Shown: positions 1-64,000 of the stretch, one piece after another
Layout: every line of letters starts with the position of its first letter
How positions within the stretch are numbered: the stretch's first letter is position 1
Source of the DNA: Methanolobus sp.
GTDB lineage: Archaea; Halobacteriota; Methanosarcinia; Methanosarcinales; Methanosarcinaceae
Direction of reading: 5' to 3'
Assembly: GCF_016278365.1 (NCBI RefSeq)
Contig: NZ_JADQBZ010000008.1
Location: forward strand, 248,001-312,000
Length of the DNA: 64,000 nucleotides
Notes under the pieces: model-generated
Database searches by the model: none
What the model saw: the letters and a program-made list of their open reading frames with translations, nothing else
What the model was told of the DNA's origin: nothing
Program-made: the position numbers and the translations under genes

Positions 1-411
1 ATCCAGTCCGGAGGATTTTCCGAAGATCTCAATACCGTCATAGATCTTCATGCCCCTTTTCACTTCACCTATACCAAGCCTTTGTTGCATGTTCTTGCCG
101 GCATATGCAAGGTCCCGTATTTCGATGTTCTGGAACAGGGAAAGCTGTATAGGATTCCCGCACACAGCAATTTTTCGGACCTCCTCGGGAGAAACGGGGA
201 GCATATCAAACATCTTTTGAATTGTATTGACCATTATCTTATGTGCAACATCTCCGCCAACCTGGATGGCAAAACCAAGATGATCGATAACATTCCCTCC
301 GGGAAGAGGATGTTTCATCGTCATTATAGTCTTAAGAATACTTCTTGATTCAAGGTCTATTAGTTGCAACCGAAAACCACTGGTGCCCAGATCTATTGCA
401 ATACCATACAT
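1..411 (-). CDS. ramA: RamA-family corrinoid-protein reductive activase, N-terminal part
   Basis: The minus strand from 411 reads without interruption to the window edge, so only the first 137 codons are present and the C-terminal ferredoxin-like/ASKHA part is outside. The protein starts MYGIAIDLGTSGFRLQLIDL and continues with PGGNVIDHLGFAIQ and AVCGNPIQLSLFQNIEIRDLAYAG, which I recognise as the actin-like ATPase start of RamA proteins. RamA reduces inactive Co(II) corrinoid methyltransfer proteins to Co(I) using ATP in methylotrophic methanogens. Its promoter (900-1065) matches those of the corrinoid-protein gene at 6640 and the operon starting at 21517, so it probably serves that system. 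It could be a RamA paralog rather than the methylamine RamA itself. The gene lies in the opposite frame to a spurious plus-strand ORF at 82-348. Confidence 0.85.
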   Translation of the reverse strand, partial: MYGIAIDLGTSGFRLQLIDLESRSILKTIMTMKHPLPGGNVIDHLGFAIQVGGDVAHKIMVNTIQKMFDMLPVSPEEVRKIAVCGNPIQLSLFQNIEIRDLAYAGKNMQQRLGIGEVKRGMKIYDGIEIFGKSSGLD

Positions 412-505
412 AAGATGTCCTCCGTATTACTTTATTGAAATGTCTGAAAAACCGCTTAGTCCATCAGACTATGCAATGCTGTATGAAAACAATCTGCCAT
501 TAAGC

Positions 506-528
506 TATAAATAATAACTTCAAGTAAT
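506..528 (-). promoter_or_regulatory. possible proximal ramA promoter element
   Basis: On the minus strand this reads ATTAC, six bases, then TTATTATTTATA. That is the same spacing as the boxes at 900-922, 6450-6472 and 21676-21698. It lies about 95 bp before the ramA start, so it could be a second, proximal promoter. It lacks the ATTCATG motif 154 bp upstream that the other three have, so it may be a weaker or constitutive start, or chance in AT-rich DNA. Confidence 0.4.
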
Positions 529-612
529 AAAGCAGAAGCTGCGATATTATCAATAATGATGGTAAAATTAATGCGGTTGATTTTAACGGCGTTAACTCCA
601 GATTGACAGGAT

Positions 613-623
613 TGATAAAATCA
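613..623. promoter_or_regulatory. TGAT-N3-ATCA palindrome, candidate operator
   Basis: TGATAAAATCA is a near-perfect palindrome identical to the one at 1044-1054 inside the upstream motif of the ramA promoter. A degenerate partner (TGATTTAATC) follows about 7 bases later. It lies in the ramA leader, 200 bp before the start codon. A regulator binding both copies is an inference. Confidence 0.35.
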
Positions 624-691
624 AAGCTATTGATTTAATCGGTGGAACTATCAGAACAAGGTTTTCACTGAAATCAGTGCATTAGAATACT

Positions 692-735
692 GATTTGCAA
701 GACCCTTAATATTGTGGAGACGGGCCTTGCAAATC
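692..735 (-). other. 14-bp stem-loop in the ramA leader
   Basis: The arms 692-705 and 722-735 pair over 14 positions with one G-U wobble around a 16-base loop. The structure sits in the roughly 460-base transcribed leader between the promoter at 900-922 and the ramA start at 411. No T-run follows on the minus strand, so it does not look like a simple terminator. A regulatory or stabilising RNA hairpin is possible. Confidence 0.5.
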
Positions 736-899
736 CGAAGTAGTACTGCGTGATATTACCACGCAATTCGCAGAAATGTTAGGGAAGTGCAATTCACATT
801 GTATGATGGAGGTAGACTGGATAGACCCAGTTTTAGTGAAATGTTTTTCTGCACCTACTTCATGCCTTTATTTGGGCAATCACGCTATTAGCATGTATA

Positions 900-1065
900 T
901 ATAAATAATAACCCTTGGTAATTTAACGACCGTGTATGTGTTATCAAACAGGTGTCATCCGGTCCAACTATAAATAATACACATGGTATGTTCAGGATTC
1001 AGCAGAAGGTAGAAAACAGTGGTAAATGGTGAATAAATACCTTTGATAAAATCAACAGCATGAAT
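900..1065 (-). promoter_or_regulatory. ramA promoter of the shared 166-bp type
   Basis: Read on the minus strand, the block begins with ATTCATG (1065-1059), four bases, then the palindrome TGATTTTATCA (1054-1044). It ends with AATTACC, then a TTATTATTTATA box (911-900). The distance from the A of ATTCATG to the first T of the box is 154 bp, exactly as at 6307-6472 and 21841-21676. Between these ends, further bases line up without gaps with the other two promoters (for example GAAcATaC and GATAA). The leader to ramA would be about 460 bases. The intervening 412-899 holds no convincing gene. Confidence 0.7.
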
Positions 1066-1117
1066 CAGAAAAACCTTAATGCCCTAAAGAATAGAATGGA
1101 AGCGCAATAGAAATTAT

Positions 1118-1900
1118 TTATTTGACTTTCTCTGCCATTTGCTTATAGTGTGCAAACAGATCTTTTCCCCAAAGACGGGCACTTTCATCAAAGCAGAGCA
1201 GTTTTTTATGGTCGAATATCCTCTGCGTATTAAAGAAAGAGAGCAGCATCATATTATCTGTGACAGAGAGAGCACCTAATCTTATCGCATCATCATTGCA
1301 TACGAAAAGATTTGAGTTCCGGGACTCCATCATTGCATTATATTGATCAGTGTATTCTTCTTTCAATCTGGTATATACGGACTTTGTCAATATGAGATTA
1401 AAATCCACTTCTTTCCTGGCAAGTTCAGAATAATTATAAGGACACGTAGGGCAGAAATATGAATAATAAGTAGATACGCTTGCCGACTGCTTTAAGCTCA
1501 TGCATAATTCTTTTGGTGGTTCGAAGAGATGGTTCAGATCCGATTCATGAACTATCACTTTTCCCAATTCCCCAATCCTGTCAAGAAGCTCTTCGGGGAT
1601 AGCGCACATGTCCCGACTTTCCCAGTATTCTTTATTCTCCTCAAGCACATTGAGTGCCTCTATGAGAGGCTTTGTTTTTTTAACTATTATCCTGCCTATA
1701 TAGGTCAGCCGGTATTCGTCGGACTTCTGTTCAATAAGGCCCTGCTCAATAAGAATCTTTACCTGGGCCATTATTGCACTGGTGGTACCTGTAAGGGAAT
1801 CTTTTATTTCGTCGATGGTTGCCGGCTTATCCATTAACATAAGAAGAGTGTTTTTTCTTTTTTCCGAAAGGAACACCGTGCTGATTAATTCGGCTTTCAT
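1118..1900 (-). CDS. Msr-type winged-helix regulator (DUF1724), copy 1
   Basis: 260 residues. The N-terminal 75 form a winged helix (KRKNTLLMLMDKPATIDEIK, then TSAIMAQVKILIEQGLIEQ). The rest matches the DUF1724/FilR1-middle type domain of the Msr regulators that control methylsulfide and methyltransferase genes in Methanosarcina. A CPTCP pair near residue 150 could be a redox or heme-linked site; this is a guess. It is closely similar to the protein at 22020-22802, and the two copies flank the methyl-transfer region. Start ATG at 1900 with GAGGAT before it; an AT-rich box (TCTAAATAAATC) lies 30-40 bases upstream. It lies just upstream of the ramA promoter, on the same strand. Role as activator of the three shared promoters is inferred. 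Confidence 0.85.
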   Translation of the reverse strand: MKAELISTVFLSEKRKNTLLMLMDKPATIDEIKDSLTGTTSAIMAQVKILIEQGLIEQKSDEYRLTYIGRIIVKKTKPLIEALNVLEENKEYWESRDMCAIPEELLDRIGELGKVIVHESDLNHLFEPPKELCMSLKQSASVSTYYSYFCPTCPYNYSELARKEVDFNLILTKSVYTRLKEEYTDQYNAMMESRNSNLFVCNDDAIRLGALSVTDNMMLLSFFNTQRIFDHKKLLCFDESARLWGKDLFAHYKQMAEKVK

Positions 1901-2181
1901 TAATATCCTCTTACGTTATACTGTTATTGATTTATTTAGACGTTCTTGCTTAATTAATTTTCGTTCATTTCACCGAATATTATGCTAATAGTTATCACGC
2001 ACAACTACTTCTTAAGTCCTGATATAGCCAGGTGCCTGATCACACAGAGCATAATCTTAGGAACTTAACCGATATAAAGCCAACTCCCGACGATTCAAAA
2101 CCGCTTTCCCGGCTTCGACACTCGTCCAGGCAGGATATGTGGAAATTAGATAAGAAATATGTGCATAGATTTATTTTCTTG

Positions 2182-2526
2182 TTACCTGCCAGGCCTTTCT
2201 CCAAAGGTATTATTATACCGCTTTACTACAGATCCGATATAGTTGGACGTAGTTCGTGAAGAGGTCTTAGACATGAAATTGTTGAGAGGGAATTCCGTGT
2301 GACAGTGAATACATCGGGCAAGCTCGCATCCCCTTGCCAGACTCGGGCAGTCAGCACAATACTTGGCCCGTGAGTAAAAAAGACTGAAAGACTGGCCACA
2401 TTCAGGACAGAGAAGCATCCTGTTCGCATCATAGAACTGCTTGTTAACCCCTCTTCTCTGCAATTCAAAAGAATACCTGTCGTCGCGGGACAAATCATCA
2501 GCATATCTGTTTTCTCTTTCGGGCAC
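2182..2526 (-). CDS. small zinc-ribbon protein
   Basis: 114 residues with a charged N-terminus (MPERENRYADDLSRDDRYSF) and clustered cysteine pairs: CPECG, CADC, a single C, and CIHCH. Two zinc knuckles are likely. The Cys-pair spacing and the absence of hydrophobic segments suggest a cytoplasmic nucleic-acid- or protein-binding protein; I do not recognise a named family. It is a single gene with 190 bp of AT-rich DNA upstream and 280 bp between its stop and the Msr gene. An alternative overlapping frame at 2226-2504 lacks these motifs and is a shadow. Confidence 0.7.
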   Translation of the reverse strand: MPERENRYADDLSRDDRYSFELQRRGVNKQFYDANRMLLCPECGQSFSLFYSRAKYCADCPSLARGCELARCIHCHTEFPLNNFMSKTSSRTTSNYIGSVVKRYNNTFGERPGR

Positions 2527-2718
2527 TTATCTACACCTCATAGAATGGCTACGTTTTACCATTCATTTACAGAATATATATAACAACTTACTACAAGCAA
2601 TCAATGATATGGAAATTATCAATGGCATATTCTCTGTTCAAGCTATGAATTAAACCTGCAGGATATCTTTATGTATCATACTGTTCTGGACCAGAATAAG
2701 GATAAATGAGATATTACA

Positions 2719-3270
2719 ATGGAAAAAACTACTTTTGCTGCAGGCTGTTTCTGGGGAGTAGAAATTGCTTTCAGGGAGATTGACGGTGTGTTGAGTACCC
2801 GTGTCGGATATACCGGAGGAGTTAAGGAAAATCCCGGTTACACGGAGGTATTAAGCGGGAAGACAGGCCATGCCGAGGCAGTGGAAGTCACATTTGATCC
2901 TGCTCTGGTAACTTATCGTGAGTTGCTTACATCCTTCTGGAGTATCCATGATCCCACGCTGACACGCAGGGAATTGATAACACATTTATGGAGCATCAAT
3001 GATCCTTCCACATTGGACACCATCCCGGATTATGCGGGCAGCCAGTACCGTTCATCTATTTTTTATCATGATGAGGATCAGAGATTACAGGCAGCAGTAT
3101 CCATGAAGGAGATGGAGAACTCCCTGGGTCCCGGGAAACGAATACTTACAGAGATAGTTCCTGCTACTGTCTTCTATCAGGCTGAGAGCAAACACCAGCA
3201 ATATATTGAGAACAGCCCGGGAGAAGACAGGGAAAAATTGTGCAGCGTAAGGAACTGCACGATAAAGTAA
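2719..3270 (+). CDS. msrA: peptide-methionine (S)-S-oxide reductase MsrA with internal duplication
   Basis: Reduces methionine-S-sulfoxide in proteins. The catalytic Cys10 lies in AAGCFWG, followed by GYTGG, HAEAVEVTFDP and GSQYRS, all standard MsrA motifs. Two C-terminal cysteines (LCSVRNC) could act as resolving residues. The segment RELLTSFWSIHDPTLT is followed directly by a second version, RRELITHLWSINDPSTLD, where other MsrA proteins have only one copy. This adds about 17 residues between the third strand and the QYRS motif. The two copies differ at many codons, so the duplication is not recent. The reading frame stays open, and the protein is 183 residues. Confidence 0.92.
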   Translation: MEKTTFAAGCFWGVEIAFREIDGVLSTRVGYTGGVKENPGYTEVLSGKTGHAEAVEVTFDPALVTYRELLTSFWSIHDPTLTRRELITHLWSINDPSTLDTIPDYAGSQYRSSIFYHDEDQRLQAAVSMKEMENSLGPGKRILTEIVPATVFYQAESKHQQYIENSPGEDREKLCSVRNCTIK

Positions 3271-3338
3271 TATATAGTATAATATAGGTACTTTGAATCC
3301 CTGCAATATCAACTTCTGAATGAACGGGAGTTATTACT

Positions 3339-5507
3339 ATGAATTTTGAAAAAATGTTCGAACCTGAACTGATCGGAAAATGCAAGCTGATGAACAGGAT
3401 CGTCATGGCTCCCATGGGGAACATCAATATGGCCGATTCTACCGGCCGGCCCCTGGATAAGATGATAGAATACTTCATCGAACGGGCAAAGGGAGGAACA
3501 GGTCTTTTGATTACAGGACTTGTACCGGTGTCTTACGGGATCGATCCCACGGTATCTGAAGATAATGACACCAGTTATTTCCCGCGAATCGATGGTACAT
3601 CAAGGACCCGGCTTTCAGGTTGGAGGGACCTTACCGCCGGAGTACGGCCTTACGGGTCAAAGATATTCATCCAGCTTACTGCGGGGCTTGGCAGGGTTGG
3701 CTCTCCTGAACCTGCCTTAAAAGGAAAGATACTGCGATCGTCATCCTGGAACAGGAACTTTTACGTGCCCCAGATACCTCATGTCCCGTTCTCTGACAGG
3801 AGGATCAAAAAGATTGTGAAAAGCTTTGGCCAGTGTGCAGCTAATGCAAAATCTGCCGGTTTTGACGGCGTCCAGATACACGGTCACGAAGGTTATCTCA
3901 TGGACCAGCTGACATCTGACCCATGGAACCGGAGAATGTTTGGCAGGTACAGGGACAAGAACCGCTTTGGGATCGACGTTGTAAGAGAGATCAAGAAACG
4001 CTGCGGAGAGGATTTCCCTGTTATCTACAGGATCGATCTGACCCAGGCCTTGCAGGAAACATACGGGGATGCGATATTCAGGAAACGTTTCCATGGTAAG
4101 GAAAGGACAGTTGAGCAGGGGCTGGAACTCTGCAGGGTGCTGTATGAAGCCGGAGTAGATGCATTCGATGTTGATAAAGGCTGCTATGAGAACTGGTTCT
4201 GGCCACATCCGCCTGCTTATTTCGATGATAGCATCTATGTTGAAGAGATCGCTGGCAGATTGAAGGAATTCTTCCGCAAAGAGAACATCGATGCAAAAGT
4301 GATAGCTGTCGGAAAGATGGGTAAACCTGAGTGTGCCGAAGAAGTCCTGGAGAAAGGATGGGCGGATTTTGTTATGCTTGGCAGGCCACTGCTTGCTGAC
4401 CCCCGCTGGCCTGAGAAGGTTAGGCAAGGCAGGACAAAGGAGATCATCCATTGTATAGGAGACCAGGAGGGATGCATCGAGTCATTTAAAAAAGGAGGGC
4501 ATCCCTGCTGTTCTGTCAATCCGTACACCGGTTTTGAGGAAAAGAAAAAACTGGTAAAAGCGGAGAAGGTAAAGAAAGTCGCAATCATAGGTGCCGGACC
4601 GGCAGGCTGCGAAGCTGCAATGACCGCCCATAAAAGAGGGCACCATGTGACCCTTTTTGAAAAGAGTGGCAGGATTGGCGGGCAGTTATATACAGCCAGC
4701 AGGATGTCCATCAAGCATGATATTAAAAGATACATTGAGAATCTTGAATACCAGATGAGCCTGCTTCAAAAAGAAGAGTTGGAAGTTGTATTCAATACAG
4801 AGATTGGGTCGGAGAATATCAGTAACATGTTCGATGTGATAATATGTTGTAACGGCCTCAGAATGACCATCCCTCCAGTCGAAGGACTGGATAAGGTCAG
4901 GCACCGGGAAGTCAGGGATTTTCTTGATAAGGGCATGGAATTGCCGGCCGATGTCAAGAAGATCCTGATTGTCGGAGGAGGAATAATCGGTTGTGAGGTC
5001 GGTTATTCCCTTGCCTATGAAAAAGGTGTCAGTGTCACTATAGTGGGAAAGAACGATGCATTGATGCCTGATACTGTAATGGCTAACAGGGGCCAGATGC
5101 TCTGGATGATGCTTGGAGGAGGTTCTCCTTCTGGAAAGAGGGAAGATGCTTTGGAAGAACCTGTCACCGTTTATAATGCTTCAAAGGTCACCAGGTTCAC
5201 AGAAGGCAAGGCCCATATAGTGGCAAACAAAGGCAGAAGCGATCCCTATACTCCATGGAAAGCCCTGATACCTGATAATGTTAAAAATCCATTCAGCAGG
5301 AGACTTGACCCGAATAATGTGGAAGAACTGTCTGTGGATACAGACCTGGTAATATTTGCAACCGGAGCACAATCCGATGATGAACTTTACTATAAGCTGC
5401 TAAAAACCAGAGATGCTATTGAAATATACTCCGCAGGCGATGCGAAAGAGCCTGGGAGAGTATGGGAAGCTATTAACGGAGCAAACGAGATAGCCAGGAA
5501 TATATAA
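3339..5507 (+). CDS. Old-Yellow-Enzyme/trimethylamine-dehydrogenase-like flavoprotein
   Basis: 722 residues. Residues 1-370 form an FMN-binding TIM barrel of the NADH:flavin oxidoreductase family (MNRIVMAPMGN; HGHEGYLMDQLTSDPWNRR; FVMLGRPLLADP). A short Fe-S linker (about 371-395) follows. The C-terminal half has FAD/NAD(P) folds with VAIIGAGPAGCEAA and ILIVGGGIIGCEVGY. Relatives include 2,4-dienoyl-CoA reductase, enoate reductases and trimethylamine/dimethylamine dehydrogenases. The Fe-S motif is unusual: C372, D375 and C379 replace the normal C-x2-C-x3-C, with C390/C391 as the fourth ligand. The start ATG has a GGGAG sequence upstream. It ends one base before the convergent gene at 5509. 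The substrate cannot be told from sequence. Confidence 0.85.
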   Translation: MNFEKMFEPELIGKCKLMNRIVMAPMGNINMADSTGRPLDKMIEYFIERAKGGTGLLITGLVPVSYGIDPTVSEDNDTSYFPRIDGTSRTRLSGWRDLTAGVRPYGSKIFIQLTAGLGRVGSPEPALKGKILRSSSWNRNFYVPQIPHVPFSDRRIKKIVKSFGQCAANAKSAGFDGVQIHGHEGYLMDQLTSDPWNRRMFGRYRDKNRFGIDVVREIKKRCGEDFPVIYRIDLTQALQETYGDAIFRKRFHGKERTVEQGLELCRVLYEAGVDAFDVDKGCYENWFWPHPPAYFDDSIYVEEIAGRLKEFFRKENIDAKVIAVGKMGKPECAEEVLEKGWADFVMLGRPLLADPRWPEKVRQGRTKEIIHCIGDQEGCIESFKKGGHPCCSVNPYTGFEEKKKLVKAEKVKKVAIIGAGPAGCEAAMTAHKRGHHVTLFEKSGRIGGQLYTASRMSIKHDIKRYIENLEYQMSLLQKEELEVVFNTEIGSENISNMFDVIICCNGLRMTIPPVEGLDKVRHREVRDFLDKGMELPADVKKILIVGGGIIGCEVGYSLAYEKGVSVTIVGKNDALMPDTVMANRGQMLWMMLGGGSPSGKREDALEEPVTVYNASKVTRFTEGKAHIVANKGRSDPYTPWKALIPDNVKNPFSRRLDPNNVEELSVDTDLVIFATGAQSDDELYYKLLKTRDAIEIYSAGDAKEPGRVWEAINGANEIARNI

Positions 5508-5508
5508 T

Positions 5509-6246
5509 TCAGACTTCCTTTACTATACGCACTCCAATCCTTCTGCTGCGACGGCCGTCCGGGGAATAATAATAGCGGCTTGCTGAACGGCAGCCCACGG
5601 CAGAGGTTATCCAGCTGCCACCGCGCAGGACATACAGGACCTTCGCATTGTCAGCAGTCTCTTCCCACGCACTGCCATCTGCGGGAGCGCCTTCGTAGCT
5701 CTCGTGATACCTGTCCCGGACCCATTCCCACAGGTTACCATGCATGTCGTACAGCCCCCATGGATTTGGTTTCCTCTGTCCTACAGGAAAAGTCCCGGTG
5801 CTTTCATTTTCTCCATACCAGCCATAATCACTGAGTTGTGCTTCGTTATCTCCAAATGAGTATCTACTGGTCGTACCGGCTCTGCATGCGTACTCCCATT
5901 CAGCTTCTGTTGGAAGGCGGTATTTATCGGTGGCTTCTTTTTCATTAAGCCTCCTGATAAACTCCTGTGCTTCGCTCCACGATATCTTGTCAACAGGCCG
6001 GTCATCTCCAGAAGCCCTGGAAGGATTAATACCCATGATGTCAGTCCATTGTTGCTGTGTCACCTCATATCTGCCCAGAAAAAAGTCATCCATTATGCTT
6101 ACTTTATGTAAGGGGCGTTCGTTCCTGTACCAGTTTTTCTCATCTGACAGTGAACCCATGCAGAACTCACCTGCGGGGATCAAAACAAACTCCATGCCTA
6201 GTGAATTGGTATACACTTCAGGGGATGTCCCATTTCCATTTGACAT
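5509..6246 (-). CDS. formylglycine-generating-enzyme-like (SUMF1 fold) protein
   Basis: 245 residues spanning a single FGE-sulfatase domain: NSLGMEFVLIPAGEFCMGS, RYEVTQQQW, RLPTEAEWEYACRAG, NPWGLYDMHGNLWEWVRD and VLRGGSWITSA. True formylglycine-generating enzymes have two active-site cysteines near the C-terminus. Here only CRSASRYYY is present and the usual GFR-C end is IGVRIVKEV, so sulfatase activation is unlikely. Members of this fold also bind sugars or act as iron-dependent oxidases (EgtB/OvoA type), but their extra domains are absent. The Shine-Dalgarno sequence is buried in a 13-bp inverted repeat at 6251-6289. Confidence 0.85.
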   Translation of the reverse strand: MSNGNGTSPEVYTNSLGMEFVLIPAGEFCMGSLSDEKNWYRNERPLHKVSIMDDFFLGRYEVTQQQWTDIMGINPSRASGDDRPVDKISWSEAQEFIRRLNEKEATDKYRLPTEAEWEYACRAGTTSRYSFGDNEAQLSDYGWYGENESTGTFPVGQRKPNPWGLYDMHGNLWEWVRDRYHESYEGAPADGSAWEETADNAKVLYVLRGGSWITSAVGCRSASRYYYSPDGRRSRRIGVRIVKEV

Positions 6247-6250
6247 TCAG

Positions 6251-6289
6251 TGAACTCCTTTTTATTGTCTTTTTTAAAAAAGGAGTTCA
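6251..6289 (-). promoter_or_regulatory. hairpin sequestering the Shine-Dalgarno of the SUMF1-like gene
   Basis: TGAACTCCTTTTT (6251-6263) and AAAAAGGAGTTCA (6277-6289) are perfect complements with a 13-base AT-only-type loop. In the minus-strand transcript the arm nearest the gene contains AAAGGAG, 7 to 10 bases before the ATG at 6246, so folding would hide the ribosome-binding site. The stem is rich in A-U pairs at its loop end. It could instead be a terminator-like element for plus-strand transcripts. Confidence 0.6.
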
Positions 6290-6306
6290 CATTTCATTCC
6301 AGTTAT

Positions 6307-6473
6307 ATTCATGCTTTTGATATAATCAATAGCCTTGTTTTTAGCCCTGCCGGGATTTTCCGAGGTGTCATGGATTCAGAATATGCACACAGCAAAATCT
6401 ATAATTCAGACCGGGAACAGACGATTGATAATAATCATGCTGTTGGTTAATTACCATGAGTTATTATATATAC
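6307..6473 (+). promoter_or_regulatory. promoter of the corrinoid-protein gene, shared 166-bp type
   Basis: The block starts with ATTCATG (6307-6313), four bases, then TGATATAATCA (6318-6328). It contains CCTGCCGGG, AGAATATGC and the palindrome TGATAATAATCA (6425-6436). It ends with AATTACCATGAG and a TTATTATATATA box (6461-6472). It aligns gap-free with 21841-21675 and, less closely, with 1065-900, both read on the minus strand. The start codon is at 6640, so the expected leader is about 140 bases. Confidence 0.8.
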
Positions 6474-6639
6474 GTATACCCGAATACCGTAATTGTCGAT
6501 AAGTGATAAGTAATTGTCATCTTGTTGGCCTAAGCAAAATATGATTGTCAGATCATGGTCAAAAGCGGAAAAGGTGGAAAACTCAACATGCTCCGTGTTA
6601 CTGACCGGCATTAGCAATAAAACATTTGGAGGCGTTTCT

Positions 6640-7305
6640 ATGGAAGAAAGCGAAATAATAAACGGATTAACGAATGCGGTAGTCAATGGGAAGAAAGACC
6701 AGGCTGTGGAACTGGCAAACCAGGCACTTGCAGCTGGGATTGAACCTTACAAGGCGGTCATCGAGGGTCTTGCAAAGGGCATGGAAATTATGGGTGAGAA
6801 GTATGACTGTAAACAGGCATTTATGCCCCACCTCCTGATGGCCTCCAATGCAATGTATGGAGGAATGGATGTACTCACCCCTCACATGAAATTAGAAGGC
6901 GGTGCCAAAAGAGCAGTCCTTGTCATCGGCTCTGCAGAAGGAGATGTTCACGACATTGGTAAGAACCTTGTCAAGACCATGATGAGTGCAATGGGCTTTG
7001 AGGCCATTGACCTGGGTAAGGACGTACCGATAGGCAAGTTCACTGAGGCTGCTATCGAAAACAAAGCAGATGTCATATCTGTAAGCACACTTATGACCTC
7101 CACAATGGACAACATGGAGAAGATCGTAAAGAGCTTCACAGAGAAAGGAATCAGGGACAAGGTAAAGATCATTGTCGGTGGAGCCCCTATAACCCCTGAC
7201 TATGCAGCTGAGATCGGAGCAGACACATCCAAGCCGGATGCAATGGAAGCTGCAAAGTGGGCAAAGGAAATCGTAAAGGATCTTCCTGACAACAGGTGGA
7301 GCTGA
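6640..7305 (+). CDS. corrinoid methyltransfer protein (MtsB/MtbC/MtmC-like)
   Basis: 221 residues. Residues 1-85 form the four-helix cap (KAVIEGLAKGMEIMGEKYDC, FMPHLLMASNAM), followed by a cobalamin-binding Rossmann domain. The signature GDVHDIGKN (101-109) includes His104, the lower axial cobalt ligand; VSTLMTST and GGAP motifs follow. It accepts a methyl group from a substrate-specific methyltransferase and hands it to an MT2. I chose the ATG at 6640 because GGAGG lies 7-10 bases upstream and this is the family N-terminus; the frame is open back to 6514. Next downstream on the same strand is the MT2 gene at 7579. That corrinoid-MT2 pairing resembles MtsB-MtsA. The substrate is unproven. Confidence 0.92.
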   Translation: MEESEIINGLTNAVVNGKKDQAVELANQALAAGIEPYKAVIEGLAKGMEIMGEKYDCKQAFMPHLLMASNAMYGGMDVLTPHMKLEGGAKRAVLVIGSAEGDVHDIGKNLVKTMMSAMGFEAIDLGKDVPIGKFTEAAIENKADVISVSTLMTSTMDNMEKIVKSFTEKGIRDKVKIIVGGAPITPDYAAEIGADTSKPDAMEAAKWAKEIVKDLPDNRWS

Positions 7306-7378
7306 GTAGACAAACTGGAATTTATGTATGTAACTCATTACTGCATAAATTTCTATTTTCTTACATATGGGTCAAAGG

Positions 7379-7433
7379 CGAGAGTAACATCTGCTAATGC
7401 TTATCTGCAGTAAGAAAGATGCTTTACTCTCCC
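7379..7433 (+). other. long stem-loop between corrinoid-protein and MT2 genes
   Basis: GAGAGTAACATC (near 7379) pairs with GATGCTTTACTCTC (near 7420-7433), leaving a 2-base bulge. A smaller hairpin (CTTA...TAAG) can form inside. There is no long T-run directly after it except TCCC then A-rich DNA. A processing or attenuation site that uncouples expression of the two genes is plausible. The remaining 273-bp spacer shows nothing else. Confidence 0.45.
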
Positions 7434-7578
7434 AAAAAAGTATTTTGCAGAAATGGATGGAATTGCTGCAGGCGCTGTCACATTCCTGCGAGATACACTT
7501 AACAAATCTATACCACTCATAGCTTGCTTTGCAGCAGGCAATACTAATATTATGCAATTATCACAGGAGTTCAGTTCA

Positions 7579-8598
7579 ATGGTAACATACACCCCTAAAG
7601 AGAGATTGGCACGTGCTCTGACAGGAAAACCTGTTGACAGGATGCCTGCTGTCTCATTCACACAGACAGGCACGGTCGAACAGATGGAAGCAGCTGGCGC
7701 ATTCTGGCCTGAAGCAAACGATAATGCAGAAACCATGGCAAAGCTTGCAGAAGCAGGCCACACTGTCGTGGGATTTGAAGCTGTGCGTGTCCCGTTCGAC
7801 ATCAGTGCAGAAGCTGAGTTCTTCGGCTGTGACATCAAGGCAGGCACAAAAGAACAGCAGCCATCTGTAAGCAGCCACTGTGTAAAAGATATGTCTGATG
7901 TCCAGAGACTGAAGAACTTTGACATAACTCAGGGCAGAGTAGCTACTATCTGCAAAGCGATAAAGATCCTTGCAGACAAGTATGGCAAGGAACTCCCTAT
8001 CATGGCAAGCATGCTTGGTCCATTCTCCCTTGCACAGCACATGAACGGCGATGACTGGTTCATGGCAATAATGACAGATGAGGAATTCGCAACAGCACTG
8101 ATGGATCTTGCAACAGAGTTCAACATTGCATACGCAAAGAAAATGGCTGAGAACGGTGCCGACACCATGGTCATCATCGACCCAACAGCAAGTGCAATGC
8201 TCATTGGTGACGAATATTACGAGAAATACGTAGTACCTGCGCACAGGAAAATCGTCGATGCAATGCATGAGATAAACGTACCGGTAGTGATCCACATCTG
8301 CGGTGACACAACAATGAGCCTGGAGCTTATGGAGTCTTCCGGTGTGGACGCCATCAGTGTTGACCAGAGCGTGGATATTGCAACCGCAAAGAGCAAGGTA
8401 AACAAGGCAATGATCATTGGAAACCTTGACCCGGTAGCAGTTCTCTGGAAAGGCACCCCGGATACAGTCAGGGAAGTTTCACAGAAAGCTATCGATGCAG
8501 GTGTCGACCTCCTTGCTCCTGGTTGTGGAATCGTAAGCAAGACGCCTAGCGTCAACCTTCAGGCAATGGTCGAATCCGCAAAGAACCGTAAATATTAA
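7579..8598 (+). CDS. methylcobamide:coenzyme M methyltransferase (MtbA/MtsA family MT2)
   Basis: 339 residues, the family's normal length. It moves the methyl group from a methylated corrinoid protein to coenzyme M. The N-terminus [20 protein letters not shown] and the motifs [19 protein letters not shown] and IIDPTASA are characteristic of MtbA/MtsA/MtaA (UroD fold). Zinc ligands are His239, Cys241 (VIHICGD) and Cys316 (APGCGIVS). The ATG at 7579 is preceded by AGGAG; the frame is open upstream to 7453, but that extension is not family-like. Together with the corrinoid protein it forms an MtsBA-like pair, although assignment to methylthiol or methylamine metabolism cannot be made from sequence. 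A strong terminator follows at 8607. Confidence 0.92.
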
Positions 8599-8606
8599 GA
8601 TCAAAG

Positions 8607-8668
8607 ATAATGCTCCGGACCCTTCTTTCATGTTCTTGGTCACCAAACCGTCCGGAGACATTATTTTT
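8607..8668 (+). terminator. terminator after the MT2 gene
   Basis: ATAATGCTCCGGAC (8607-8620) pairs with GTCCGGAGACATTAT (8650-8664) over 14 pairs with one bulged base, followed by five T residues. It starts 9 bases after the MT2 stop codon, so it ends the corrinoid/MT2 transcription unit. Confidence 0.75.
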
Positions 8669-8732
8669 GTAGTCTGGGGGAGCCAGGGCTTGCAATCAAA
8701 GATGCATTCGGGTCTTCACCAGACTATCTACC

Positions 8733-8779
8733 TCCATCCATCCATCCATCCATCCCTGGCCAGTGAAATAACACTGGCC
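8733..8779. repeat. (TCCA)5 tetranucleotide repeat and adjacent 8-bp hairpin
   Basis: Five perfect TCCA units run from 8733 to 8752. Just after them GGCCAGTG (8758-8765) and CACTGGCC (8772-8779) form a hairpin with a six-base loop. Both lie in the non-coding gap before the membrane-protein gene at 8877. The rest of the gap is AT-rich and may hold that gene's promoter (ATATATCATATGC near 8840). Confidence 0.6.
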
Positions 8780-8876
8780 CATTTCCCATAACAGCAGACG
8801 GCCTTTCCAATATATCAAATGAAAGGTTTTACCCCAAATATATCATATGCAAATAAAACATAAAAGTGTGATCTGA

Positions 8877-9728
8877 ATGTTATCAAAATTGATTAGATAC
8901 CTTCCGTGGGAAAAAAATACAGTTGACCTAAATGTACCTTCTTTTCAATCATTAAACAGATCAATAGAAAAGAAAAGTCAAATCCTTTTTAACAATGTAT
9001 GGTACTTTGCCATATTCATGCTCACGGTCATACTTGGTATCCTTGTGTTCTACAGGCACACGCAGAACGAGGTCATACCAGCCATAATACTTTCGATCTT
9101 GTGGGTGCTTTTCTGGAATAACAGTATGCTTAAAGGCAGGATGCTCCTGGTGATAGCATCTGCCTTTGGATATGTGCACGAACTTCTGGGCGTCCAGCAT
9201 GGGTATTTCACATATCTTGGCGGAGCTATAGGCGGCGCTCCCATATGGCTGATTCCAGGCTATGGTGCTATATTCTGGTCTTCCTATAACCTGTGGAAGA
9301 TATTCCAGGAAAGATATTCGCAACAACAATGGTTCCACAGAGTGAACTATTTCATAGTCGCAAGTGTGGCTTTAATGGTTGTGGCAGATTACGCCATTTT
9401 CGATCTCTCCCTGCAACCGATGGCAATACTTTTGAAGTTCTCCCTTGCACTCATGCTATTCAGTAGCCTTGATGGTCTGAGACTTGCATATTTTACGGGC
9501 TTCTTCACTGTCCTTACCGAGTTCACAGGAGAGATGCTGGGAACATGGATGCATCCTGATTTTTCGCTCTTCTCCCTGATGGCAGGATACGTGTTCCTTC
9601 TCTGGATATGCATCACGCTAAGTGAGGTGATAAAAGGTAAGAAAAAATGGGGCAAGATAGAGCCGGTAGCTGCTGTTTCTATAACATCATTCTATATATT
9701 GCTGCTACTTGGGATAGTAGCTGTTTAA
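8877..9728 (+). CDS. multi-pass membrane protein of unknown function
   Basis: 283 residues with about eight hydrophobic segments, for example WYFAIFMLTVILGILVFY (42-59), VIPAIILSILWVLFW, FIVASVALMVVADYAIF, LFSLMAGYVFLLWICITL and the very C-terminus. Conserved-looking loop residues include HELLGVQHGYFTYLGG and PIWLIPGYGAIFW. I do not recognise the family. It opens a run of plus-strand genes (aldehyde dehydrogenase, short-chain dehydrogenase, DUF5714) with short gaps, so it may be the first gene of an operon. A transporter or membrane-enzyme role is open. Confidence 0.8.
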   Translation: MLSKLIRYLPWEKNTVDLNVPSFQSLNRSIEKKSQILFNNVWYFAIFMLTVILGILVFYRHTQNEVIPAIILSILWVLFWNNSMLKGRMLLVIASAFGYVHELLGVQHGYFTYLGGAIGGAPIWLIPGYGAIFWSSYNLWKIFQERYSQQQWFHRVNYFIVASVALMVVADYAIFDLSLQPMAILLKFSLALMLFSSLDGLRLAYFTGFFTVLTEFTGEMLGTWMHPDFSLFSLMAGYVFLLWICITLSEVIKGKKKWGKIEPVAAVSITSFYILLLLGIVAV

Positions 9729-9770
9729 ACACAGGGATATGTAAATAAGCACGCATGAAGATGAAATGTC

Positions 9771-11180
9771 ATGTATGAGGAAATCAGACGCGTATTCAAT
9801 TTGCAGCAGGCAAAGTGGCCACAACTGGCCCGCCTGGATACCTCTGAGAGGATAGAGCGGTTGGTGCGTATTGACAACTATCTCCGTGATGAAAAGCACC
9901 TTTCTGAACTCTGCCAGGCCATGCATAAGGACTTCCGCAAGCCGGAAGTGGAGGTAATTGCTACAGAAGTTGGTGTTGTGCAGGCTCAGATATCCCATGT
10001 GAAAAAGCATCTCCGCCGCTGGATGAAGCCACGGAGGGTACCCACTCCCCTGCCACTTATCGGAACCCGCTCTCATATCCGGTACGAACCAAGAGGCTTG
10101 GTGCTAATTATATCTCCCTGGAATTTTCCCCTTAACCTGTCACTGGTACCGCTGGTCTACGCTATAGCTGCCGGTAATGCGGTCATGCTCAAACCCAGCG
10201 AAATATCGGCTCACACTTCATCATTCATAAAGCGCATGATGGATGAGCTTTTTGAAGAGAGTGAAGTTGCAGTCTTTGAAGGCGACGCATCAATTGCCAG
10301 TTCATTGCTTGACCAGCCATTCAATCATATCTTTTTCACAGGCAGTCCCAAAGTTGGCAAGATAATCATGACCAAGGCTGCCAGGCATCTCTGCAGCGTT
10401 ACCCTGGAGCTTGGAGGAAAATCACCAGCCATTATAGATGAAACGGCAGACATCAGCCGGATAGCCCGGCGTGCTGCCTGGGCCAAGTCTGTCAACAACG
10501 GACAGACATGCATCACTCCGGATTACATATTTCTCCATGAATCAATAAGAGAGCCCTTTATCCGGGAATTCAGAACTGCACTGCAGCAATTATATGACCC
10601 GGACGGCAGGGGAATAAAACAATCCCCTGACTACTGTCGTATTGTCAGTGATGCGCACTTCATGAGGCTGAAGTCCCTTTATGAAGATGCGCTGGACAAA
10701 GGTGCAGGTGTTCTGGCTGGTGGTGAGTTCGATGAGTCCGACCGCTTCATTTCCCCTACCTTGCTTGACGGGATCACTGAGGATATGGACATTATGCAGG
10801 AAGAAATATTCGGTCCCCTGCTTCCGGTGCTGACATACAGCGACAGGACAGAAGTAAGGAATATAATAAACCGTCTCCCAAGACCACTTACTCTGTATAT
10901 AGCCAGCCGGAACGAGAGCAACATCGAGTACTTCATGGAAAGCGTATCTGCTGGGGGGACTGTAATCAACGATTACATGTTGGGTTACAGCAATCCTTCC
11001 CTGCCCTTCGGAGGGATAAACAGCAGCGGAATTGGCAGGTCATTGGGTTTTCACTGCTTTACAGGCTTCTCCAACGAACGCAGCGTAATACACCGCAGGT
11101 GGGGATCATTGAGCATGATACACCCGCCATATAATGATCGTGTCAGAAAGCTTATCAAAACACTGTACAGGTGGATGTGA
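9771..11180 (+). CDS. NAD(P)-dependent aldehyde dehydrogenase
   Basis: 469 residues covering one full aldehyde dehydrogenase domain of the fatty-aldehyde (ALDH3) type. Visible are SPWNFPLNLSLVPL, the NAD-binding GNAVMLKPSE and FTGSPKVGK, the glutamate in TLELGGKSPA, the catalytic Cys in NNGQTCITPD and EEIFGPLLPV. It oxidises an aldehyde to its acid. The C-terminus ends in KTLYRWM, short of a membrane helix. It is 31 bp upstream of the short-chain dehydrogenase gene, so the pair may interconvert an alcohol, aldehyde and acid. The link to the opposing nine-gene operon is positional only. Confidence 0.9.
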   Translation: MYEEIRRVFNLQQAKWPQLARLDTSERIERLVRIDNYLRDEKHLSELCQAMHKDFRKPEVEVIATEVGVVQAQISHVKKHLRRWMKPRRVPTPLPLIGTRSHIRYEPRGLVLIISPWNFPLNLSLVPLVYAIAAGNAVMLKPSEISAHTSSFIKRMMDELFEESEVAVFEGDASIASSLLDQPFNHIFFTGSPKVGKIIMTKAARHLCSVTLELGGKSPAIIDETADISRIARRAAWAKSVNNGQTCITPDYIFLHESIREPFIREFRTALQQLYDPDGRGIKQSPDYCRIVSDAHFMRLKSLYEDALDKGAGVLAGGEFDESDRFISPTLLDGITEDMDIMQEEIFGPLLPVLTYSDRTEVRNIINRLPRPLTLYIASRNESNIEYFMESVSAGGTVINDYMLGYSNPSLPFGGINSSGIGRSLGFHCFTGFSNERSVIHRRWGSLSMIHPPYNDRVRKLIKTLYRWM

Positions 11181-11211
11181 ATATGCCTGGGCATAAAGAC
11201 GAAGGGAAACT

Positions 11212-12021
11212 ATGAAAGATGACAGGAAGACAGTGCTTATAACCGGCGGTTCCGGTGGGATAGGACTGGAGCTTGGCAAGCTTTTCGCAGCAGATGGCTA
11301 CCGTTTGGTCCTTGTAGCGATGCCCGGTGAAGATCTTAAGCATGCGGGAAATATACTGCAGTCCATCAGTCCGTTCACCAATATCTTCCTGCTGGAAAAG
11401 GACCTGTCCCGGCCAGGAGCGGCAACAGAGGTATATGAGTTCACCCATGCCCATGACCTCACTGTAGACGTGCTGGTCAACTGCGCCGGTTTTGGCACTT
11501 ACGGTCATGTCAATGAGATAGATATTGAAAGGGAGCTGGCCATGCTGCAACTGCATATCGGGACACTTTATCATCTTACAAGGCTCTACCTTCGGAAAAT
11601 GGTAGAAAGGGATGATGGTCAGGTCATTAATATGTCCTCAATATCGGCCTTCCAGCCAAATCCGACTTTTGCAACTTATGGAGCCAGCAAGAGCTTCATA
11701 CTCAACTTCAGCCGGGCCCTTAACTACGAATTAAGGGAACAGGGATCCGGAGTCAGGGTATTAGCTGTTTGTCCTACTGCTGTTAAAGGCACTGGTTTCC
11801 AGACAGCTGCAAGGATGGAGTGCTCCAGGGCATTCAGTTCCTGGATGGCTACAACACCCGCTATCGTGGCCCGCGACACGTACCGGGCTATGCAGCGTGG
11901 TAAGGATGTGGTGATACCGGGAAGGGGATTTGGCTTCGGACAGGCTCTGGTAAGCCTTCTCCCGGCAAGCTGGCAGATGAGGATATCCCGCTCCCAGCTG
12001 CGGGAAATAGAATCACTATAA
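11212..12021 (+). CDS. short-chain dehydrogenase/reductase
   Basis: 269 residues, classical SDR. The cofactor motif TGGSGGIG is at residues 12-19, NCAG near 92, then the catalytic serine in NMSSISAF and the YGASK tyrosine-lysine pair. The C-terminal part (GFGFGQALVSLLPASWQMRI) resembles the DltE/acyl-substrate SDR subgroup. It is an NAD(P)-dependent oxidoreductase of an alcohol/ketone. A start ATG at 11212 is preceded by GGGAAAC. It lies between the aldehyde dehydrogenase and DUF5714 genes with short gaps, so a shared transcript is likely. Confidence 0.9.
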   Translation: MKDDRKTVLITGGSGGIGLELGKLFAADGYRLVLVAMPGEDLKHAGNILQSISPFTNIFLLEKDLSRPGAATEVYEFTHAHDLTVDVLVNCAGFGTYGHVNEIDIERELAMLQLHIGTLYHLTRLYLRKMVERDDGQVINMSSISAFQPNPTFATYGASKSFILNFSRALNYELREQGSGVRVLAVCPTAVKGTGFQTAARMECSRAFSSWMATTPAIVARDTYRAMQRGKDVVIPGRGFGFGQALVSLLPASWQMRISRSQLREIESL

Positions 12022-12067
12022 GGACAAAACTTAGGTTTACAGTTAGAGGTTAAGCAGGTGATATAAG

Positions 12068-12805
12068 ATGATAAACATTGATACGTTGTGCAATGAGAAA
12101 AACAACTGTATGCTATGCGGGAACAGGATAGTTCACTCCTGCCAGGCAACTACTGCAAAATGTCACTACTGCGGTGTTGAAGAAGAAGCTTATATCCAAT
12201 GTAAGGACGGACATTATATCTGCAATGCCTGTCATTCGCAGGACGCACTCAAAGTCATTGAGAACATATGTCTGAGCACCGATATGCAGAACCCTGTAAC
12301 ACTGGCCGAGAAGATCATGAAGCATCCCAGTGTGCATATGCATGGACCGGAGCATCATGCACTTGTGCCCGCTGTCCTTATAGCAGCATACCAGAATTAC
12401 ACAGGGAAGAAGAAAGAAGCAGATATTTTAGAGGCCATCAAAAGAGGAAGCAAAGTTCCCGGCGGCTACTGCGGTATCTATGGAGCATGCGGTGCAGGAA
12501 TTGGAGTTGGGATCGCTGTTTGTATACTGGCGGAAGCCACTCCGTATACACCTTCTGAGCGCTCTCATGCAAACTGGGCTACATCAGGGACCCTGAGGTG
12601 CATTGCAGATGCAGGAGGAGCCAGGTGCTGCAAAAAAGCAACCCGTATCTCTCTGAGAAAAGGAGTGGCATATCTGTCAGATATGTTTGGCCTGCTGTGG
12701 TATGAGAATCTGGACTTGTCTGCGAAATGTAATTACACAAAGTACAATAAAGAATGCGACGAGAACTGTGAATATAAGGACAGATCTGGGATTGATAACA
12801 ATTAA
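12068..12805 (+). CDS. DUF5714-type cysteine-rich protein
   Basis: 245 residues. The N-terminal 70 residues carry zinc/Fe-S-like pairs (CMLCGN, CHYCG, CKDGHYICNACH). The C-terminal domain has GGYCGIYGACGAGIGVGIAV, reminiscent of C-GCAxxG-C-C proteins, and RCIADAGGARCCKKAT. From memory this matches DUF5714, a family found beside TrsS/TrsM-type radical-SAM clusters, and here it lies 16 bp from the end of such a cluster on the other strand. Function is unknown; a cluster-bearing electron carrier or methyl/thiol handling protein is a guess. AGGTGAT precedes the ATG. Confidence 0.8.
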   Translation: MINIDTLCNEKNNCMLCGNRIVHSCQATTAKCHYCGVEEEAYIQCKDGHYICNACHSQDALKVIENICLSTDMQNPVTLAEKIMKHPSVHMHGPEHHALVPAVLIAAYQNYTGKKKEADILEAIKRGSKVPGGYCGIYGACGAGIGVGIAVCILAEATPYTPSERSHANWATSGTLRCIADAGGARCCKKATRISLRKGVAYLSDMFGLLWYENLDLSAKCNYTKYNKECDENCEYKDRSGIDNN

Positions 12806-12821
12806 AATTATCACTATCTAC

Positions 12822-13595
12822 TTAATCCATTAGTCTGCCAAATATATGGCCTTTTAGCATTGAGAATTCCTGGGTGCCTGTCAATGACAGTTGGCGGGGA
12901 CGCTCAAAAGGTACAGTTATCTCTTCAATGATCCTGCCTGGCCTTTTACTCATGATGCAGATGCGATCTGACATTAACAGAGCTTCTTCCACATCGTGTG
13001 TGATGAAAACAACTGTGTGCCTATAGTTTTCCCAGAGACCAAGCAGCAATTGCTGCATGCTGTAACGTGTCTGGGCATCCAATGCTGCGAATGGTTCATC
13101 CATAAGCAGGACCTTAGGCCTTAATACAAGTGCACGTGCCAGGGCAGCCCTTTGCTGCATGCCACCGGATAACTGGGAAGGATAATAGTCCCAAAAACCG
13201 TCAAGTCCTACAGCTCTTATATATTCAGAAGCTATCTCTTCTGCTTCGTTCCTGCCGTTCTTCCTTAGTTTCAGCCCGTAAAGGATATTGTCCTTAACGC
13301 TGAGCCATGGAAACAGTACAGGTGACTGGAACACTACTGCTCTTTCGGGAGAAGGTTCTCTTATGCGTTCGCCGCAACAGGCTGCATGACCGCTGTCCGC
13401 AGGCTCAAATCCTGCAAGGATATTAAGGAATGTGGATTTACCGCAGCCGCTTGGGCCTAGTATACTGACGAACTCACCTTCCCTGATCTCAAAACGGATA
13501 TCCTCCAGAACCTTTAAAGAGTCATGCTCGCCGGGGCGGGAAAAACTTTTGTTTATTCCTTCTGCTGACAGGTTCGTGCGTTGCATGACTTTCAT
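12822..13595 (-). CDS. ABC importer ATPase (SsuB/TauB/NrtD-like)
   Basis: 257 residues with Walker A GPSGCGKST, the signature LSGGMQQRAALARAL, Walker B VLLMDEPFAALD and the H-loop VFITHDVEEALL. It drives import by the permease at 13592, whose stop codon overlaps this start by four bases. Best match is the nitrate/sulfonate/taurine importer group. It is the last gene of the operon beginning at 21517. Substrate unknown; the operon context (radical SAM, ligase, methyltransferases) suggests a small organic precursor rather than nitrate. Confidence 0.93.
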   Translation of the reverse strand: MKVMQRTNLSAEGINKSFSRPGEHDSLKVLEDIRFEIREGEFVSILGPSGCGKSTFLNILAGFEPADSGHAACCGERIREPSPERAVVFQSPVLFPWLSVKDNILYGLKLRKNGRNEAEEIASEYIRAVGLDGFWDYYPSQLSGGMQQRAALARALVLRPKVLLMDEPFAALDAQTRYSMQQLLLGLWENYRHTVVFITHDVEEALLMSDRICIMSKRPGRIIEEITVPFERPRQLSLTGTQEFSMLKGHIFGRLMD

Positions 13596-14386
13596 TCTTT
13601 GTTCTCCTCCCTTAGCAGGTCCAGCCTTTTAAAAGAACCGACGAGTATCATATCGCTGATGCGGCCAAACAATCCTATGAATATCATAGAGACCAGGATC
13701 ATCTCTGCGTGTCCCAGCATCCGGGCATCCATCATCACCGCACCCAGTCCATATGTCACACCTGTAAGCTCACCCAATACCAGATAGGCCCAGGAGATGC
13801 CCAAACCCAGCCTTAGTCCGGCCAGAGTGGAAGGCAGGGATGCTGGTATGATGACCGTAGTGAATATCGTCAGCTTATTGGCACCCAGCATCCTCCCTGC
13901 ACGGATGAGTAAAGGAGGTACTGAAGAGGCCCCCTGGGCTGCATTCACATATATCGGGAAAAAGGCTGCCAGTGAAATGAGAAACAGGGTTGTGTTCTCT
14001 CCCACGCCAAACCAGACCATGGCTATGGGCAACCACCCAATGCCGGGAATGATACGGATAAGATGTACAGTAGAATCAAGAGAACTCTTTGCAAGGGATA
14101 TACGCCCTGTCAGAAAACCCAGGGGAAGTCCCACAGCAACGGCCAGACCAAAACCCATCGCCACTCTTTGAACGCTGGCAAGGGTATGTACTAAGAGTGT
14201 CCCTGCATAAGGTGTTAGATTCGCATGCCCGGTAGCAAAATCGACTGCCACGCGAACCAGGTTCGATGGCGAGGGAATAAGATATGCCGGCACTCCTCCC
14301 TCCAGAGTCACAAGATACCATGCGGTAAATATCAATGCTGGAAGAACGAATCCTATATAGTCCACTTTCCAGTTACTTACTGTCAT
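13592..14386 (-). CDS. ABC importer permease (SsuC/TauC-like)
   Basis: 264 residues, six membrane segments, with the inner-membrane permease signature around residues 150-200 (AAQGASSVPPLLIRAGRMLGA) that contacts the ATPase. The N-terminus (IGFVLPALIFTAWYLVTLEGG) and overall length fit the SsuC/TauC/NrtB family. Its first four bases overlap the stop of the binding-protein gene and its end overlaps the ATPase gene, so the three subunits are translationally coupled. Confidence 0.92.
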   Translation of the reverse strand: MTVSNWKVDYIGFVLPALIFTAWYLVTLEGGVPAYLIPSPSNLVRVAVDFATGHANLTPYAGTLLVHTLASVQRVAMGFGLAVAVGLPLGFLTGRISLAKSSLDSTVHLIRIIPGIGWLPIAMVWFGVGENTTLFLISLAAFFPIYVNAAQGASSVPPLLIRAGRMLGANKLTIFTTVIIPASLPSTLAGLRLGLGISWAYLVLGELTGVTYGLGAVMMDARMLGHAEMILVSMIFIGLFGRISDMILVGSFKRLDLLREENKE

Positions 14387-15366
14387 GCGGTTTCACTGTT
14401 TTGAAGATCATTGCGTGCCTGTTCCACAAAGCTCCGATCAAAGAGGACATCCATATCCGGTACTTGAGTGATCATGCCAAGTTCCTTCATCCTTAAGGCA
14501 AGCTGCTCTGCCTGGATTACATAAGATTCATCCATATACCATGCAAGCTCCATGTTATCCTGTGCAATCCTCAGCACCTCAGGGTCAGTTCCAAACTCTG
14601 AGGACATAATGATCCATTCATCCTGATTTGCATTGAGGTGTTCCGTAGCTCTTGCATGGGCTGTCACCAATGCCTGTATCCTTTCCCTGTCATTCTCTAT
14701 CATGCTCCTGGTTGTGAGCATGCCTGCATTGATTGTTCCCACGCTTTCTCCATAGTAAGGATAAACAAGCACACGCCCGTATCCATTCACAATCGCCAGG
14801 GACGGATAAGGTTCACCACTGCAGAAAGCATCCACAGTACCCTGTGACAAGGCCTGTCCCATATCAAAGAAGTCGATACGTTGAAGGGTCACGTCTTTTT
14901 CGGGGTCTAGTCCTGCCTGCTCCAGTGTTTCAAGCAAAAGTACATGATGCATGGTTCCCGGCACATAGGCTATTTTTTTGCCCCTCAGGTCTGCAGGCGT
15001 GTTGATGTCGGAATCATTCCTCACTACAATTGCAGAGCACTTGTTAGCAAGCCCGCTCACAACAACCACCGGCTCATCCTTAGAAGCAGCCGTGATTGCA
15101 AGTGCTATTGTCGTACCTGTCATATCCAGGCTTCCCGCAAGCAGTGCAGCTTTCTGGTCACCGGGATTTGTGAAGGGGAGCACTTCTACCGAATACCTGT
15201 CGTCAATGTAGTCCTGATAGAGGAAAGGCTGTATGGTCTGTGCGGTCTTCCATGTTCCTACTTTTATTTTTTCTGTACCTTCAGATGCATGGCCTGTGCA
15301 CCCGGATGCCAGAAGGGATAAAAAAAGGATGAACAGCATGCATAACATGGAGACGCGTTTTTGCAT
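14383..15366 (-). CDS. ABC importer substrate-binding lipoprotein (SsuA/NMT1-like)
   Basis: 327 residues. A signal peptide with lipobox LLASGC (cysteine at 23) anchors it outside the membrane. The body resembles NrtA/SsuA/ThiY-type binding proteins: KVGTWKTAQTIQPFLYQD, LAGSLDMTGTTIALA, DLRGKKIAYVPGT and VDAFCSGEPYPSLA. Such proteins bind sulfonates, nitrate, pyrimidine precursors or other small anions. The start follows the stop of the BioB-like gene with no spacing. The unusually polar pocket cannot be modelled here, so the ligand remains open. Confidence 0.9.
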   Translation of the reverse strand: MQKRVSMLCMLFILFLSLLASGCTGHASEGTEKIKVGTWKTAQTIQPFLYQDYIDDRYSVEVLPFTNPGDQKAALLAGSLDMTGTTIALAITAASKDEPVVVVSGLANKCSAIVVRNDSDINTPADLRGKKIAYVPGTMHHVLLLETLEQAGLDPEKDVTLQRIDFFDMGQALSQGTVDAFCSGEPYPSLAIVNGYGRVLVYPYYGESVGTINAGMLTTRSMIENDRERIQALVTAHARATEHLNANQDEWIIMSSEFGTDPEVLRIAQDNMELAWYMDESYVIQAEQLALRMKELGMITQVPDMDVLFDRSFVEQARNDLQNSETA

Positions 15367-16362
15367 TCAGTTCTCCCTCCCGGAGTAAAATCCATATCCT
15401 GCATTCGTGAAATAATCCCTGGCAGTTTCCAGGCCGAAACCATGCCATTCAGTCTTACAGTCAGCACCTTCCCTTGGGATGGCTCCGGTCTCGACAACAA
15501 CCACATTAGCACCCCATTCCACAGCAAGCCTTGAGGGAGGATGTGCGCATATGTCCGGTGCATGATAGCCGGCAGCCAGACGTGTCACAGCTACTATCTG
15601 TGCATGTCTTCGCTCCGAAATTTGAGGATAATCACTTAGAGGCGTGCCGGGAAGAGGTACCCTTGCCATAACACCACACAGTCTGGCATTATACTCCATT
15701 GCTGTCAGGAAGACGTCGGCAATTTCGGAGTTCGTGTGTTCTGTGCCAACAGGCTCGACAAGGTAGGCAAGGTCCAGCGGAGAACTGTTTACAGAAGCAA
15801 GGGTTGCGATCCTGTCTTCTGGTTTGAATCTCGTATTTATGCCTTCGCGCAGCCGGATAGTATGATATACCATCTGCGCCCCCGCGCCGGACAGGATTTC
15901 TGCTTCTGTCTCGTTGAACTCACCCGTATTGACAACGATCTGGTACTCTCCCGGAATTGAAGCCCTGATATCCCTGACAACCTGGGTCAGTCTTTCAATC
16001 CCGTAAAACTGCGTAGTCCGTAAAGTTATCCATCTGGCTCCATGGGAAACGAATTGGCGGACCAGTTCTATAATCTCCCGGGAGTCCCGTTCGCTTTCAT
16101 CCTTCACAATTCCCCATTTACGGCCAAACGCACAGAAATCACAGTTCATAGCACATTTCTTATAATCAACACCAATTGAAGCCCAGACACTCCCGCTGTT
16201 CCCTGTGACCACGGCAGCAACTTCCCTTGCCACCTTTCCTAGAATTTCCGCATCCTTTGAATCCGGGTCTATCTCCAGTAGAGCGATTATATCATCCCGG
16301 TTCAACCTTTCACCTTTCAATGCTTTTTCTTTTGATCTCTGGATAAGGTCTAAATCAGACAA
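15367..16362 (-). CDS. BioB-like radical SAM enzyme
   Basis: 331 residues. The radical-SAM cluster motif is C70-x3-C74-x2-C77 (CAMNCDFC), then the TIM-barrel pattern seen in BioB/HydE/HmdB/PylB (ARWITLRTTQFYG, VVNTGEFNETEAEILSGAGA, LVEPVGTEHTNSEI, GVMARVPLPGTPL). Extra BioB [2Fe-2S] ligands are not obvious, so sulfur insertion like biotin synthase is doubtful. The start is TTG at 16362 with GGTGAG upstream. It is sandwiched between TrsM-like methyltransferase and the importer, suggesting that it works on an imported or derived small molecule. PylB is unlikely because no pyl genes are near. Confidence 0.88.
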   Translation of the reverse strand: MSDLDLIQRSKEKALKGERLNRDDIIALLEIDPDSKDAEILGKVAREVAAVVTGNSGSVWASIGVDYKKCAMNCDFCAFGRKWGIVKDESERDSREIIELVRQFVSHGARWITLRTTQFYGIERLTQVVRDIRASIPGEYQIVVNTGEFNETEAEILSGAGAQMVYHTIRLREGINTRFKPEDRIATLASVNSSPLDLAYLVEPVGTEHTNSEIADVFLTAMEYNARLCGVMARVPLPGTPLSDYPQISERRHAQIVAVTRLAAGYHAPDICAHPPSRLAVEWGANVVVVETGAIPREGADCKTEWHGFGLETARDYFTNAGYGFYSGREN

Positions 16363-16413
16363 TCTTACTCACCACTTTTGTTTTAACGTATTTGCTTAAG
16401 TCAACAGAACTTT

Positions 16414-17154
16414 TCAGCTTTTTTTTCTCAGAGTAACACGATACAGTTTCTTAGGCAATTCTCCTTCTTTGAATTCCGTAATATCCAATACATCATGGCC
16501 TTCCGACAGAAGGTCCACCTTTTCTCTGCTCAGGAAATGCACGATGAATCCTCCCTGAATCTCCCACATATCCTCACCTCTGTGGATACCGGTCCCGTAC
16601 TGGGGATCATTTGTATGTCTTGTGGTGAATATGTTCAGTCCTCCGGGCTTAAGGACCCTCCTGACCTCTGCCGAAAGTGAGCGTAATTCAGAAATTGTCA
16701 AGGGCATACAGTAAAGCATATGAGAATAGCATGCATCGAATGTGCCATCCTCAAAAGGCAGCCTGTTCCTGACATCATGCTGCATGGGAGTTACAGAACC
16801 TGATACTGAGGACTCACTGGCTTTCTCCTTCAAGGATTTGATTCCTTTTTCGCAATAGTCAAGGGCAGTTACATCAAAACCATTCATTGCAAAAAACAGG
16901 GTATCTCTTCCCTGTCCAAAACCAAGCTCAAGGACTTTTGTCTTGCCTTCTTCCTTCAACAGCCGAGCTGCCCACCGGGCCGGACTGCTTGGGTCCTCGC
17001 CAAACATGGAAGCATTGATTGAAAATACGCACTCCCAATGTTGCTGTTGTCTGCTCAGGATGTCTTTATCTATATCCGTTCCTCTCTGGTTCACTGCATC
17101 ACTTCCACAAAAAAGCATCAGAACGGTAGAGCCGTCCCATGAAAAAATGTTCAT
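16414..17154 (-). CDS. SAM-dependent methyltransferase (TrsM-like)
   Basis: 246 residues. The class I SAM-binding motif is VLELGFGQGRDTLFFA (about 74-89), followed by VTALDYCEKG, PMQHDVRNRLPFEDGTFDACYSHMLY and RRVLKPGGLNIFTTRH. From memory this matches the DVU_1556/TrsM family that neighbours TrsS radical SAM proteins. The first 25 residues are poorly supported and no strong ribosome site precedes ATG 17154, so the true start may be ATG at residue 13. The methylated substrate is unknown. Confidence 0.85.
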   Translation of the reverse strand: MNIFSWDGSTVLMLFCGSDAVNQRGTDIDKDILSRQQQHWECVFSINASMFGEDPSSPARWAARLLKEEGKTKVLELGFGQGRDTLFFAMNGFDVTALDYCEKGIKSLKEKASESSVSGSVTPMQHDVRNRLPFEDGTFDACYSHMLYCMPLTISELRSLSAEVRRVLKPGGLNIFTTRHTNDPQYGTGIHRGEDMWEIQGGFIVHFLSREKVDLLSEGHDVLDITEFKEGELPKKLYRVTLRKKS

Positions 17155-17218
17155 AACATTCGTTTCTGAAAGAAAGATTAAGAAAGGAACCGGAGTCCCT
17201 CCCTTGAGATATGAGCTC

Positions 17219-18355
17219 TCAGAAGTTTATTCTCTTTATATCACTTATCCGCTGGTCAAAGCAGGCGCCACAATTGCACGGCTCGTCAATGAGAGCTGTG
17301 ATATCCCTTGTCCTGTAGCGGATAAGGGGCATACACCTTCTCCGGAGGGTTGTGACAACAAGCTCTCCTTCCTCACCGGGAGGTAGCTGTTTCCCGGTTT
17401 TTGGGTCAATGACCTCAACCAGGAAATCCGGGTTGTTGAGATGGAAACCATCCTGCTCAGAGCATTCGATTGCATTGGCCAGCCCAAGTTCTGTCATGCC
17501 CCACTGCCTTAGGGTCTTGCAGCCCCATACGCTCTCTATATCCTCCCTCATGGAAGGTGTCAGGGGTTCGGATGAGCAGATTATGGTCTTTATTCCCATT
17601 TCTCCGGGCTTTATAAGCTCACGGACGGCCTTTGAGAGGTCATGCAGGAAGGATGATGTCCCAATGATAAGAGTCGTTCCTGACTCCCTCATGGTCCTTA
17701 ACTGATCGTCCGCATCCAGGGAATCATTAATTACCGACTTATAACCGGCAAGGGCACAGGCCTTACTGAGTACAAGACCGGGGTCCCAGGTGGCTGTTAT
17801 GGTGGGATACATTATCTGCAATGTATCTTCTTTAGAGTCCATTCCTGCCATTTTCAGGCCCGAGATGACCGAGTCGACAATTTCCAGCAGTTCGTCCTGG
17901 GTGTACGCCATTCTTTTGAGCATGTTGGTGGTGCCGGAACTCGTAAACTCCCTGGCTATCTCCTTTCTTGATACGCAAAGGAAATGATACGGATGCTCAG
18001 CCAACAATTGCTGCTCGGTCAGTGGCAGTTTCTCCAGGTCCTCATATCCGGTAATCTGAGAAGGGTCGATACCTGCTTTTTCGTAAATCTCTTTATAATA
18101 GGGACTATTCTCCAGTACATACGCCATCAATTGCCTGAACTTTATGAGCTTGTACTCATTGATGTAATTCCTGTCAAGTTCCCTCTGGCCAAAGAACTCT
18201 TTCAACTCCCGATTGTTCTTCACGTCATTCCTTATCTTGGCCAGACCCCATTGTTCAAGAGGATTCCCGGTCCCGCCTTCTATTTTCCGGGACTCCAGTC
18301 TCCTTTTTGCTATATTCATCCGAACAGCAGTATTGATCTTTGCAGAAAGACTCAT
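17219..18355 (-). CDS. truncated adenylate-forming (PaaK/DVU_1553-like) ligase
   Basis: 378 residues. It resembles phenylacetate-CoA-ligase-type enzymes: MAYVLENSPYYKEIYEKAGI, the ATP loop TSSGTTNML, IICSSEPLTP, LRQWGMTELGLA and LIRYRTRDITALI. It stops at CNCGACFDQRISDIKRINF, just where family members enter the C-terminal lid domain with its catalytic lysine. That domain of roughly 50-100 residues is missing, and no matching sequence continues downstream. It may only adenylate a carboxylate, or rely on another protein for transfer. Operon position is between TrsM-like and TrsS-like genes. Confidence 0.87.
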   Translation of the reverse strand: MSLSAKINTAVRMNIAKRRLESRKIEGGTGNPLEQWGLAKIRNDVKNNRELKEFFGQRELDRNYINEYKLIKFRQLMAYVLENSPYYKEIYEKAGIDPSQITGYEDLEKLPLTEQQLLAEHPYHFLCVSRKEIAREFTSSGTTNMLKRMAYTQDELLEIVDSVISGLKMAGMDSKEDTLQIMYPTITATWDPGLVLSKACALAGYKSVINDSLDADDQLRTMRESGTTLIIGTSSFLHDLSKAVRELIKPGEMGIKTIICSSEPLTPSMREDIESVWGCKTLRQWGMTELGLANAIECSEQDGFHLNNPDFLVEVIDPKTGKQLPPGEEGELVVTTLRRRCMPLIRYRTRDITALIDEPCNCGACFDQRISDIKRINF

Positions 18356-18394
18356 TTTACGCCTCCTGTTTTCCTCATAAAAGAAAAATAAAGA

Positions 18395-19837
18395 TTAAGT
18401 GGCATTCCTGTAAAGGAACTTGCCGTCACAATCGGTCATATTGTAGTTGCAGAAGGGAACAAACCTTCCATCACGTGTCACCACATGTATGCAGCAGTTC
18501 TCCACTCTTTCTTTCTCGTATGACCAGACGTCCTGGAATGCCATTGTTGAGATGGTTAAATAGCTGTTCCTGCTCATCTCGATAAAGTCCGCCCATCCTC
18601 CGCCCAGGCGGGAGTTCTTTGGAAGGATATCAGTGATAGGCTTTTCACAGCATGAGCCTTTCACGGTCAGCTGGCTTAGAGGCTTCTCGCAGCATGAGCT
18701 CTTAATAAGCAGATCACCGCATGAGGATTTCTGAGCATCCTTCTCAGAACCTCTCCACCTGCCCATGATAGACTTCTTTGTTTTGCTTGCCACATCAGAA
18801 GCGGATTTGAGTGCTCCCAGTGAGACATTGGTCAGTGGCAGGAAGCCATTGCTGTCGATGACTGTCAGGCAGGTTGCTCCGCAATGGGCATGAGGCATCA
18901 GTGAAGGTGTGAAATTCTCAACCTTCAGCTGGCCCCTGGTCTGCTTCTCGATCTCCCGGAGAAGTTCCAGAATGGTGATCCTTCCTTCACGACCTGAAGG
19001 TGCACGGCCGGAATAGAATACAGGCTGGAAGTGCACGCCTCTTACGGTCGGAACCCTGCTGCCTGCAAACTCTATGATCCTGCCGACTTCGTGCAGGTTA
19101 TAGTTCTTAGCCACAAGGGGCACAAGAACGACGCCGATGCCGGCCTTCTCGCATCTGTTGATGACCTCGGACTTTATGTCAAAGAGCTTCTTTCCGGTCC
19201 TTTTCATATAAATATCATCTGATACGCCATCAAATCCAAGATAGATAGCATCTATACCTGCTGAGGCGATCTTATCAAAATAATCCTGGTCGCTGGCGAT
19301 TCTGCGACCATTGGTATTCAATTCTATGTGGTTGATGCCTACTTCCTTTCCCATCCTTATTATCTCAGGCAGGTCGTCCCTCATAGTGGGTTCTCCTCCT
19401 GATATCTGTATGCAGGTTGGTTCGTTCTGGCATTTCTTCACGGTTTCGAACATGAACCTTATTGTTTCCATATCGGGATCAAGGCTCTTATCCATTGAAG
19501 AGCTGGCAAAACAATAAGCGCACCCCATGTCGCACCTGTCAGTTACTTCCACAACTGCCAGGCAGGTATCCTGTTTATGAGAGGGACAGAGGCCGCAGTC
19601 GAAGGGGCAGCCTTTTTCTACATCAGTTAAGGATGCCCTGGCACGTGACCTATTAACCTCGAAACATTCCTCCATTTGTCGGTAGTGACCTATATCTTCA
19701 GATATAAGGGTTGTAAAACTACCATGGTCAGGGCACTCCTTCTTTATGTAGACTTGTCCGTTCTCTGCATACTTGATGCCGCCTATTTTTCCAAGGCATT
19801 CCGGACAAAGGCTTTCTACTGTGCTTATCGGTTCCAT
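18395..19837 (-). CDS. TrsS-like radical SAM protein with Cys-rich insertion
   Basis: 480 residues. The N-terminal cysteines (CPECLGKI 11-14, CPDHG 35, CPFDCGLCPSHKQDTC 77-92) resemble those of MJ0619/Tes-type radical SAM proteins. The radical-SAM motif is C102-x3-C106-x2-C109 (CDMGCAYC), followed by QISGGEPTMRDDLPEI and LNTNGRRIA. Residues 370-402 hold an insertion with one SSCGD and two SCCEKP motifs. The C-terminus (CCIHVV, PFCNYNMTDCDG) adds more cysteines. I recall the family name TrsS from a conserved cluster with TrsM and a DVU_1557 redox protein, all of which are present here. Catalysis is unknown. Confidence 0.87.
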   Translation of the reverse strand: MEPISTVESLCPECLGKIGGIKYAENGQVYIKKECPDHGSFTTLISEDIGHYRQMEECFEVNRSRARASLTDVEKGCPFDCGLCPSHKQDTCLAVVEVTDRCDMGCAYCFASSSMDKSLDPDMETIRFMFETVKKCQNEPTCIQISGGEPTMRDDLPEIIRMGKEVGINHIELNTNGRRIASDQDYFDKIASAGIDAIYLGFDGVSDDIYMKRTGKKLFDIKSEVINRCEKAGIGVVLVPLVAKNYNLHEVGRIIEFAGSRVPTVRGVHFQPVFYSGRAPSGREGRITILELLREIEKQTRGQLKVENFTPSLMPHAHCGATCLTVIDSNGFLPLTNVSLGALKSASDVASKTKKSIMGRWRGSEKDAQKSSCGDLLIKSSCCEKPLSQLTVKGSCCEKPITDILPKNSRLGGGWADFIEMSRNSYLTISTMAFQDVWSYEKERVENCCIHVVTRDGRFVPFCNYNMTDCDGKFLYRNAT

Positions 19838-19898
19838 CTGTTCCCTCTCTGGTTGGTTGTGTAATCTACCTGAGAATCCTTCTGATCCTCAGATAATT

Positions 19899-20360
19899 TT
19901 AAGCTCTCTTTTCTTCAAGAATCGCTTCTGCTGTTTTGAGTGTTGACTTTGCCATGCCTGCTGATACATACATTTCGCCGCATTTAGCACAGACAAGACC
20001 GGGGCCGGGCCTGGTGACTCCCAGGTAGCTCATGTCAACGTTTCTCTCCAGTGCAACCTCTCCACACTTTGCACATATCCAGTCGCTTGCGTCATCATAT
20101 TCCACAGGCTTGATCTCTCCTCCGGTAATACCGAGGATGTTCATTTTGTGGGTGTAGACATCAAGCAGTTCAGATGCAGAGTAGACAGCGTAGATGGTTA
20201 GATTCTCAGACGCACCCTTTGCAATACAGGTGTTCCCGTCCTTTGACTTGAGTTTTTGCCCGCTGGATTCCGAATTCTTGATAATATCCAGGATCTCCTC
20301 TTTCCTCACGCCGTTGTCCTTCAATAAATTGTCCGCTTGTTCAGTTATCTTTATATCCAT
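19899..20360 (-). CDS. DVU_1557-like zinc/redox protein
   Basis: 153 residues. The C-terminal half has two CxxCG pairs, WICAKCGEVAL and LVCAKCGEMYV, and ends KSTLKTAEAILEEKR, the pattern I recall for the DVU_1557 redox family. The N-terminal half (about 1-85) resembles no domain I know and has a single Cys. It lies directly after the UroD-fold gene (44-bp gap) and before TrsS-like. A rubredoxin-like electron carrier or zinc protein for the neighbouring radical SAM enzymes is an inference. Confidence 0.75.
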   Translation of the reverse strand: MDIKITEQADNLLKDNGVRKEEILDIIKNSESSGQKLKSKDGNTCIAKGASENLTIYAVYSASELLDVYTHKMNILGITGGEIKPVEYDDASDWICAKCGEVALERNVDMSYLGVTRPGPGLVCAKCGEMYVSAGMAKSTLKTAEAILEEKRA

Positions 20361-20404
20361 AAGAAACCCTCATTATTTTATACTGTTATTATTCATCCCC
20401 TGTT

Positions 20405-21517
20405 TCAGAACTTCTCATACTTTCCGAAATCCTTGGCAGCTCTTACCAGTGCGTGGACGTTAACAGGTGGTGCGTTGGTCGGACATTCGCATGCAGTTCC
20501 CAGGATGAATCCTCTCGGACTGTCCTTACCGGCGATTACCTGTTCCTTGGCCTGTGCATAGACCTGTGCAGGTGTACCGCGGTCAATCAGCTTTGTATCA
20601 ACAGTTCCGAAGCAGGTGCACCGGTCTCCGAAGTTCTCTACAAGCTTTGATGTTGGGAATATGTTCTGTCCGTCGTATCCTATCTGGACAATGGTGAAGG
20701 GGCTCATTGGTGCATCCTTCCACAGATCGAAATCATCGGTGTGGTTACCACAGAGATGGTAATAGACACCAGGACCTGCGCCTGCATTGAGGACTTTCCT
20801 GACAGCTCTGGATACCGGCTGGTAACTGAACCTCTTGATCTGCTCCCTGTCCATGAGGTCACCACTTGCTATTACTGAGCCGGTGATCATGACGTTGGCT
20901 CCATATCTTTCAGCAGTGGCCCTGCATGCATTGACCATGTGGTCTCCGGCCTTTACACAAAGCTTGTCAACAAGTTCAGGCTCTGTGATCATCCACATGA
21001 AGACATCTTCGATGGAAGCCCAGTTAGTAGCCACTTCCATGGTACCACCCAGCTGGGTGATCGGGGCGAACATCTGTGGGTATTCGTTCTTTACTGTGTC
21101 GAGCGCTTTGTAGTGTGTTGTGAGTGTCGGGCCTTTCACAAGGTCCTCTGTGCTTAGCACTTCAAAGTTATCGACATCTTCAGCGGTCTTTATCGGACGG
21201 TTTGTGATGCCTGGAGGAGCGTTGGTCTGGATCTTTATTTCAGCTCCATAGTCGGCTCCCCAGTAATCCGCATACAGGTAGTGACCAACCGGAGTGACAT
21301 CATAGAGTTCACAGGCGCCACATACCATTCTTACTGCTTCATCAGGATTTGAATAGAAATATCCTGCGTTCTTTCTGTACAGAGTAGCTGCGTGTGACAG
21401 AATGATGGGGTCCACGATAACTCTATCCGATGGCTTGTCCACCCACGGTGTCGTCCATAAGCTTCCTGCCTTTCCTAGCCAATCTGAATCTATTGGGATA
21501 TAATCTTGTGCTGGCAT
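20405..21517 (-). CDS. UroD-fold cobalamin methyltransferase
   Basis: 370 residues, uroporphyrinogen-decarboxylase/MtaA superfamily. The thiol-activating zinc triad is present: H254 and C256 in YYHLCGN, then C343/C345 in [22 protein letters not shown] and GYDGQNIFP are other landmarks. It is only distantly similar to the MT2 at 7579. It therefore could be the substrate-specific MT1 or a second MT2. It is first in the nine-gene operon and has the shared promoter (21675-21841). ATG 21517 is preceded by GGTGATAAAG. True heme uroporphyrinogen decarboxylase is ruled out by the zinc motif and context. Confidence 0.85.
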
Positions 21518-21674
21518 ACTTTATCACCAATCTTTTGTTGTTACGGGTTAGGGAATGGTGAAAATAGTAAACTTTTTCCATCCATAACCACCAATTTGAA
21601 ATCAAATCTTTTTACAGTCAATCATGCAAATTATGAATTTGTCATTATTGACAATAATTGGTATCTGGACGTAG

Positions 21675-21841
21675 ATATATATAATAACTCATGGTAATTA
21701 GTCAATGCCATTATTATTATCAATTGCATGTTCAAGGTTTGAATTGTAGTTTTTGCCGAGAGCATATTCTTAAACTAAAGCAGTCAGGAAAACCCCGGCA
21801 GGAAAAAAATTAACACCTTCGATAATATCGAGACCATGAAT
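21675..21841 (-). promoter_or_regulatory. promoter of the nine-gene operon, shared 166-bp type
   Basis: On the minus strand it starts with ATTCATG (21841-21835), four bases, CGATATTATCG (21830-21820), then CCTGCCGGGG, AGAATATGC, ATTGATAATAAT and AATTACCATGAG, and ends with TTATTATATATA (21687-21676). It is of the same length as 6307-6473, and long runs of bases are identical. Leader length to 21517 would be about 130 bases. The adjoining 21842-22019 is the 3' region of the Msr gene; T-rich tracts near 21885-21915 on the minus strand probably end that transcript. Confidence 0.8.
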
Positions 21842-22019
21842 GATACAGATACAGTATATATTTATTACAAAACAAAATGCACATAAAAGAAAAACAGAGG
21901 AACAGAAAAATAATGTCTTTGCAGTACCCTTCGAATACCTGTACGAATTTGCACACACTTTTAGGATGAATCCCTTGCAAAGTTCTTATTGATATCTTAA
22001 AAATGGAATCCCGAATATC

Positions 22020-22802
22020 TCATTTGACTTTTTCAGCTATTTGTTTATATTGCTCAAAAAGGTCCATTCCCCAATGGCGTGCAGGATCTTCAAAACTGAT
22101 GACCTTTTTGTGATCGAATATTCCCTGCTTATTAAAGAATGCGATAAGCATAAGGTCATCTGTTATTGACAGAGCACCTAAACGAACAGTATTATCGTCG
22201 CATATGAACATATTGGAACTGGGAGAATCCATCATTGCTTCATACTGCTCTGTGTACTCTTCTTTTAACCGGGTATATACGGATCTTGTCAATATCAGGT
22301 CAAATTCCACTTCTTTTTTCGCAAGTTCGGCATAATTCATGGGGCAACTCGGACAGAAATAAGAATAGAATGTCGATGCCTTCGTGGATTGCTTCAGACT
22401 AAGACATAACTGCTTAGGAGGCTCAAAAAGGTGGTTGAGATCAGGCTGATACACCATTATTTGCCCAAGATCGCCAATCCTGTCAAGCAAGGGATCAGGT
22501 ATAGCACTCATATCCCTGCTTTCCCAGTACTCTTTATTCTCCTCAAGGACATTCAGCGCTTCCATCAGGGGCTTTATCTTTCGTAGTATGATCTTCCCGA
22601 TGTAGGTCAGACTGTATTCATCAGATGTCTGTTCAATGAGACCCTGCTCAAGAAGGATTTTCATCTGGGCCATTATTGCACTGGTCGTTCCTGTAAGGGA
22701 ATCCTTTATCTCATCTATAGTGGCTGGCCGCTCCATTAACATAAGGAGAGTGTTTTTCCTTTTTTCAGAAAGAAACACTGTACTTATCAGTTCTGTTTTC
22801 AT
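22020..22802 (-). CDS. Msr-type winged-helix regulator (DUF1724), copy 2
   Basis: 260 residues, the same length as the copy at 1118-1900 and colinear with it; the first 60 residues are nearly identical. The winged helix (residues 1-75) and DUF1724 domain are intact, and the CPTCP pair is CPSCP here. It lies directly upstream of the nine-gene operon on the same strand. The upstream 560 bp carry an AT-rich box (GATTTAAATAAC near 23030) and the palindrome TGATTTATCA (22948-22957), which could be an autoregulatory site. ATG 22802 has AGAGGC upstream. Confidence 0.87.
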   Translation of the reverse strand: MKTELISTVFLSEKRKNTLLMLMERPATIDEIKDSLTGTTSAIMAQMKILLEQGLIEQTSDEYSLTYIGKIILRKIKPLMEALNVLEENKEYWESRDMSAIPDPLLDRIGDLGQIMVYQPDLNHLFEPPKQLCLSLKQSTKASTFYSYFCPSCPMNYAELAKKEVEFDLILTRSVYTRLKEEYTEQYEAMMDSPSSNMFICDDNTVRLGALSITDDLMLIAFFNKQGIFDHKKVISFEDPARHWGMDLFEQYKQIAEKVK

Positions 22803-23362
22803 TATTGCCTCTTGAGTCGTGATCCGCAGTGATCATCTAAAACACGGTACTTGTTTTGCACATTGCCAGAGTTACCGTTTCATCAAATGTATGCCTGCCT
22901 CCCAAGTGATCATGTGACAGATATCCAAATTGAGAACTATCAACAATTGATTTATCAATAATTGATCTTATTCCTTTTTTCACGCCGTTAACTCTCATTT
23001 TGCTTCAATTTACTGTGAGTTATTTAAATCTACAACATTAAGCAGACATAACCATAAGTAGACATCTACCTTATAATTAGTTAGTCTTATCGTCGATGAA
23101 TCATGACTGATATAAGGTCATTCCGGGATGCTTATAACATTTACTGTCTCAAGCACTAACCAGTGAACTTAGTTTGAACTGCTTCTTAGTTTTCATTGGC
23201 AGTTAAATCCTATTCAGTCATGTTACGGATATATTAGAAATATGTACATATAGGATATTTAAAAATGTATCGTTGGCCTTTTAAGAGGCGTGTATGTAAT
23301 CCTTAGAACAGGGGAAGTAAATTAGCAGGTATAGATTGTTAAATTCCAGAAAATATTGTAGG
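22803..23362. other. gene-free 560-bp region upstream of the second Msr gene
   Basis: No open frame with codon structure is visible on either strand. It holds the candidate Msr palindrome (22948-22957), an AT-rich promoter-like box near 23030 on the minus strand, and the downstream flank of the tRNA gene at 23363. I see no repeat or insertion-sequence end. Confidence 0.5.
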
Positions 23363-23437
23363 TGCTCCGATCGGGATTCGAACCCGAGTCTTCGGCTCGA
23401 AAGGCCGGAATGATTGGCCGGACTACACTATCGGAGC
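23363..23437 (-). tRNA. tRNA-Glu (TTC)
   Basis: 75 bases. The 7-bp acceptor stem GCTCCGA/TCGGAGC is perfect and A is the discriminator. The anticodon loop CTTTCGA gives TTC (Glu). The T arm is TCGGG-TTCGAAT-CCCGA, fully paired. The D arm begins GTGTAGTCCGG, typical of archaeal tRNA-Glu. The first pair of the anticodon stem is C-A (CCGGC against GCCGA), an odd mismatch. CCA is not encoded. Confidence 0.95.
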
Positions 23438-23504
23438 ACGTCGATTTCGCTCTAGATGAGCGACTCCAACATAGTACATATCAGTATTAAAGCTTTCGCC
23501 CGGA

Positions 23505-23855
23505 TCAGTATATTTCTTCCTGTTCTTCACCTTTTTCAAGATTCATTACCCAGAATGTGAGCTTTTCACAGCTTTCCGGCTGGCATGCATCCCTGCAGCC
23601 TGCGCAGGGGGAGAATACCTCCCCTGCCATGAGTAACTCAAAAACCGGCTTCTTCTCCTCTTTCACTTTCAGGAGATATGTCCTGGCACCATTGGACACG
23701 GCCTGCTCACGGATAATGAGCTCGTCCTCCAGAAGCTTGGAAATAACCCTGGAACATTTACGGCTGTCGATATCCAGCATTTTCCATAGTTGATTCTGAA
23801 AAACGCCACCCTCCTGAGAGCGAATGACATTGAGAGCAGTTTCTTCAATACTCAT
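23505..23855 (-). CDS. winged-helix regulator with C-terminal cysteine cluster
   Basis: 116 residues. Residues 1-65 resemble a MarR/Lrp-type winged helix (VIRSQEGGVFQNQLWKMLDIDSRKCSRVISKLLEDELIIRE). A wing-like GARTYLLKV follows. The C-terminal part has CAGCRDACQPESCEKL, a C-x2-C-x3-C-x4-C cluster that could bind an Fe-S centre or zinc. Similar small proteins are common in Methanosarcinales; the target is unknown. It lies 36 bp upstream of the Lsm gene on the same strand. Confidence 0.8.
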   Translation of the reverse strand: MSIEETALNVIRSQEGGVFQNQLWKMLDIDSRKCSRVISKLLEDELIIREQAVSNGARTYLLKVKEEKKPVFELLMAGEVFSPCAGCRDACQPESCEKLTFWVMNLEKGEEQEEIY

Positions 23856-23891
23856 ATCAATTTACCAATACAGTATTAATTAATTTTATAA

Positions 23892-24116
23892 TTAGTCTTC
23901 CATTGGAATGACAAGAATTATATTGTTTCCACGAAGGACAACGGAACCTAGAGACCTTAGACGCTCACCATTTGCTATTTCAATGGTATCGACAAGATGG
24001 AGGTTCATGTAATCATCTGCACTGCTAAGGGTTCCTTCAAGCAGGTGAAGGTCACCTTTCATCTCAACCTGGATTTTCGATCCAATCAATTTCTGGACTT
24101 TCTTATTAGGGAACAA
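23892..24116 (-). CDS. Sm-like (Lsm) RNA-binding protein
   Basis: 74 residues with the full Sm fold: Sm1 ([28 protein letters not shown]) and Sm2 (IILVIPM, preceded by VVLRGNN). Archaeal Lsm proteins form heptameric rings that bind U-rich RNA. The residues for uridine binding (DDYMNL and RGNN) are present. The start at 24116 is the family N-terminus. Confidence 0.95.
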
Positions 24117-24255
24117 AATTAATCCTCACATCATTTTAAAACAACATTAGAGCCTTTCCGGTTATAGGCTAATACAATAATACAATCTAATATTTATTAC
24201 TGGCGATTTGACCTATACTATACAATTGACAGGAACTGCCCATACCCCGGAACAT

Positions 24256-24630
24256 CTACATATACCCCTGAATCTCAGTAGTAGCTTGCTGTGTTTCAGC
24301 GTCATCCTTCTTATTCATATTCTCATGTGGTCTCCTTATTGGGCCAAACATTTTCTCATAGTCCTGGATATGCTGATTAAGCCACCTTGCAAGCTCCATG
24401 GCGGCCAATGGGGAAAGTATTACCTCCGTTTCAAGCCTCCTCTGGATCACCTGTTCCTCAGATGCCTTATCAGCAGGCAGAGGAGTATCATTATAGAAGC
24501 CGATCCTGAAATCGTACGGACTGTGCCCACCCACAGCTCCGATAGAGTAGACCTGTTTAAAATCATCCGGTTTGAACAGTTCTATCCTTACTTTCCTTTT
24601 TCCTCGTATCCCTTCTGATTTTTCACTCAT
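24256..24630 (-). CDS. DUF3467-type small protein
   Basis: 124 residues. The core has VYSIGAVGGHSPYDFRIGFYND and VILSPLAAMELARWLNQHIQDYEKMFG, which match the DUF3467 pattern (phenylalanine-rich beta part, then a helical LSP segment). The C-terminal 25 residues are polar and probably disordered. Function unknown; the family is widespread in archaea and bacteria. It lies between the Lsm gene and the helicase gene, all on the minus strand. Confidence 0.8.
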   Translation of the reverse strand: MSEKSEGIRGKRKVRIELFKPDDFKQVYSIGAVGGHSPYDFRIGFYNDTPLPADKASEEQVIQRRLETEVILSPLAAMELARWLNQHIQDYEKMFGPIRRPHENMNKKDDAETQQATTEIQGYM

Positions 24631-24735
24631 ATTAATGTTTCCTTGCAGACGGGCTTATGCCATCTGTCATATCATATCTGTTGGCATCATTATAATACAT
24701 TATGATAACACACTGCTTATGATGAACATGCACAG

Positions 24736-27213
24736 TTATCCTTCGATCTCTTTTTTCAGCCGGCGAGCTTCAGATGCAATCTCTTTTTTGGAGTAGGTTT
24801 TTGCTATCATCTCAACAGCATCAAGATTGCGCACTGCACTGTCCAGATATCCGAGCACATCTCCCGGATAGGCGGTAATCCCGTAAAGATTCTCTATCTT
24901 CCTTACAATACCTGCCGGATCGTATCCCTCAGTCCGGATCATTATGATCCTTTCTGAGAACTTACGCTCAGCACAGCCACAATGTGGAGAATCACGGCAA
25001 CTGCAGGTCAGGAACTCGGATGCAAAATCAAATAATTGCTCCCGTAGAGAGATGTCCAGTTTTCCCATGTTCTCTCCCTCAAAGAGGATATCCAGTGAAG
25101 CCCCCTGGAAAACCCTTGAGGGGAGGTTAATATTAAGGGCGGCGGATATCCTGGAAACATACTTAAAATATACTCCGTCAAAGAATTCAAGATTAGTAAT
25201 AATAGAAAGCGGGCTCTGGTTCATTAGCACAGCATCTCGTATAAGGAAAGCCCTGGAAACAGAAAGGAAATGGCCTGCAGCAATCTTACCGAAATTTGTC
25301 AGCTCAATAGTGCCGTTCTTCCGATAGAGGAATTTTTGCCTCTCAAGCCTTCGAACGAGTACATCGACTGCATAACCTGCAAGCATATTCCCATGTATCT
25401 TCATAAGGTCCTTTTCTGAAGATGTAACGGCTGCAGTTGCGAGAATCTCCTCAAGCTTCTCCTCCTCACCGTAATCAACCTTTGAATGCAGCATTTCTCC
25501 CTTTAACAGTTTCAGGGCAACAGTATCTTCCGTATCGCCCTGGTCACCTGTATATCTCTTGCCCGGCACCGCAAGCAACACCACTTCTCCCAGATCATGA
25601 TAATCCGGCCTGCCTGCGCGTCCCAGCATCTGGAGGAACTCCTGCATATTAAGCCACTCGATACCCATTGCAAGAGAATCGAATATTACCTGCGATGCAG
25701 GAAAATCGACACCTGCCGCAAGAGCTGCTGTGGTCACTACAACCGGGAGCCTGCCCTTTGCAAAACTCACTTCCACTTTCTTGCGCTCCTGGCTTGTCAG
25801 TCCTGCATGATAGGGTGCCGAAGGGATGGGAAGAGCTTCGGATATGCGATGGCAGTTACGCCTTGAGTTCGTGAAGATTATGGTCTGCCCTTTATGCCCC
25901 TTTGAGGAAATCTTGCTATATTCCTCCCTGGCAAGCTTGGTCATGATATTTATCTTTGAATGCTCCGGGCAGATCACCAGATGTCTCTCAATGGGAACCG
26001 GCCTGTACTCATACTCGATAAGTTTTGCATTCAGATGCTTTGCCATTATCTCAGGCTTTGCCACGGTGGCGGACAGGTAGATGAACTGTGCATCAGGCGC
26101 GCTATACTTGAGCCTTGCTATCACACCGTCAAGCCGATGGCCGCGCTCCGAATCCTCGATAGTGTGCACCTCATCCACGACAACAGTGCCAACCTGCCCC
26201 AACATGTCCGCCGCGCCGGTCCTTAAAATGTAGTCTATACCCTCGTAGGTACCTATAATGATATCAGAATCAAGGGATCTGCGCATTGAATCCGTTTTAG
26301 ATGCCTTTATACGTGCACTTCCAACCCTGATGGATGTCTGAATCCCCAGTCCGGAGTACCTCTCCGTAAACTGGTCGTATTTTTGGTTTGCAAGTGCTAC
26401 CAACGGAACAAGATACAGCAGTTTTCCCTTCCTGCGCAGGATATTCTCGATACCCGCAAGCTCTCCGATAAGTGTCTTACCTGTGGCTGTCACTGAGGTC
26501 ACAAGCTGATTCTGGCCGTTCAGAAGTCCATTCTTTACTGAAATAGACTGTACCGGCAGGAGCATATCTGACTTTTGAAGCAGGAGGTCCTTGAACTTCC
26601 GGTTTATCGGCAGATCCTTTATCATGGAAGTAGAAACCTCCGTGCTTGCTGCTATTGAATCAAACCTTGTGAGCTCATGGTCGAGTTCTTCAGGGCTTAG
26701 CATGGACAAGGTTCTGTCAAGGTCCTTTGTGCTTAGCAGTATTTCCTCCAGTCTTTCGCATACTTCCTCACCATAAGTCACCTGTGAGCTTGAGAGAACT
26801 CTGGACAGCTCATCCTTAGCGCAATCAGCGCATATTTTCTCCCGATGATATCTCACGGATCTCCTGTTGAGAAAATTGAACATATTCTTCAGCAGGCAGA
26901 ATCTGCAGACATCCACAATATCAGCGCTAAGCTGGAACCCCTGCAACATATCAAGGACAGTGGCCGTCTGTTGGGCATCCCCGTCCTTTGCTATCATAAT
27001 ACGGGCTGCATTCCTCAAAAGGTCTGTCAATTCGGAGGGAGGATGCAACTCCTCTTTGTTATTCAGGACGACCTTGAACTTGTGGGGCCGTGGTCCTGTA
27101 GCAGTCTTTTGCATGACCAGCTCCCCTACAAAAAGAGGCCTTTTCATTTTATCCCGTATCGGAAGAACGGTTATTTTCGTCCTGTCGGCAATTATTAGTA
27201 TCCAGAGAGTCAT
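24736..27213 (-). CDS. archaeal Ski2-like DEAD/DEVH-box helicase (DUF5814 type)
   Basis: 825 residues. An N-terminal domain with a zinc ribbon (CRFCLLKN...CADC, about 112-140) precedes the helicase core. Walker A is the atypical TSVTATGKT, the DEVH box is VVVDEVHTIEDS, motif III is YLSATVAKPE, and motif VI QMLGRAGRPDYHD. A further C-terminal region has CSCRDSPHCGCAERK, a second metal site. It should unwind nucleic acid with ATP. The closest recognisable group is archaeal Hel308/Ski2-like DUF5814 proteins. Confidence 0.9.
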   Translation of the reverse strand: MTLWILIIADRTKITVLPIRDKMKRPLFVGELVMQKTATGPRPHKFKVVLNNKEELHPPSELTDLLRNAARIMIAKDGDAQQTATVLDMLQGFQLSADIVDVCRFCLLKNMFNFLNRRSVRYHREKICADCAKDELSRVLSSSQVTYGEEVCERLEEILLSTKDLDRTLSMLSPEELDHELTRFDSIAASTEVSTSMIKDLPINRKFKDLLLQKSDMLLPVQSISVKNGLLNGQNQLVTSVTATGKTLIGELAGIENILRRKGKLLYLVPLVALANQKYDQFTERYSGLGIQTSIRVGSARIKASKTDSMRRSLDSDIIIGTYEGIDYILRTGAADMLGQVGTVVVDEVHTIEDSERGHRLDGVIARLKYSAPDAQFIYLSATVAKPEIMAKHLNAKLIEYEYRPVPIERHLVICPEHSKINIMTKLAREEYSKISSKGHKGQTIIFTNSRRNCHRISEALPIPSAPYHAGLTSQERKKVEVSFAKGRLPVVVTTAALAAGVDFPASQVIFDSLAMGIEWLNMQEFLQMLGRAGRPDYHDLGEVVLLAVPGKRYTGDQGDTEDTVALKLLKGEMLHSKVDYGEEEKLEEILATAAVTSSEKDLMKIHGNMLAGYAVDVLVRRLERQKFLYRKNGTIELTNFGKIAAGHFLSVSRAFLIRDAVLMNQSPLSIITNLEFFDGVYFKYVSRISAALNINLPSRVFQGASLDILFEGENMGKLDISLREQLFDFASEFLTCSCRDSPHCGCAERKFSERIIMIRTEGYDPAGIVRKIENLYGITAYPGDVLGYLDSAVRNLDAVEMIAKTYSKKEIASEARRLKKEIEG

Positions 27214-27321
27214 CTGCGCATTCAGATAGCACAGTGAGTATAAATACTATTGGCTTTATGGAAGGCATAAGTAAAAATATAAAAACCAATATATTATTCC
27301 TTGTTTACAAGGGGCAGGACG

Positions 27322-28152
27322 ATGTTAACAACCAGATCTTTTACGGCAAATTCCTTTACGCAGGATGATACATCAAAGGACCAGGAAGAGGTATTACTGT
27401 ACGATAGCCTCAAAAAGCCGGCTTCTACTGTGGCGTACCAGGAAGAACCAACACTACTTTCAACAGGAATATCGGTCCTTGACAGGACTCTTGGCGGGGG
27501 CTTGCCTGCTGGTTCAGTATCATATTTCTCAGCCGACCCCCGCTCGATGTCAGAAGTATTCCTTTATCAGTTCACACAATCCCGCAGGACCTTTTATTTT
27601 ACGACCGGGAGAAGGCCCAAGTTCGTCCTCAATGACATAATCAACCTTGGATTTGACCCGTCCAACATAATTTTCGTTGATGTATATAGCGAATATTATT
27701 TTAGCGCATGCGGCGAGATGTCAGAAAATGTAGGCAATGAATACATCGATTCCAAAATAATAGAGTTCACCGAATACAATCTGCGCAACATTGTCAACGA
27801 TTCAACGGGTGAGGAGATCAACCTGATCATCGATTCATTTTCTTTTTATATGAATCTCCGCGTTAACCCCGGGCTTATTCGCCAATTGACCAACGTTATT
27901 TATGAAATTACCAAGGAGATACAGTGTCTGACACATCTCTACGGTCATAAGGGCAGTATCCCGGAAAGAATGGGAAATGAAATATTCGCCACGGTTGATG
28001 TGATATTTGAATCATCCCTCGAAACGAACTCTGATAAACTCGTCAGCAAACTGGCCATACCAAAGATAAGAGGAATGGTGCCAAGCCCGGAGCTGATCAA
28101 GTTCAAGATCGGTGAGGGAGTGCAGATAGATACTTCAAGGGACATTGCCTGA
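27322..28152 (+). CDS. RecA/RAD55-superfamily protein with degenerate P-loop
   Basis: About 276 residues from ATG 27322, which follows GGGGCAGG; an earlier TTG at 27301 is possible. TGISVLDRTLGGGLPAGSVSYFSAD is the start of a KaiC/RAD55-type ATPase, but the expected G-x2-G-x-G-K-T/S is replaced by SADPRSMSEV, so nucleotide binding is doubtful. The Walker-B region is NLIIDSFSFYM. It is divergent from the helicase gene with a 90-bp AT-rich promoter region between. A regulatory or scaffold role is an inference. Confidence 0.8.
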   Translation: MLTTRSFTANSFTQDDTSKDQEEVLLYDSLKKPASTVAYQEEPTLLSTGISVLDRTLGGGLPAGSVSYFSADPRSMSEVFLYQFTQSRRTFYFTTGRRPKFVLNDIINLGFDPSNIIFVDVYSEYYFSACGEMSENVGNEYIDSKIIEFTEYNLRNIVNDSTGEEINLIIDSFSFYMNLRVNPGLIRQLTNVIYEITKEIQCLTHLYGHKGSIPERMGNEIFATVDVIFESSLETNSDKLVSKLAIPKIRGMVPSPELIKFKIGEGVQIDTSRDIA

Positions 28153-28187
28153 AGTCTGTTCCTCCAGATAAACAGTGCTTGTGTCAC

Positions 28188-28988
28188 TCATAAACAGGCA
28201 TCTGTATCTGCTGCATACCTGCAGTTACAGTCGCGATGTGCAGGGATATCACCTATGGCACCAAGCAGGACATCCAGAAGAATCTCCTGTCTTTCCTTAA
28301 GGGTTCTGACGACCTCCGAAGCAGTGACTTTCTGAGCACCCATGCCACATGCATTATTGGTAACAGTGCAGATAGAAGCATAGCACAGGTTTAGCTCTTT
28401 CGCAAGAACCACCTCAGGTACACCTGTCATGCCCACGACATCCCCAATCCGGTTCATCATTCGAATCTCTGCCCGTGTCTCAAACCTTGGGCCTTCGGTA
28501 CAGACATATACGCCCTCTGCAAAACCGATGTCTTCTTTTGTGAGCGTTGCTTTAAGGCTTTGCCGTATCTGCGGACAGTAAGGCTCTGTCATATCAACAT
28601 GGATAGTCCTGCTGTCATGGAAAGTAGATATCCTGTTACGGGTCATATCCACAAAATCATCCGGCAGGAAGAAACTGCCGATAGGATGCCCCTGCATTGT
28701 ACCTACAGAATTTATTGAAATGATCCTTTTAATATCAAGTTCCACGAATGCCCATACGATGGCTCTATAGTTCACCATATGCGGAGGAAGATGCTTCTGG
28801 CCGTCAGCATGTCTGGGTATTATAACACAGTTCTTGCTTTTGGTCTTGAAAGGGTAAGCCCGGACCTCGCCAAAAGGAGTTTCCACATTTATTTGCTCAG
28901 AAGCTTCTGGAAAAGAGAAGTTCACACCGCCAATCACTGCAACATCAAAGCCGGAGCCTGTGAGATATCCTGGTCTATGTGTCTGCAT
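28188..28988 (-). CDS. mtnP: S-methyl-5'-thioadenosine/inosine phosphorylase
   Basis: 266 residues of the PNP/MTAP family: VAVIGGVNF, IIPRHADGQKHLPPHMVNYRA, INSVGTMQ, VYVCTEGPRFETRAEIRMM, GMTGVPEVVLAKEL and ICTVTNNACGM. It splits methylthioadenosine (or methylthioinosine) with phosphate, recycling the by-product of polyamine and other SAM-using reactions. The extra C-terminal CNCRYAADTDACL is unusual. The start overlaps the end of the DUF373 gene by 14 bases, so they are co-transcribed. Confidence 0.92.
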   Translation of the reverse strand: MQTHRPGYLTGSGFDVAVIGGVNFSFPEASEQINVETPFGEVRAYPFKTKSKNCVIIPRHADGQKHLPPHMVNYRAIVWAFVELDIKRIISINSVGTMQGHPIGSFFLPDDFVDMTRNRISTFHDSRTIHVDMTEPYCPQIRQSLKATLTKEDIGFAEGVYVCTEGPRFETRAEIRMMNRIGDVVGMTGVPEVVLAKELNLCYASICTVTNNACGMGAQKVTASEVVRTLKERQEILLDVLLGAIGDIPAHRDCNCRYAADTDACL

Positions 28989-30099
28989 TATTGCTACCCT
29001 TCAAAAGTTCTTTCTCTTCCATCCTGATACTTGTAGAGACTTTTATTCCTGCCAGAGCAATGATTATAGCTGCAACTATGGAATAAACGAAGTACTGCAC
29101 TCCCACTGCAGGGTCGATATTGCTGCCACCTATGACCGTGCTTATGGATATCAGGTATGTGCTTGCACCCCAGAAGAGCAGGCCAATGGATATCACAAAG
29201 AAAGCAGGTATAATATATCTGAAAGTAGACATCCTGTTCTTGTAGCAGTCAATGATCTTCCCGACATCCGCAATCAGGATAGCGCTTACATATAGCCAGA
29301 CAGTAGTGTTTATGAAAACCGTCGCCAGAGGTACCAGTCCATAATACCAGATGCCTTCGCGAGTGTAAAGCGCCCATATTCTGCTAAGACCAAGTACACT
29401 TGCAGCAATCATTACAAGAAGCGCGGTAAGGTAGGTAAGGAAGGTCATCCGCCCTGAATGGAAAGAATCTTTTATACGCTCCCCATAGACAGATATCGAG
29501 TCACCGAAGCCTCTGTAAAGCATATAGAGACCTACTGCAGCAAGTATCCCGATAATGGCACCCTGAGGATAATTGATCATAAGGAAAAATGCATAGATAA
29601 GCGATGCCAGTCCCAGAGGTACGAAGAATGTCTGGGATATCTTCGGGTCATTGAAAGCGTGCTTGATAATATAATAAGTACTTTCCAGATTTGCGCTCTG
29701 CATAACTACAATACGCTTGACAGAATCGACCTTCATCCTGGACTGTACGATCGGGAGCAGGGATTCATCTTCCGCCCCGTCAGAAATGAATATAGCAGAG
29801 CTGAAGTTGAAACGCTTAAGGAGGACATCGAGCTGGTTTGCTATCTTCTGGTCTGATATAATGCCGATGTTCTTATCTCCGGCAAGGGTGATCAGCTCTG
29901 CATCAATATTCCTTGCAGTCAGATCATCAAGTACCTTGATACCGCCAAAGATGGTGTTAGCATCCGAGTCTTCGGGATCCGCGGTTGCAAGTTTTACAGC
30001 TGCCTCTATGTTCGCCTCTCTTCCAATAACAGGCCCTCTAACATTAGCTTTTACACCAAGGTCGTCATCCCTGTCTATACAGAGGATCAGTATTTGCAT
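28975..30099 (-). CDS. DUF373 family membrane protein
   Basis: 374 residues. The soluble N-terminal part begins MQILILCIDRDDDLGVKANV and has ATADPEDSDANTIFGGIKVLDDL and IFISDGAEDESLLPIVQS, the DUF373 signatures. The C-terminal half has about five or six membrane segments (for example FLTYLTALLVMIAASVLGL and YFVYSIVAAIIIALAGI). It is an archaeal family of unknown function; acidic DxD motifs suggest metal or nucleotide binding. ATG 30099 lies just after an AT-rich box at about 30115-30130. Confidence 0.9.
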   Translation of the reverse strand: MQILILCIDRDDDLGVKANVRGPVIGREANIEAAVKLATADPEDSDANTIFGGIKVLDDLTARNIDAELITLAGDKNIGIISDQKIANQLDVLLKRFNFSSAIFISDGAEDESLLPIVQSRMKVDSVKRIVVMQSANLESTYYIIKHAFNDPKISQTFFVPLGLASLIYAFFLMINYPQGAIIGILAAVGLYMLYRGFGDSISVYGERIKDSFHSGRMTFLTYLTALLVMIAASVLGLSRIWALYTREGIWYYGLVPLATVFINTTVWLYVSAILIADVGKIIDCYKNRMSTFRYIIPAFFVISIGLLFWGASTYLISISTVIGGSNIDPAVGVQYFVYSIVAAIIIALAGIKVSTSIRMEEKELLKGSNNADT

Positions 30100-30205
30100 A
30101 TAACTCCACTTGCTATTTGATAAGGAAATATAAATAGATTCTCATAAAATCATTACAATGATAGACTATCTTATCATCAGATATCCATACATATGAAACC
30201 GAACT

Positions 30206-30835
30206 TCATAGAAGTAACTCCTCTATAAGTTCTCTCGCCCAGCGCAGTTTCTTCTTTTTGATAGGAGTAACATCCTCATCATAGAAATCAAAGCCTATAA
30301 GATCAATATTGGCCGCACCGAATTCTCTTGCAAGGAAAACACACCTGTCACCATCACTGAAACCGCCGAAGTTATAGACATTTTCAAGGGGAACTGACTG
30401 AGTACTTCCAATAATATTATGAAGAAATGGTATATACCTTTCAAGTTTGCCGATATTATCCCCGTGAGCATGCACAACCATAAGTGAACCTCTGCTGTTG
30501 GCGATAATTTCTCTTTCGACATCTCCGTCAAGGTCTGTCACTATTACATCCGGCACTACACCAGAATCAAGTATGACAGCCGCAGCTCCGTCAGCAGCTA
30601 TGATTACGTACTTTTTAGTGTCAACAGACTCAAGTTCATTTTTAAGACATGGTGCATTGCCACATACAAGAGCATTCTTACCTCCTATAAGTTCATGGAG
30701 GACAGACACTTTTGCGCTCTTTGCAGGATCAAGCATGCGGGAGAGAATGAGAGCCGCACGCTCATCCTCTTCCCTGCTGAAACCCATATCTTCGAGTATC
30801 CTTGAGTATACAGGTTTCCATATTTCAAATTCCAT
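30206..30835 (-). CDS. mptE: 6-hydroxymethyl-7,8-dihydropterin pyrophosphokinase MptE
   Basis: 209 residues (DUF115). It catalyses ATP-dependent diphosphorylation of hydroxymethyl-dihydropterin in tetrahydromethanopterin synthesis. Visible motifs are LVCGNAPCL, AADGAAAVILDSGVVPDVIVTDLDGD, HAHGDN, TQSVPLENVYNFGGFSDGDRCVFLA and IGFDF, all of the family. Start at 30835, 17 bp after the ileS stop on the same strand, so it may be translated from the ileS transcript. Confidence 0.9.
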   Translation of the reverse strand: MEFEIWKPVYSRILEDMGFSREEDERAALILSRMLDPAKSAKVSVLHELIGGKNALVCGNAPCLKNELESVDTKKYVIIAADGAAAVILDSGVVPDVIVTDLDGDVEREIIANSRGSLMVVHAHGDNIGKLERYIPFLHNIIGSTQSVPLENVYNFGGFSDGDRCVFLAREFGAANIDLIGFDFYDEDVTPIKKKKLRWARELIEELLL

Positions 30836-30852
30836 GTTTCTCCTTTTCAGTT

Positions 30853-33800
30853 TCAGGATGGCGTTATTCCAATGCTCATAGACACGCCTTCAACTTCCCA
30901 GTCTTTGGAGAGCGTTCCGCTGGAATCAACATCAAGACCTATTACCTGCACATCAGCCCTGATCTCCTTTGCGATATGCTGCTCAAGATCAAGGACCAGG
31001 TCAAGTACCCGCTCGTCCTCTATCCTGATATGTACCTTAATGTTTTCGTCAACCGCGAGATCAAGCTCCTTACGCATATCCTGCACCCTGCGGATAACTT
31101 CCCTCGAAAAGCCTTCTGACTCGAGTTGCCGGGTCAGTTTTGCATCAACATATACACTGCCTGCATTGAACTCTGCGCTTGCAACCGCTTCGGGCAGTTT
31201 TTCCTCGAACTTGACCATTTCCGGTGTAATGGTTGCCATACCGCCGGGAACTTCAACTTCAGCCTGCCCTGTTGCAACAAGGGATTTACGAAGGGCGATA
31301 ACATCGGCTTTCTTTATCGCAGCCAGGATCTTGCCTGCATCGCCTTTGAAAACAGGACCGATAGTGCTTGGGTTCGGAACAGCTTCGTATCGTAGTTCAT
31401 CCCATGGCTGTCCGGGAGCTATGAGTACTATGTCTTTTGCATTGGTCTGATCCATGAGCACGGACCTGAGGCTTGCCACGGCCTCTGCAACCTGCTCATT
31501 GACAGGAGTGACTACTATTCTGGCCACTGGCCACCTAAGCTTCCTGCCGGCTTTCTGGCGGGCATTGGAGGATGCCTCCACCATGGACCTTATCATATCC
31601 ATATGAGTCTCAAGTTCCTTGTCCACAAGAGATTCATCAGCAACCGGCCAGTCGTTCATATGAATAGATTCAGGTGCATCCGGGTAGACATTCCTGACAA
31701 GGTTCTGATACATCTCTTCTGCAAGATGCGGCATGAACGGAGCAATCACCTTGGCAGTTATGACAAACACTTCATACAGTACCCTGTAAGCAGCAAGCTT
31801 ATCCGGATCATCAGCCTCTACCCATGTCCTTGGCCTGATAAGCTGGATATACCATCTGGAAAGATCCTCCAGGACGAACTCATTGATAGATCTCAGAGCC
31901 CGGTGCAGGGTATACTGGTCCATCGCCTTGTTGACATCATTGATAAGTGACTGTGACCTTGAGAGTATCCACCTGTCCTCCTTCCTCATGTGCTCCCGTA
32001 CGGAGTCCAGTGATACTTTTGAGGGGTCAAATTTGTCCAGCACCATGTAAGGCAGTGGGAATCGATATACATTCCAGAGAATGTTCAGTGTCCTGTTAAT
32101 TGTCCCGAGTTCCTCACTATTGAACTTGAGATCTTCCCAGGGTGCAGTGGCTGACATCACAAAGCAGCGAAGAGTATCGGCACCGTATTTTGAGATGACC
32201 TCTTTTGGCTCTATCACATTGCCAAGACTCTTTGACATTTTCTTGCCTTCCCCATCAAGGGTGAAGCCGTGCATGAGCACACTCTTGTAAGGAGCTTTCC
32301 CGAATGCCACCATGCTTGCTCCAAGCTGTGAATAGAACCATCCGCGGGTCTGGTCATGCCCTTCCGTGATGAAGTCTGCCGGCCACCACTTGTCGAAGTC
32401 CTCTGTGTTCTGTGGGAACCTGAGGGTTGCCCAGGAAGCTACGGCTGAGTCGAACCAGACATCGAATACATCCTCTACACGTTTCATGGTACCACCACAC
32501 TGGCAGCCAAAGGTGATCTCGTCAACATATGGTCTGTGCAGTTCGACATCACCGGAGATGCCAGACAGTTCGATAAGCTCCTTCTTGGTCCCGACAACAT
32601 GCATACTGTCGCATGTCCGGCATTTCCACACGGGTATGGGAATGCCCCAGTATCTCTGCCTGGAAACACACCAGTCACGTGCTCCCTCGACCCAGTCCTT
32701 GAACCTTGAGGAACCTGCCCATGAAGGGTACCAGTTCACATTCTGTATCTCGGCAAGCATCTGCTCCTTGAGATCTGAGATCTTAATGAACCACTGTTCT
32801 GTGGCAAGGTATATGATAGGTGTCTTGCAGCGCCAGCAGTGCCCGTACCTGTGAGTGATCCTGCCCTGGGCAAGTAGCAGGCCGCGCTCTTTGAGGTCTT
32901 CTATAACAGTTGTGTTAGCGTCCCTGATATGCATTCCTGTATAATCACCGGCTGCTTCAGTATACCTGCCGTCAGAACCTACCGGACAGAATATGGGCAG
33001 TCTGTTCTTGATGCCGACATCAAAGTCATCCATACCGTGCCCTGGCGCAATATGCACACAACCGGTGTTCTCGGCGGTCACGAAATCGGCAAGATAGATG
33101 TTATGCTCCATGGCTGCCTGCCTTGGCACCTTATCTGCAAGAGGGTGCTCGTATGACAGCGAAGTGAGGTCCTCGCCAAGCATGCTTCCCAGTATCTCAT
33201 AACCGGCATAGCGTCCTTTCTTCAGGACGGCCTCCACAAGCTGTGAAGCAATAATGAGCACCTCTTCACTGCCTTCTGAAGTTGTTGCCTTTACTCTGGA
33301 GTACTCAAATGAAGGGTGAACTGCTACTGCAATATTGGAAGGGATAGTCCATGGAGTGGTGGTCCATATGACAACATAGGTGTTTTCCTCACCCTTGAGC
33401 CTGAACTTGACGAATATGGAAGGGTCCGCCCTGTCGCTGTACTCTACCTCTGAGTCAGCGATGGCTGTTTCGCACCGGGGACACCAGTTGACAACGCGCT
33501 TGCCCTGCTCCAGCAGGTTCTTCTCCTGGGCTTGTTTGAGGGTCCACCATGCCGCCTCGATGTACTCGTCACGCAGGGTCATGTAAGGGTCTTTCCAGTC
33601 AAGCCATGCGCCCAGCATGCGGAACTGCCCGGTCATGTCGTCCTTCTGGTTTAGCGCGAATTCCTTGCACTTTTCGATGAAATTACCGACGCCATACTTC
33701 TCGATATCCTTCTTGGAGGTGAAACCAAGCACGCCTTCAACCTTGACCTCGATTGGCAGGCCATGCATGTCCCAGCCCGCACGGTCAAGTATGTCATAAC

Positions 33801-34029
33801 CTTTCATTGAGCGGTAGCGCAGAATGGAGTCCTTGATTATCTTGTTCCATGCAGTGCCCAGGTGGATGTGCCCTGTGGTATACGGTGGCCCGTCCACGAA
33901 AAAGAATCTTTTTCCGCCTCTTCTGTGCTCACGTACCTTTGAGTACGCATCCGATTTTTCCCAGAAGTCCTGGATCTTCCTTTCCAGTTTTTCCGGGCTA
34001 TACTGATTGGTAATCTCCTCTAACATCAA
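30853..34029 (-). CDS. ileS: isoleucyl-tRNA synthetase
   Basis: 1058 residues, full length. The class I ATP site is [15 protein letters not shown] (HIGH variant HIHLG) and the second signature is [10 protein letters not shown]. The editing domain lies between ([13 protein letters not shown], and [16 protein letters not shown]-like [15 protein letters not shown]). The anticodon-binding and C-terminal domains follow. It charges tRNA-Ile. mptE is 17 bp downstream. The start ATG at 34029 is preceded by an intergenic region with a G-rich tract at 34136-34166. Confidence 0.96.
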
Positions 34030-34502
34030 AGGTCTCCATACTCTAATTCGATCTGGATATTCCTACTGCAATATTCAATTTAATAATTATGGATGAAACT
34101 CACAGGTTATAGTTAAGTTTTGTTGAAAATGTGAGCGTGGGGGTGAGGGGAGGAGTGGGTTGAGGGGAGGTGTAAGAAGTCAAAGTTAATCTGGAGATAA
34201 AAGTTTCTGGCTGCTGTTGTCAACGAGTTGCCACATGGAAGATATTGGTAGAATGATAAAGAGTTCAAATCTAATCCTTCACACATTCAGGAGGGTAATA
34301 GGTATCCTGAATTTTAGATACGCAGAATTTTTGGAAGTTTTGGATTTTTGGTTAATATTTAATTCGTAGAGATTATATCAATACAAACATAAAATTCGAA
34401 TATAACTTGAAATTTTTGAAGTCTGATATCTAGATTTGCCTGGTGAGGCAGAGTATTTTCAAATACATATTTCTCAGGAGCAGATAATCAGGTGTTTTGA
34501 CG
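34030..34502. other. 473-bp region with G-quadruplex-capable tract and hairpin
   Basis: No gene is visible. From 34138 to about 34172 the plus strand has G-runs (GGGGG, GGGG, GGG, GGGG) separated by 3-7 bases, enough for a four-run quadruplex. In the ileS leader this is a C-rich tract. ATTCAGGA (34285-34292) and TCCTGAAT (34305-34312) form an 8-bp hairpin that could end the minus-strand DUF1638 transcript. Base composition changes to very AT-rich from about 34320 onward, the left border of the accessory stretch. Confidence 0.5.
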
Positions 34503-35372
34503 TTAGCACTCCATGTTCTTGCAAATACTTGTTTTTGTTTCCATGTATGAATTGATGGCTATGTTCATTGTTCCATCAATGTCGATAATCTCCATGTCGA
34601 AGATTTTTGCAAATTCGGAAACATTCCGATGAAAATTATTATCTTTAGAGTTTTGATTATTGATTTTAAAAAGAAGACTGTACATCGGACTGCTGAGATA
34701 TTTTCTGACGTTTTGATAAGATACTGTGGATTTGTAATCTTTTTCGTTCATGCTTGACAACCACATTGGAGTTGCATATATGGCTCCTCTTCCATTTCCA
34801 ATTAACATCGTTTTCGTGTAAATTTCATTTCCACCGAGTGCTATGCTAACACAGTCATCAACAATGTTTTTTTCATCATCCCTCAGAAAATAAACCGGGC
34901 AATCAAGCCTCTGCAAATCATCCTGTATTTTTTCAGAACTATAACCACATTTCCCATAGAAAAGAAGGATTCCATCTGATATTTTTGACATTTCTTTTGC
35001 ATTCAGATATACTTCAGATTGTAAATAATCAATCTCAGAATGTAAATCCTTTCTCAGAAGATTCACAACAACCGTTAATTCTCGTTCTTTCTTCCGATTT
35101 AAGGCATCACACATTTGCTTTAGAATGGGAATATTCGAAAACCTCTTCATGAAACTATCAGGTAATCTTCTATTGCGCTCTGAAACAATAGAATATAACC
35201 TATCAGAGGAAAACACAAAAGGCCTGAGATTCTCAGACTTGAGTTTTTGTACCAATCGGAAACTGTTTCTGTTCTCTACCACAAACAAATTTTTAATTTC
35301 AAGGTCTGTTGAGAGAACATAAACTAACTCATCCTCAAGCATTTCGCAGGAAACTATACTTAACACAGGCAT
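34503..35372 (-). CDS. DUF1638 protein, copy B (shortly downstream of copy A)
   Basis: 289 residues. The start MPVLSIVSCEMLEDELVYVL, KISDGILLFYGKCGYSSEKI, DCVSIALGG and FATPMW-like motifs fit DUF1638, a family often found beside methylamine or methylthiol methyltransferase genes in methanogens. It is related to the next protein upstream (35382-36188), with a short spacing, so they are an operon. The linker regions (about 60-100) are longer than in that copy. Codon use is AT-rich. Biochemistry unknown; a conserved Cys-Gly motif (YGKCG) might bind a metal. Confidence 0.8.
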   Translation of the reverse strand: MPVLSIVSCEMLEDELVYVLSTDLEIKNLFVVENRNSFRLVQKLKSENLRPFVFSSDRLYSIVSERNRRLPDSFMKRFSNIPILKQMCDALNRKKERELTVVVNLLRKDLHSEIDYLQSEVYLNAKEMSKISDGILLFYGKCGYSSEKIQDDLQRLDCPVYFLRDDEKNIVDDCVSIALGGNEIYTKTMLIGNGRGAIYATPMWLSSMNEKDYKSTVSYQNVRKYLSSPMYSLLFKINNQNSKDNNFHRNVSEFAKIFDMEIIDIDGTMNIAINSYMETKTSICKNMEC

Positions 35373-35381
35373 AATTATTGT

Positions 35382-36185
35382 TTACATAGTTTTATTCTTT
35401 ATTTCATCCTTTATCGAAAAATAACATTTCTCGAATATTTCCTGATTGCCACTGACCTCAAAGGTACTGTACCCAAACAAATTGGCATACTCTTCAATCT
35501 TTGCGTCGATATCTTTCACATATGTTAGGCCTGTATTGACTTTTGCAACCCTTGAATATCCTGCCAAGTCATTGACCATTTTTGCCATCTTGAACGCTTT
35601 TTCAGGGTCAGAATGATATTTAGCAAAGCCTAGAAGTTCTTTCCATGAACTGGCATACATGGGAGTGAAGAAGAAAGCAGGTTCCTTACTGTTTGCTTTA
35701 AGCAATTTCAGATAATTAGCTCCACCACCAACCGTAGCTCCAATGCAGTCATCCACAATTCTTTCATCATCTCTGAGTATCCTGACGATGCAACCATCTT
35801 TTTCAAGGCAGAAATCCTCTTCTACCTTACCCAGGACATTACCACAAAGGCCGTAAAAAAGGAGTATACCATCGGAGAAAGAAATCATTTTCTTAATATT
35901 CTGGTAAACCTCGAATTTCAGCGTTTTTGGTACTGCATGAAGTCCAAGTTCCAGAATATTAACTACAACAATTGATTCATTTTCATCCATTTCTCCGAGA
36001 TGATATGGTATCTTTTCAAAAGATATGATATCATAAGAGACATGCTGTTCACGAAGTTTTTCTTTAAATTCTGAAATGTTTTCATTTTCTACGATTATAA
36101 TCTTATCAATTTCAGAATCATTGGTAAAAAGCCAGACTATTTCATCTTGCATTATCTTACATGAGATTATACTCATAACGGGCAT
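35382..36185 (-). CDS. DUF1638 protein, copy A
   Basis: 267 residues from ATG 36185 (MPVMSIISCKIMQDEI); GTG at 36188 is alternative, but the ATG agrees with its paralog. GGAGG lies 11 bases before the ATG. Motifs: SDGILLFYGLCGNVLGKVEED, RILRDDERIVDDCIGATVGGG and FFTPMYASSWKELLGF. It is the first gene of a two-gene operon whose promoter carries a TetR-type palindrome (36266-36281) followed by a TATA-like TCTATTTATC. Function unknown. Confidence 0.82.
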   Translation of the reverse strand: MPVMSIISCKIMQDEIVWLFTNDSEIDKIIIVENENISEFKEKLREQHVSYDIISFEKIPYHLGEMDENESIVVVNILELGLHAVPKTLKFEVYQNIKKMISFSDGILLFYGLCGNVLGKVEEDFCLEKDGCIVRILRDDERIVDDCIGATVGGGANYLKLLKANSKEPAFFFTPMYASSWKELLGFAKYHSDPEKAFKMAKMVNDLAGYSRVAKVNTGLTYVKDIDAKIEEYANLFGYSTFEVSGNQEIFEKCYFSIKDEIKNKTM

Positions 36186-36265
36186 CACAGATATCCTCCT
36201 TTTTTTGTATATTACTAGTTTTATTTCTTTAGATTCAAAAAATAATACGATAAATAGACAACATT

Positions 36266-36281
36266 TACCTACATGTAGGTA
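36266..36281. promoter_or_regulatory. TetR-type operator before the DUF1638 operon
   Basis: TACCTACATGTAGGTA is a perfect 16-bp palindrome just upstream of the TATA-like element for the DUF1638 genes. It shares TACCTACAT-TAGGTA with the operator at 36941-36958. The regulator is most likely the adjacent TetR protein. Confidence 0.75.
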
Positions 36282-36302
36282 GGCAAATGGTTGAATAAAA
36301 AA

Positions 36303-36893
36303 TCAATCCCTCCATCCAAGACCTAATTTAATTGAAAAAATTGATCTGACAAGTGTCTTTCTACCTTTAATACTGGATAACAGTCTGGCACCCATCAGTG
36401 TTTCAACTATCATTTCTGAATGTGATTCTACTGTATCTAAAAATTTAAACTCCCCCTGTTCCAGGCCATTTTGAAGAACATTGGCAAGCCATTCAAGTAT
36501 ATCGTCCAGTAACAAAATATCTTGATTTTTAACTTTCTCTGGGAGTTCTTGAAAATCTATTATCACTGAACCAGGAGGACAGATGCATTTCCCTTCATCA
36601 AACTCCTGCAATGCATAATCAAAATAATATTGAAGCTGCTCACGAGCAGACTTTTTGGATTCAACCATTTGTGCAATAGACATGGCTAAGTAATTTCTTC
36701 TTTCTTCAAGTAAGGCAGCAACCAAGTCTTCTTTTTTAGGATAATAGTGGTGTATTGAAGCATTTTTTATGCCAAGCTGCTGGGAAATATTCTTGTAACT
36801 AAATCCATTATAGCCCCCACATTGCAAAAATAATCTTGCATAACGAAGTATCTGTTGGTTAGTGGGGTTAAGATCTGTCATATTAATCCACAT
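36303..36893 (-). CDS. TetR/AcrR-family regulator
   Basis: 196 residues. The helix-turn-helix is FLQCGGYNGFSYKNISQQLGIKNASIHHYYPKKEDLV (about 17-53), the usual TetR N-terminal form. The C-terminal ligand domain (CICPPGSVIIDFQELPEKV) is helical and has two close cysteines. It sits between two palindromes with the same half-sites and both transcription units point left. Autoregulation plus control of DUF1638 genes is strongly suggested by position. ATG at 36893; the internal ATG at residue 5 is an alternative. Confidence 0.92.
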   Translation of the reverse strand: MWINMTDLNPTNQQILRYARLFLQCGGYNGFSYKNISQQLGIKNASIHHYYPKKEDLVAALLEERRNYLAMSIAQMVESKKSAREQLQYYFDYALQEFDEGKCICPPGSVIIDFQELPEKVKNQDILLLDDILEWLANVLQNGLEQGEFKFLDTVESHSEMIVETLMGARLLSSIKGRKTLVRSIFSIKLGLGWRD

Positions 36894-36940
36894 TTTTCCT
36901 TATTCTTATAATAGTTGGATTAAACTCATACATTAAATAC

Positions 36941-36958
36941 CTACCTACATATAGGTAG
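36941..36958. promoter_or_regulatory. TetR-type operator before the tetR-like gene
   Basis: CTACCTACATATAGGTAG is a near-perfect inverted repeat (arms CTACCTA and TAGGTAG), with arms matching the operator at 36266-36281. It overlaps the probable TATA region of the TetR gene, 48-65 bp upstream of its start, consistent with autorepression. Confidence 0.72.
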
Positions 36959-37067
36959 ACAATAGTTAAACTGGAAAACAATTAAAAAATCAGATTAAAG
37001 AGAATCTCAAAAGAAGCAAATGATTCAAAGCTAATGTTGATGCTTGCACATACTTAAAAAATGATTT

Positions 37068-37652
37068 CTAACTGATTGCCCTGCAAACACAGTATTTGCA
37101 CAAGGACATTTCCTCTAATATATTCTTACTCTTTGCAGGACAATAATAAACGCCATCATTTTCAAAGATTGTCTGATCTTCATTTACGTACATTCCCAGT
37201 GGGTGGAGTGGCTCTTTCGCTATAAAAGTCAGATATGTGGAAATAATGCGAGTATATTCCTTCAAATCTCTTTGATTGGGAGCATACTCATCCATATACT
37301 TGCTAATCCTGAATGTAAAATCTTCAAGCTTTCCAATGTCTATCTCCTCAGATAAATCAGTGCAATCTCTTTCTTTTAACTCGAAAAAGTTCTTGCGATT
37401 ATATCTTGCAAGACATTGGATATTGTACTGGAGACTTCCATAAGGGCTCTGAGTATCTTCTGTTTCTTTTTCAGTAATCCTTGTTAAATACTCAGAAGAC
37501 ATATTGGCAGCATCTTTCTTTAATAAGAGCAATAATTCACATGAATTAATATGAAATCCCCCAATTTTGCATATGAATAAACAATCAAATAGTTCCGTGA
37601 AATAAATATTATGATTAATGTGAACACATAATTTATTTTTATTTTGCAGCAT
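37068..37652 (-). CDS. DUF2115-like archaeal protein
   Basis: Open frame of 194 codons. The part from about residue 33 (CELLLLLKKDAANMSSEYL) through YLTFIAKEPLHPLGM to CPAKSKNILEEMSLCKYCVCRAIS matches the pattern of DUF2115: ELLxLLKKxA near the start and a C-terminal YYCPxK...LCxxCV cysteine motif. The first 32 residues (MLQNKNKLCVHINHNIYFTE) look unlike the family, so translation may begin later. Function unknown; the terminal cysteines may bind metal. Confidence 0.6.
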   Translation of the reverse strand: MLQNKNKLCVHINHNIYFTELFDCLFICKIGGFHINSCELLLLLKKDAANMSSEYLTRITEKETEDTQSPYGSLQYNIQCLARYNRKNFFELKERDCTDLSEEIDIGKLEDFTFRISKYMDEYAPNQRDLKEYTRIISTYLTFIAKEPLHPLGMYVNEDQTIFENDGVYYCPAKSKNILEEMSLCKYCVCRAIS

Positions 37653-37679
37653 GATGGTGTATAGACAAAAGAGGAATAA

Positions 37680-37960
37680 GCTCTCACATCAGCTTATCCG
37701 CAAGTTTCCTCATAAACCTAGCATTCAGATTTAGGTCTCCTGTTTGCCTAATCCTATCCTGAATCCTCTTAAGAGTACCCTGTAAGCAATACCAATCTTC
37801 CTAGCTGCTTCAGGAGTTAGCTCCAATATTTTCTGCTTGATAGATTCCTCATTAATAAAAGTCTGAGATTTTTTAAACCCTAATTCCTCTTTATCAATAT
37901 CGCTGGCTTTCTTCTTTAATATTTCAACGTCTTCTTCAAATTCAGTACTTCGCTAATTTT
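37680..37960 (-). pseudogene. decayed coding fragment, origin unknown
   Basis: On the minus strand two frames give coherent protein when joined by a frameshift near 37785. They read LKKKASDIDKEELGFKKSQT and later KQKILELTPEAARKIGI, then GTLKRIQDRIRQTGDLNLNA up to a stop at about 37685. No start or ribosome site is visible. The lysine-rich, helix-turn-helix-like end suggests a nucleic-acid-related protein, perhaps of a mobile element, but I cannot name it. The rest of 37961-38475 has no convincing gene. Confidence 0.45.
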
Positions 37961-38125
37961 AAATGAGCCCCAGTGAATTTTTTCACGGTAGCCTTATATG
38001 CGGTAACAATGCCGCTTTATGTCACTCCTACCACCAGATTCCCGTAACGTTTCTAAAGTTAAACTAAAACCAAAACAATGTATAATGCCGTTTCTCAGTA
38101 CTCTATACTGCAGGCAAAAAAAGTA

Positions 38126-38155
38126 GAGACATCTCCTGAGAGGATGTCTCATTTT
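38126..38155. terminator. bidirectional terminator-like hairpin
   Basis: GAGACATC (38126-38133) pairs with GATGTCTC (38143-38150), with a T-run on both strands (ATTTTT at 38151 on plus; seven T's on minus). It lies amid non-coding DNA between the decayed fragment and the small gene at 38476. A second perfect hairpin, CCAGGTA-TTT-TACCTGG, is near 38430-38446. Confidence 0.5.
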
Positions 38156-38475
38156 TGGGGTGGTTGGATTGGTGGTACACACTTCACAACAATTAATTGA
38201 TGTGGGTACACAGATGATATTCATCTATAAATAGATAAACTTTTCTATCAATCGCAAGATTTGACTGTACATACCAGAGTTATGAGTGAATAGAGAGAGA
38301 TTGAAGATGAGCAGTATGAGACCACCTGGAAGATCAGGTATGCCTCATGCCTACTGCTGGTTATGAAGTGATAGGCATCTGCCAGGAGAGGAAACTGACA
38401 GAAACCCAATAAATCTGCAATTATGATCCAGGTATTTTACCTGGGATAAAACCAATAAAAGAATGTTTGAGAGGA

Positions 38476-38670
38476 TTACCGGGTTGTCTTTGGTGGTAAA
38501 GTGCGGCTACCCGAACCGGGAAAATTGTCAACCATCAAAGCATCAAGATCTACTTTTTGCTCTCTTATCCATTCCTCATCCATAACTTTTATAGGTAAAT
38601 CATTTATGTATTCTTTCAGTATCCCTACAGAATTTACATCCTTTGCTGTTTCAGATACATTAATTTTCAT
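38476..38670 (-). CDS. small hypothetical protein, 64 residues
   Basis: The start ATG at 38670 has AAAGGTG 6 bases upstream, a good ribosome-binding site. The sequence MKINVSETAKDVNSVGILKEY is followed by an acidic middle (MDEEWIREQKVDLDALMVDN) and a PGSGSR tail. No membrane segment or cysteine. It is isolated in AT-rich DNA. It could be an antitoxin or small regulatory protein, but there is no toxin-like partner; I do not recognise the family. An antisense frame of similar size (38501-38695) looks like a shadow. Confidence 0.5.
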   Translation of the reverse strand: MKINVSETAKDVNSVGILKEYINDLPIKVMDEEWIREQKVDLDALMVDNFPGSGSRTLPPKTTR

Positions 38671-39021
38671 GGAGACACCTTTGACTATGCAATAAGAAGA
38701 TTTGACTATTTATCGTCGAGTATTGCTATTCATTCATCAAATATAAGCTTTTTTATATTGACATATTAATATGCATCTACAGTCTTAGAAAATAATTAAT
38801 TTCACATTAAGCTAAGCGAATACCAGACACCAGTACCAAATATTTAAGAGAAAATTAGATCGCTACCGTCGAACTGGGTGAAATACACACTCATACCGGA
38901 AACAAAATAAATATTGTTGGATCAGGATTGCTGTTGATAGAAATGGGAAGAAACTCATCAACTGCAGGATGTCAAATGATGCAGGGGAATCGGCCAGGAG
39001 TTGTTTTCAGAAGAGAAACAC
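38671..39021. other. gene-free 350-bp region
   Basis: AT-rich DNA with no open frame of convincing codon use. The minus-strand promoter of the gene at 38476 should be near 38700. I see no repeat, structured RNA or mobile-element end. Confidence 0.4.
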
Positions 39022-39638
39022 TCAAGGAAGACCATGCCCCGGCTCCAGATCCATCTCGTAGCATTTGGGTCCCGGGCCGCAGACATCTTCAAGTTCCCTG
39101 AGGATACGGAAACCCATGTTCCTGTAAAGGTTGATGGCAGGAATATTCTCCCTGGCCACAAAAAGAGAGATGCAACTGACGAAACTCAGCTTCATCTCGC
39201 GGATACCTTTCTGAAGGAGTCTTTTACCTATACCACATCCTCTGCGATCACTGTCAACTGCAAAAGAATAAAGCGTGGCGGTTTTGTGGATGTGCGAATA
39301 GGATAATACAGGTCTCACGAAAAAGATGCAGTACCCACGACCTTGCCCCGGTCAAGGGAAGCATAACAGGTTTCATTAAAAAAGCGGCAGTACATCATGA
39401 ACATCCTATCGTTTATCCCGGTGAAGTTCTCATGATAGAGTTTTAGGACATCAGCCATCAGATCATTGTTTATTCTGATTATTTTATGGTCTTCGAACGT
39501 GCTCCATTTTTTAGTCATCAGGCTGCCAAAAGCCAGCCGTGGGGCTTTTAATGGCTGCCTTTTACCTGTGCGTACTTTCCTCACTAACTGACCGGCCATT
39601 GACACCACAACACATTGATCCTGCACCCAGGCAGGCAT
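39022..39638 (-). pseudogene. GNAT acetyltransferase split by a T-run frameshift
   Basis: Frame 1 (39638-39315) codes for an N-terminal GNAT part: KIIRINNDLMADVLKLYHENF through YASLDRGKVVGTASFS, then TGA. A second frame (from 39318) continues with VRPVLSYSHIHKTATLYSFA and VDSDRRGCGIGKRLLQKGI, the acetyl-CoA-binding signature, to a normal C-terminus. The frames join if one base is added at or one base slips in the run of five T's (on the minus strand, TCTTTTTC) just before the stop. With the slip, the product would be about 205 residues. It may be a pseudogene, a sequencing error or slippage-dependent gene. Confidence 0.75.
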
Positions 39639-39791
39639 CCTTTAAAAAATAATCAGGATATATATCTGATAACAGGTATTTGATCAGGAAGGGTATAAGT
39701 CAATTGGAACTAAGGTCCTGAAGACAGGACCGGTCCATATGTCTATTTGTATGCATTGCACCCTTTGCAGGGACTTCCGATAAAGGGGGCA

Positions 39792-40157
39792 TCACTCCCC
39801 TTCAAGCACAACGCCCTGGACCTGTTCAAGAAGGATGTCGGAGAACAGCAACTTCTCAATAGTTCGTGCAACATACCTGCGATGCTGATGCTTCTGTATA
39901 TCCTCGTTCATCCGCAGGTCGGAATCTATCTGGATTCTCATGAGCGCAAAACGAAAAGCATCCACCTCTTTGATATCCATGTTGTAGAAGGCCTCAATGT
40001 AAAAGGGCAGTTTTTGAGGATGTTCTATCACTTCACATAGCATCAGTGACTCCTCAGGGATAACCTCAATTGAAGTTTCAGGGTTGAGCTTGCCGGTTAT
40101 CAGCATCAGAGTCTCCAGAGAATAACTCCGATTCATGATAGTAATATTGCGATCCAT
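39792..40157 (-). CDS. methanogen hypothetical protein, 121 residues
   Basis: The ATG at 40157 follows AAAGGATG. The sequence starts MDRNITIMNRSYSLETLMLI and is mixed alpha/beta with acidic and basic residues; HPQKLPFYIEAFYNMDIKEV and RRYVARTIEKLLFSDILLEQ are helical. No cysteine cluster or membrane segment. It follows cobY by 45 bp on the same strand and could be the last gene of the cobamide operon. I do not recognise the family. Confidence 0.6.
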   Translation of the reverse strand: MDRNITIMNRSYSLETLMLITGKLNPETSIEVIPEESLMLCEVIEHPQKLPFYIEAFYNMDIKEVDAFRFALMRIQIDSDLRMNEDIQKHQHRRYVARTIEKLLFSDILLEQVQGVVLEGE

Positions 40158-40202
40158 ATGAACACATCCTTTAAAATTAAGCTTGCCGGAAAGTATTTTG
40201 TT

Positions 40203-40826
40203 TTATTCTTTACCGGCAGTTTTTTCCAGCAGTACCTCTTTGCACTTCTCAAGGTCGGCTGCAGTATTAACGTTCAGAGCCAGTTCGATATTTTCCAGCA
40301 CGAGGCTAACATAGGCCTGCTCGCGTTCAACATCTTTCCCGTCCAGGATATTGACCCCTGCAGGAACTATAAGCTTGCCTTCCCAGTTAAAGACCGTATC
40401 CGGCCTTATACCGAGCCCTTTGCACACCCATATGGGAGAGAACACGGACATCGCAGGTGTTCCGCAAGTCTCATACTTTCTGATGATATGCCCGATTATC
40501 TCCGGATCAAGCAAGGGTATGTCCGACATCAGGATAAGCACGGGTTCGGTTATGCCTGCATCCTTGACCGCATAGACCATATCTGCCACATAGTTGCCAC
40601 CACCTGTGTTTATAACTTCCACCCTGCCATTGTAGCGGTTAAGGATAACACTGCCTGTGACAGGCGTTGCAGGCGAGACGGCAACATGGATCTTTCCGAC
40701 TTCAGGTGTTCTCTCAAGGGCATCGATAACATATGAGATAAGAGGTTTGCCAAGCAATTCTACCGTGGGTTTTTCACCCATTCCGAGCCTGCTCCCAAAG
40801 CCCCCGGCCATAATTATAGCGTCCAT
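40203..40826 (-). CDS. cobY: GTP:adenosylcobinamide-phosphate guanylyltransferase CobY
   Basis: 207 residues from ATG 40826, which is preceded by GGAGGTG; an earlier in-frame ATG at 40859 lies inside cobS. The nucleotidyltransferase start MDAIIMAGGFGSRLGMGEKP and the SDIPLLDPEII metal-site motif identify CobY, the archaeal enzyme that activates cobinamide phosphate with GTP. It directly follows cobS (2-3 bases), so coupling is tight. A product of this size with this start is normal for the family. Confidence 0.9.
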   Translation of the reverse strand: MDAIIMAGGFGSRLGMGEKPTVELLGKPLISYVIDALERTPEVGKIHVAVSPATPVTGSVILNRYNGRVEVINTGGGNYVADMVYAVKDAGITEPVLILMSDIPLLDPEIIGHIIRKYETCGTPAMSVFSPIWVCKGLGIRPDTVFNWEGKLIVPAGVNILDGKDVEREQAYVSLVLENIELALNVNTAADLEKCKEVLLEKTAGKE

Positions 40827-40827
40827 A

Positions 40828-41646
40828 TCAGACACCTCCAAAACCGTATTTAAGCGCAAGGAAGATGGCTACCAGCGCAATGGTCCTGCCAACTTCGTTG
40901 GATGCACCAATGACATCACCATTAACACCTCCAAAGTGCCTGTTACTGATATTGATAAGCACCATGGCTGATGCAATAGATGCAACAAAAGCTATAGGTC
41001 CGACCAGAGGGAGACCGATATACCAGAAAGCCAGCGTACAGGCAGTGATGCCCATAGCAAACCCTGTCAGGTACTTTGGAAGGGTCGTGCTTTTTACCAG
41101 AATGGAACCAAGACCTTCATGTATGGACTTCCCGAATGCGGCTATCGTGAGCATGCACTGCATGGCACTGACCTCGGCAACGAACAGGGAAAGAAGGATG
41201 ACCATTGCTGTACCTGCGATCGAACCGTCCGGAAGCAGGAACTCTCCCGTGAGAAGTGACACCAGAGCAGCATAGAATGCCAGGAGTGCAAGAGCTGTAA
41301 AGGCCACTCCTCCAATCCCAAGAGACATGTCTTTAAGCGCCTTGAGCTTCTTCTCGCGGGAACCGTGGGCTGTCAGACCATCCCCCATGTCGGCAATGCC
41401 ATCAAGGTGGTTAAGTCCCGTAATATAATAGACAAACACTATAATGAAAACAGCACTCAGCTGGGGAGAGAGAAATGACTGCAGACCAAAGGCTACTGCA
41501 CCCATAATAAGGCCAAGCACAATACCTACGAGTATGTGCAGGTAGGTCCTCTTGAAGAACTCGTCAAGACCTTCCATTGTGATCCCGACAGGGATGGTGG
41601 AAAGGAAACCAAAACTGGAGCGTACAGCCAGTAAGAAGTTGTTCAT
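40828..41646 (-). CDS. cobS: adenosylcobinamide-GDP ribazoletransferase CobS
   Basis: 272 residues, integral membrane. TGLNHLDGIADMGDGLTAHGSREKK is the signature metal site (DxxDG) of cobalamin synthase, which joins adenosylcobinamide-GDP to alpha-ribazole or its phosphate. Six to seven hydrophobic segments are visible. It overlaps the upstream cobZ by four bases and abuts cobY. Confidence 0.93.
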   Translation of the reverse strand: MNNFLLAVRSSFGFLSTIPVGITMEGLDEFFKRTYLHILVGIVLGLIMGAVAFGLQSFLSPQLSAVFIIVFVYYITGLNHLDGIADMGDGLTAHGSREKKLKALKDMSLGIGGVAFTALALLAFYAALVSLLTGEFLLPDGSIAGTAMVILLSLFVAEVSAMQCMLTIAAFGKSIHEGLGSILVKSTTLPKYLTGFAMGITACTLAFWYIGLPLVGPIAFVASIASAMVLINISNRHFGGVNGDVIGASNEVGRTIALVAIFLALKYGFGGV

Positions 41647-42257
41647 CCTGCGATCACACCACCCAGATTGCTGTCATGTCTCTTCTTTTTCTCAGCCGCA
41701 TTCTTTCTGGCGGCTTCGGCCATGCTCCGTGTATACATGCTGGCAGATACACCTCCAATAAGCCCGCCAATCACATCATCCATAAAAGGTCCAAGAGTTG
41801 CAAGAATACCAGGTTTCTGCTTGTCAAAACGGACAAACTCGAATATCCCTTTATCACCACTGATGTACTTGGCAATACTCATTCCTATGACCTCATCAAC
41901 TATCAGGAATGTCAGGTCTTTTTCATAAGAGCTCTTGCTTATGTTCGGAAGAGTACCTGCAACGCCTTCCTTCTCAAGCAATACACCTGCATAGACCAGC
42001 ATACAAAGGTTCGGGTCGGAAAGGGCTATGTGCAATTCTTCCAGGAACCTTTCTTCAGCAAGCTCCCTGGTCTCGATACCCGGATGCGGAGCATACAATG
42101 CCAGAGCAGTATCAACAAGCATCTCAACGGTAATACCTTCATCCCTGAGTATATCAATGATATCGTGGGTGATATCACCTTCCAGTTCCTCAGGCTGTCC
42201 TTCCTTGAGGTTCGTAGATTCTATATCCGATAATTTCATTGCCATCACTTTTATCAT
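41643..42257 (-). CDS. cobZ: alpha-ribazole phosphatase CobZ
   Basis: 204 residues of the PgpA-like CobZ family: AERFLEELHIALSDPN, KSSYEKDLTFLIVDEVIGM, FDKQKPGILATLGPFMDDVIGGLIGG. CobZ removes phosphate from alpha-ribazole-phosphate or cobalamin-phosphate in methanogens. Its stop overlaps the cobS start (ATGA). ATGs at residues 5 and 7 are alternative starts; ATG 42257 has AAATGATAA before it but no strong Shine-Dalgarno. Confidence 0.88.
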   Translation of the reverse strand: MIKVMAMKLSDIESTNLKEGQPEELEGDITHDIIDILRDEGITVEMLVDTALALYAPHPGIETRELAEERFLEELHIALSDPNLCMLVYAGVLLEKEGVAGTLPNISKSSYEKDLTFLIVDEVIGMSIAKYISGDKGIFEFVRFDKQKPGILATLGPFMDDVIGGLIGGVSASMYTRSMAEAARKNAAEKKKRHDSNLGGVIAG

Positions 42258-42279
42258 TTGTTTTTATGTACCTGCCAAC

Positions 42280-43266
42280 TCATCCAAGAATAAAATAGAT
42301 CATCAATGCAGATGCGCCAACCGCCATAAACGAAGCGGTCAGTATAAGCCTTGAGGTAAGCCATATATCCTCTGCCACGGGATAAGCCTTATATCGTTCT
42401 CCCAGAAGATAGGTGTTCGGTTTCTCAAGTCTTACCCTGAGAGCACCTGCTGTGGAAGCCATGGGAAAACCGGAATTCGGGGAGGGAGTCATTAGTCCCT
42501 CTGCCAGCCCGAGTTTGAGTGCATCCGATGCACTTAGCTTTTTCCTGTTTCCTGAGAACAAGTTCACGACCACAGCCGCCATACAGATGAAAATGACTGA
42601 GATACGTGCAGGTATCCAGTTGAAAACATCATCAGTTTTTGCAGAGAACCAGCCCAGCTTCAGGTACTTTTCGTTCTTGTAACCGACCATGGAGTCCAGG
42701 GTGCTCGTAGCTTTGAAAATGTAGGCAGCGACCAGACCAAAGGGGCCAAAGAAAGAGTAGAACATAAGGGGACTCAGTATCCCGTCCACATAATTCTCGG
42801 AGCTGGTCTCAATAATAGCAGAAGAGACATGATTCTCATCCAGCCGGGAGGTGTCCCTGCTAACATACATGGATACTTCCCTGCGTGCTTCATCAAGCTT
42901 ACCTGCCTCAAGCCTGCTGCGTACATTGCTGCCTGCCTCGAACAGGCACCTGACAGCAAAGGTCGCCTTAAGAAAATATGCAGCTATCAGAAGACGCAGA
43001 ACCCTTGGTATTGATTCGACGCTCAGGACAAGCATCACAGCGTATGCCAGGGCAGATGCAAAGCCAATGGTGACCAGAGCAAGGAATATTCCGTACAGCC
43101 TTCTGTGCTTTACAGGAGCCGCATCCTTAAGCCTGGAAATGAGCTTCCCCATCCAGACCACAGGATGAACGGCAAAAGGAGGCTCGTTGAGCATAAGATC
43201 ATAGGCATAGGCCAGGAAAAGAATGATTATGAGATCCTCTGCCCCCGGCATCACCGGCATGATCAT
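42280..43266 (-). CDS. cbiB: adenosylcobinamide-phosphate synthase CbiB
   Basis: 328 residues, multi-pass membrane protein. DLMLNEPPFAVHPVVWMGKLIS, SRDTSRLDENHVSSAIIETSSENYVDGILSPLMFYSFFG, and TLDSMVGYKNEKYLKLGWFSAKTDD are family signatures. It condenses adenosylcobyric acid with aminopropanol (phosphate) supplied by CobD. It shares four bases with the end of cobD at 43263. Confidence 0.93.
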   Translation of the reverse strand: MIMPVMPGAEDLIIILFLAYAYDLMLNEPPFAVHPVVWMGKLISRLKDAAPVKHRRLYGIFLALVTIGFASALAYAVMLVLSVESIPRVLRLLIAAYFLKATFAVRCLFEAGSNVRSRLEAGKLDEARREVSMYVSRDTSRLDENHVSSAIIETSSENYVDGILSPLMFYSFFGPFGLVAAYIFKATSTLDSMVGYKNEKYLKLGWFSAKTDDVFNWIPARISVIFICMAAVVVNLFSGNRKKLSASDALKLGLAEGLMTPSPNSGFPMASTAGALRVRLEKPNTYLLGERYKAYPVAEDIWLTSRLILTASFMAVGASALMIYFILG

Positions 43267-44765
43267 AAACGAGTCCCCATGGCTTTCTTCCAGGCTTCCT
43301 TTACGCTTTCCTTATTGCAGCCTTCCTTTGTCAGGACAGAAAGCATATCATCAACCACCTCGGGCCTGTGGACCATTTCACAATAGAGGCAGCTCCATAC
43401 CTTCCCGCCTCCTGAGCTCTCTATCCACTGGCCACCGGTACGCTCATCATTACATGGGTAAAAGGGACAGAAGCAGAAAGTGCAGTCCTGGCCGAGAAAA
43501 TGACAGGGATAATAATCACATTCCAGGTTACTTCCAAGCCTTCCGCAAGTTGCGGCCTTTGCAAGATTATCGTGAAGCATGGATTCTGCCTGCTCACTTC
43601 CCCATTCCGACACCACTTTTCTTATAGTGTCCAATATGCGTTTGTTCTCTTCTCTGGTCCTGACAGCAACCCGAATGTGATCTTTGCCCGACTCCTGGAA
43701 GGAACTGCAATCACGGATAAGCACACCATGTGCAGCCATACGCTCCGTCAGCTCGGTAGAATCCATGGAAAATTCGGAGATATCCACGTAAATGTAATTT
43801 ACTGTGCTCTCGGTTGGCTTGAACCCGCGCCGATTCAGCTTTTCCATAAGGTAGTCCCTTTCAGCCTTGATGAGATCTCTGGAATCCATCAGATATTTGC
43901 TGTTTATCCCGCCTTCCATATTGAGCAGAGCCGTTGAAACAGTATCAGCTATGCAACCCAGGTTCCAGGAAAGCCTTGCGTTATCAAGCACTTTTGCAAA
44001 CCTGCTGGATGCGATACCAAAGCCCATCCTGATACCGGGAATAGCGAACGCCTTTGTGAGGGAACGCTGTATGAAAAAATACTCGTTGCCTTCAACCATG
44101 TCAGCAGCACCCTGAGATGGATCGGCAAGTTCTATGAAGGCCTCATCAAGGAAAAGAATAGTGTGGTGGCGGGCGCATTTTTGAGCAAGCTCTCTTACCT
44201 GCTCGCGGTTAAGGAGTTTTCCTGTGGGGTTATTAGGATTACACACAAAGATCATCTTTGCTTCTTCAAGGATATCACCACTGATATCCGGAAGGTCTTC
44301 CTGGCGGATGTACTTTATAGTTGCACCAAGCACCCTGCACTGGACTTCGTACTCGCTGAAGGTCGGCTGCGGGATCAGGACGATGTCACCTTTTCCCACA
44401 ACACATTCCGCGACAAGCCGGATTATCTCGGTCGAACCATTGCCGGGGATTATGTTATCAGGCCTGATGCCCATGCCTGTGAATTTTGCCGCCGCCTCCT
44501 TGAACTCAAGATAGCGGTTGTCAGGATATTGCTCCATTTTCTGAAGCCCCTTGTCAAGTAACGTACGAAGTACCAGGCCTGTATAAGGGTATTCAAAAGG
44601 AGTGCCAAAGGGATTCAGGCTTGCGCTCGCATCAAGGATCTCGCTCTCCGGAATTGCATATTTCTGGGAGTTTTTGCGTATCAGTCCACCATGAGCACTG
44701 GGCTCGAATTTCAACAGATGCTCTTTTACCGGGAGAGAGGGCGTATTTTCTGTCACGATGATCAC
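43263..44765 (-). CDS. cobD: CobD: L-threonine-O-3-phosphate decarboxylase with Cys-rich C-terminus
   Basis: 500 residues. Residues 1-375 are a PLP aminotransferase-fold decarboxylase with CNPNNPTGKLL, FLDEAFIELADPSQ and the PLP lysine K238 in RSLTKAFAIPGIRMG. A C-terminal domain (about 400-480) holds cysteine pairs ([29 protein letters not shown]). The Methanosarcina mazei homolog MM2060 is reported to be bifunctional, with L-threonine kinase and decarboxylase activities. GTG 44765 follows a TATA-like TATAAAAAG, suggesting a leaderless message. Its paralog is just upstream at 44830. Confidence 0.9.
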   Translation of the reverse strand: MIIVTENTPSLPVKEHLLKFEPSAHGGLIRKNSQKYAIPESEILDASASLNPFGTPFEYPYTGLVLRTLLDKGLQKMEQYPDNRYLEFKEAAAKFTGMGIRPDNIIPGNGSTEIIRLVAECVVGKGDIVLIPQPTFSEYEVQCRVLGATIKYIRQEDLPDISGDILEEAKMIFVCNPNNPTGKLLNREQVRELAQKCARHHTILFLDEAFIELADPSQGAADMVEGNEYFFIQRSLTKAFAIPGIRMGFGIASSRFAKVLDNARLSWNLGCIADTVSTALLNMEGGINSKYLMDSRDLIKAERDYLMEKLNRRGFKPTESTVNYIYVDISEFSMDSTELTERMAAHGVLIRDCSSFQESGKDHIRVAVRTREENKRILDTIRKVVSEWGSEQAESMLHDNLAKAATCGRLGSNLECDYYPCHFLGQDCTFCFCPFYPCNDERTGGQWIESSGGGKVWSCLYCEMVHRPEVVDDMLSVLTKEGCNKESVKEAWKKAMGTRL

Positions 44766-44829
44766 AAACTCTTTTTATAAACATATATTAGTTCTTTTAA
44801 TATAATGATTCCATCAAGACACTTTTCGG

Positions 44830-46332
44830 TCACAATAGAGGCAGGACAACCTCGATCCATGCTTTACGGATATTCTCATCCGTATCTCCGTCCTCCATAA
44901 GGACATCCAGTATCTTCTCTGCCACTTTTGGCTGGTGAAGCAGTGTACAATGTTCACAGCTCCAGACCTTGCCACCAATAGCACTATCTATCCATTCGCC
45001 GCCTGTTCTCTCATCACTGCAGGCATAGAAAGGACAGAAACAGAACGTGCAGTCCTGACCGAGAAAATGGCACGGGTAGTATCCACATGTGCCACGGGTT
45101 GCTGCAACCCTCTCAGGACCCTGCTCAAGGGTTTCCACTAGTTTTTCCCTGGCTTCTTCCCTGCTAAACTCTGCGTAAACATCATCCAGCCGGGATATTA
45201 GTTTCTCGAAGTCATCTTTTGAGCGCACTGATATACGAATAAAGTGCTTTTGTCCTTCAAAGAAATCACTGCATTCCCGGAAAAAGATTCCGCGGGAAGC
45301 GAAGCATTTTGTAAAATACTCCGAATCCATGAAATGCTCTTTCATGTCCACCAGGACAAAGTTGGCATTACTTTTGAGAGGGTTAAAACCATATAATGAA
45401 GACAGACGCTCGATTATGTACTGCCTTTCCTCTCTGATAAACGTGCGGGAATTTACCAGGTAATTGCTATTCATTCCTCCTTCCATACTGAGAACAGCTG
45501 TGGCAATCTCCTCGGTGACTGACCCTATGTTCCAGGAAAGGCGTGCAGCATTCAACCTTGCAGCCAAGGGCAACGAAGTGATACCGTAGGAGAACCTGAT
45601 TCCCGGCAGGGAAAAGGCATTCACTATCGAGCGGGTCACAAAAAGATAATCCCTCTTTGCAGCAAGGTCTGCAACACTCTGGGACGGGTCGGATAACTCG
45701 ATAAAAGATTCGTCAACCACAAGCAAAGTGTCCTGCTCAGCACACCTTAGGGCAAACTCACGGATCCTGTCACGGGATACCAGGTCGCCTGAAGGGTTAT
45801 TGGGGTTTGAGAAAAAAATGACCTTTGCCCTCTCAAGTGTCCTCTTGGGCAACTGAAGCATTTCGTTCAGCTTGATCTTGTGAGGCACAGCACCGAGAGC
45901 TTCGCAGGTTCGGTAGTATTCGGCAGGGCAGGGCATAGGAACTATTACTATGTCACCTTCATCGACAACAGATTCAAGTATAAGCCTGAGCAGCTCACAT
46001 GAACCGTTACCAGGTACTATATTATCCGGCTCTACTCCGTTGCCTGCAAAACGAGAGGCTGCAGTCCTTAATTCAATATACCTGTTATCCGGATATTGTT
46101 CCAGCTTGCAGGTTGCCTTTTCTAGAAGAGCTTCAATATCAAGGCCGCTTTCTTTAAACCTGAACGGACTTCCAAGAGGGTTCAGGCTCACGCTGAAATC
46201 AAGAATATCTGATTCCGGGATCTTTGCTTCTTCGGAAACCTGACCCAACTGCCTGCCGTGCTTGCAGGCAGATAAACCCAGTAGATAGTGTTTAAACGGA
46301 GGCTGGCTTTCATCTTCAGACACAATAATCAA
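44830..46332 (-). CDS. second CobD-like protein lacking the PLP lysine
   Basis: About 500 residues if TTG 46332 is used, the position aligned with CobD's start and about 25 bp below a TAATATATG box; the frame is open to ATG 46437. The decarboxylase fold is retained ([24 protein letters not shown]) and so is the Cys-rich C-terminus ([24 protein letters not shown]). However, the lysine position of CobD (K238) is asparagine, codon AAT at 45619-45621, in [18 protein letters not shown] normal PLP Schiff base is impossible. It may keep only the kinase/Cys-rich function or act on another amino acid. It lies next to cobD in the same operon. Confidence 0.8.
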
Positions 46333-46536
46333 CAACTGTTTAGGCACAGGACATATATTAAGGTATTCAAGTTCAGTTGTGCACTTCATCAAATGACATG
46401 TATTGCCTGTATTGACGAAGAGTGCTTGCCAAGTCAAAATTATTTTTAATACAGATAAATTAATAAAGTTAGCTCGCCAAGCTAGGAGGGATTAATCTAG
46501 GAATACTTAATTAAACTATCCCAAAGAGGAATAAAA

Positions 46537-47289
46537 ATGGCAGATGAAATCGATTATAAAGTAATCGGAAATGATATGCAGTTAGTTGAGATCGAGCTAG
46601 ATCCCGGCGAGTCTGTGAGAGCCGAAGCAGGCGCTATGATGTACATGGGACCTGGGATCAAAATGGAAACATCCACCGGCGGAGGACTACTCAAAGGATT
46701 GAAACGCACACTCACAGGTGAAAGTTTCTTTATTACCAGTTATGTCCACGAAGGAACAGGAAAAGGATATGTGGCTTTCGGTGCACCCTACCCTGGAAAA
46801 ATAATACCCATCGACCTGAAAGAAGTGGGTGGACGCTTCCTGTGCCAGAAGGACTCTTTCCTGTGCGCGGCAAAAGGTATAGAGATCGAAGTAGCCCTTA
46901 CTAAAAAGATAGGTGCGGGCCTTTTCGGAGGAGAGGGTTTTATCCTGCAGAGACTGACCGGTGACGGGCTGGCCTTTCTGCATGCCGGAGGCACGATTAT
47001 CAAGAAAGACCTTCAGGCAGGAGAAGTAATAAGGGTCGATACAGGATGTATCGTTGCTTTCTCCGAAAAAGTAGATTACAATATTCAATTGGTAGGCGGT
47101 TTCAAGAATGCCCTGTTCGGTGGAGAAGGGCTTGTGCTTGCTACATTGAAAGGCCCTGGCACCATATATCTACAGAGCCTGCCGTTCTCGCGTCTTGCGG
47201 ACAGGATAATGGCTGCTGCATCTTATCAGCGCAGAGATGAGTCCAAGGGAGGACTGGGAGGGCTCATTGGAGGCGACAGGTCTTTCTAA
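46537..47289 (+). CDS. TIGR00266/AIM24-family protein
   Basis: 250 residues rich in beta strands and glycine: IELDPGESVRAEAGAMMYMG, LLKGLKRTLTGESFF, GYVAFGAPYPGKIIPIDL, LFGGEGFILQRLTGDGLAFLHAGG and LFGGEGLVLATLKGPGTIYLQS. This is the TIGR00266 family, found from bacteria to mitochondria, with a tubby-like fold. Its function in archaea is unknown. AGAGGAA precedes ATG 46537. A phosphoesterase gene follows 33 bp later. Confidence 0.9.
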   Translation: MADEIDYKVIGNDMQLVEIELDPGESVRAEAGAMMYMGPGIKMETSTGGGLLKGLKRTLTGESFFITSYVHEGTGKGYVAFGAPYPGKIIPIDLKEVGGRFLCQKDSFLCAAKGIEIEVALTKKIGAGLFGGEGFILQRLTGDGLAFLHAGGTIIKKDLQAGEVIRVDTGCIVAFSEKVDYNIQLVGGFKNALFGGEGLVLATLKGPGTIYLQSLPFSRLADRIMAAASYQRRDESKGGLGGLIGGDRSF

Positions 47290-47322
47290 AAGACAAATTG
47301 ACATAGGGAACAGCAGATCGAC

Positions 47323-47994
47323 ATGAGAATATTCGCAATAGCAGACCCCCACGGGAATTACTCCCCTATCAAAGCCTTGCTTGAGAAAGCAGGCAATGTG
47401 GACGCAGTGCTCATCGCAGGTGACATCACTAACTTCGGGCCTTCCGAAAAGGCATCCGAACTCATTGAAATGTTCAGCCAGAAAGTTATGGCTGTACCAG
47501 GGAACTGCGATCCACTATCGATTACGGAAATCTTTGATAACTCCTCTGTCAGCCTTCATAATAAGCTGGAAACCTTTGGAGGAATCACTTTTGTGGGGTT
47601 TGGCGGATCAAACCCTACACCTTTCTGCACACCTTTTGAGATAGAGGAATGTGACATCGAGGAGAAACTTGAAAAGCTCATGTCGGATGCTCAGGACTAT
47701 AAACAGCCCATAGTTCTTCTTACCCATGCCCCTCCTTATGGCGTACTGGATGCCGTCAGGGACACACATGTTGGATGCAGATCGCTTGCAAAGTACCTGG
47801 GAAAGGTTAGTCTGATAGTCTGTGGACACATCCATGAGGCAAGAGGGATCAAAGAACAAAATGGGACCATCGTCGTCAACCCTGGAATGGCTGCAGCAGG
47901 GTTTGCAGCCCTGATAGATATAAATGACCCGGATGATCCCACTGATGGAATAAAGATCAATGTCGTGCTCATACAAGCTGACAGGAAACAATAG
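47323..47994 (+). CDS. calcineurin-like metallophosphoesterase
   Basis: 223 residues with the metal-binding residues of the family: ADPHGN (D at 8, H at 10), IAGDITN, VPGNCD, LTHAPPYG and CGHIHEARG. It should hydrolyse a phosphomono- or diester using two metals. The substrate is not deducible. It is cytoplasmic, with no signal peptide, and follows the TIGR00266 gene closely. Confidence 0.9.
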   Translation: MRIFAIADPHGNYSPIKALLEKAGNVDAVLIAGDITNFGPSEKASELIEMFSQKVMAVPGNCDPLSITEIFDNSSVSLHNKLETFGGITFVGFGGSNPTPFCTPFEIEECDIEEKLEKLMSDAQDYKQPIVLLTHAPPYGVLDAVRDTHVGCRSLAKYLGKVSLIVCGHIHEARGIKEQNGTIVVNPGMAAAGFAALIDINDPDDPTDGIKINVVLIQADRKQ

Positions 47995-48038
47995 GAAACT
48001 ATTATACTCTCAAAACCATATTTAATAGAGGTGATGTC

Positions 48039-48548
48039 ATGAATCTGAAATGGATTGCTGTATTAATGATATTATTCTCTCTTCTTGTTGCCGGCTGTGT
48101 ATCAGATAATGATCAGGACGATACGGACGGAAACATCTCAGAGGGAGAACAAAACGAAACTATAGATGAAGGAACTCCTGAATTAGATAATGAAACTTCA
48201 GAGGATGAAGAAACTCCGGTTATTGATAACGAAACAACGGCAGAGGATGGAACCGACAGCGGAGTCACTGTTGTCCCGTCAACAGGCCCCAGCACATATA
48301 CTATACGCCTTGAGAACTTCCTCGCTCTGCCAGCAAACCTGAGCATAAACTCAGGAGATTCGGTTGTCTGGATCAATTTTAACAGTCCTACAAGGAACTT
48401 TGTGCTCATGAGCAATGAAGAGTTGTGGGAGGACCAGACCATAGGATACAGAGGAAGGTATGTACATACTTTCAACGAGACCGGAACATATACGTACAAG
48501 ATACAGGGTTACGAAGAAAGGATGAAGGGAACCATTAACGTTATATAA
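48039..48548 (+). CDS. cupredoxin-like lipoprotein lacking copper ligands
   Basis: 169 residues. Signal peptide with lipobox LLVAGC (Cys20), then about 60 acidic, Asn/Thr/Glu-rich linker residues. The C-terminal domain ([20 protein letters not shown]...[33 protein letters not shown]) has the plastocyanin/cupredoxin shape. The His and Cys ligands (normally H-x-V, C-x2-H-x2-M) are replaced by R/N, Q and E, and only the Met region remains. A surface binding role is likely, without electron transfer. GAGGTGATGTC precedes the ATG. Confidence 0.75.
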
Positions 48549-48570
48549 CAAAGTACCTTCTGAGAACCGG

Positions 48571-49734
48571 ATGAACATAAGAGCTGTAAGAGAAGGTGAA
48601 ACCGAAATACTCGTTCCGGTACACGAGGAAGGAGTATCTTTTCCACCTTCCCAGGCTCCTGTTTTTTATAATCCTGCCATGGAACTTAACCGGGATATTT
48701 CCGTGGCTGCTACATCTGTTTTTGCCAGAGACCTGTCTGTCCGTCGCGATATGGCCCTGGAGGATATAAGATACGTTGATGCACTCTCAGCGTCAGGAAT
48801 CCGCGGACTAAGGATTGCCAATGAAACAGGCATCCATGCAACTCTCAATGACTGGAGTGAGGACGCTTACGAACTCATCCGGCAAAATATTAAGAACCTT
48901 GATCTGGAGCAGAATGTTGAAGCAAAGCGTAAAAATGCCAATGTGCTTCTTCATGAGAGCAGGTTCAACATCGTGGATATCGACCCCTTCGGGACACCTG
49001 CACCCTTCCTGGCTGCAGCTGCACGGTCTGTGGTGCACTTACTCGAAATAACTGCAACAGATACTGCTCCGCTATGTGGTGCACACCTGCATTCAGGCAT
49101 CCGCAAGTATGCTGCAATTCCTTTCAACAACGAATATCATAACGAAATGGGAGTACGTATCCTCCTGGGAAAGATAGCCAGGGAATTATCTGTCAATGAC
49201 AAAGCCATGGATCCGCTGCTGTCACATGCAACGCGCCATTATGTACGCACCTACCTTAGAATAGAGAAGGGAGCAAAGAAGACTGACAGCATGCTGGAAC
49301 AGGTAGGTTATATAGCTCATTGCCCTTCATGCGGTTCCAGGCAGGTCTTTGCGGGAATTGCCACATTCATAGGGAAAGAATGTCCCAAGTGCCTTTCTGA
49401 AAGAATGATTGGAGGACCACTCTGGCTTGGCAGATTGCATCAGCCGGATTTCTGCAATGAGGTCATTGCGGAGATAGAAATCCGCAACCTGGGTACAAAA
49501 GAGCAGGCAAGGAAGCTGGTGGAAATCTGCAGGGATGAACTCGAGACACCGATGTTCTATGACCAGCATATCATGTGCAAAAAAATTGGTGTCTCACCAA
49601 CCACTATAGAAGGTTTTTTAACAGTGCTGAGAGACAGAGGATTTGCTGCATCACGGACACACTTCAGCGGGACTTCGTTCAAAACGGACGCAGACATATG
49701 TGAGATAGAAAATGTACTGCTCTCACTCCGATAA
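48571..49734 (+). CDS. trm1: tRNA (guanine26-N2)-dimethyltransferase Trm1
   Basis: 387 residues. [59 protein letters not shown] and the zinc site [10 protein letters not shown]...[17 protein letters not shown] are characteristic. It methylates G26 of tRNA twice with SAM. Start ATG 48571 is the family N-terminus ([16 protein letters not shown]). Confidence 0.94.
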
Positions 49735-49843
49735 ACATATATACTATTTTCCCAATAATGATATATACATTAATATATAATTGATTATCTAATAATACTT
49801 ATTACATTCATAAGCTCTTATCCTGGGCTTGCAGGGGATACTG

Positions 49844-50425
49844 ATGACAAACGAATATGCTGAACAACTTTTTTTACAGGAGAAACCCGCGCTTGCACTT
49901 CTTGCGATCTGGTCTTTCCAGAAGACCTATGCCTCGGTAATAACCAAAGAAATTAATTCAACATTCGCTCATACCACCAAAATACTTTCAAAGATGGAAG
50001 AGCATGATCTGGTCAGGTTCTCTATCGAGGGGCGGGTAAAATATGTGGAACTGACAGAACATGGATATAAGGTAGTGGATGCACTCAAGAACCTTATAAT
50101 AGCACTTGAAGGTGAGATGGCTGAAAACCTGGAAGAAGATATGGAAGAACAGGAAACGGAATTATCTTTTAACCCCGGTTCTCTCGAAGACAGGGTATTA
50201 AGACTATATGGGAATATAAGCTCTGTATACGAAGAAGTAAAAGACAATGGTGAAGATCCTGATGCCGTTAAGAGAAAGATAGGCCCTTTCAGCCGTGACA
50301 TCCAGCTACTCATTAAAAATATCGAACAATCGGAAGATGAAATCGATGATATCTCCCTGGACAGATTGTCCAGGATACAGGATATATTCGATACTGTTAT
50401 GAAGCAGGAAGTAAAATTCGGGTAA
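49844..50425 (+). CDS. winged-helix (MarR-like) protein with acidic helical C-terminus
   Basis: 193 residues from ATG 49844, preceded by AGGGGATA; an upstream TTG at 49829 is less likely. Residues 1-75 form a winged helix (VITKEINSTFAHTTKILSKMEEHDLVRF, then GRVKYVELTEHGYKVV). The remainder is very acidic (EEDMEEQETEL) and helical. It abuts the DUF2110 gene (2-bp gap). The combination of HTH and DUF2110 neighbour is common in euryarchaea; role unknown. Confidence 0.78.
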   Translation: MTNEYAEQLFLQEKPALALLAIWSFQKTYASVITKEINSTFAHTTKILSKMEEHDLVRFSIEGRVKYVELTEHGYKVVDALKNLIIALEGEMAENLEEDMEEQETELSFNPGSLEDRVLRLYGNISSVYEEVKDNGEDPDAVKRKIGPFSRDIQLLIKNIEQSEDEIDDISLDRLSRIQDIFDTVMKQEVKFG

Positions 50426-50427
50426 TA

Positions 50428-51111
50428 ATGATAACTATCCAATTATTGATCAAAGTCTATGGTACCAGGGAGCGTGCCATTCATGCTGCACAGATCCTCA
50501 TTGATAACGACATGAAGGAGCTTGACGCAAAATCGCAGATCTCAATATCTGAGGAAGGATGGCTCGTTCTGGGGATAAGCGGAGAGGATGAAGAATTTGC
50601 TGCTAATTTCCTTGTTGACAAATATGGTTCACCTTTGAAGAAAGTGAACAAAGGCGATATCTGTAAAGGTTATGTAAGTTCCATCGAAAAAGATCATATT
50701 ATAATCGATATCGGAGTGCCGGTTGTTATCAAGCAGGCGAGCCTTGGAACACTTGGGACAGGAGATGCGCAGCAGGTAGCTTCCCGCTTTGGGATCATAC
50801 CCCATATTCCCCTGGAAGTAGAGATAGATGACGAAAAAGGTCTCATCGGTCATCTGTCAAAAAAGCAACTTGATGTCCTGTGGAACTGGAAGAAATCTGG
50901 TTTTGATCATGTAACTGCCAATTCTGTGACCCGATCCGAGCTCAAGGCAGCTATTAAGAAGACGGGGCACGCCAGAGATATTTTCGGCATTGAGCGCCTC
51001 GGGCTGATGGAGCACATGATTACCTGCCGTGAAGGTACGGACGGCCCGGGCATTGTTGCAGCCATTGGCAGGCATGTAAAAGGGGAACTGGGAGTTATCA
51101 AAGCAGCATAA
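50428..51111 (+). CDS. DUF2110 family protein
   Basis: 227 residues. LIKVYGTRERAIHAAQILI near the start, an S1-like middle (NKGDICKGYVSSIEKDHIIIDIGV) and the end ERLGLMEHMITCREGTDGPGIVAAIGRHV define DUF2110, an archaeal family. The middle domain suggests RNA binding. It starts 2 bp after the HTH gene and is probably co-translated. Confidence 0.85.
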   Translation: MITIQLLIKVYGTRERAIHAAQILIDNDMKELDAKSQISISEEGWLVLGISGEDEEFAANFLVDKYGSPLKKVNKGDICKGYVSSIEKDHIIIDIGVPVVIKQASLGTLGTGDAQQVASRFGIIPHIPLEVEIDDEKGLIGHLSKKQLDVLWNWKKSGFDHVTANSVTRSELKAAIKKTGHARDIFGIERLGLMEHMITCREGTDGPGIVAAIGRHVKGELGVIKAA

Positions 51112-51113
51112 GT

Positions 51114-51848
51114 TCAGCGCATGACAAAAAGGCAAGCTCCGCAGTTTCGAGTGCAGTCAGAGACAATCTCCATGTTGCATTGGACTTCGAATTTATCACT
51201 GAAGACACCTTCAAAAACGCCCTGCGCAAAAGAGCAGAGCACTTTAGTTTTTATGGGAAGAGATCTGCAGTCAAAGAAGTCATAAACAGCAATCTGCAGA
51301 GGTTCTTTTTCTACGACTGAGAAACTGCCGATATTGTTTGTTTTCCAGAAAGCCATCATTTCCTCTAACAGGTCATCAGGATGCGTTGATGTAAGATTGT
51401 TGGAAATGCTTTTCCCGACGTCCCTGCCAATGTCCCTCATTATGGGAGTGCAGTTGATGCCATGAGCAAGAAAACCGTACTGTACTGCATAAAATATGCA
51501 TGTGAGGCTTCCATATTTACCAAGGTCACGGGATGCGATGATATCCAGCATATCAGTATAATGCCTGACTCCGGGTTCCTGGGAATATGCAAGATATTGG
51601 CACTTCAGGAAATATATTTTTTTGCGTCTGTCATCGGGATCGATCTGTTCCTCCAGAAGGTTGCCGGATTTGAGGTCCTTAAGATGGACCGATATAGTTG
51701 CCTTTGCTTTTCCGGTGTGGGTGACAATCTCATCAAAAGAGCGGGGACCTGTTTTTAAGAAATCCAGAATCTTTATTTTGACAGAACCGTTCAGTGCAAT
51801 GAAACCAGCTTCCGTGGAAAAAATAGCAGTACTGTCTCCATTATTCAT
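51114..51848 (-). CDS. ArsR-like regulator with V4R-type domain
   Basis: 244 residues from ATG 51848 (MNNGDSTAIFSTEAGFIALNGS); the frame extends upstream to 51929, but that stretch looks like promoter DNA. Residues 20-80 form a winged helix (IKILDFLKTGPRSFDEIVTHTGKAKATISVHLKDLKSGNLL). The rest is a V4R-like small-molecule sensor ending in C-x3-C-x2-C (CTRNCGAC), a potential metal or cofactor site. It is divergent from taw2. Confidence 0.8.
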   Translation of the reverse strand: MNNGDSTAIFSTEAGFIALNGSVKIKILDFLKTGPRSFDEIVTHTGKAKATISVHLKDLKSGNLLEEQIDPDDRRKKIYFLKCQYLAYSQEPGVRHYTDMLDIIASRDLGKYGSLTCIFYAVQYGFLAHGINCTPIMRDIGRDVGKSISNNLTSTHPDDLLEEMMAFWKTNNIGSFSVVEKEPLQIAVYDFFDCRSLPIKTKVLCSFAQGVFEGVFSDKFEVQCNMEIVSDCTRNCGACLFVMR

Positions 51849-51955
51849 GTAGTACGTAATTAATAAACAATCTATATAAATGTTCGCTGAGTAGCGAATA
51901 ATACTCTCAGCATCATAAAGTATTTGCATAACAACGACAATCAGACAGATGGATC

Positions 51956-52978
51956 ATGAGTGTTAAAAGAGCAGTTGTCGTGCCTATTTCAGAGGCAGAG
52001 GCCATAAGGAATGAACTCTTAAAAAATGGGATGCTGGACCACGAGAGGAAAATAAAGGTAAGCAACTCAGATGGAAAGGATTTCCTGGAGATACCTGTCG
52101 CCTGTGAGATCACAGGCATGGACACCATTGAGCAGCAAAATCCCGAATACTACGGCAAGTCCCAGTCTCTCCGGGAGCGCCTTGAGGGACTCATTCCTGA
52201 GACAAGCCTGAAGCTGATCCCTTCCGGTTGGCATATAGTAGGAAAGATAATCGTCGTCAGCATAGATGAGCGTATAGAAGGGCATAAGTACCTCATAGCC
52301 CGGGAACTGCTCGGGATATACCCTTATTGTCATACAGTTGTACGCGACCTTGGAATTGAGGGACAGTTCAGGCAGCCAAAGAGGGAGATCCTGGAAGGGA
52401 CATCCACGGAAACCACTCACAAGGAGAACAATTGTCTTTTCAGGCTCGATGTTACAAAAGTGATGTTCTCAAAAGGTAACTTATATGAAAAGAGCATCAT
52501 GAGCAAAACAGGTTCAAATGAGACAATAGTTGACATGTTTGCAGGCATCGGTTACTTTTCAATACCAATTGCCATCCATGCAAAACCTTCTAAGGTATAT
52601 GCAATTGAATTGAACCCGGAATCCTTTGAATACCTGCAGGAAAATATCCGGCTGAACAAAGTGGAACATATTGTTGAAGCCATGAGAGGGAACTGTGCGG
52701 TACTTACTCCACAGGGTGTTGCAGACAGGGTACTCATGGGATATGTAGGCACTACCCATGAGTATCTGGAGTATGGCATAAGGGCCATCAAAAGTGCCGG
52801 TGGCATACTGCACTATCATGAAACGGTTCCGGAGAAACTTATGTTTGAGAGGCCCGTTTCCAGGATAACGGAAGCGGCGCTGCGCGAGGGCAGGCAGGTT
52901 GAAATAAGGGGATGCCGGAAGGTAAAGAAATACTCGCCAGGTGTTTGGCATGTTGTTGTAGATGCGTGGATAAGTTAA
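51956..52978 (+). CDS. taw2: wyosine-type aminocarboxypropyltransferase Taw2
   Basis: 340 residues of the Trm5/TYW2 superfamily. RFRLDVTKVMFSKGN-like LFRLDVTKVMFSKGNLYEKS, VDMFAGIGYFSIPIA and AIELNPESFEYLQENIRLN form the SAM site. The discriminating motif is DRVLMGYVGTTHEYLEYGI followed by GGILHYHET, as in Taw2, rather than the NLP motif of Trm5. Taw2 transfers the aminocarboxypropyl group of SAM to 4-demethylwyosine at position 37 of tRNA-Phe. Trm5 is the alternative but less likely. Confidence 0.85.
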   Translation: MSVKRAVVVPISEAEAIRNELLKNGMLDHERKIKVSNSDGKDFLEIPVACEITGMDTIEQQNPEYYGKSQSLRERLEGLIPETSLKLIPSGWHIVGKIIVVSIDERIEGHKYLIARELLGIYPYCHTVVRDLGIEGQFRQPKREILEGTSTETTHKENNCLFRLDVTKVMFSKGNLYEKSIMSKTGSNETIVDMFAGIGYFSIPIAIHAKPSKVYAIELNPESFEYLQENIRLNKVEHIVEAMRGNCAVLTPQGVADRVLMGYVGTTHEYLEYGIRAIKSAGGILHYHETVPEKLMFERPVSRITEAALREGRQVEIRGCRKVKKYSPGVWHVVVDAWIS

Positions 52979-53018
52979 TCTATAACTGATGCAACACTGA
53001 AATTGATTTCAAGCCTTT

Positions 53019-53492
53019 TCAGGATTGCTTAACTTCGCTTGTGAGATCTGCATCAACAATATAGTCAAAATCAATTGTATCCGTCCAGTTCTGATTCTGG
53101 AAGATGGACTGGAAACATACTCCGAGGATCAGCTTTTTTTCAGAGCCTTCAAGAATGGAATCGATCATTTCTTTCGCCTTTAATGGTTCAACACCTATTT
53201 TTGGCATCGCAAGCCCGCCAAGCAGGACAACCGTATCGGCATGGAAGTCAGCCGGCTCCCCAAGCTGCATGCCTGAAGGCGTTGAAACTATGGACCTTGC
53301 ATCCTCCAGTCCCGTATCAGGCACGAACTTCATTTCCCTGTCGCTGCCCCTGATAACATAGGCCATCAGCTCGGCAAATGGCGTACAGAATCCTGCGGAT
53401 CCGACAAAAGTGATTGTTCTGGAACCATCCACCAGTTTCCTGAAGTCGGTAAGCTGGCCGCCTATACCTTTTGAAGTGCTCAGTACTTTCAT
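53019..53492 (-). CDS. DUF2124 family protein
   Basis: 157 residues from ATG 53492, which follows GAGGGTG; the frame is open upstream without support. Typical content is GGQLTDFRKLVDGSRTITFVGSAGFCTPFAELMAY, FVPDTG, VLLGGLAMPKIGV and LGVCFQSIFQ. This archaeal family is of unknown function, with a Rossmann-like pattern. It lies 77 bp downstream of mch on the same strand and may be transcribed with it. Confidence 0.85.
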   Translation of the reverse strand: MKVLSTSKGIGGQLTDFRKLVDGSRTITFVGSAGFCTPFAELMAYVIRGSDREMKFVPDTGLEDARSIVSTPSGMQLGEPADFHADTVVLLGGLAMPKIGVEPLKAKEMIDSILEGSEKKLILGVCFQSIFQNQNWTDTIDFDYIVDADLTSEVKQS

Positions 53493-53569
53493 AATACACC
53501 CTCGTTTTAAATATAGAAAAGGAATAAAGAGAGTACAAGCCGGGGCTGTACTCAATACTGACAGGAGAA

Positions 53570-54565
53570 TTATACTTCCTTAACCTTGAATGATTCAAGG
53601 AGGATACCCGGATTGATCTTTCCGCTGGTGAAGGACTTCTTGGACTTAAGGTCGTTTATCGTTATCTTTGCTGGTGCGAACATGCCTGCATCCACCTTGA
53701 AGAAGTCAAAGCCGGCCTCTTTGAAGGTGTTATAGAAGGGCTTACCAAAGTCCTTAGAGGTTGTGGATGGGGCCTTCTTTACGAATTCCTCGAGCTTCTC
53801 GGCATCTCCGTACTCTACGGTGTAATAGGTCTCACCACAGTAGATGATACAGTCGTTGGTGGAACCCATGCACTTTGTATCGTCCCCGACTATAGGTGCA
53901 ATAGGGGCAACACCAAAACCACTCTTAATGGTGTTAATGTCAAAACCGATGGATTCAAGTTTGTGTATACCTGTCTCGACCACGCGGGCTGAGATCTGCA
54001 CGCAGCCTGCGATGGAAGCTGTGGGTGCAACAGCAATATAAACATTCTCTGTGTCGACACTGCAATGCTTGGCTATATATTCAACTACCTCTTCGGTTGG
54101 AAGGGCACTTGATTCCATGACAAGTACTGCAAATTCGGAATCATCCTTGTAACCGATCTCCTCATAGAGCTCTTTTGGCTTGAGACCAAGTGCTCTTGCA
54201 GGACCGGAACCCATTCCGAAGTATTTACCTACGGAGATTCTCCAGCCTGCATACTGGGAAGCCATGCATGCAATTGTCGGATGATCTGTGGCAACCTGTA
54301 TTGCCGGCACGGGAAGCCCGTCAATATCGAACTTAGTATAGCTGATATCTGCAAGGTCAGCAAGACACAACCGTGCAAGGTACATACCTGCATCATAGCC
54401 GCCTTCCATATCGACACCACAGTCAATGATCGTTGCACCATTCTCAAGCTCAGTGGATTTTATCTTAAGCTCTTCTTCCCAGTCAAGCATCTCATCGATG
54501 ATCGCAATTCCCTTTTCGTTGACACTTATCACATTATCACTCTTATACAGTTGATTGACTGTCAT
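53570..54565 (-). CDS. mch: methenyltetrahydromethanopterin cyclohydrolase
   Basis: 331 residues from ATG 54565 ([20 protein letters not shown]); an ATG five codons earlier also exists. Family motifs: [49 protein letters not shown] and [27 protein letters not shown]. It catalyses the reversible hydrolysis of methenyl-H4MPT to formyl-H4MPT, a core step in methyl oxidation during methylotrophic methanogenesis. TATA-like GCATATATAAG is at about 54580. Confidence 0.96.
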
Positions 54566-54650
54566 TGTACAGGTAAGCATATATAAGTTTCGAAAATATG
54601 CATGCCAGCGAGCACAGATGAAATGTGCTGATGTTATAACTGCAGAACTC

Positions 54651-56129
54651 TTACTCCGCTTTTTTCAGTGTCAGCCAGAAAACACTTCCCTGACCTTGCG
54701 GGTTGTCAAGCACCCCAACCTGCTCATTATGCAGATCAATTATCCTCTTGACAATTGCAAGCCCTATACCACTACCTCTTACACTGTCCTTATGCAGGCG
54801 CTTGAAGCGCTCAAAGACCGCAAGTTTGTCCTTGTCAGGAATACCATCACCCTGATCCGTGAAACTTATCTTCCATTTATCCCCTGCATCATCAATTTTT
54901 ACTTTAATGATGCTCTCATCAGCAGTATATTTCACAGCATTTGATGCAAGATTGCTGAACACCCTTTCGATCATAGGGTTAACCACCGCGGGATATGCTC
55001 CTTCGAATAGAAGATCGATATTAACTCCTTTGTTTTGCATGTCCAGTGAGAAATTGTGAACAGAATCCGTTAACATAGAAGCAACATCCATCCGGACAAA
55101 TCCAATCTCGTCAATTGATTCAAGTTTTGCAAGATGGGCTGCACCCTCTATAAGATCGATAAGTTTGTTAGTGGATTTTGAGATATTCTCAATGATGGAC
55201 TTCTTGCTTTCATCCATCTCGACATCTATCAGGAGTTCACTAAATGATTTAATAAGGCCTGCAGGATTCAGGAGATCGTGCCGCAAAATGTCAGTAAAGA
55301 GATCCTTGAGTTCGTTGGAACGTTCCAGTTGACGGGCGTATTCATTTAACTGGACCTCTGCTTTCCTTCTTTCAGTGATATCTTCCCCGGATATCAGTAA
55401 CCCGGAGAAATTGCCCTCCTCATCCCTGAGCAGAGAATCATACCATAGGAAAAAACGCTCTTCTCCACTGCTGACTATAAGGGGATACTCTTGATATTCG
55501 TGCTGTTTGGTAACTCCCCTCAACAGGTCATCGTAAGATCTCCTCACATCAAATGAATAGTTCTCCGGGACGAAAGAACTTATCCAGTTCTTGTTAACTA
55601 TCTTCTCCTTTTTGTACCCCAGGAAGTCCGAACCTTTCTTATTGATATGTACCAGATTGTAATCTTTATCCAGGACTGCTATCAAGATACCTACATAGTC
55701 CATATAGTCATAAGCCTTGTTGCGGTCCATAAGCAGAGCATCATGCTGCTGCTTGATTCTTAAAAGAGATGAAAGTTTCCGGTCCAGCTCAAACTTTCCC
55801 ACTGGTTTTTTCAAAAATTCATCAGCACCTGCCTCTATTCCTTTCTGGTGATCCTCCTTTGAGGTAAGTGCCGTTATCATGATTATAGGGATAAAATCTA
55901 TCTTGTAATCATGCCTTATGATCCTGCAAACTTCATAGCCGTCCATGTCAGGCATCATAACATCAAGTAAAATCAGGTCAGGCTCTTCGGTTTTCACCTT
56001 GTCGAGTGCATCTTTGCCATTATAGGCAGTAATAACATCATAGTCGTTACTCAGGTATGCACGCATGAGCTCTACATTCAGTAGCTCGTCATCGACAACG
56101 AGTATTTTATGTCTGGCTCTGGAAATCAT
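54651..56129 (-). CDS. hybrid response-regulator/PAS/histidine kinase
   Basis: 492 residues. Receiver domain 1-125 with the phospho-acceptor in [20 protein letters not shown] domain follows (about 138-260; [34 protein letters not shown]). Then comes the dimerisation H-box [19 protein letters not shown], and the ATPase with [18 protein letters not shown] and [13 protein letters not shown]. It is cytoplasmic, with no membrane segment. Its partner is not encoded nearby. The N-terminal receiver suggests phosphorelay with another kinase. Confidence 0.92.
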
Positions 56130-56230
56130 ATATGAATCCTAGTATAAACTTAGATTTATATATAATTACCGTAATAAATGCACTTTTGCAAATAATAGTT
56201 AAATGATCAATGCAAAATACAAGTAAAATC

Positions 56231-56677
56231 CTACGGATGGTCAACTATTTCTATAGATCTGACCACTACATGATCGATAAAAGGCTCAAACCCGACGATA
56301 TCTTCTTTTGTTAGGCCTGTTGAATCAAAAACGATTTGTCCTTCAACTGTGATAGAGGAATCGGGACTGATGGTCCTATTGATAGCGAGTGATGTATTCT
56401 CTGCAATGATCCTGCTTGAAATATCCGCCCCAAAAACGGGCTCAATACTATCAATATGTACAGGCCGGTCTCTGTCATTATGGAGTAGAAAACTATAGGA
56501 GTAAAGTTGCTGGTCACTAATGTTCTTATTAGACATTCCTATTGCAGCCGAACTCTCCGTGATGCTTAACTCTCCGAGCACAACAGGCTCAGCAACAAGC
56601 ATAGCCGGTCCCAGTCCAATCAGAATACCTGCAACAAGTGCAACAACATAATAAAGGAAACTCTTATTTGTGCGCAT
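56231..56677 (-). CDS. membrane-anchored extracellular protein of unknown function
   Basis: 148 residues from ATG 56677 (MRTNKSFLYYVVALVAGILIG); an upstream in-frame ATG at 56737 is less likely. A single N-terminal hydrophobic segment (8-30) with a small exterior domain rich in Ser/Thr/Val beta strands (HIDSIEPVFGADISSRIIAENTSL). The sequence SSSITVEGQIVFDSTGLT-like part resembles a small beta-sandwich. The family is unknown. It is separated from the kinase gene by 100 bp on the same strand. Confidence 0.65.
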   Translation of the reverse strand: MRTNKSFLYYVVALVAGILIGLGPAMLVAEPVVLGELSITESSAAIGMSNKNISDQQLYSYSFLLHNDRDRPVHIDSIEPVFGADISSRIIAENTSLAINRTISPDSSITVEGQIVFDSTGLTKEDIVGFEPFIDHVVVRSIEIVDHP

Positions 56678-56957
56678 CTTAAGAGAAGATAACGCAAAAT
56701 TACATAAGCTCTTTGGGGCCAATATCAAGAAATTCACTGTGGGTAAGAGGTGCGAAACTGAGATAACTTAATACTTGATACTAGTTGGTCTGTTAGCACT
56801 GCTGTTGGTTGGTCTGCACATATCTCAGAAAAGATGCCTTAATGGACATTTCGCACCCCGTTCTCCCCATTCTAATATTGGCAGAGTACTATATATAACT
56901 ACTCAGAAGCCATGGCAGAAATTAAACCGGAATGCTGCAAACTATTTATAACATTGT

Positions 56958-57233
56958 ATGTATAATAGTAAGTGCGAATATCAGGTTTCTCCATATATTA
57001 CAGGAGATGAGAATATACACTGTTCAATATGTAATTATAGAAGATCCATTCCTTTGTACACTAAATGCGCAGGGATTGCCGGGAGAACCAGAGCCGGAAC
57101 ATCATATTATTGCAGTCATCCCGATATTGACAATCCGGTACCTGTCATTCCTTCAGATTGTAGCATACTTAATGACTGTCCTGCAATCAAACAACGTGAT
57201 GATGTTTCAACAGAACACAGAACAGCCGGTTAA
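56958..57233 (+). CDS. possible small cysteine-rich protein, 91 residues
   Basis: Nine cysteines, including HCSICNYRR, TKCAG, YYCSH and NDCPAIK, spaced as in zinc-binding proteins. An AT-rich CTATTTATAAC lies about 15 bases upstream of the ATG. No Shine-Dalgarno is visible. The overlapping frame at 56932-57288 has a hydrophobic reading with fewer features, so this one is preferred. It could still be a chance frame. Confidence 0.4.
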   Translation: MYNSKCEYQVSPYITGDENIHCSICNYRRSIPLYTKCAGIAGRTRAGTSYYCSHPDIDNPVPVIPSDCSILNDCPAIKQRDDVSTEHRTAG

Positions 57234-57265
57234 CACGCGACCAAGGATGCAGCATATGTCCTTAT

Positions 57266-57496
57266 TCAGTCTGCTAATTCTCCGATGATCTTATAATCCT
57301 CAAAGACTTCATCTGCGTGAGGTGCATCGTCCATCTGTTCTGTCAGATCGCGTCCGCCTTCATGCTCGTAATGCTCCCCATCCATCCAGGTATCACTGCC
57401 TGTCATATCATAGACATTTCCTTTATAAACAACGTATATTTCTTTTGAGTTCTTGCCATCATACTTTAAAAGCTCTTCTCTTGTGAATTTCCTCAT
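57266..57496 (-). CDS. cytochrome b5-like heme-binding domain protein
   Basis: 76 residues, MRKFTREELLKYDGKNSKEI, then YVVYKGNVYDMTGSDTW and the heme-ligand region EHYEHEGGRDLTEQMDDAPHADEVFED. The HxGG and PHADE motifs of cytochrome b5-type proteins are kept (histidine in HEGG and in PHADE). No membrane segment is present, so it is soluble. Such small heme proteins occur in several methanogens; the partner is unknown. TTAAACAGGGAGGGC precedes the start. Confidence 0.88.
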   Translation of the reverse strand: MRKFTREELLKYDGKNSKEIYVVYKGNVYDMTGSDTWMDGEHYEHEGGRDLTEQMDDAPHADEVFEDYKIIGELAD

Positions 57497-57901
57497 ATTT
57501 GCCCTCCCTGTTTAACCTTATATCTCTTTACGTTTGTAAATTCATATCTCTTTCGACGACATAGATTTTTGATAGCTTTTTTATCCTCGAGGATGAGAAG
57601 ATATCAGGCTGGCTAAATCTATATAGACGAATATTTTATATTTAAACACCTATATAGGTATCTTTTTGTAGGATAGGAACAATCTGTGCGTTAGACCCAT
57701 GATCCGGGAAAATTATTTTCTTGAGTGATTGGTCAGAAAAACGGACATGAATGAAAAACGGTACATCGAAAAAACGGAAAAACGGAGATCAAGGAAAAGA
57801 TGAGGCACCTGAAAACCACCACGCTTTTGGGTGCCTCTGTCCTTACACATTATAAATACAGGACCTCATCTTTTGATTGATTATACTTCTACTTATCTGC
57901 A
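57497..57901. other. 405-bp gene-free region with nested inverted repeats
   Basis: No gene is supported. On the minus strand GAGGCACC/GGTGCCTC (57802-57809 with 57830-57837) forms a hairpin followed by ATCTTTT, a likely terminator for the gene at 57902-58096. A competing stem uses AAAAGATGAGG (57795-57805) with CCTCATCTTTT (57864-57874). The rest is AT-rich, including TATATAGGTATC near 57650, a promoter candidate for the cytochrome b5-like gene. Confidence 0.5.
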
Positions 57902-58096
57902 TTACTTCTTGAGGCGTTCATTATGTTTATTATTGCCTCGTGAGTCTTTACACCACGCGTCAATCACAAGGTCATCGGCACTTCTTGTATCCGGACCTTC
58001 CTCGGGCACTTCACACCAGCTATCTATTTCACTGTCAATAAACGGTACTTCAATATCCTTTACAGATGTCTCTTTTTTCGTTTCTTTAGTTCTCAT
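57902..58096 (-). CDS. small acidic protein with two DxWC motifs
   Basis: 64 residues from ATG 58096 (MRTKETKKETSVKDIEVPFI); an ATG at 58129 is in frame. It contains IDSEIDSWCEVP and ADDLVIDAWCKDS, two copies of a D-x-W-C unit about 22 residues apart. A basic tail NNKHNERLKK follows. I do not recognise the family. The paired WC motifs could form a disulfide or metal site. Confidence 0.5.
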   Translation of the reverse strand: MRTKETKKETSVKDIEVPFIDSEIDSWCEVPEEGPDTRSADDLVIDAWCKDSRGNNKHNERLKK

Positions 58097-58165
58097 CCTG
58101 TTTTCTCCTGCCAGGCACTTCTCCTGCAAGTAAAAATGTTCCCTGATAAGTATTAACTAAAAGTT

Positions 58166-58196
58166 ACCTGCCTGAAGGGCGCTGCTGCAGGCAGGT
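58166..58196 (-). terminator. terminator after the chagasin-like gene
   Basis: ACCTGCCTG (58166-58174) pairs with CAGGCAGGT (58188-58196) around a 13-base loop, followed on the minus strand by AACTTTTAGTT. It starts 13 bp past the stop codon at 58209. Confidence 0.6.
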
Positions 58197-58208
58197 CATT
58201 TATCTTTA

Positions 58209-58922
58209 TTATGCAGCTGATTGCATAGACCTTATCTCTACAAGCTGACCCCACATCCTGATACTCATCATATCCTCTACCGGATATGCAGTGAACTCTA
58301 CTTCCAGCCCGTCTTCCATGAATTCCTCCTCAAGATTCATGGGATCGTAGTTTGTGTTATCCTCACCTGCTATCCCATAAAATCCTCCTTCAAGGTCAAC
58401 ATAGATCACAGTACCTGTCGCCATTATCATGTTTTCCAGAGGCACAACATTCACAGTGAGCTCGAAAGCATCTTCTTCACCGGTAATATCTTCCCACGGG
58501 CGTTTGTAGACTGCTGAAATGTTCTGAACGCCATTCTCAATGAGATCGAAAGTCCAGACGTGTACACCACCGACACCAGTCAATCCCTCGTCTGCAGAGT
58601 GCTGCACATACGTGTCATTCACGAGTGAGAGACCGGAACTTGCTGAAAGGTTCCATGAGTAGCCTGTAGTTGGGTTCTCTTGAAGTTCTATTATTATAGT
58701 ATCTCCCTTAAGAGCCCTGACGATTTCTGTGTTGTTATCTTCTATGTACACAGAAGTTATGGGTTCAAGAGCGGGAAAGTCATTTGCCGGTGCATCCTGC
58801 CCTTCAGGAACATCTGCGTCGCCATTATCCTCAATCCCACTATTATTATCCATGCATCCCGATGTCAGGACTGCAATTGCAACAATCCCTATAATAAGTA
58901 ATATACCTAATGTCTTTTTCAT
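58209..58922 (-). CDS. chagasin-like protease-inhibitor lipoprotein
   Basis: 237 residues from ATG 58922 (MKKTLGILLIIGIVAIAVLTSGC, lipobox cysteine at 23). An acidic linker is followed by a chagasin (I42) type domain whose three loops are recognisable: NPTTGYSWNL, GVGGVHVWTF and YKRPWED. Chagasin-type proteins inhibit papain-like cysteine peptidases. Residues beyond about 165 form an added domain (MATGTVIYVDLEGGFYGI...RMWGQLVEIR) that looks like an OB/beta domain of unknown role. It probably sits outside the membrane. Confidence 0.85.
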   Translation of the reverse strand: MKKTLGILLIIGIVAIAVLTSGCMDNNSGIEDNGDADVPEGQDAPANDFPALEPITSVYIEDNNTEIVRALKGDTIIIELQENPTTGYSWNLSASSGLSLVNDTYVQHSADEGLTGVGGVHVWTFDLIENGVQNISAVYKRPWEDITGEEDAFELTVNVVPLENMIMATGTVIYVDLEGGFYGIAGEDNTNYDPMNLEEEFMEDGLEVEFTAYPVEDMMSIRMWGQLVEIRSMQSAA

Positions 58923-59167
58923 ATTGCATTTTCTCCTATACGTTAACATAGCATTCTCGATATTTATGCATTGTTTAAGCTACAGCTACGCTCGCACTTT
59001 TTCTATCCCAAAGATTACTGCTTATATAATAGCACCAACAAATAGTTTAGAGTCGATATTAGAGTACATCCAGAGTACAACTGTCCGGATATTCTTTCAT
59101 CTAATGGTTACAGGCATAGGGGTAGGAGTTTGCCAAAAATGGATTAGATACAGGTAGTGACAGCAGT

Positions 59168-61198
59168 ATGAATCAAAATCATGAACACATGCATAAAGAT
59201 AGAACAGATGAGGAGAAGCCTGAAAAACAAAAGGAGATAATGAAGCAGGCCCGGCACAAGGACCACCATGCAAGTATGATGGAAGATTTCAAAAGAAGAT
59301 TCGTTGTCTCCCTGGCAATTACCATCCCTGTCCTTATTCTATCGCCCCCCATACAGGGCTTCTTCGGCTTTGAACTTACATTCCCGGGATTTGAACTTGT
59401 GCTGTTCGTACTTTCCTCGCTGATATATTTCTACGGAGGGTTCCCCTTCCTTACAGGATTTATCAGTGAGCTTAAGAGCAAAACACCCGGAATGATGACG
59501 TTGATAGCGGTAGCCATAACTGTGGCTTACATATACAGTTCTGCAGTGGTGTTCGGGCTTGAGGGAGAGATGTTCTTCTGGGAACTGGTCACCCTTATAG
59601 ATATCATGCTACTTGGACACTGGCTTGAGATGCGCTCTGTGATGGGAGCTTCAAGGGCACTTGAAGAACTGGTGAGGATAATGCCTTCTGTGGCCCACCT
59701 GATAAAAGATGATGAGATTGTGGACGTGCAGGTTGACGAACTTGAAGTAGATAATAGGGTGCTTGTCAAACCCGGGGAAAAAGTGCCTGTAGATGGTGTT
59801 GTTACCAAAGGCGAGACCAGCGTTAATGAAGCCATGCTCACTGGTGAATCCCTGCCGGTTACAAAAACAGAAGGAGATACGGTTATTGGCGGGTCCATAA
59901 ACGGCGAGGGGTCTATTGATGTAGAGGTTCGAAAGACCGGAAAGGACACTTACCTGAATCAGGTTATCGAGCTTGTCAGGAGTGCACAGGGCAGCAGATC
60001 CAAGACGCAGGACCTGGCAAACCGGGCAGCTCTGATACTTACTATAATAGCCCTGAGCGTGGGTGTCCTGACCCTTTCAGCGTGGGTATACTTTGGCAGT
60101 CCTTTTGTCTTTGCATTGGAGAGGGCAGTGACTGTTATGGTCATAACCTGCCCTCATGCCCTCGGGCTTGCCATACCCTTAGTTGTAGCTGTATCCACTT
60201 CCCTTGCGGCTAATTCCGGCCTGTTGATAAGAGACCGGCAGGCATTTGAAAGAGCAAAGGACCTGCAAGCTATAATATTTGATAAGACCGGAACTCTGAC
60301 TGAAGGGAAGTTCGGGGTAACCGATATAGTAACTCTGGCAGACATCAGCCAGGATGAGATACTGAAACTTACCGCTTCACTTGAATCGAATTCAGGGCAC
60401 CCGATTGCAGTGGGAATCGTTAATAGTGCCAAAGTAAAAGGGTTTGAGATAAAAGGCCCGGAAAATTTCAATTCCCTTCCCGGGAAAGGTGTTGAGGGTA
60501 TCGTTGAAGGTAGAAGGTTAAAAGTTGTCAGTCCTGGTTATCTCCGCGAGAAAGGAATAAACGTAAATGATGAGAACATAGGGAGAGTAGAAGAGCAGGG
60601 TAAAACGGTCGTATTCCTTCTTGAGGACGACAGGCTGCTTGGGGCTCTGGGACTTGCAGATATTGTCAGGGTAGAATCAAAGGAAGCCATAGACCGACTT
60701 AAGTCCATGGGCATAAAGTGCATGATGCTTACAGGAGATAACGAGTTTGTAGCCAGGTGGGTAGCTGGAGAGCTTGGACTGGATGAATACTTTGCAGGGG
60801 TGTTGCCACATCAAAAGTCTGAGAAGGTAAAAGAAGTTCAGCAGAAATATATTGTCGGGATGGTTGGAGATGGGGTAAACGATGCCCCTGCACTTGTGCA
60901 GGCAGATGTGGGAATAGCTATAGGTGCAGGTACGGATGTAGCTATTGAAAGTGCAGACATTGTACTTGTGAAGAATGACCCAAGGAATGTAGCTGATATA
61001 GCCGTGCTCGCAAGGAAAACGTATTCCAAGATGTTCCAGAACCTTCTCTGGGCCACTGGCTACAACGCTTTTGCGATTCCCCTTGCTGCAGGTGTGCTTT
61101 ACACTTCCGGCATACTCCTCTCGCCTGCAGCCGGAGCTTTTTTGATGAGTATCAGTACGGTCATTGTTGCCATCAACGCAAAAACACTTAGAATGTGA
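59168..61198 (+). CDS. copper-translocating P-type ATPase, CopB-like
   Basis: 676 residues. A His-rich N-terminus (NQNHEHMHKDRT, KDHHASMMED) is followed by eight membrane segments, the TGES phosphatase loop, TCPHALGLAIPLVVA with the CPH metal motif of CopB (P1B-3), the DKTGTLTEG phosphorylation site, MLTGDNEF, GDGVNDAPAL and GYNAFAIPLAAG. It should export or transport copper (or silver) with ATP. The typical CopA-type CxxC metal domains are missing, as expected for CopB. A run of small membrane proteins and a cytochrome c follow on the same strand. Confidence 0.94.
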   Translation: MNQNHEHMHKDRTDEEKPEKQKEIMKQARHKDHHASMMEDFKRRFVVSLAITIPVLILSPPIQGFFGFELTFPGFELVLFVLSSLIYFYGGFPFLTGFISELKSKTPGMMTLIAVAITVAYIYSSAVVFGLEGEMFFWELVTLIDIMLLGHWLEMRSVMGASRALEELVRIMPSVAHLIKDDEIVDVQVDELEVDNRVLVKPGEKVPVDGVVTKGETSVNEAMLTGESLPVTKTEGDTVIGGSINGEGSIDVEVRKTGKDTYLNQVIELVRSAQGSRSKTQDLANRAALILTIIALSVGVLTLSAWVYFGSPFVFALERAVTVMVITCPHALGLAIPLVVAVSTSLAANSGLLIRDRQAFERAKDLQAIIFDKTGTLTEGKFGVTDIVTLADISQDEILKLTASLESNSGHPIAVGIVNSAKVKGFEIKGPENFNSLPGKGVEGIVEGRRLKVVSPGYLREKGINVNDENIGRVEEQGKTVVFLLEDDRLLGALGLADIVRVESKEAIDRLKSMGIKCMMLTGDNEFVARWVAGELGLDEYFAGVLPHQKSEKVKEVQQKYIVGMVGDGVNDAPALVQADVGIAIGAGTDVAIESADIVLVKNDPRNVADIAVLARKTYSKMFQNLLWATGYNAFAIPLAAGVLYTSGILLSPAAGAFLMSISTVIVAINAKTLRM

Positions 61199-61311
61199 TA
61201 TAATATATGTGATATAATATAAATGTGAACCCGAAATCAAAAGATATATCAGATATTAAAATAGAGTAAATATGTAAAAAAGGGAGTTTTTACTTAGGGG
61301 GAATATAAGAA

Positions 61312-61440
61312 ATGATACATGGATTATTAACGGCCTGGCTATCAAAGAAATTACTGCTTCTTCCAAAATGGCTTTTAATATCTGTGGGAGCTGTTATGCT
61401 GGTAAACTGGATTCGGGAGCGCAAAAAAGGTACCGCTTAA
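61312..61440 (+). CDS. 42-residue single-span membrane peptide
   Basis: The reading frame MIHGLLTAWLSKKLLLLPKW continues through a hydrophobic segment (LLISVGAVMLVNWI) to ERKKGTA and a stop. GGGGGAATATAAGA lies directly before the ATG, and almost the same leader (GGGGGATATAAGA) precedes the next gene at 61511. That repeat, plus a sensible transmembrane helix and a basic end, supports it as a real gene, too short for ordinary ORF calling. Role unknown; it may assist the copper ATPase. Confidence 0.7.
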   Translation: MIHGLLTAWLSKKLLLLPKWLLISVGAVMLVNWIRERKKGTA

Positions 61441-61510
61441 GGTATCCTTTTTTGATTTTATTGAGATTACGCGTGCGTCTGGTTAACTGGCAGACCGGGG
61501 GATATAAGAA

Positions 61511-61750
61511 ATGACTTTTATGGATGGTATGATGGGCTACTATGGCTTTTTGCCTATGTTCATGGCCCTGATATTCTGGATACTTATAACAATAGGAATT
61601 GTGCTGCTGGTAAAGTGGTTCATCGACCAGAACAGGATCCAGGGTCAAACAAAAGATATGTCTGCCCTGGAAACAGCTCAGTTACGGTATGCAAGGGGAG
61701 AGATCACCAGAGAAGAGTTCGAAGAGATTAAAAATAATCTGGAGCGATAA
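61511..61750 (+). CDS. SHOCT-domain membrane protein
   Basis: 79 residues. The hydrophobic segment MFMALIFWILITIGIVLLVKWF is followed by the SHOCT motif, LETAQLRYARGEITREEFEEIKNNL. Such short proteins are often encoded next to P-type ATPases or oligomeric membrane proteins, where SHOCT helps oligomerise. ATG 61511 has the GGGGG leader. It ends 3 bp before the cytochrome c gene, so they are co-transcribed. Confidence 0.85.
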   Translation: MTFMDGMMGYYGFLPMFMALIFWILITIGIVLLVKWFIDQNRIQGQTKDMSALETAQLRYARGEITREEFEEIKNNLER

Positions 61751-61753
61751 AGT

Positions 61754-62278
61754 ATGGCCAGAATGACCTTAGTAGTGATTGCACTTGCATTGATCATCCT
61801 GGGTATAGCCGGAATGATATATGTTTTATCAGCTCCGGGCTATCTTCCTGGTGTAAGAGGACCCGGTTATCAAGATACCGACTATCCCATCGATAGTGAT
61901 GCATTGGAAATAGATTATGGATCCAATGGTGAGATGATATACTACACAGGATATAACCAATCAGGGCAGCGCATAGATACAAGCGGAGGTCCGCACTGGT
62001 TCTATGTGCACGAAGGTAGCTGTGTACATTGCCATGGAGAAGATGGGCGAGGAGGAGTTCCCGTAATGATGGGATATGTAGTACCAGCAGATATTACTTA
62101 TGAGGGACTCACTTCGGAGGAACACGCAGGACACGAGCCATACACTGAAGAAACTATCAGAAGAGCTATAAGATCAGGAGTTGACCCTGAAGGACGCCCT
62201 CTTGACCCGACCATGCCAAGGTGGGATATGAAGGATGGGGACATGAGCGATCTGATAGATTATCTGAGAACCCTGTAA
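61754..62278 (+). CDS. membrane-anchored mono-heme c-type cytochrome
   Basis: 174 residues. An N-terminal membrane segment (ALALIILGIAGMIYVLSAPG) anchors an exterior domain with a single heme site CVHCHGEDGRGG and the probable axial Met in DPTMPRWDMKDGDMSDLIDYL, as in class I cytochromes c. It should carry electrons on the outer side of the membrane. Methanosarcinales with cytochromes are known, but a class I mono-heme cytochrome in a copper-ATPase cluster is less usual. Confidence 0.88.
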   Translation: MARMTLVVIALALIILGIAGMIYVLSAPGYLPGVRGPGYQDTDYPIDSDALEIDYGSNGEMIYYTGYNQSGQRIDTSGGPHWFYVHEGSCVHCHGEDGRGGVPVMMGYVVPADITYEGLTSEEHAGHEPYTEETIRRAIRSGVDPEGRPLDPTMPRWDMKDGDMSDLIDYLRTL

Positions 62279-62368
62279 AGCTGTGAGCAAGATTTATACA
62301 GTTCATAAAGTTCATACAACAGCATTAAAAAAGCTAGAAATAAAAATGCTAAAAATGTAAAAATAAGC

Positions 62369-62384
62369 TACCTGAAAGCAGGTA
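62369..62384 (+). terminator. hairpin after the cytochrome c gene
   Basis: TACCTG (62369-62374) and CAGGTA (62379-62384) pair around AAAG, followed by ACTTTG. It is 90 bp past the cytochrome stop and could serve as the end of that transcription unit. The stem is short. Confidence 0.35.
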
Positions 62385-62429
62385 ACTTTGCTGGCTTATA
62401 TCTATCGGGAAAGCATAATCTAAAGCAAT

Positions 62430-62558
62430 TTATCTGCCTTTTTCATGTTTTCCTTCTTCCACCATGGTCAGCTTGGCACCGCAAGTATCACATTTCCCCT
62501 CAGCAGTAATCTGAGGCTGCTTTTCAACATCCTGGTTGCATACTCCGCACTTTTCCAT
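62430..62558 (-). CDS. 42-residue zinc-ribbon protein
   Basis: Frame MEKCGVCNQDVEKQPQITAE, then GKCDTCGAKLTMVEEGKHEK and GR. The two CxxC pairs (C4/C7 and C23/C26) make a compact zinc ribbon. GGAGGTG sits 6 bases before the ATG at 62558, a very good ribosome site. It is too short for the usual gene-length cut-off. It may bind RNA or protein. Confidence 0.75.
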   Translation of the reverse strand: MEKCGVCNQDVEKQPQITAEGKCDTCGAKLTMVEEGKHEKGR

Positions 62559-62760
62559 ATCTTTCACCTCCCCCCATTAGATTAAGATACATTCAAAGTC
62601 TATCCTTATCAGGTATAAACCTAATCACTCTAACAGCGCTACCTGACCATTATTCCGAAACAAAAATAATAGGGGCCACCAAGGAGACGCATCAGAGAGT
62701 ATACAGAAATGAATATCAAAAATATAATTTATCGCAGTCATCTGTGATACCTTCCGGGAA

Positions 62761-63762
62761 TTAGCATCTTTCCATGTAATCAAGGATCTCTTTCATGCTT
62801 GCTGTTGCCAGTGCCACACAGGTGTCTGCGCCTCCGTAGTACATCCTTACCTCATCCCCGTCAGCGATCCATCCACATGGGAAAACAACTTCATTCACAT
62901 CACCAACCCTTTCATAGAGCTCGCGTGGTCCGAATACCCATTCATCAGTTCTTTTCAATACTCTGGTAGGATCTTCCAGATCCAGCAGGGCAAGACCCAG
63001 TTTGTAACTCATCTTAGATGTAGTACGCCTGACTCCGTGATACATCACAAGCCAGCCTTTTTCAGTCCTCAGAGGCTGAGGGGAGAGACCTATCTTATTT
63101 GCATCCCACCAGCCACCTTCACGGGCATACAGGAGAACCTGATGATCCCCCCACTGCTTCATATCTGACGAGAAGGATATCCACATATTGGCTTTGGTCA
63201 GACCGCCTGCCACAGGTCTGTGGATGAGAGCCCACTTACCGTTGAACCTTACAGGAAAAAGTGCTGCATCTTTATTCTCCGGAGGCAGGACTGCACCCAG
63301 GCGCTTGAAATCCTTAAAATCCCTTGTCCTGGCAAGTGAGGGCAGAGGACCTGAAGAAGAGAAAGATGTATAGGCTATATACCACTGCTTCTCGTCTTCA
63401 ATATAAGTTATGCGTGCATCCTCTATACCATACTCTTCCTCAGGGTAGTTCTCAGGATCAGCCGGAAATGTAGGGTGCTTATCTATCTTCCAGTCATCAT
63501 AGCCGTTCCTGCTCCTAGCCACTGTAAGATGTGAGAAACCCCGGTGGTCTTCGACCCTGACCATGAGGAGAGTTTCCCCGTTCACCAGTACAGCTGCCGG
63601 ATTGAAAACAGAGTTGGCCGGATAGGGCCAGTCTTTTGCTTTAAGTATAGGATTCCCATCATATCTTGTGAAAAGCCTGTGGTCTCCCGCAGGCTTCCAG
63701 AAGATACCGGACTTTCTTTTACTGCTTCCGTTGTGTAATGCACATTCTTCTCCCAGTCCCAT
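62761..63762 (-). CDS. GH130-type glycosidase/phosphorylase
   Basis: 333 residues with the five-bladed beta-propeller pattern of family GH130 (beta-mannoside phosphorylases and hydrolases): GNPILKAKDWPYPANSVFNPAAVLV, LLMVRVEDHRGFSHLTVARS, EEYGIEDARITYIEDEKQWYIAYTSF, ALFPVRFNGKWALIHRP and VFPCGWIADGDEVRMYYGGADT. It probably acts on a beta-mannoside. ATG 63762 begins MGLGEECALHN; another ATG lies upstream in a different frame. Regulation and substrates are unknown. Confidence 0.87.
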   Translation of the reverse strand: MGLGEECALHNGSSKRKSGIFWKPAGDHRLFTRYDGNPILKAKDWPYPANSVFNPAAVLVNGETLLMVRVEDHRGFSHLTVARSRNGYDDWKIDKHPTFPADPENYPEEEYGIEDARITYIEDEKQWYIAYTSFSSSGPLPSLARTRDFKDFKRLGAVLPPENKDAALFPVRFNGKWALIHRPVAGGLTKANMWISFSSDMKQWGDHQVLLYAREGGWWDANKIGLSPQPLRTEKGWLVMYHGVRRTTSKMSYKLGLALLDLEDPTRVLKRTDEWVFGPRELYERVGDVNEVVFPCGWIADGDEVRMYYGGADTCVALATASMKEILDYMERC

Positions 63763-64000
63763 GCTGATACTCCCGCCATATTATCAACGAATACTCAATA
63801 CAACTTTACTGTTGAGCATAATATAGCAACTTTTTGGGTCTTTCTTCTGTATCAAAGATTCCTGAAAGTTCGTGGCACAAAGATTCCGATACTACGCCTG
63901 ACATTTGTACGTACTTGAGTGCGTACCTGTTTAGCTATTTTCCTGTCATCATCATTAATCACACCTGAATATTGACAGATGATAATGTACAAGACTACGA

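Follow-up and report, generated by a model that had tools for sequence, protein, structure and literature searches.

The nine-gene minus-strand operon examined here belongs, as one of two arms, to an apparently co-regulated cassette of about 18 genes (~24 kb), about half of which is covered by the coordinates of the first-pass annotation (12822 to 21517). With moderate confidence, we read this cassette as an inducible corrinoid-dependent methyl-transfer pathway that would feed the methyl groups of a methylated compound into methanogenesis. It makes a tangible candidate for the use of a methylotrophic substrate not yet described and provides a testable setting for the TrsS family, the radical module of the cassette being otherwise found beside bacterial aldehyde-oxidising enzymes.

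Organization and conservation of the cassette

In the window (the whole stretch of DNA analysed, 64,000 nucleotides), the nine ORFs of the minus strand and the DUF5714 ORF that converges on them lie where they were first annotated, with spacings of -4 to 64 bp within the operon and a gap of 16 bp between the operon and the DUF5714 ORF, so that the original layout is borne out. The second arm, on the plus strand, comprises an OYE reductase, a corrinoid protein, MtbA, the membrane protein c6mem, an aldehyde dehydrogenase, an SDR oxidoreductase and the DUF5714 protein; further members are ramA, which extends past the left end of the window, and a pair of FilR1 regulators. The host, Methanolobus, is a salt-tolerant methane-producing archaeon. 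The features of the cassette are the following:

1..411, minus strand: ramA 5' end, corrinoid reductive activase, running past the left window edge (TIGR04270 742.6 bits, cut-off 500)
1043..1055, minus strand: palindrome-like site, one mismatch, upstream of ramA
1118..1900, minus strand: FilR1 (Msr-type) regulator 1 (Pfam 112 bits)
3339..5507, plus strand: old-yellow-enzyme/dienoyl-CoA-reductase-type flavoprotein, OYE (family scans)
6304..6509, plus strand: promoter region of the corrinoid operon, duplicated at UroD (same alignment as for 21639..21845)
6317..6329, plus strand: palindrome TTGATATAATCAA with a single mismatch, about 310 bp upstream of the corrinoid gene
6640..7305, plus strand: corrinoid protein, MtbC/MttC/MtgC type, ATG start (both B12-binding domains above cut-off; TIGR02370 200 bits, cut-off 215)
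7453..8598, plus strand: MtbA methylcobamide:CoM methyltransferase, MT2 (NF041608 632.9 bits, cut-off 600; match from residue 43)
8877..9728, plus strand: c6mem, membrane protein without family, strict cassette marker (19 Trs genomes of 60)
9771..11180, plus strand: aldehyde dehydrogenase (family scan)
11212..12021, plus strand: SDR oxidoreductase (family scan)
12068..12805, plus strand: MbdU-like DUF5714 protein, encoded at the end of the convergent operon (Pfam 201 bits, cut-off 26; linked in relatives)
12822..13595, minus strand: importer ATPase (family scans)
13592..14386, minus strand: importer permease (family scans)
14383..15366, minus strand: importer binding lipoprotein, SsuA/NMT1 family (family scans)
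15367..16362, minus strand: BioB/HydE/PylB-like radical SAM protein, part of an optional module that includes the importer (family scan, relatives)
16414..17154, minus strand: SAM-dependent methyltransferase, Cys relative of the selenoprotein MduS (251.6 bits)
17219..18355, minus strand: adenylate-forming ligase, N-domain only, DVU_1553 type (family scan; C-terminal subdomain absent)
18395..19837, minus strand: TrsS, Tes-like radical SAM enzyme, four metal sites (NF045646 485.9 bits; PDB 7tol 331 bits)
19899..20360, minus strand: DVU_1557-type redox protein (DUF7479) with extra N-terminal domain (family scans)
20405..21517, minus strand: UroD-fold methyltransferase, proposed substrate:corrinoid methyltransferase, MT1 (Pfam URO-D 123.6 bits; Zn ligands)
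21639..21845, minus strand: promoter region of UroD, duplicated at the corrinoid operon (156 identities over 202 aligned bases)
21819..21831, minus strand: palindrome TCGATAATATCGA, about 300 bp upstream of UroD
22020..22802, minus strand: FilR1 (Msr-type) regulator 2 (Pfam 109 bits)

The order UroD-redox protein-TrsS-ligase is kept in 18 other Methanosarcinaceae genomes, more than chance would produce. The order of FilR1 and of the OYE-corrinoid-MtbA-c6mem-aldehyde dehydrogenase-SDR-DUF5714 arm is likewise preserved across relatives, and ramA is linked in 17 loci. The gene for c6mem was found in exactly 19 of 60 relatives, the same 19 that carry the Trs operon, and in none of the other 41. 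The importer genes, correctly recognized in the first-pass annotation, form with the BioB-like gene an optional module present in 9 of the 19 genomes; in 9 relatives a MIP channel gene occupies the place of the importer.

A promoter shared by the two arms

A stretch of ~205 bp upstream of UroD is duplicated upstream of the corrinoid gene (77% identity; alignment score 135, against a maximum of 35 for shuffled sequences) and contains the palindrome TTGATA-N-TATCAA. This palindrome lies upstream of UroD and upstream of the corrinoid gene in 21 of 22 genomes each and upstream of 12 of 23 OYE genes, with a variant upstream of ramA in 14 of 17; it preceded none of the 14 other gene types tested. 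In the promoter comparison the OYE gene of the window had no copy of the duplicate. A cassette-specific operator was ruled out, as 4 to 14 sites occur per genome, Trs-free genomes included; the palindrome may thus be a general methyltransferase operator. The promoter shared with the corrinoid/MtbA operon, together with RamA and the FilR1 regulators, upholds the earlier proposal of a link between the operon and methyl transfer.

The UroD-fold protein as candidate first methyltransferase

The Zn ligands of the UroD-fold protein (His254, Cys256 and Cys343) align to those of MtaA (4ay7), and every one of the 25 correctly framed homologues retains them, two misframed rows (L169 and L170) having been discounted from the count. 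The overall likeness to MtaA is distant (22 bits). Within the phylum sample, UroD occurs in all Trs genomes and only in them, with the exception of a distant methanogen (G077) in which the homologue directly precedes a corrinoid protein gene. Second UroD copies in Methanomassiliicoccales adjoin cobyric-acid-synthase-type genes. Since the cassette holds no other gene for a substrate:corrinoid methyltransferase and no long ORF of the MttB, MtmB or MtbB type, TAG read-through included, the likely MT1 is the UroD protein with its Zn site. It could alternatively serve as another MT2 or have a different target. Demethylases acting on O-, S- and halogen-bound methyl groups all occur in the UroD superfamily (PMC10418091). 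In type I mlp gene clusters, too, a corrinoid protein and a reductive activase accompany several members of the superfamily (PMC10418091), but their proteins are MtaA-like (>25% identity), whereas the cassette UroD is far from MtaA; a text search of the mlp paper found no mention of radical SAM.

Proposed pathway

The FilR1 regulators would switch on the units that have one promoter type. The compound would be taken up by the ABC importer, or in other species through the MIP channel encoded in its place, and the Zn-site UroD protein would transfer a methyl group from it to the corrinoid protein, which RamA would maintain as Co(I); MtbA would then pass the methyl group to coenzyme M. What the sequences show directly is which genes are present, in what order and with what co-occurrence, the promoter common to both arms and the conserved residues that ligate Zn and Fe-S. 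We infer UroD's role as MT1, the partnership of RamA, corrinoid protein and MtbA, and the direction of flow; the parts assigned to TrsS and the ligase are a guess. TrsS might build or remodel the carbon skeleton through hydrogen abstraction at an unactivated carbon, perhaps with the DVU_1557-type protein as electron donor, and the aldehyde dehydrogenase, SDR and flavoprotein would handle the non-methyl part.

The corrinoid protein, MtbA, RamA, FilR1 and a transporter, in linked and apparently co-regulated genes, are likewise found in the methylotrophic corrinoid systems of Methanosarcinales (MtxB-MtxC-MtxA, RamA, Msr/FilR1; mtpCAP-msrH) (PMC7374477, PMC6855144). Unlike these, the cassette has an attached oxidoreductase set, and its MT1 candidate, a distant UroD-fold protein, shares an operon with a DVU_1557-type protein, a ligase fragment and a radical SAM enzyme of Tes-like type. 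As a first guess by analogy, the substrate could be an S-methyl compound, given that methylated sulfur is handled by MtsA and by the mtpCAP-msrH locus; the latter (corrinoid protein, CoM methyltransferase, transporter and regulator) is required for growth on methylmercaptopropionate (PMC7374477). It is conceivable, if somewhat doubtful, that TrsS forms a thioether or carbon skeleton, or opens one, trapping a carbon radical at its Met-ligated third cluster as Tes does, for methyl transfer to the corrinoid by the Zn UroD protein. Such radical-SAM-assisted methylotrophy, if true, would add a new class to the ways in which methanogens use substrates, one that works without a pyrrolysine methyltransferase, its radical core being common with a bacterial aldehyde-oxidation pathway.

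TrsS and the tetraether synthase Tes

TrsS scored slightly below the cut-off of its model (490), the same gene in a relative (G008) reaching 493. It matches Tes (GDGT-MAS, MJ0619) over its full length and retains in the alignment every metal ligand of the four sites, namely the rubredoxin site, the N-terminal Fe-S cluster, the radical SAM cluster and the C-terminal cluster with its labile Met (PMC9433317). However, the Tes marker Tyr459, present in 9 of 11 Tes rows (the remaining two, L202 and L207, are misframed and were discounted), is absent from 77 of 77 TrsS sequences. This absence, on alignment, marks TrsS as a radical enzyme different from Tes, from which it also differs in a variable Cys-rich insertion and in its separate clade. 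The genome encodes its own Tes-like protein elsewhere, apart from TrsS. A literature search for the function of DVU_155x or TrsS returned nothing functional; among the papers searched, TrsS appears only in a review table (PMC13188914), and a plasmid search for bacterial TrsS gave distant radical SAM proteins only.

The likeness to Tes, with the same four metal sites, would also fit a biosynthetic role, in which a lipid, isoprenoid or cofactor would be produced or altered by TrsS, the ligase, the redox protein and UroD, much as the sister enzyme acts on lipids. The fold search with c6mem, whose one weak match was the Insig homologue MvINS (E 0.02), points the same way, as does the location of the Methanomassiliicoccales genes near GGGPS-like and UbiA prenyltransferase-like genes (by sequence), but that neighbourhood also has RadA-like and CCA-transferase genes and may be due to chance. 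Biosynthesis is rendered rather unlikely by the promoter common with corrinoid/MtbA, by the attached importer or channel gene and by the patchy distribution of the cassette inside the genus (17 of 27 Methanolobus genomes), which indicates that it is not essential. Among the species that carry it, Methanolobus vulcani, M. bombayensis and M. profundi are in culture.

Are the two arms one system?

The distance between the arms reaches about 20 kb in some genomes, and MtbA and RamA serve methylamines generally too (PMC6855144), as would be expected if an ordinary methylamine-type set (corrinoid protein, MtbA, RamA) merely adjoined an unrelated Trs/UroD pathway. The duplicate promoter and palindrome upstream of both UroD and the corrinoid gene, the exact co-occurrence (19 of 19 versus 0 of 41) and the lack of a long MtmB, MtbB or MttB ORF in the cassette make this improbable.

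Other proteins of the cassette

Among the family names mentioned at first, DUF5714 was confirmed above its cut-off and TrsS lay close to its own, whereas the DVU_1553, DVU_1557 and TrsM models stayed below theirs. The ligase (270 bits with NF045666, cut-off 300) lacks the entire C-terminal subdomain; it was rightly called truncated, and the activation step once proposed for the pathway is therefore doubtful. The redox protein scored 40.4 bits with the DVU_1557 model (NF045645, cut-off 60) and 65.7 bits with Pfam DUF7479, above the cut-off of the latter. Its extra N-terminal domain recurs at the end of a bacterial dicluster oxidoreductase, and in a Chloroflexi locus (L093) apparently the same two parts are encoded by separate genes. 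No TrsM is present in the operon: the SAM methyltransferase, whose gene is not in every relative, reached 31.4 bits with DVU_1556/TrsM (NF045667, cut-off 155) and is nearest MduS, under the cut-off of 380. The BioB-like protein fell under the equivalog scores of PylB (49 of 348 bits) and BioB (42 of 225 bits). A profile comparison gave no support for DUF5714 as the counterpart of bacterial DVU_1555, and the fold search with its model found no convincing match.

DUF5714 and the MduS relatives go by the names of metal-binding or methyltransferase selenoproteins, metalloids can be accompanied by Sao-like importers and by MIP channels (the latter in the importer's place in the 9 relatives), and a review links Sao proteins to metal or metalloid resistance (PMC13188914). 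Metal or metalloid handling is nevertheless a very improbable function, for none of the MbdU, MduS or Sao matches reaches its cut-off, the cassette has no known metal-efflux or metal-reductase gene, and FilR1, MtbA and RamA suggest methylotrophy.

The Trs core in bacteria and archaea

The Trs names were first taken as a conserved, uncharacterised neighbourhood of sulfate reducers, which it is; it extends also to acetogens, clostridia and Campylobacterota. Like the cassette, the bacterial Trs/DVU_1551-1559 neighbourhood has TrsS, a DVU_1553-type ligase, a DVU_1557-type protein and a nearby aldehyde-oxidising enzyme. In the bacterial operons a molybdenum aldehyde oxidoreductase stands in UroD's stead, accompanied by XdhC- and NTP-transferase-type maturation genes, and six genomes with Trs and this oxidoreductase contained no UroD of the cassette kind; methylation of a corrinoid is thus no requirement for the TrsS/ligase/DVU_1557 core. 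The cassette, in contrast, has UroD, a ligase without C-domain and no Mo hydroxylase, and genes for XdhC, DVU_1551, DVU_1555 and DVU_1556 were not seen in it. A maturation module for a molybdenum hydroxylase, suggested by the bacterial gene set, is refuted in Methanolobus, where MoCoBD_1 was found in 0 of 36 relatives, the own genome included, and in all 5 control genomes.

The pairing of UroD with TrsS is common to Methanosarcinaceae, Methanomassiliicoccales, Nitrososphaeria and Hadarchaea, the last three having UroD-redox protein-TrsS without a corrinoid cassette nearby; two Hadarchaea genomes, possibly incomplete, gave no MCR match. Archaeal TrsS forms its own clade (quick tree, SH-aLRT support only), which speaks against a recent transfer from sulfate reducers. 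This clade and the wide archaeal occurrence of UroD with TrsS give no support to the original view that the methanogen joined a sulfate-reducer cassette; as far as sequences tell, archaea have long combined the Trs core with UroD, and a molybdenum hydroxylase is not needed for this arrangement.

Organization of the cassette

The findings support a corrinoid methyl-transfer pathway under joint regulation that combines an unusual candidate for MT1, the substrate:corrinoid methyltransferase, with a radical SAM module. The ten ORFs of the first-pass annotation, nine on the minus strand (12822-21517) and a convergent DUF5714 gene, were found at their coordinates with overlaps or gaps of at most 64 bp, but the real unit is larger than the nine-gene operon proposed there and includes a second operon and ramA, encoding a corrinoid reductive activase. 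This second operon adjoins the first and runs in constant order from a FilR1 regulator at its head through OYE (an old-yellow-enzyme flavoprotein), the corrinoid protein, MtbA (MT2), the family-less membrane protein c6mem, an aldehyde dehydrogenase and an SDR to DUF5714; in a few genomes outside Methanolobus the cassette showed no MtbA. Beyond the left edge of the window lie ramA, present in 16/16 relatives' loci reaching that far, and then a sensor kinase. Among 60 relatives, c6mem occurs in exactly the 19 genomes with the Trs operon and in 0/41 others, a stricter co-occurrence than that of DUF5714, and 17 of the 27 Methanolobus genomes carry both c6mem and Trs. Two genes inserted in the cassette, for MsrA (window 2719-3267, plus strand) and a formylglycine-enzyme-like protein (5509-6246, minus strand), were not seen in the conserved order.

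The first-pass family guesses agreed with NCBIfam and Pfam scans, although most scores fell under the curated cut-offs (TrsS 485.9 against 490, DVU_1553-type ligase 270 against 300, DVU_1557-type protein 40 against 60). The SAM methyltransferase is an MduS relative and not TrsM/DVU_1556, and by the same scan the BioB-like protein qualifies as neither BioB nor PylB. When neighbourhoods were compared, as had been proposed, co-occurrence of UroD, redox protein, TrsS and ligase was conserved across 18 relatives, in the same order as in the window. The ligase is followed by the BioB-like gene and ABC importer (eight linked cases, the window counted, plus one unlinked) or alternatively by a MIP channel gene (nine genomes), never by both within the stretches seen; one genome has neither. 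BioB-like proteins occur in 5/247 genomes of the phylum sample, all five carrying UroD even where the BioB-like gene is unlinked. One relative (L162) retains a 27-residue BioB-like remnant, and in a Methanomethylophilaceae genome (L168 9305-10947) a BioB-like gene that carries a stop or frameshift adjoins a DUF5714-like stretch.

A shared upstream palindrome

The regions upstream of UroD and the corrinoid gene are duplicates (156/202 aligned bases identical; score 135 against a shuffle maximum of 35). With at most one mismatch tolerated (random windows positive in 4.9%), the palindrome TTGATA-N-TATCAA was located 299-325 bp 5' of UroD in 21/22 genomes, 5' of the corrinoid gene in 21/22 (mostly 290-330 bp from the ATG) and 5' of OYE in 12/23, and before none of 14 other gene types tested. 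A variant precedes ramA in 14/17, weaker evidence because the search window was wider. The palindrome also occurs at other sites in Trs genomes and in genomes without Trs, and may therefore serve methyltransferase genes in general as an operator; we infer that FilR1 proteins would bind it.

UroD as the likely MT1

UroD is likely MT1, since several observations converge. It retains the His-x-Cys...Cys arrangement of Zn ligands known from MtaA/MtbA. Within the phylum sample every Trs genome has it and no other genome does, with the sole exception of a methanogen (G077), in which a corrinoid gene comes directly after the UroD homologue. Methanomassiliicoccales have a second UroD copy adjoining cobyric-acid-synthase-type genes, no other unexplained MT1-sized gene was found within the cassette, TAG read-through included, and the superfamily contains O-, S- and halogen-demethylases (PMC10418091).

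The second Methanomassiliicoccales copy (L192 3471-7319, L193 7925-11772, L194 475-4302) is divergent from CobB/CobQ-type cobamide biosynthesis genes. The window's own genome also holds:

L228 (G000:C11:231000-249990), 2464-13025, left of the window: second methyl-transfer island

It encodes a 633-aa fused corrinoid/UroD protein laid out as described for MtsD/MtsF, another RamA (711 bits), MtaA (423 bits), a third UroD-type protein, chaperonin-like and hydantoinase-like subunits and a further FilR1-like regulator.

TrsS and the radical SAM module

TrsS aligns over its full length with the tetraether lipid synthase Tes (PDB 7tol, 331 bits). The metal-site ligands given for Tes (PMC9433317) are conserved in 77 TrsS, bar one N-terminally truncated row, so that both proteins share four sites: rubredoxin, N-terminal cluster, radical SAM cluster and C-terminal cluster with its labile Met (M432). 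However, Tyr459 of Tes is absent in 77/77 aligned TrsS, and the two lie apart in the tree, where archaeal and bacterial TrsS also separate. In Tes a sulfur of one Fe-S cluster bonds a substrate carbon; by analogy, TrsS could also act on unactivated carbons. Substrate activation by the ligase, as first proposed, is doubtful, because the C-terminal subdomain is lost in Methanosarcinaceae, Nitrososphaeria and Hadarchaea and the ATP loop is degenerate in the latter two.

TrsS loci are of two kinds. Archaeal ones carry UroD-redox-TrsS with a ligase nearby, whereas bacterial ones comprise a Mo aldehyde oxidoreductase, a dicluster oxidoreductase, DVU_1557, DVU_1556, DVU_1555, TrsS, DVU_1553, XdhC and DVU_1551; no Mo hydroxylase was found in the Methanolobus relatives examined. 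An aldehyde-oxidising enzyme recurs beside TrsS in bacteria, Methanosarcinaceae and 2/3 Nitrososphaeria loci, which may point to an aldehyde as part of a common pathway. MCR is present in 5/5 Methanomassiliicoccales genomes tested (G336-G340), 1/3 Nitrososphaeria genomes (G332) and G077, with no match in the two Hadarchaea genomes and the Chloroflexi genome tested. Two Chloroflexi loci (L093, L094) contain two tandem TrsS genes and an apparently split redox protein, then an MFS transporter. In non-Methanosarcinaceae archaea (L071, L072, L073, L079, L080), a DUF169 protein (k31) is repeatedly found next to UroD-TrsS, as is a small Cys-rich protein (k16).
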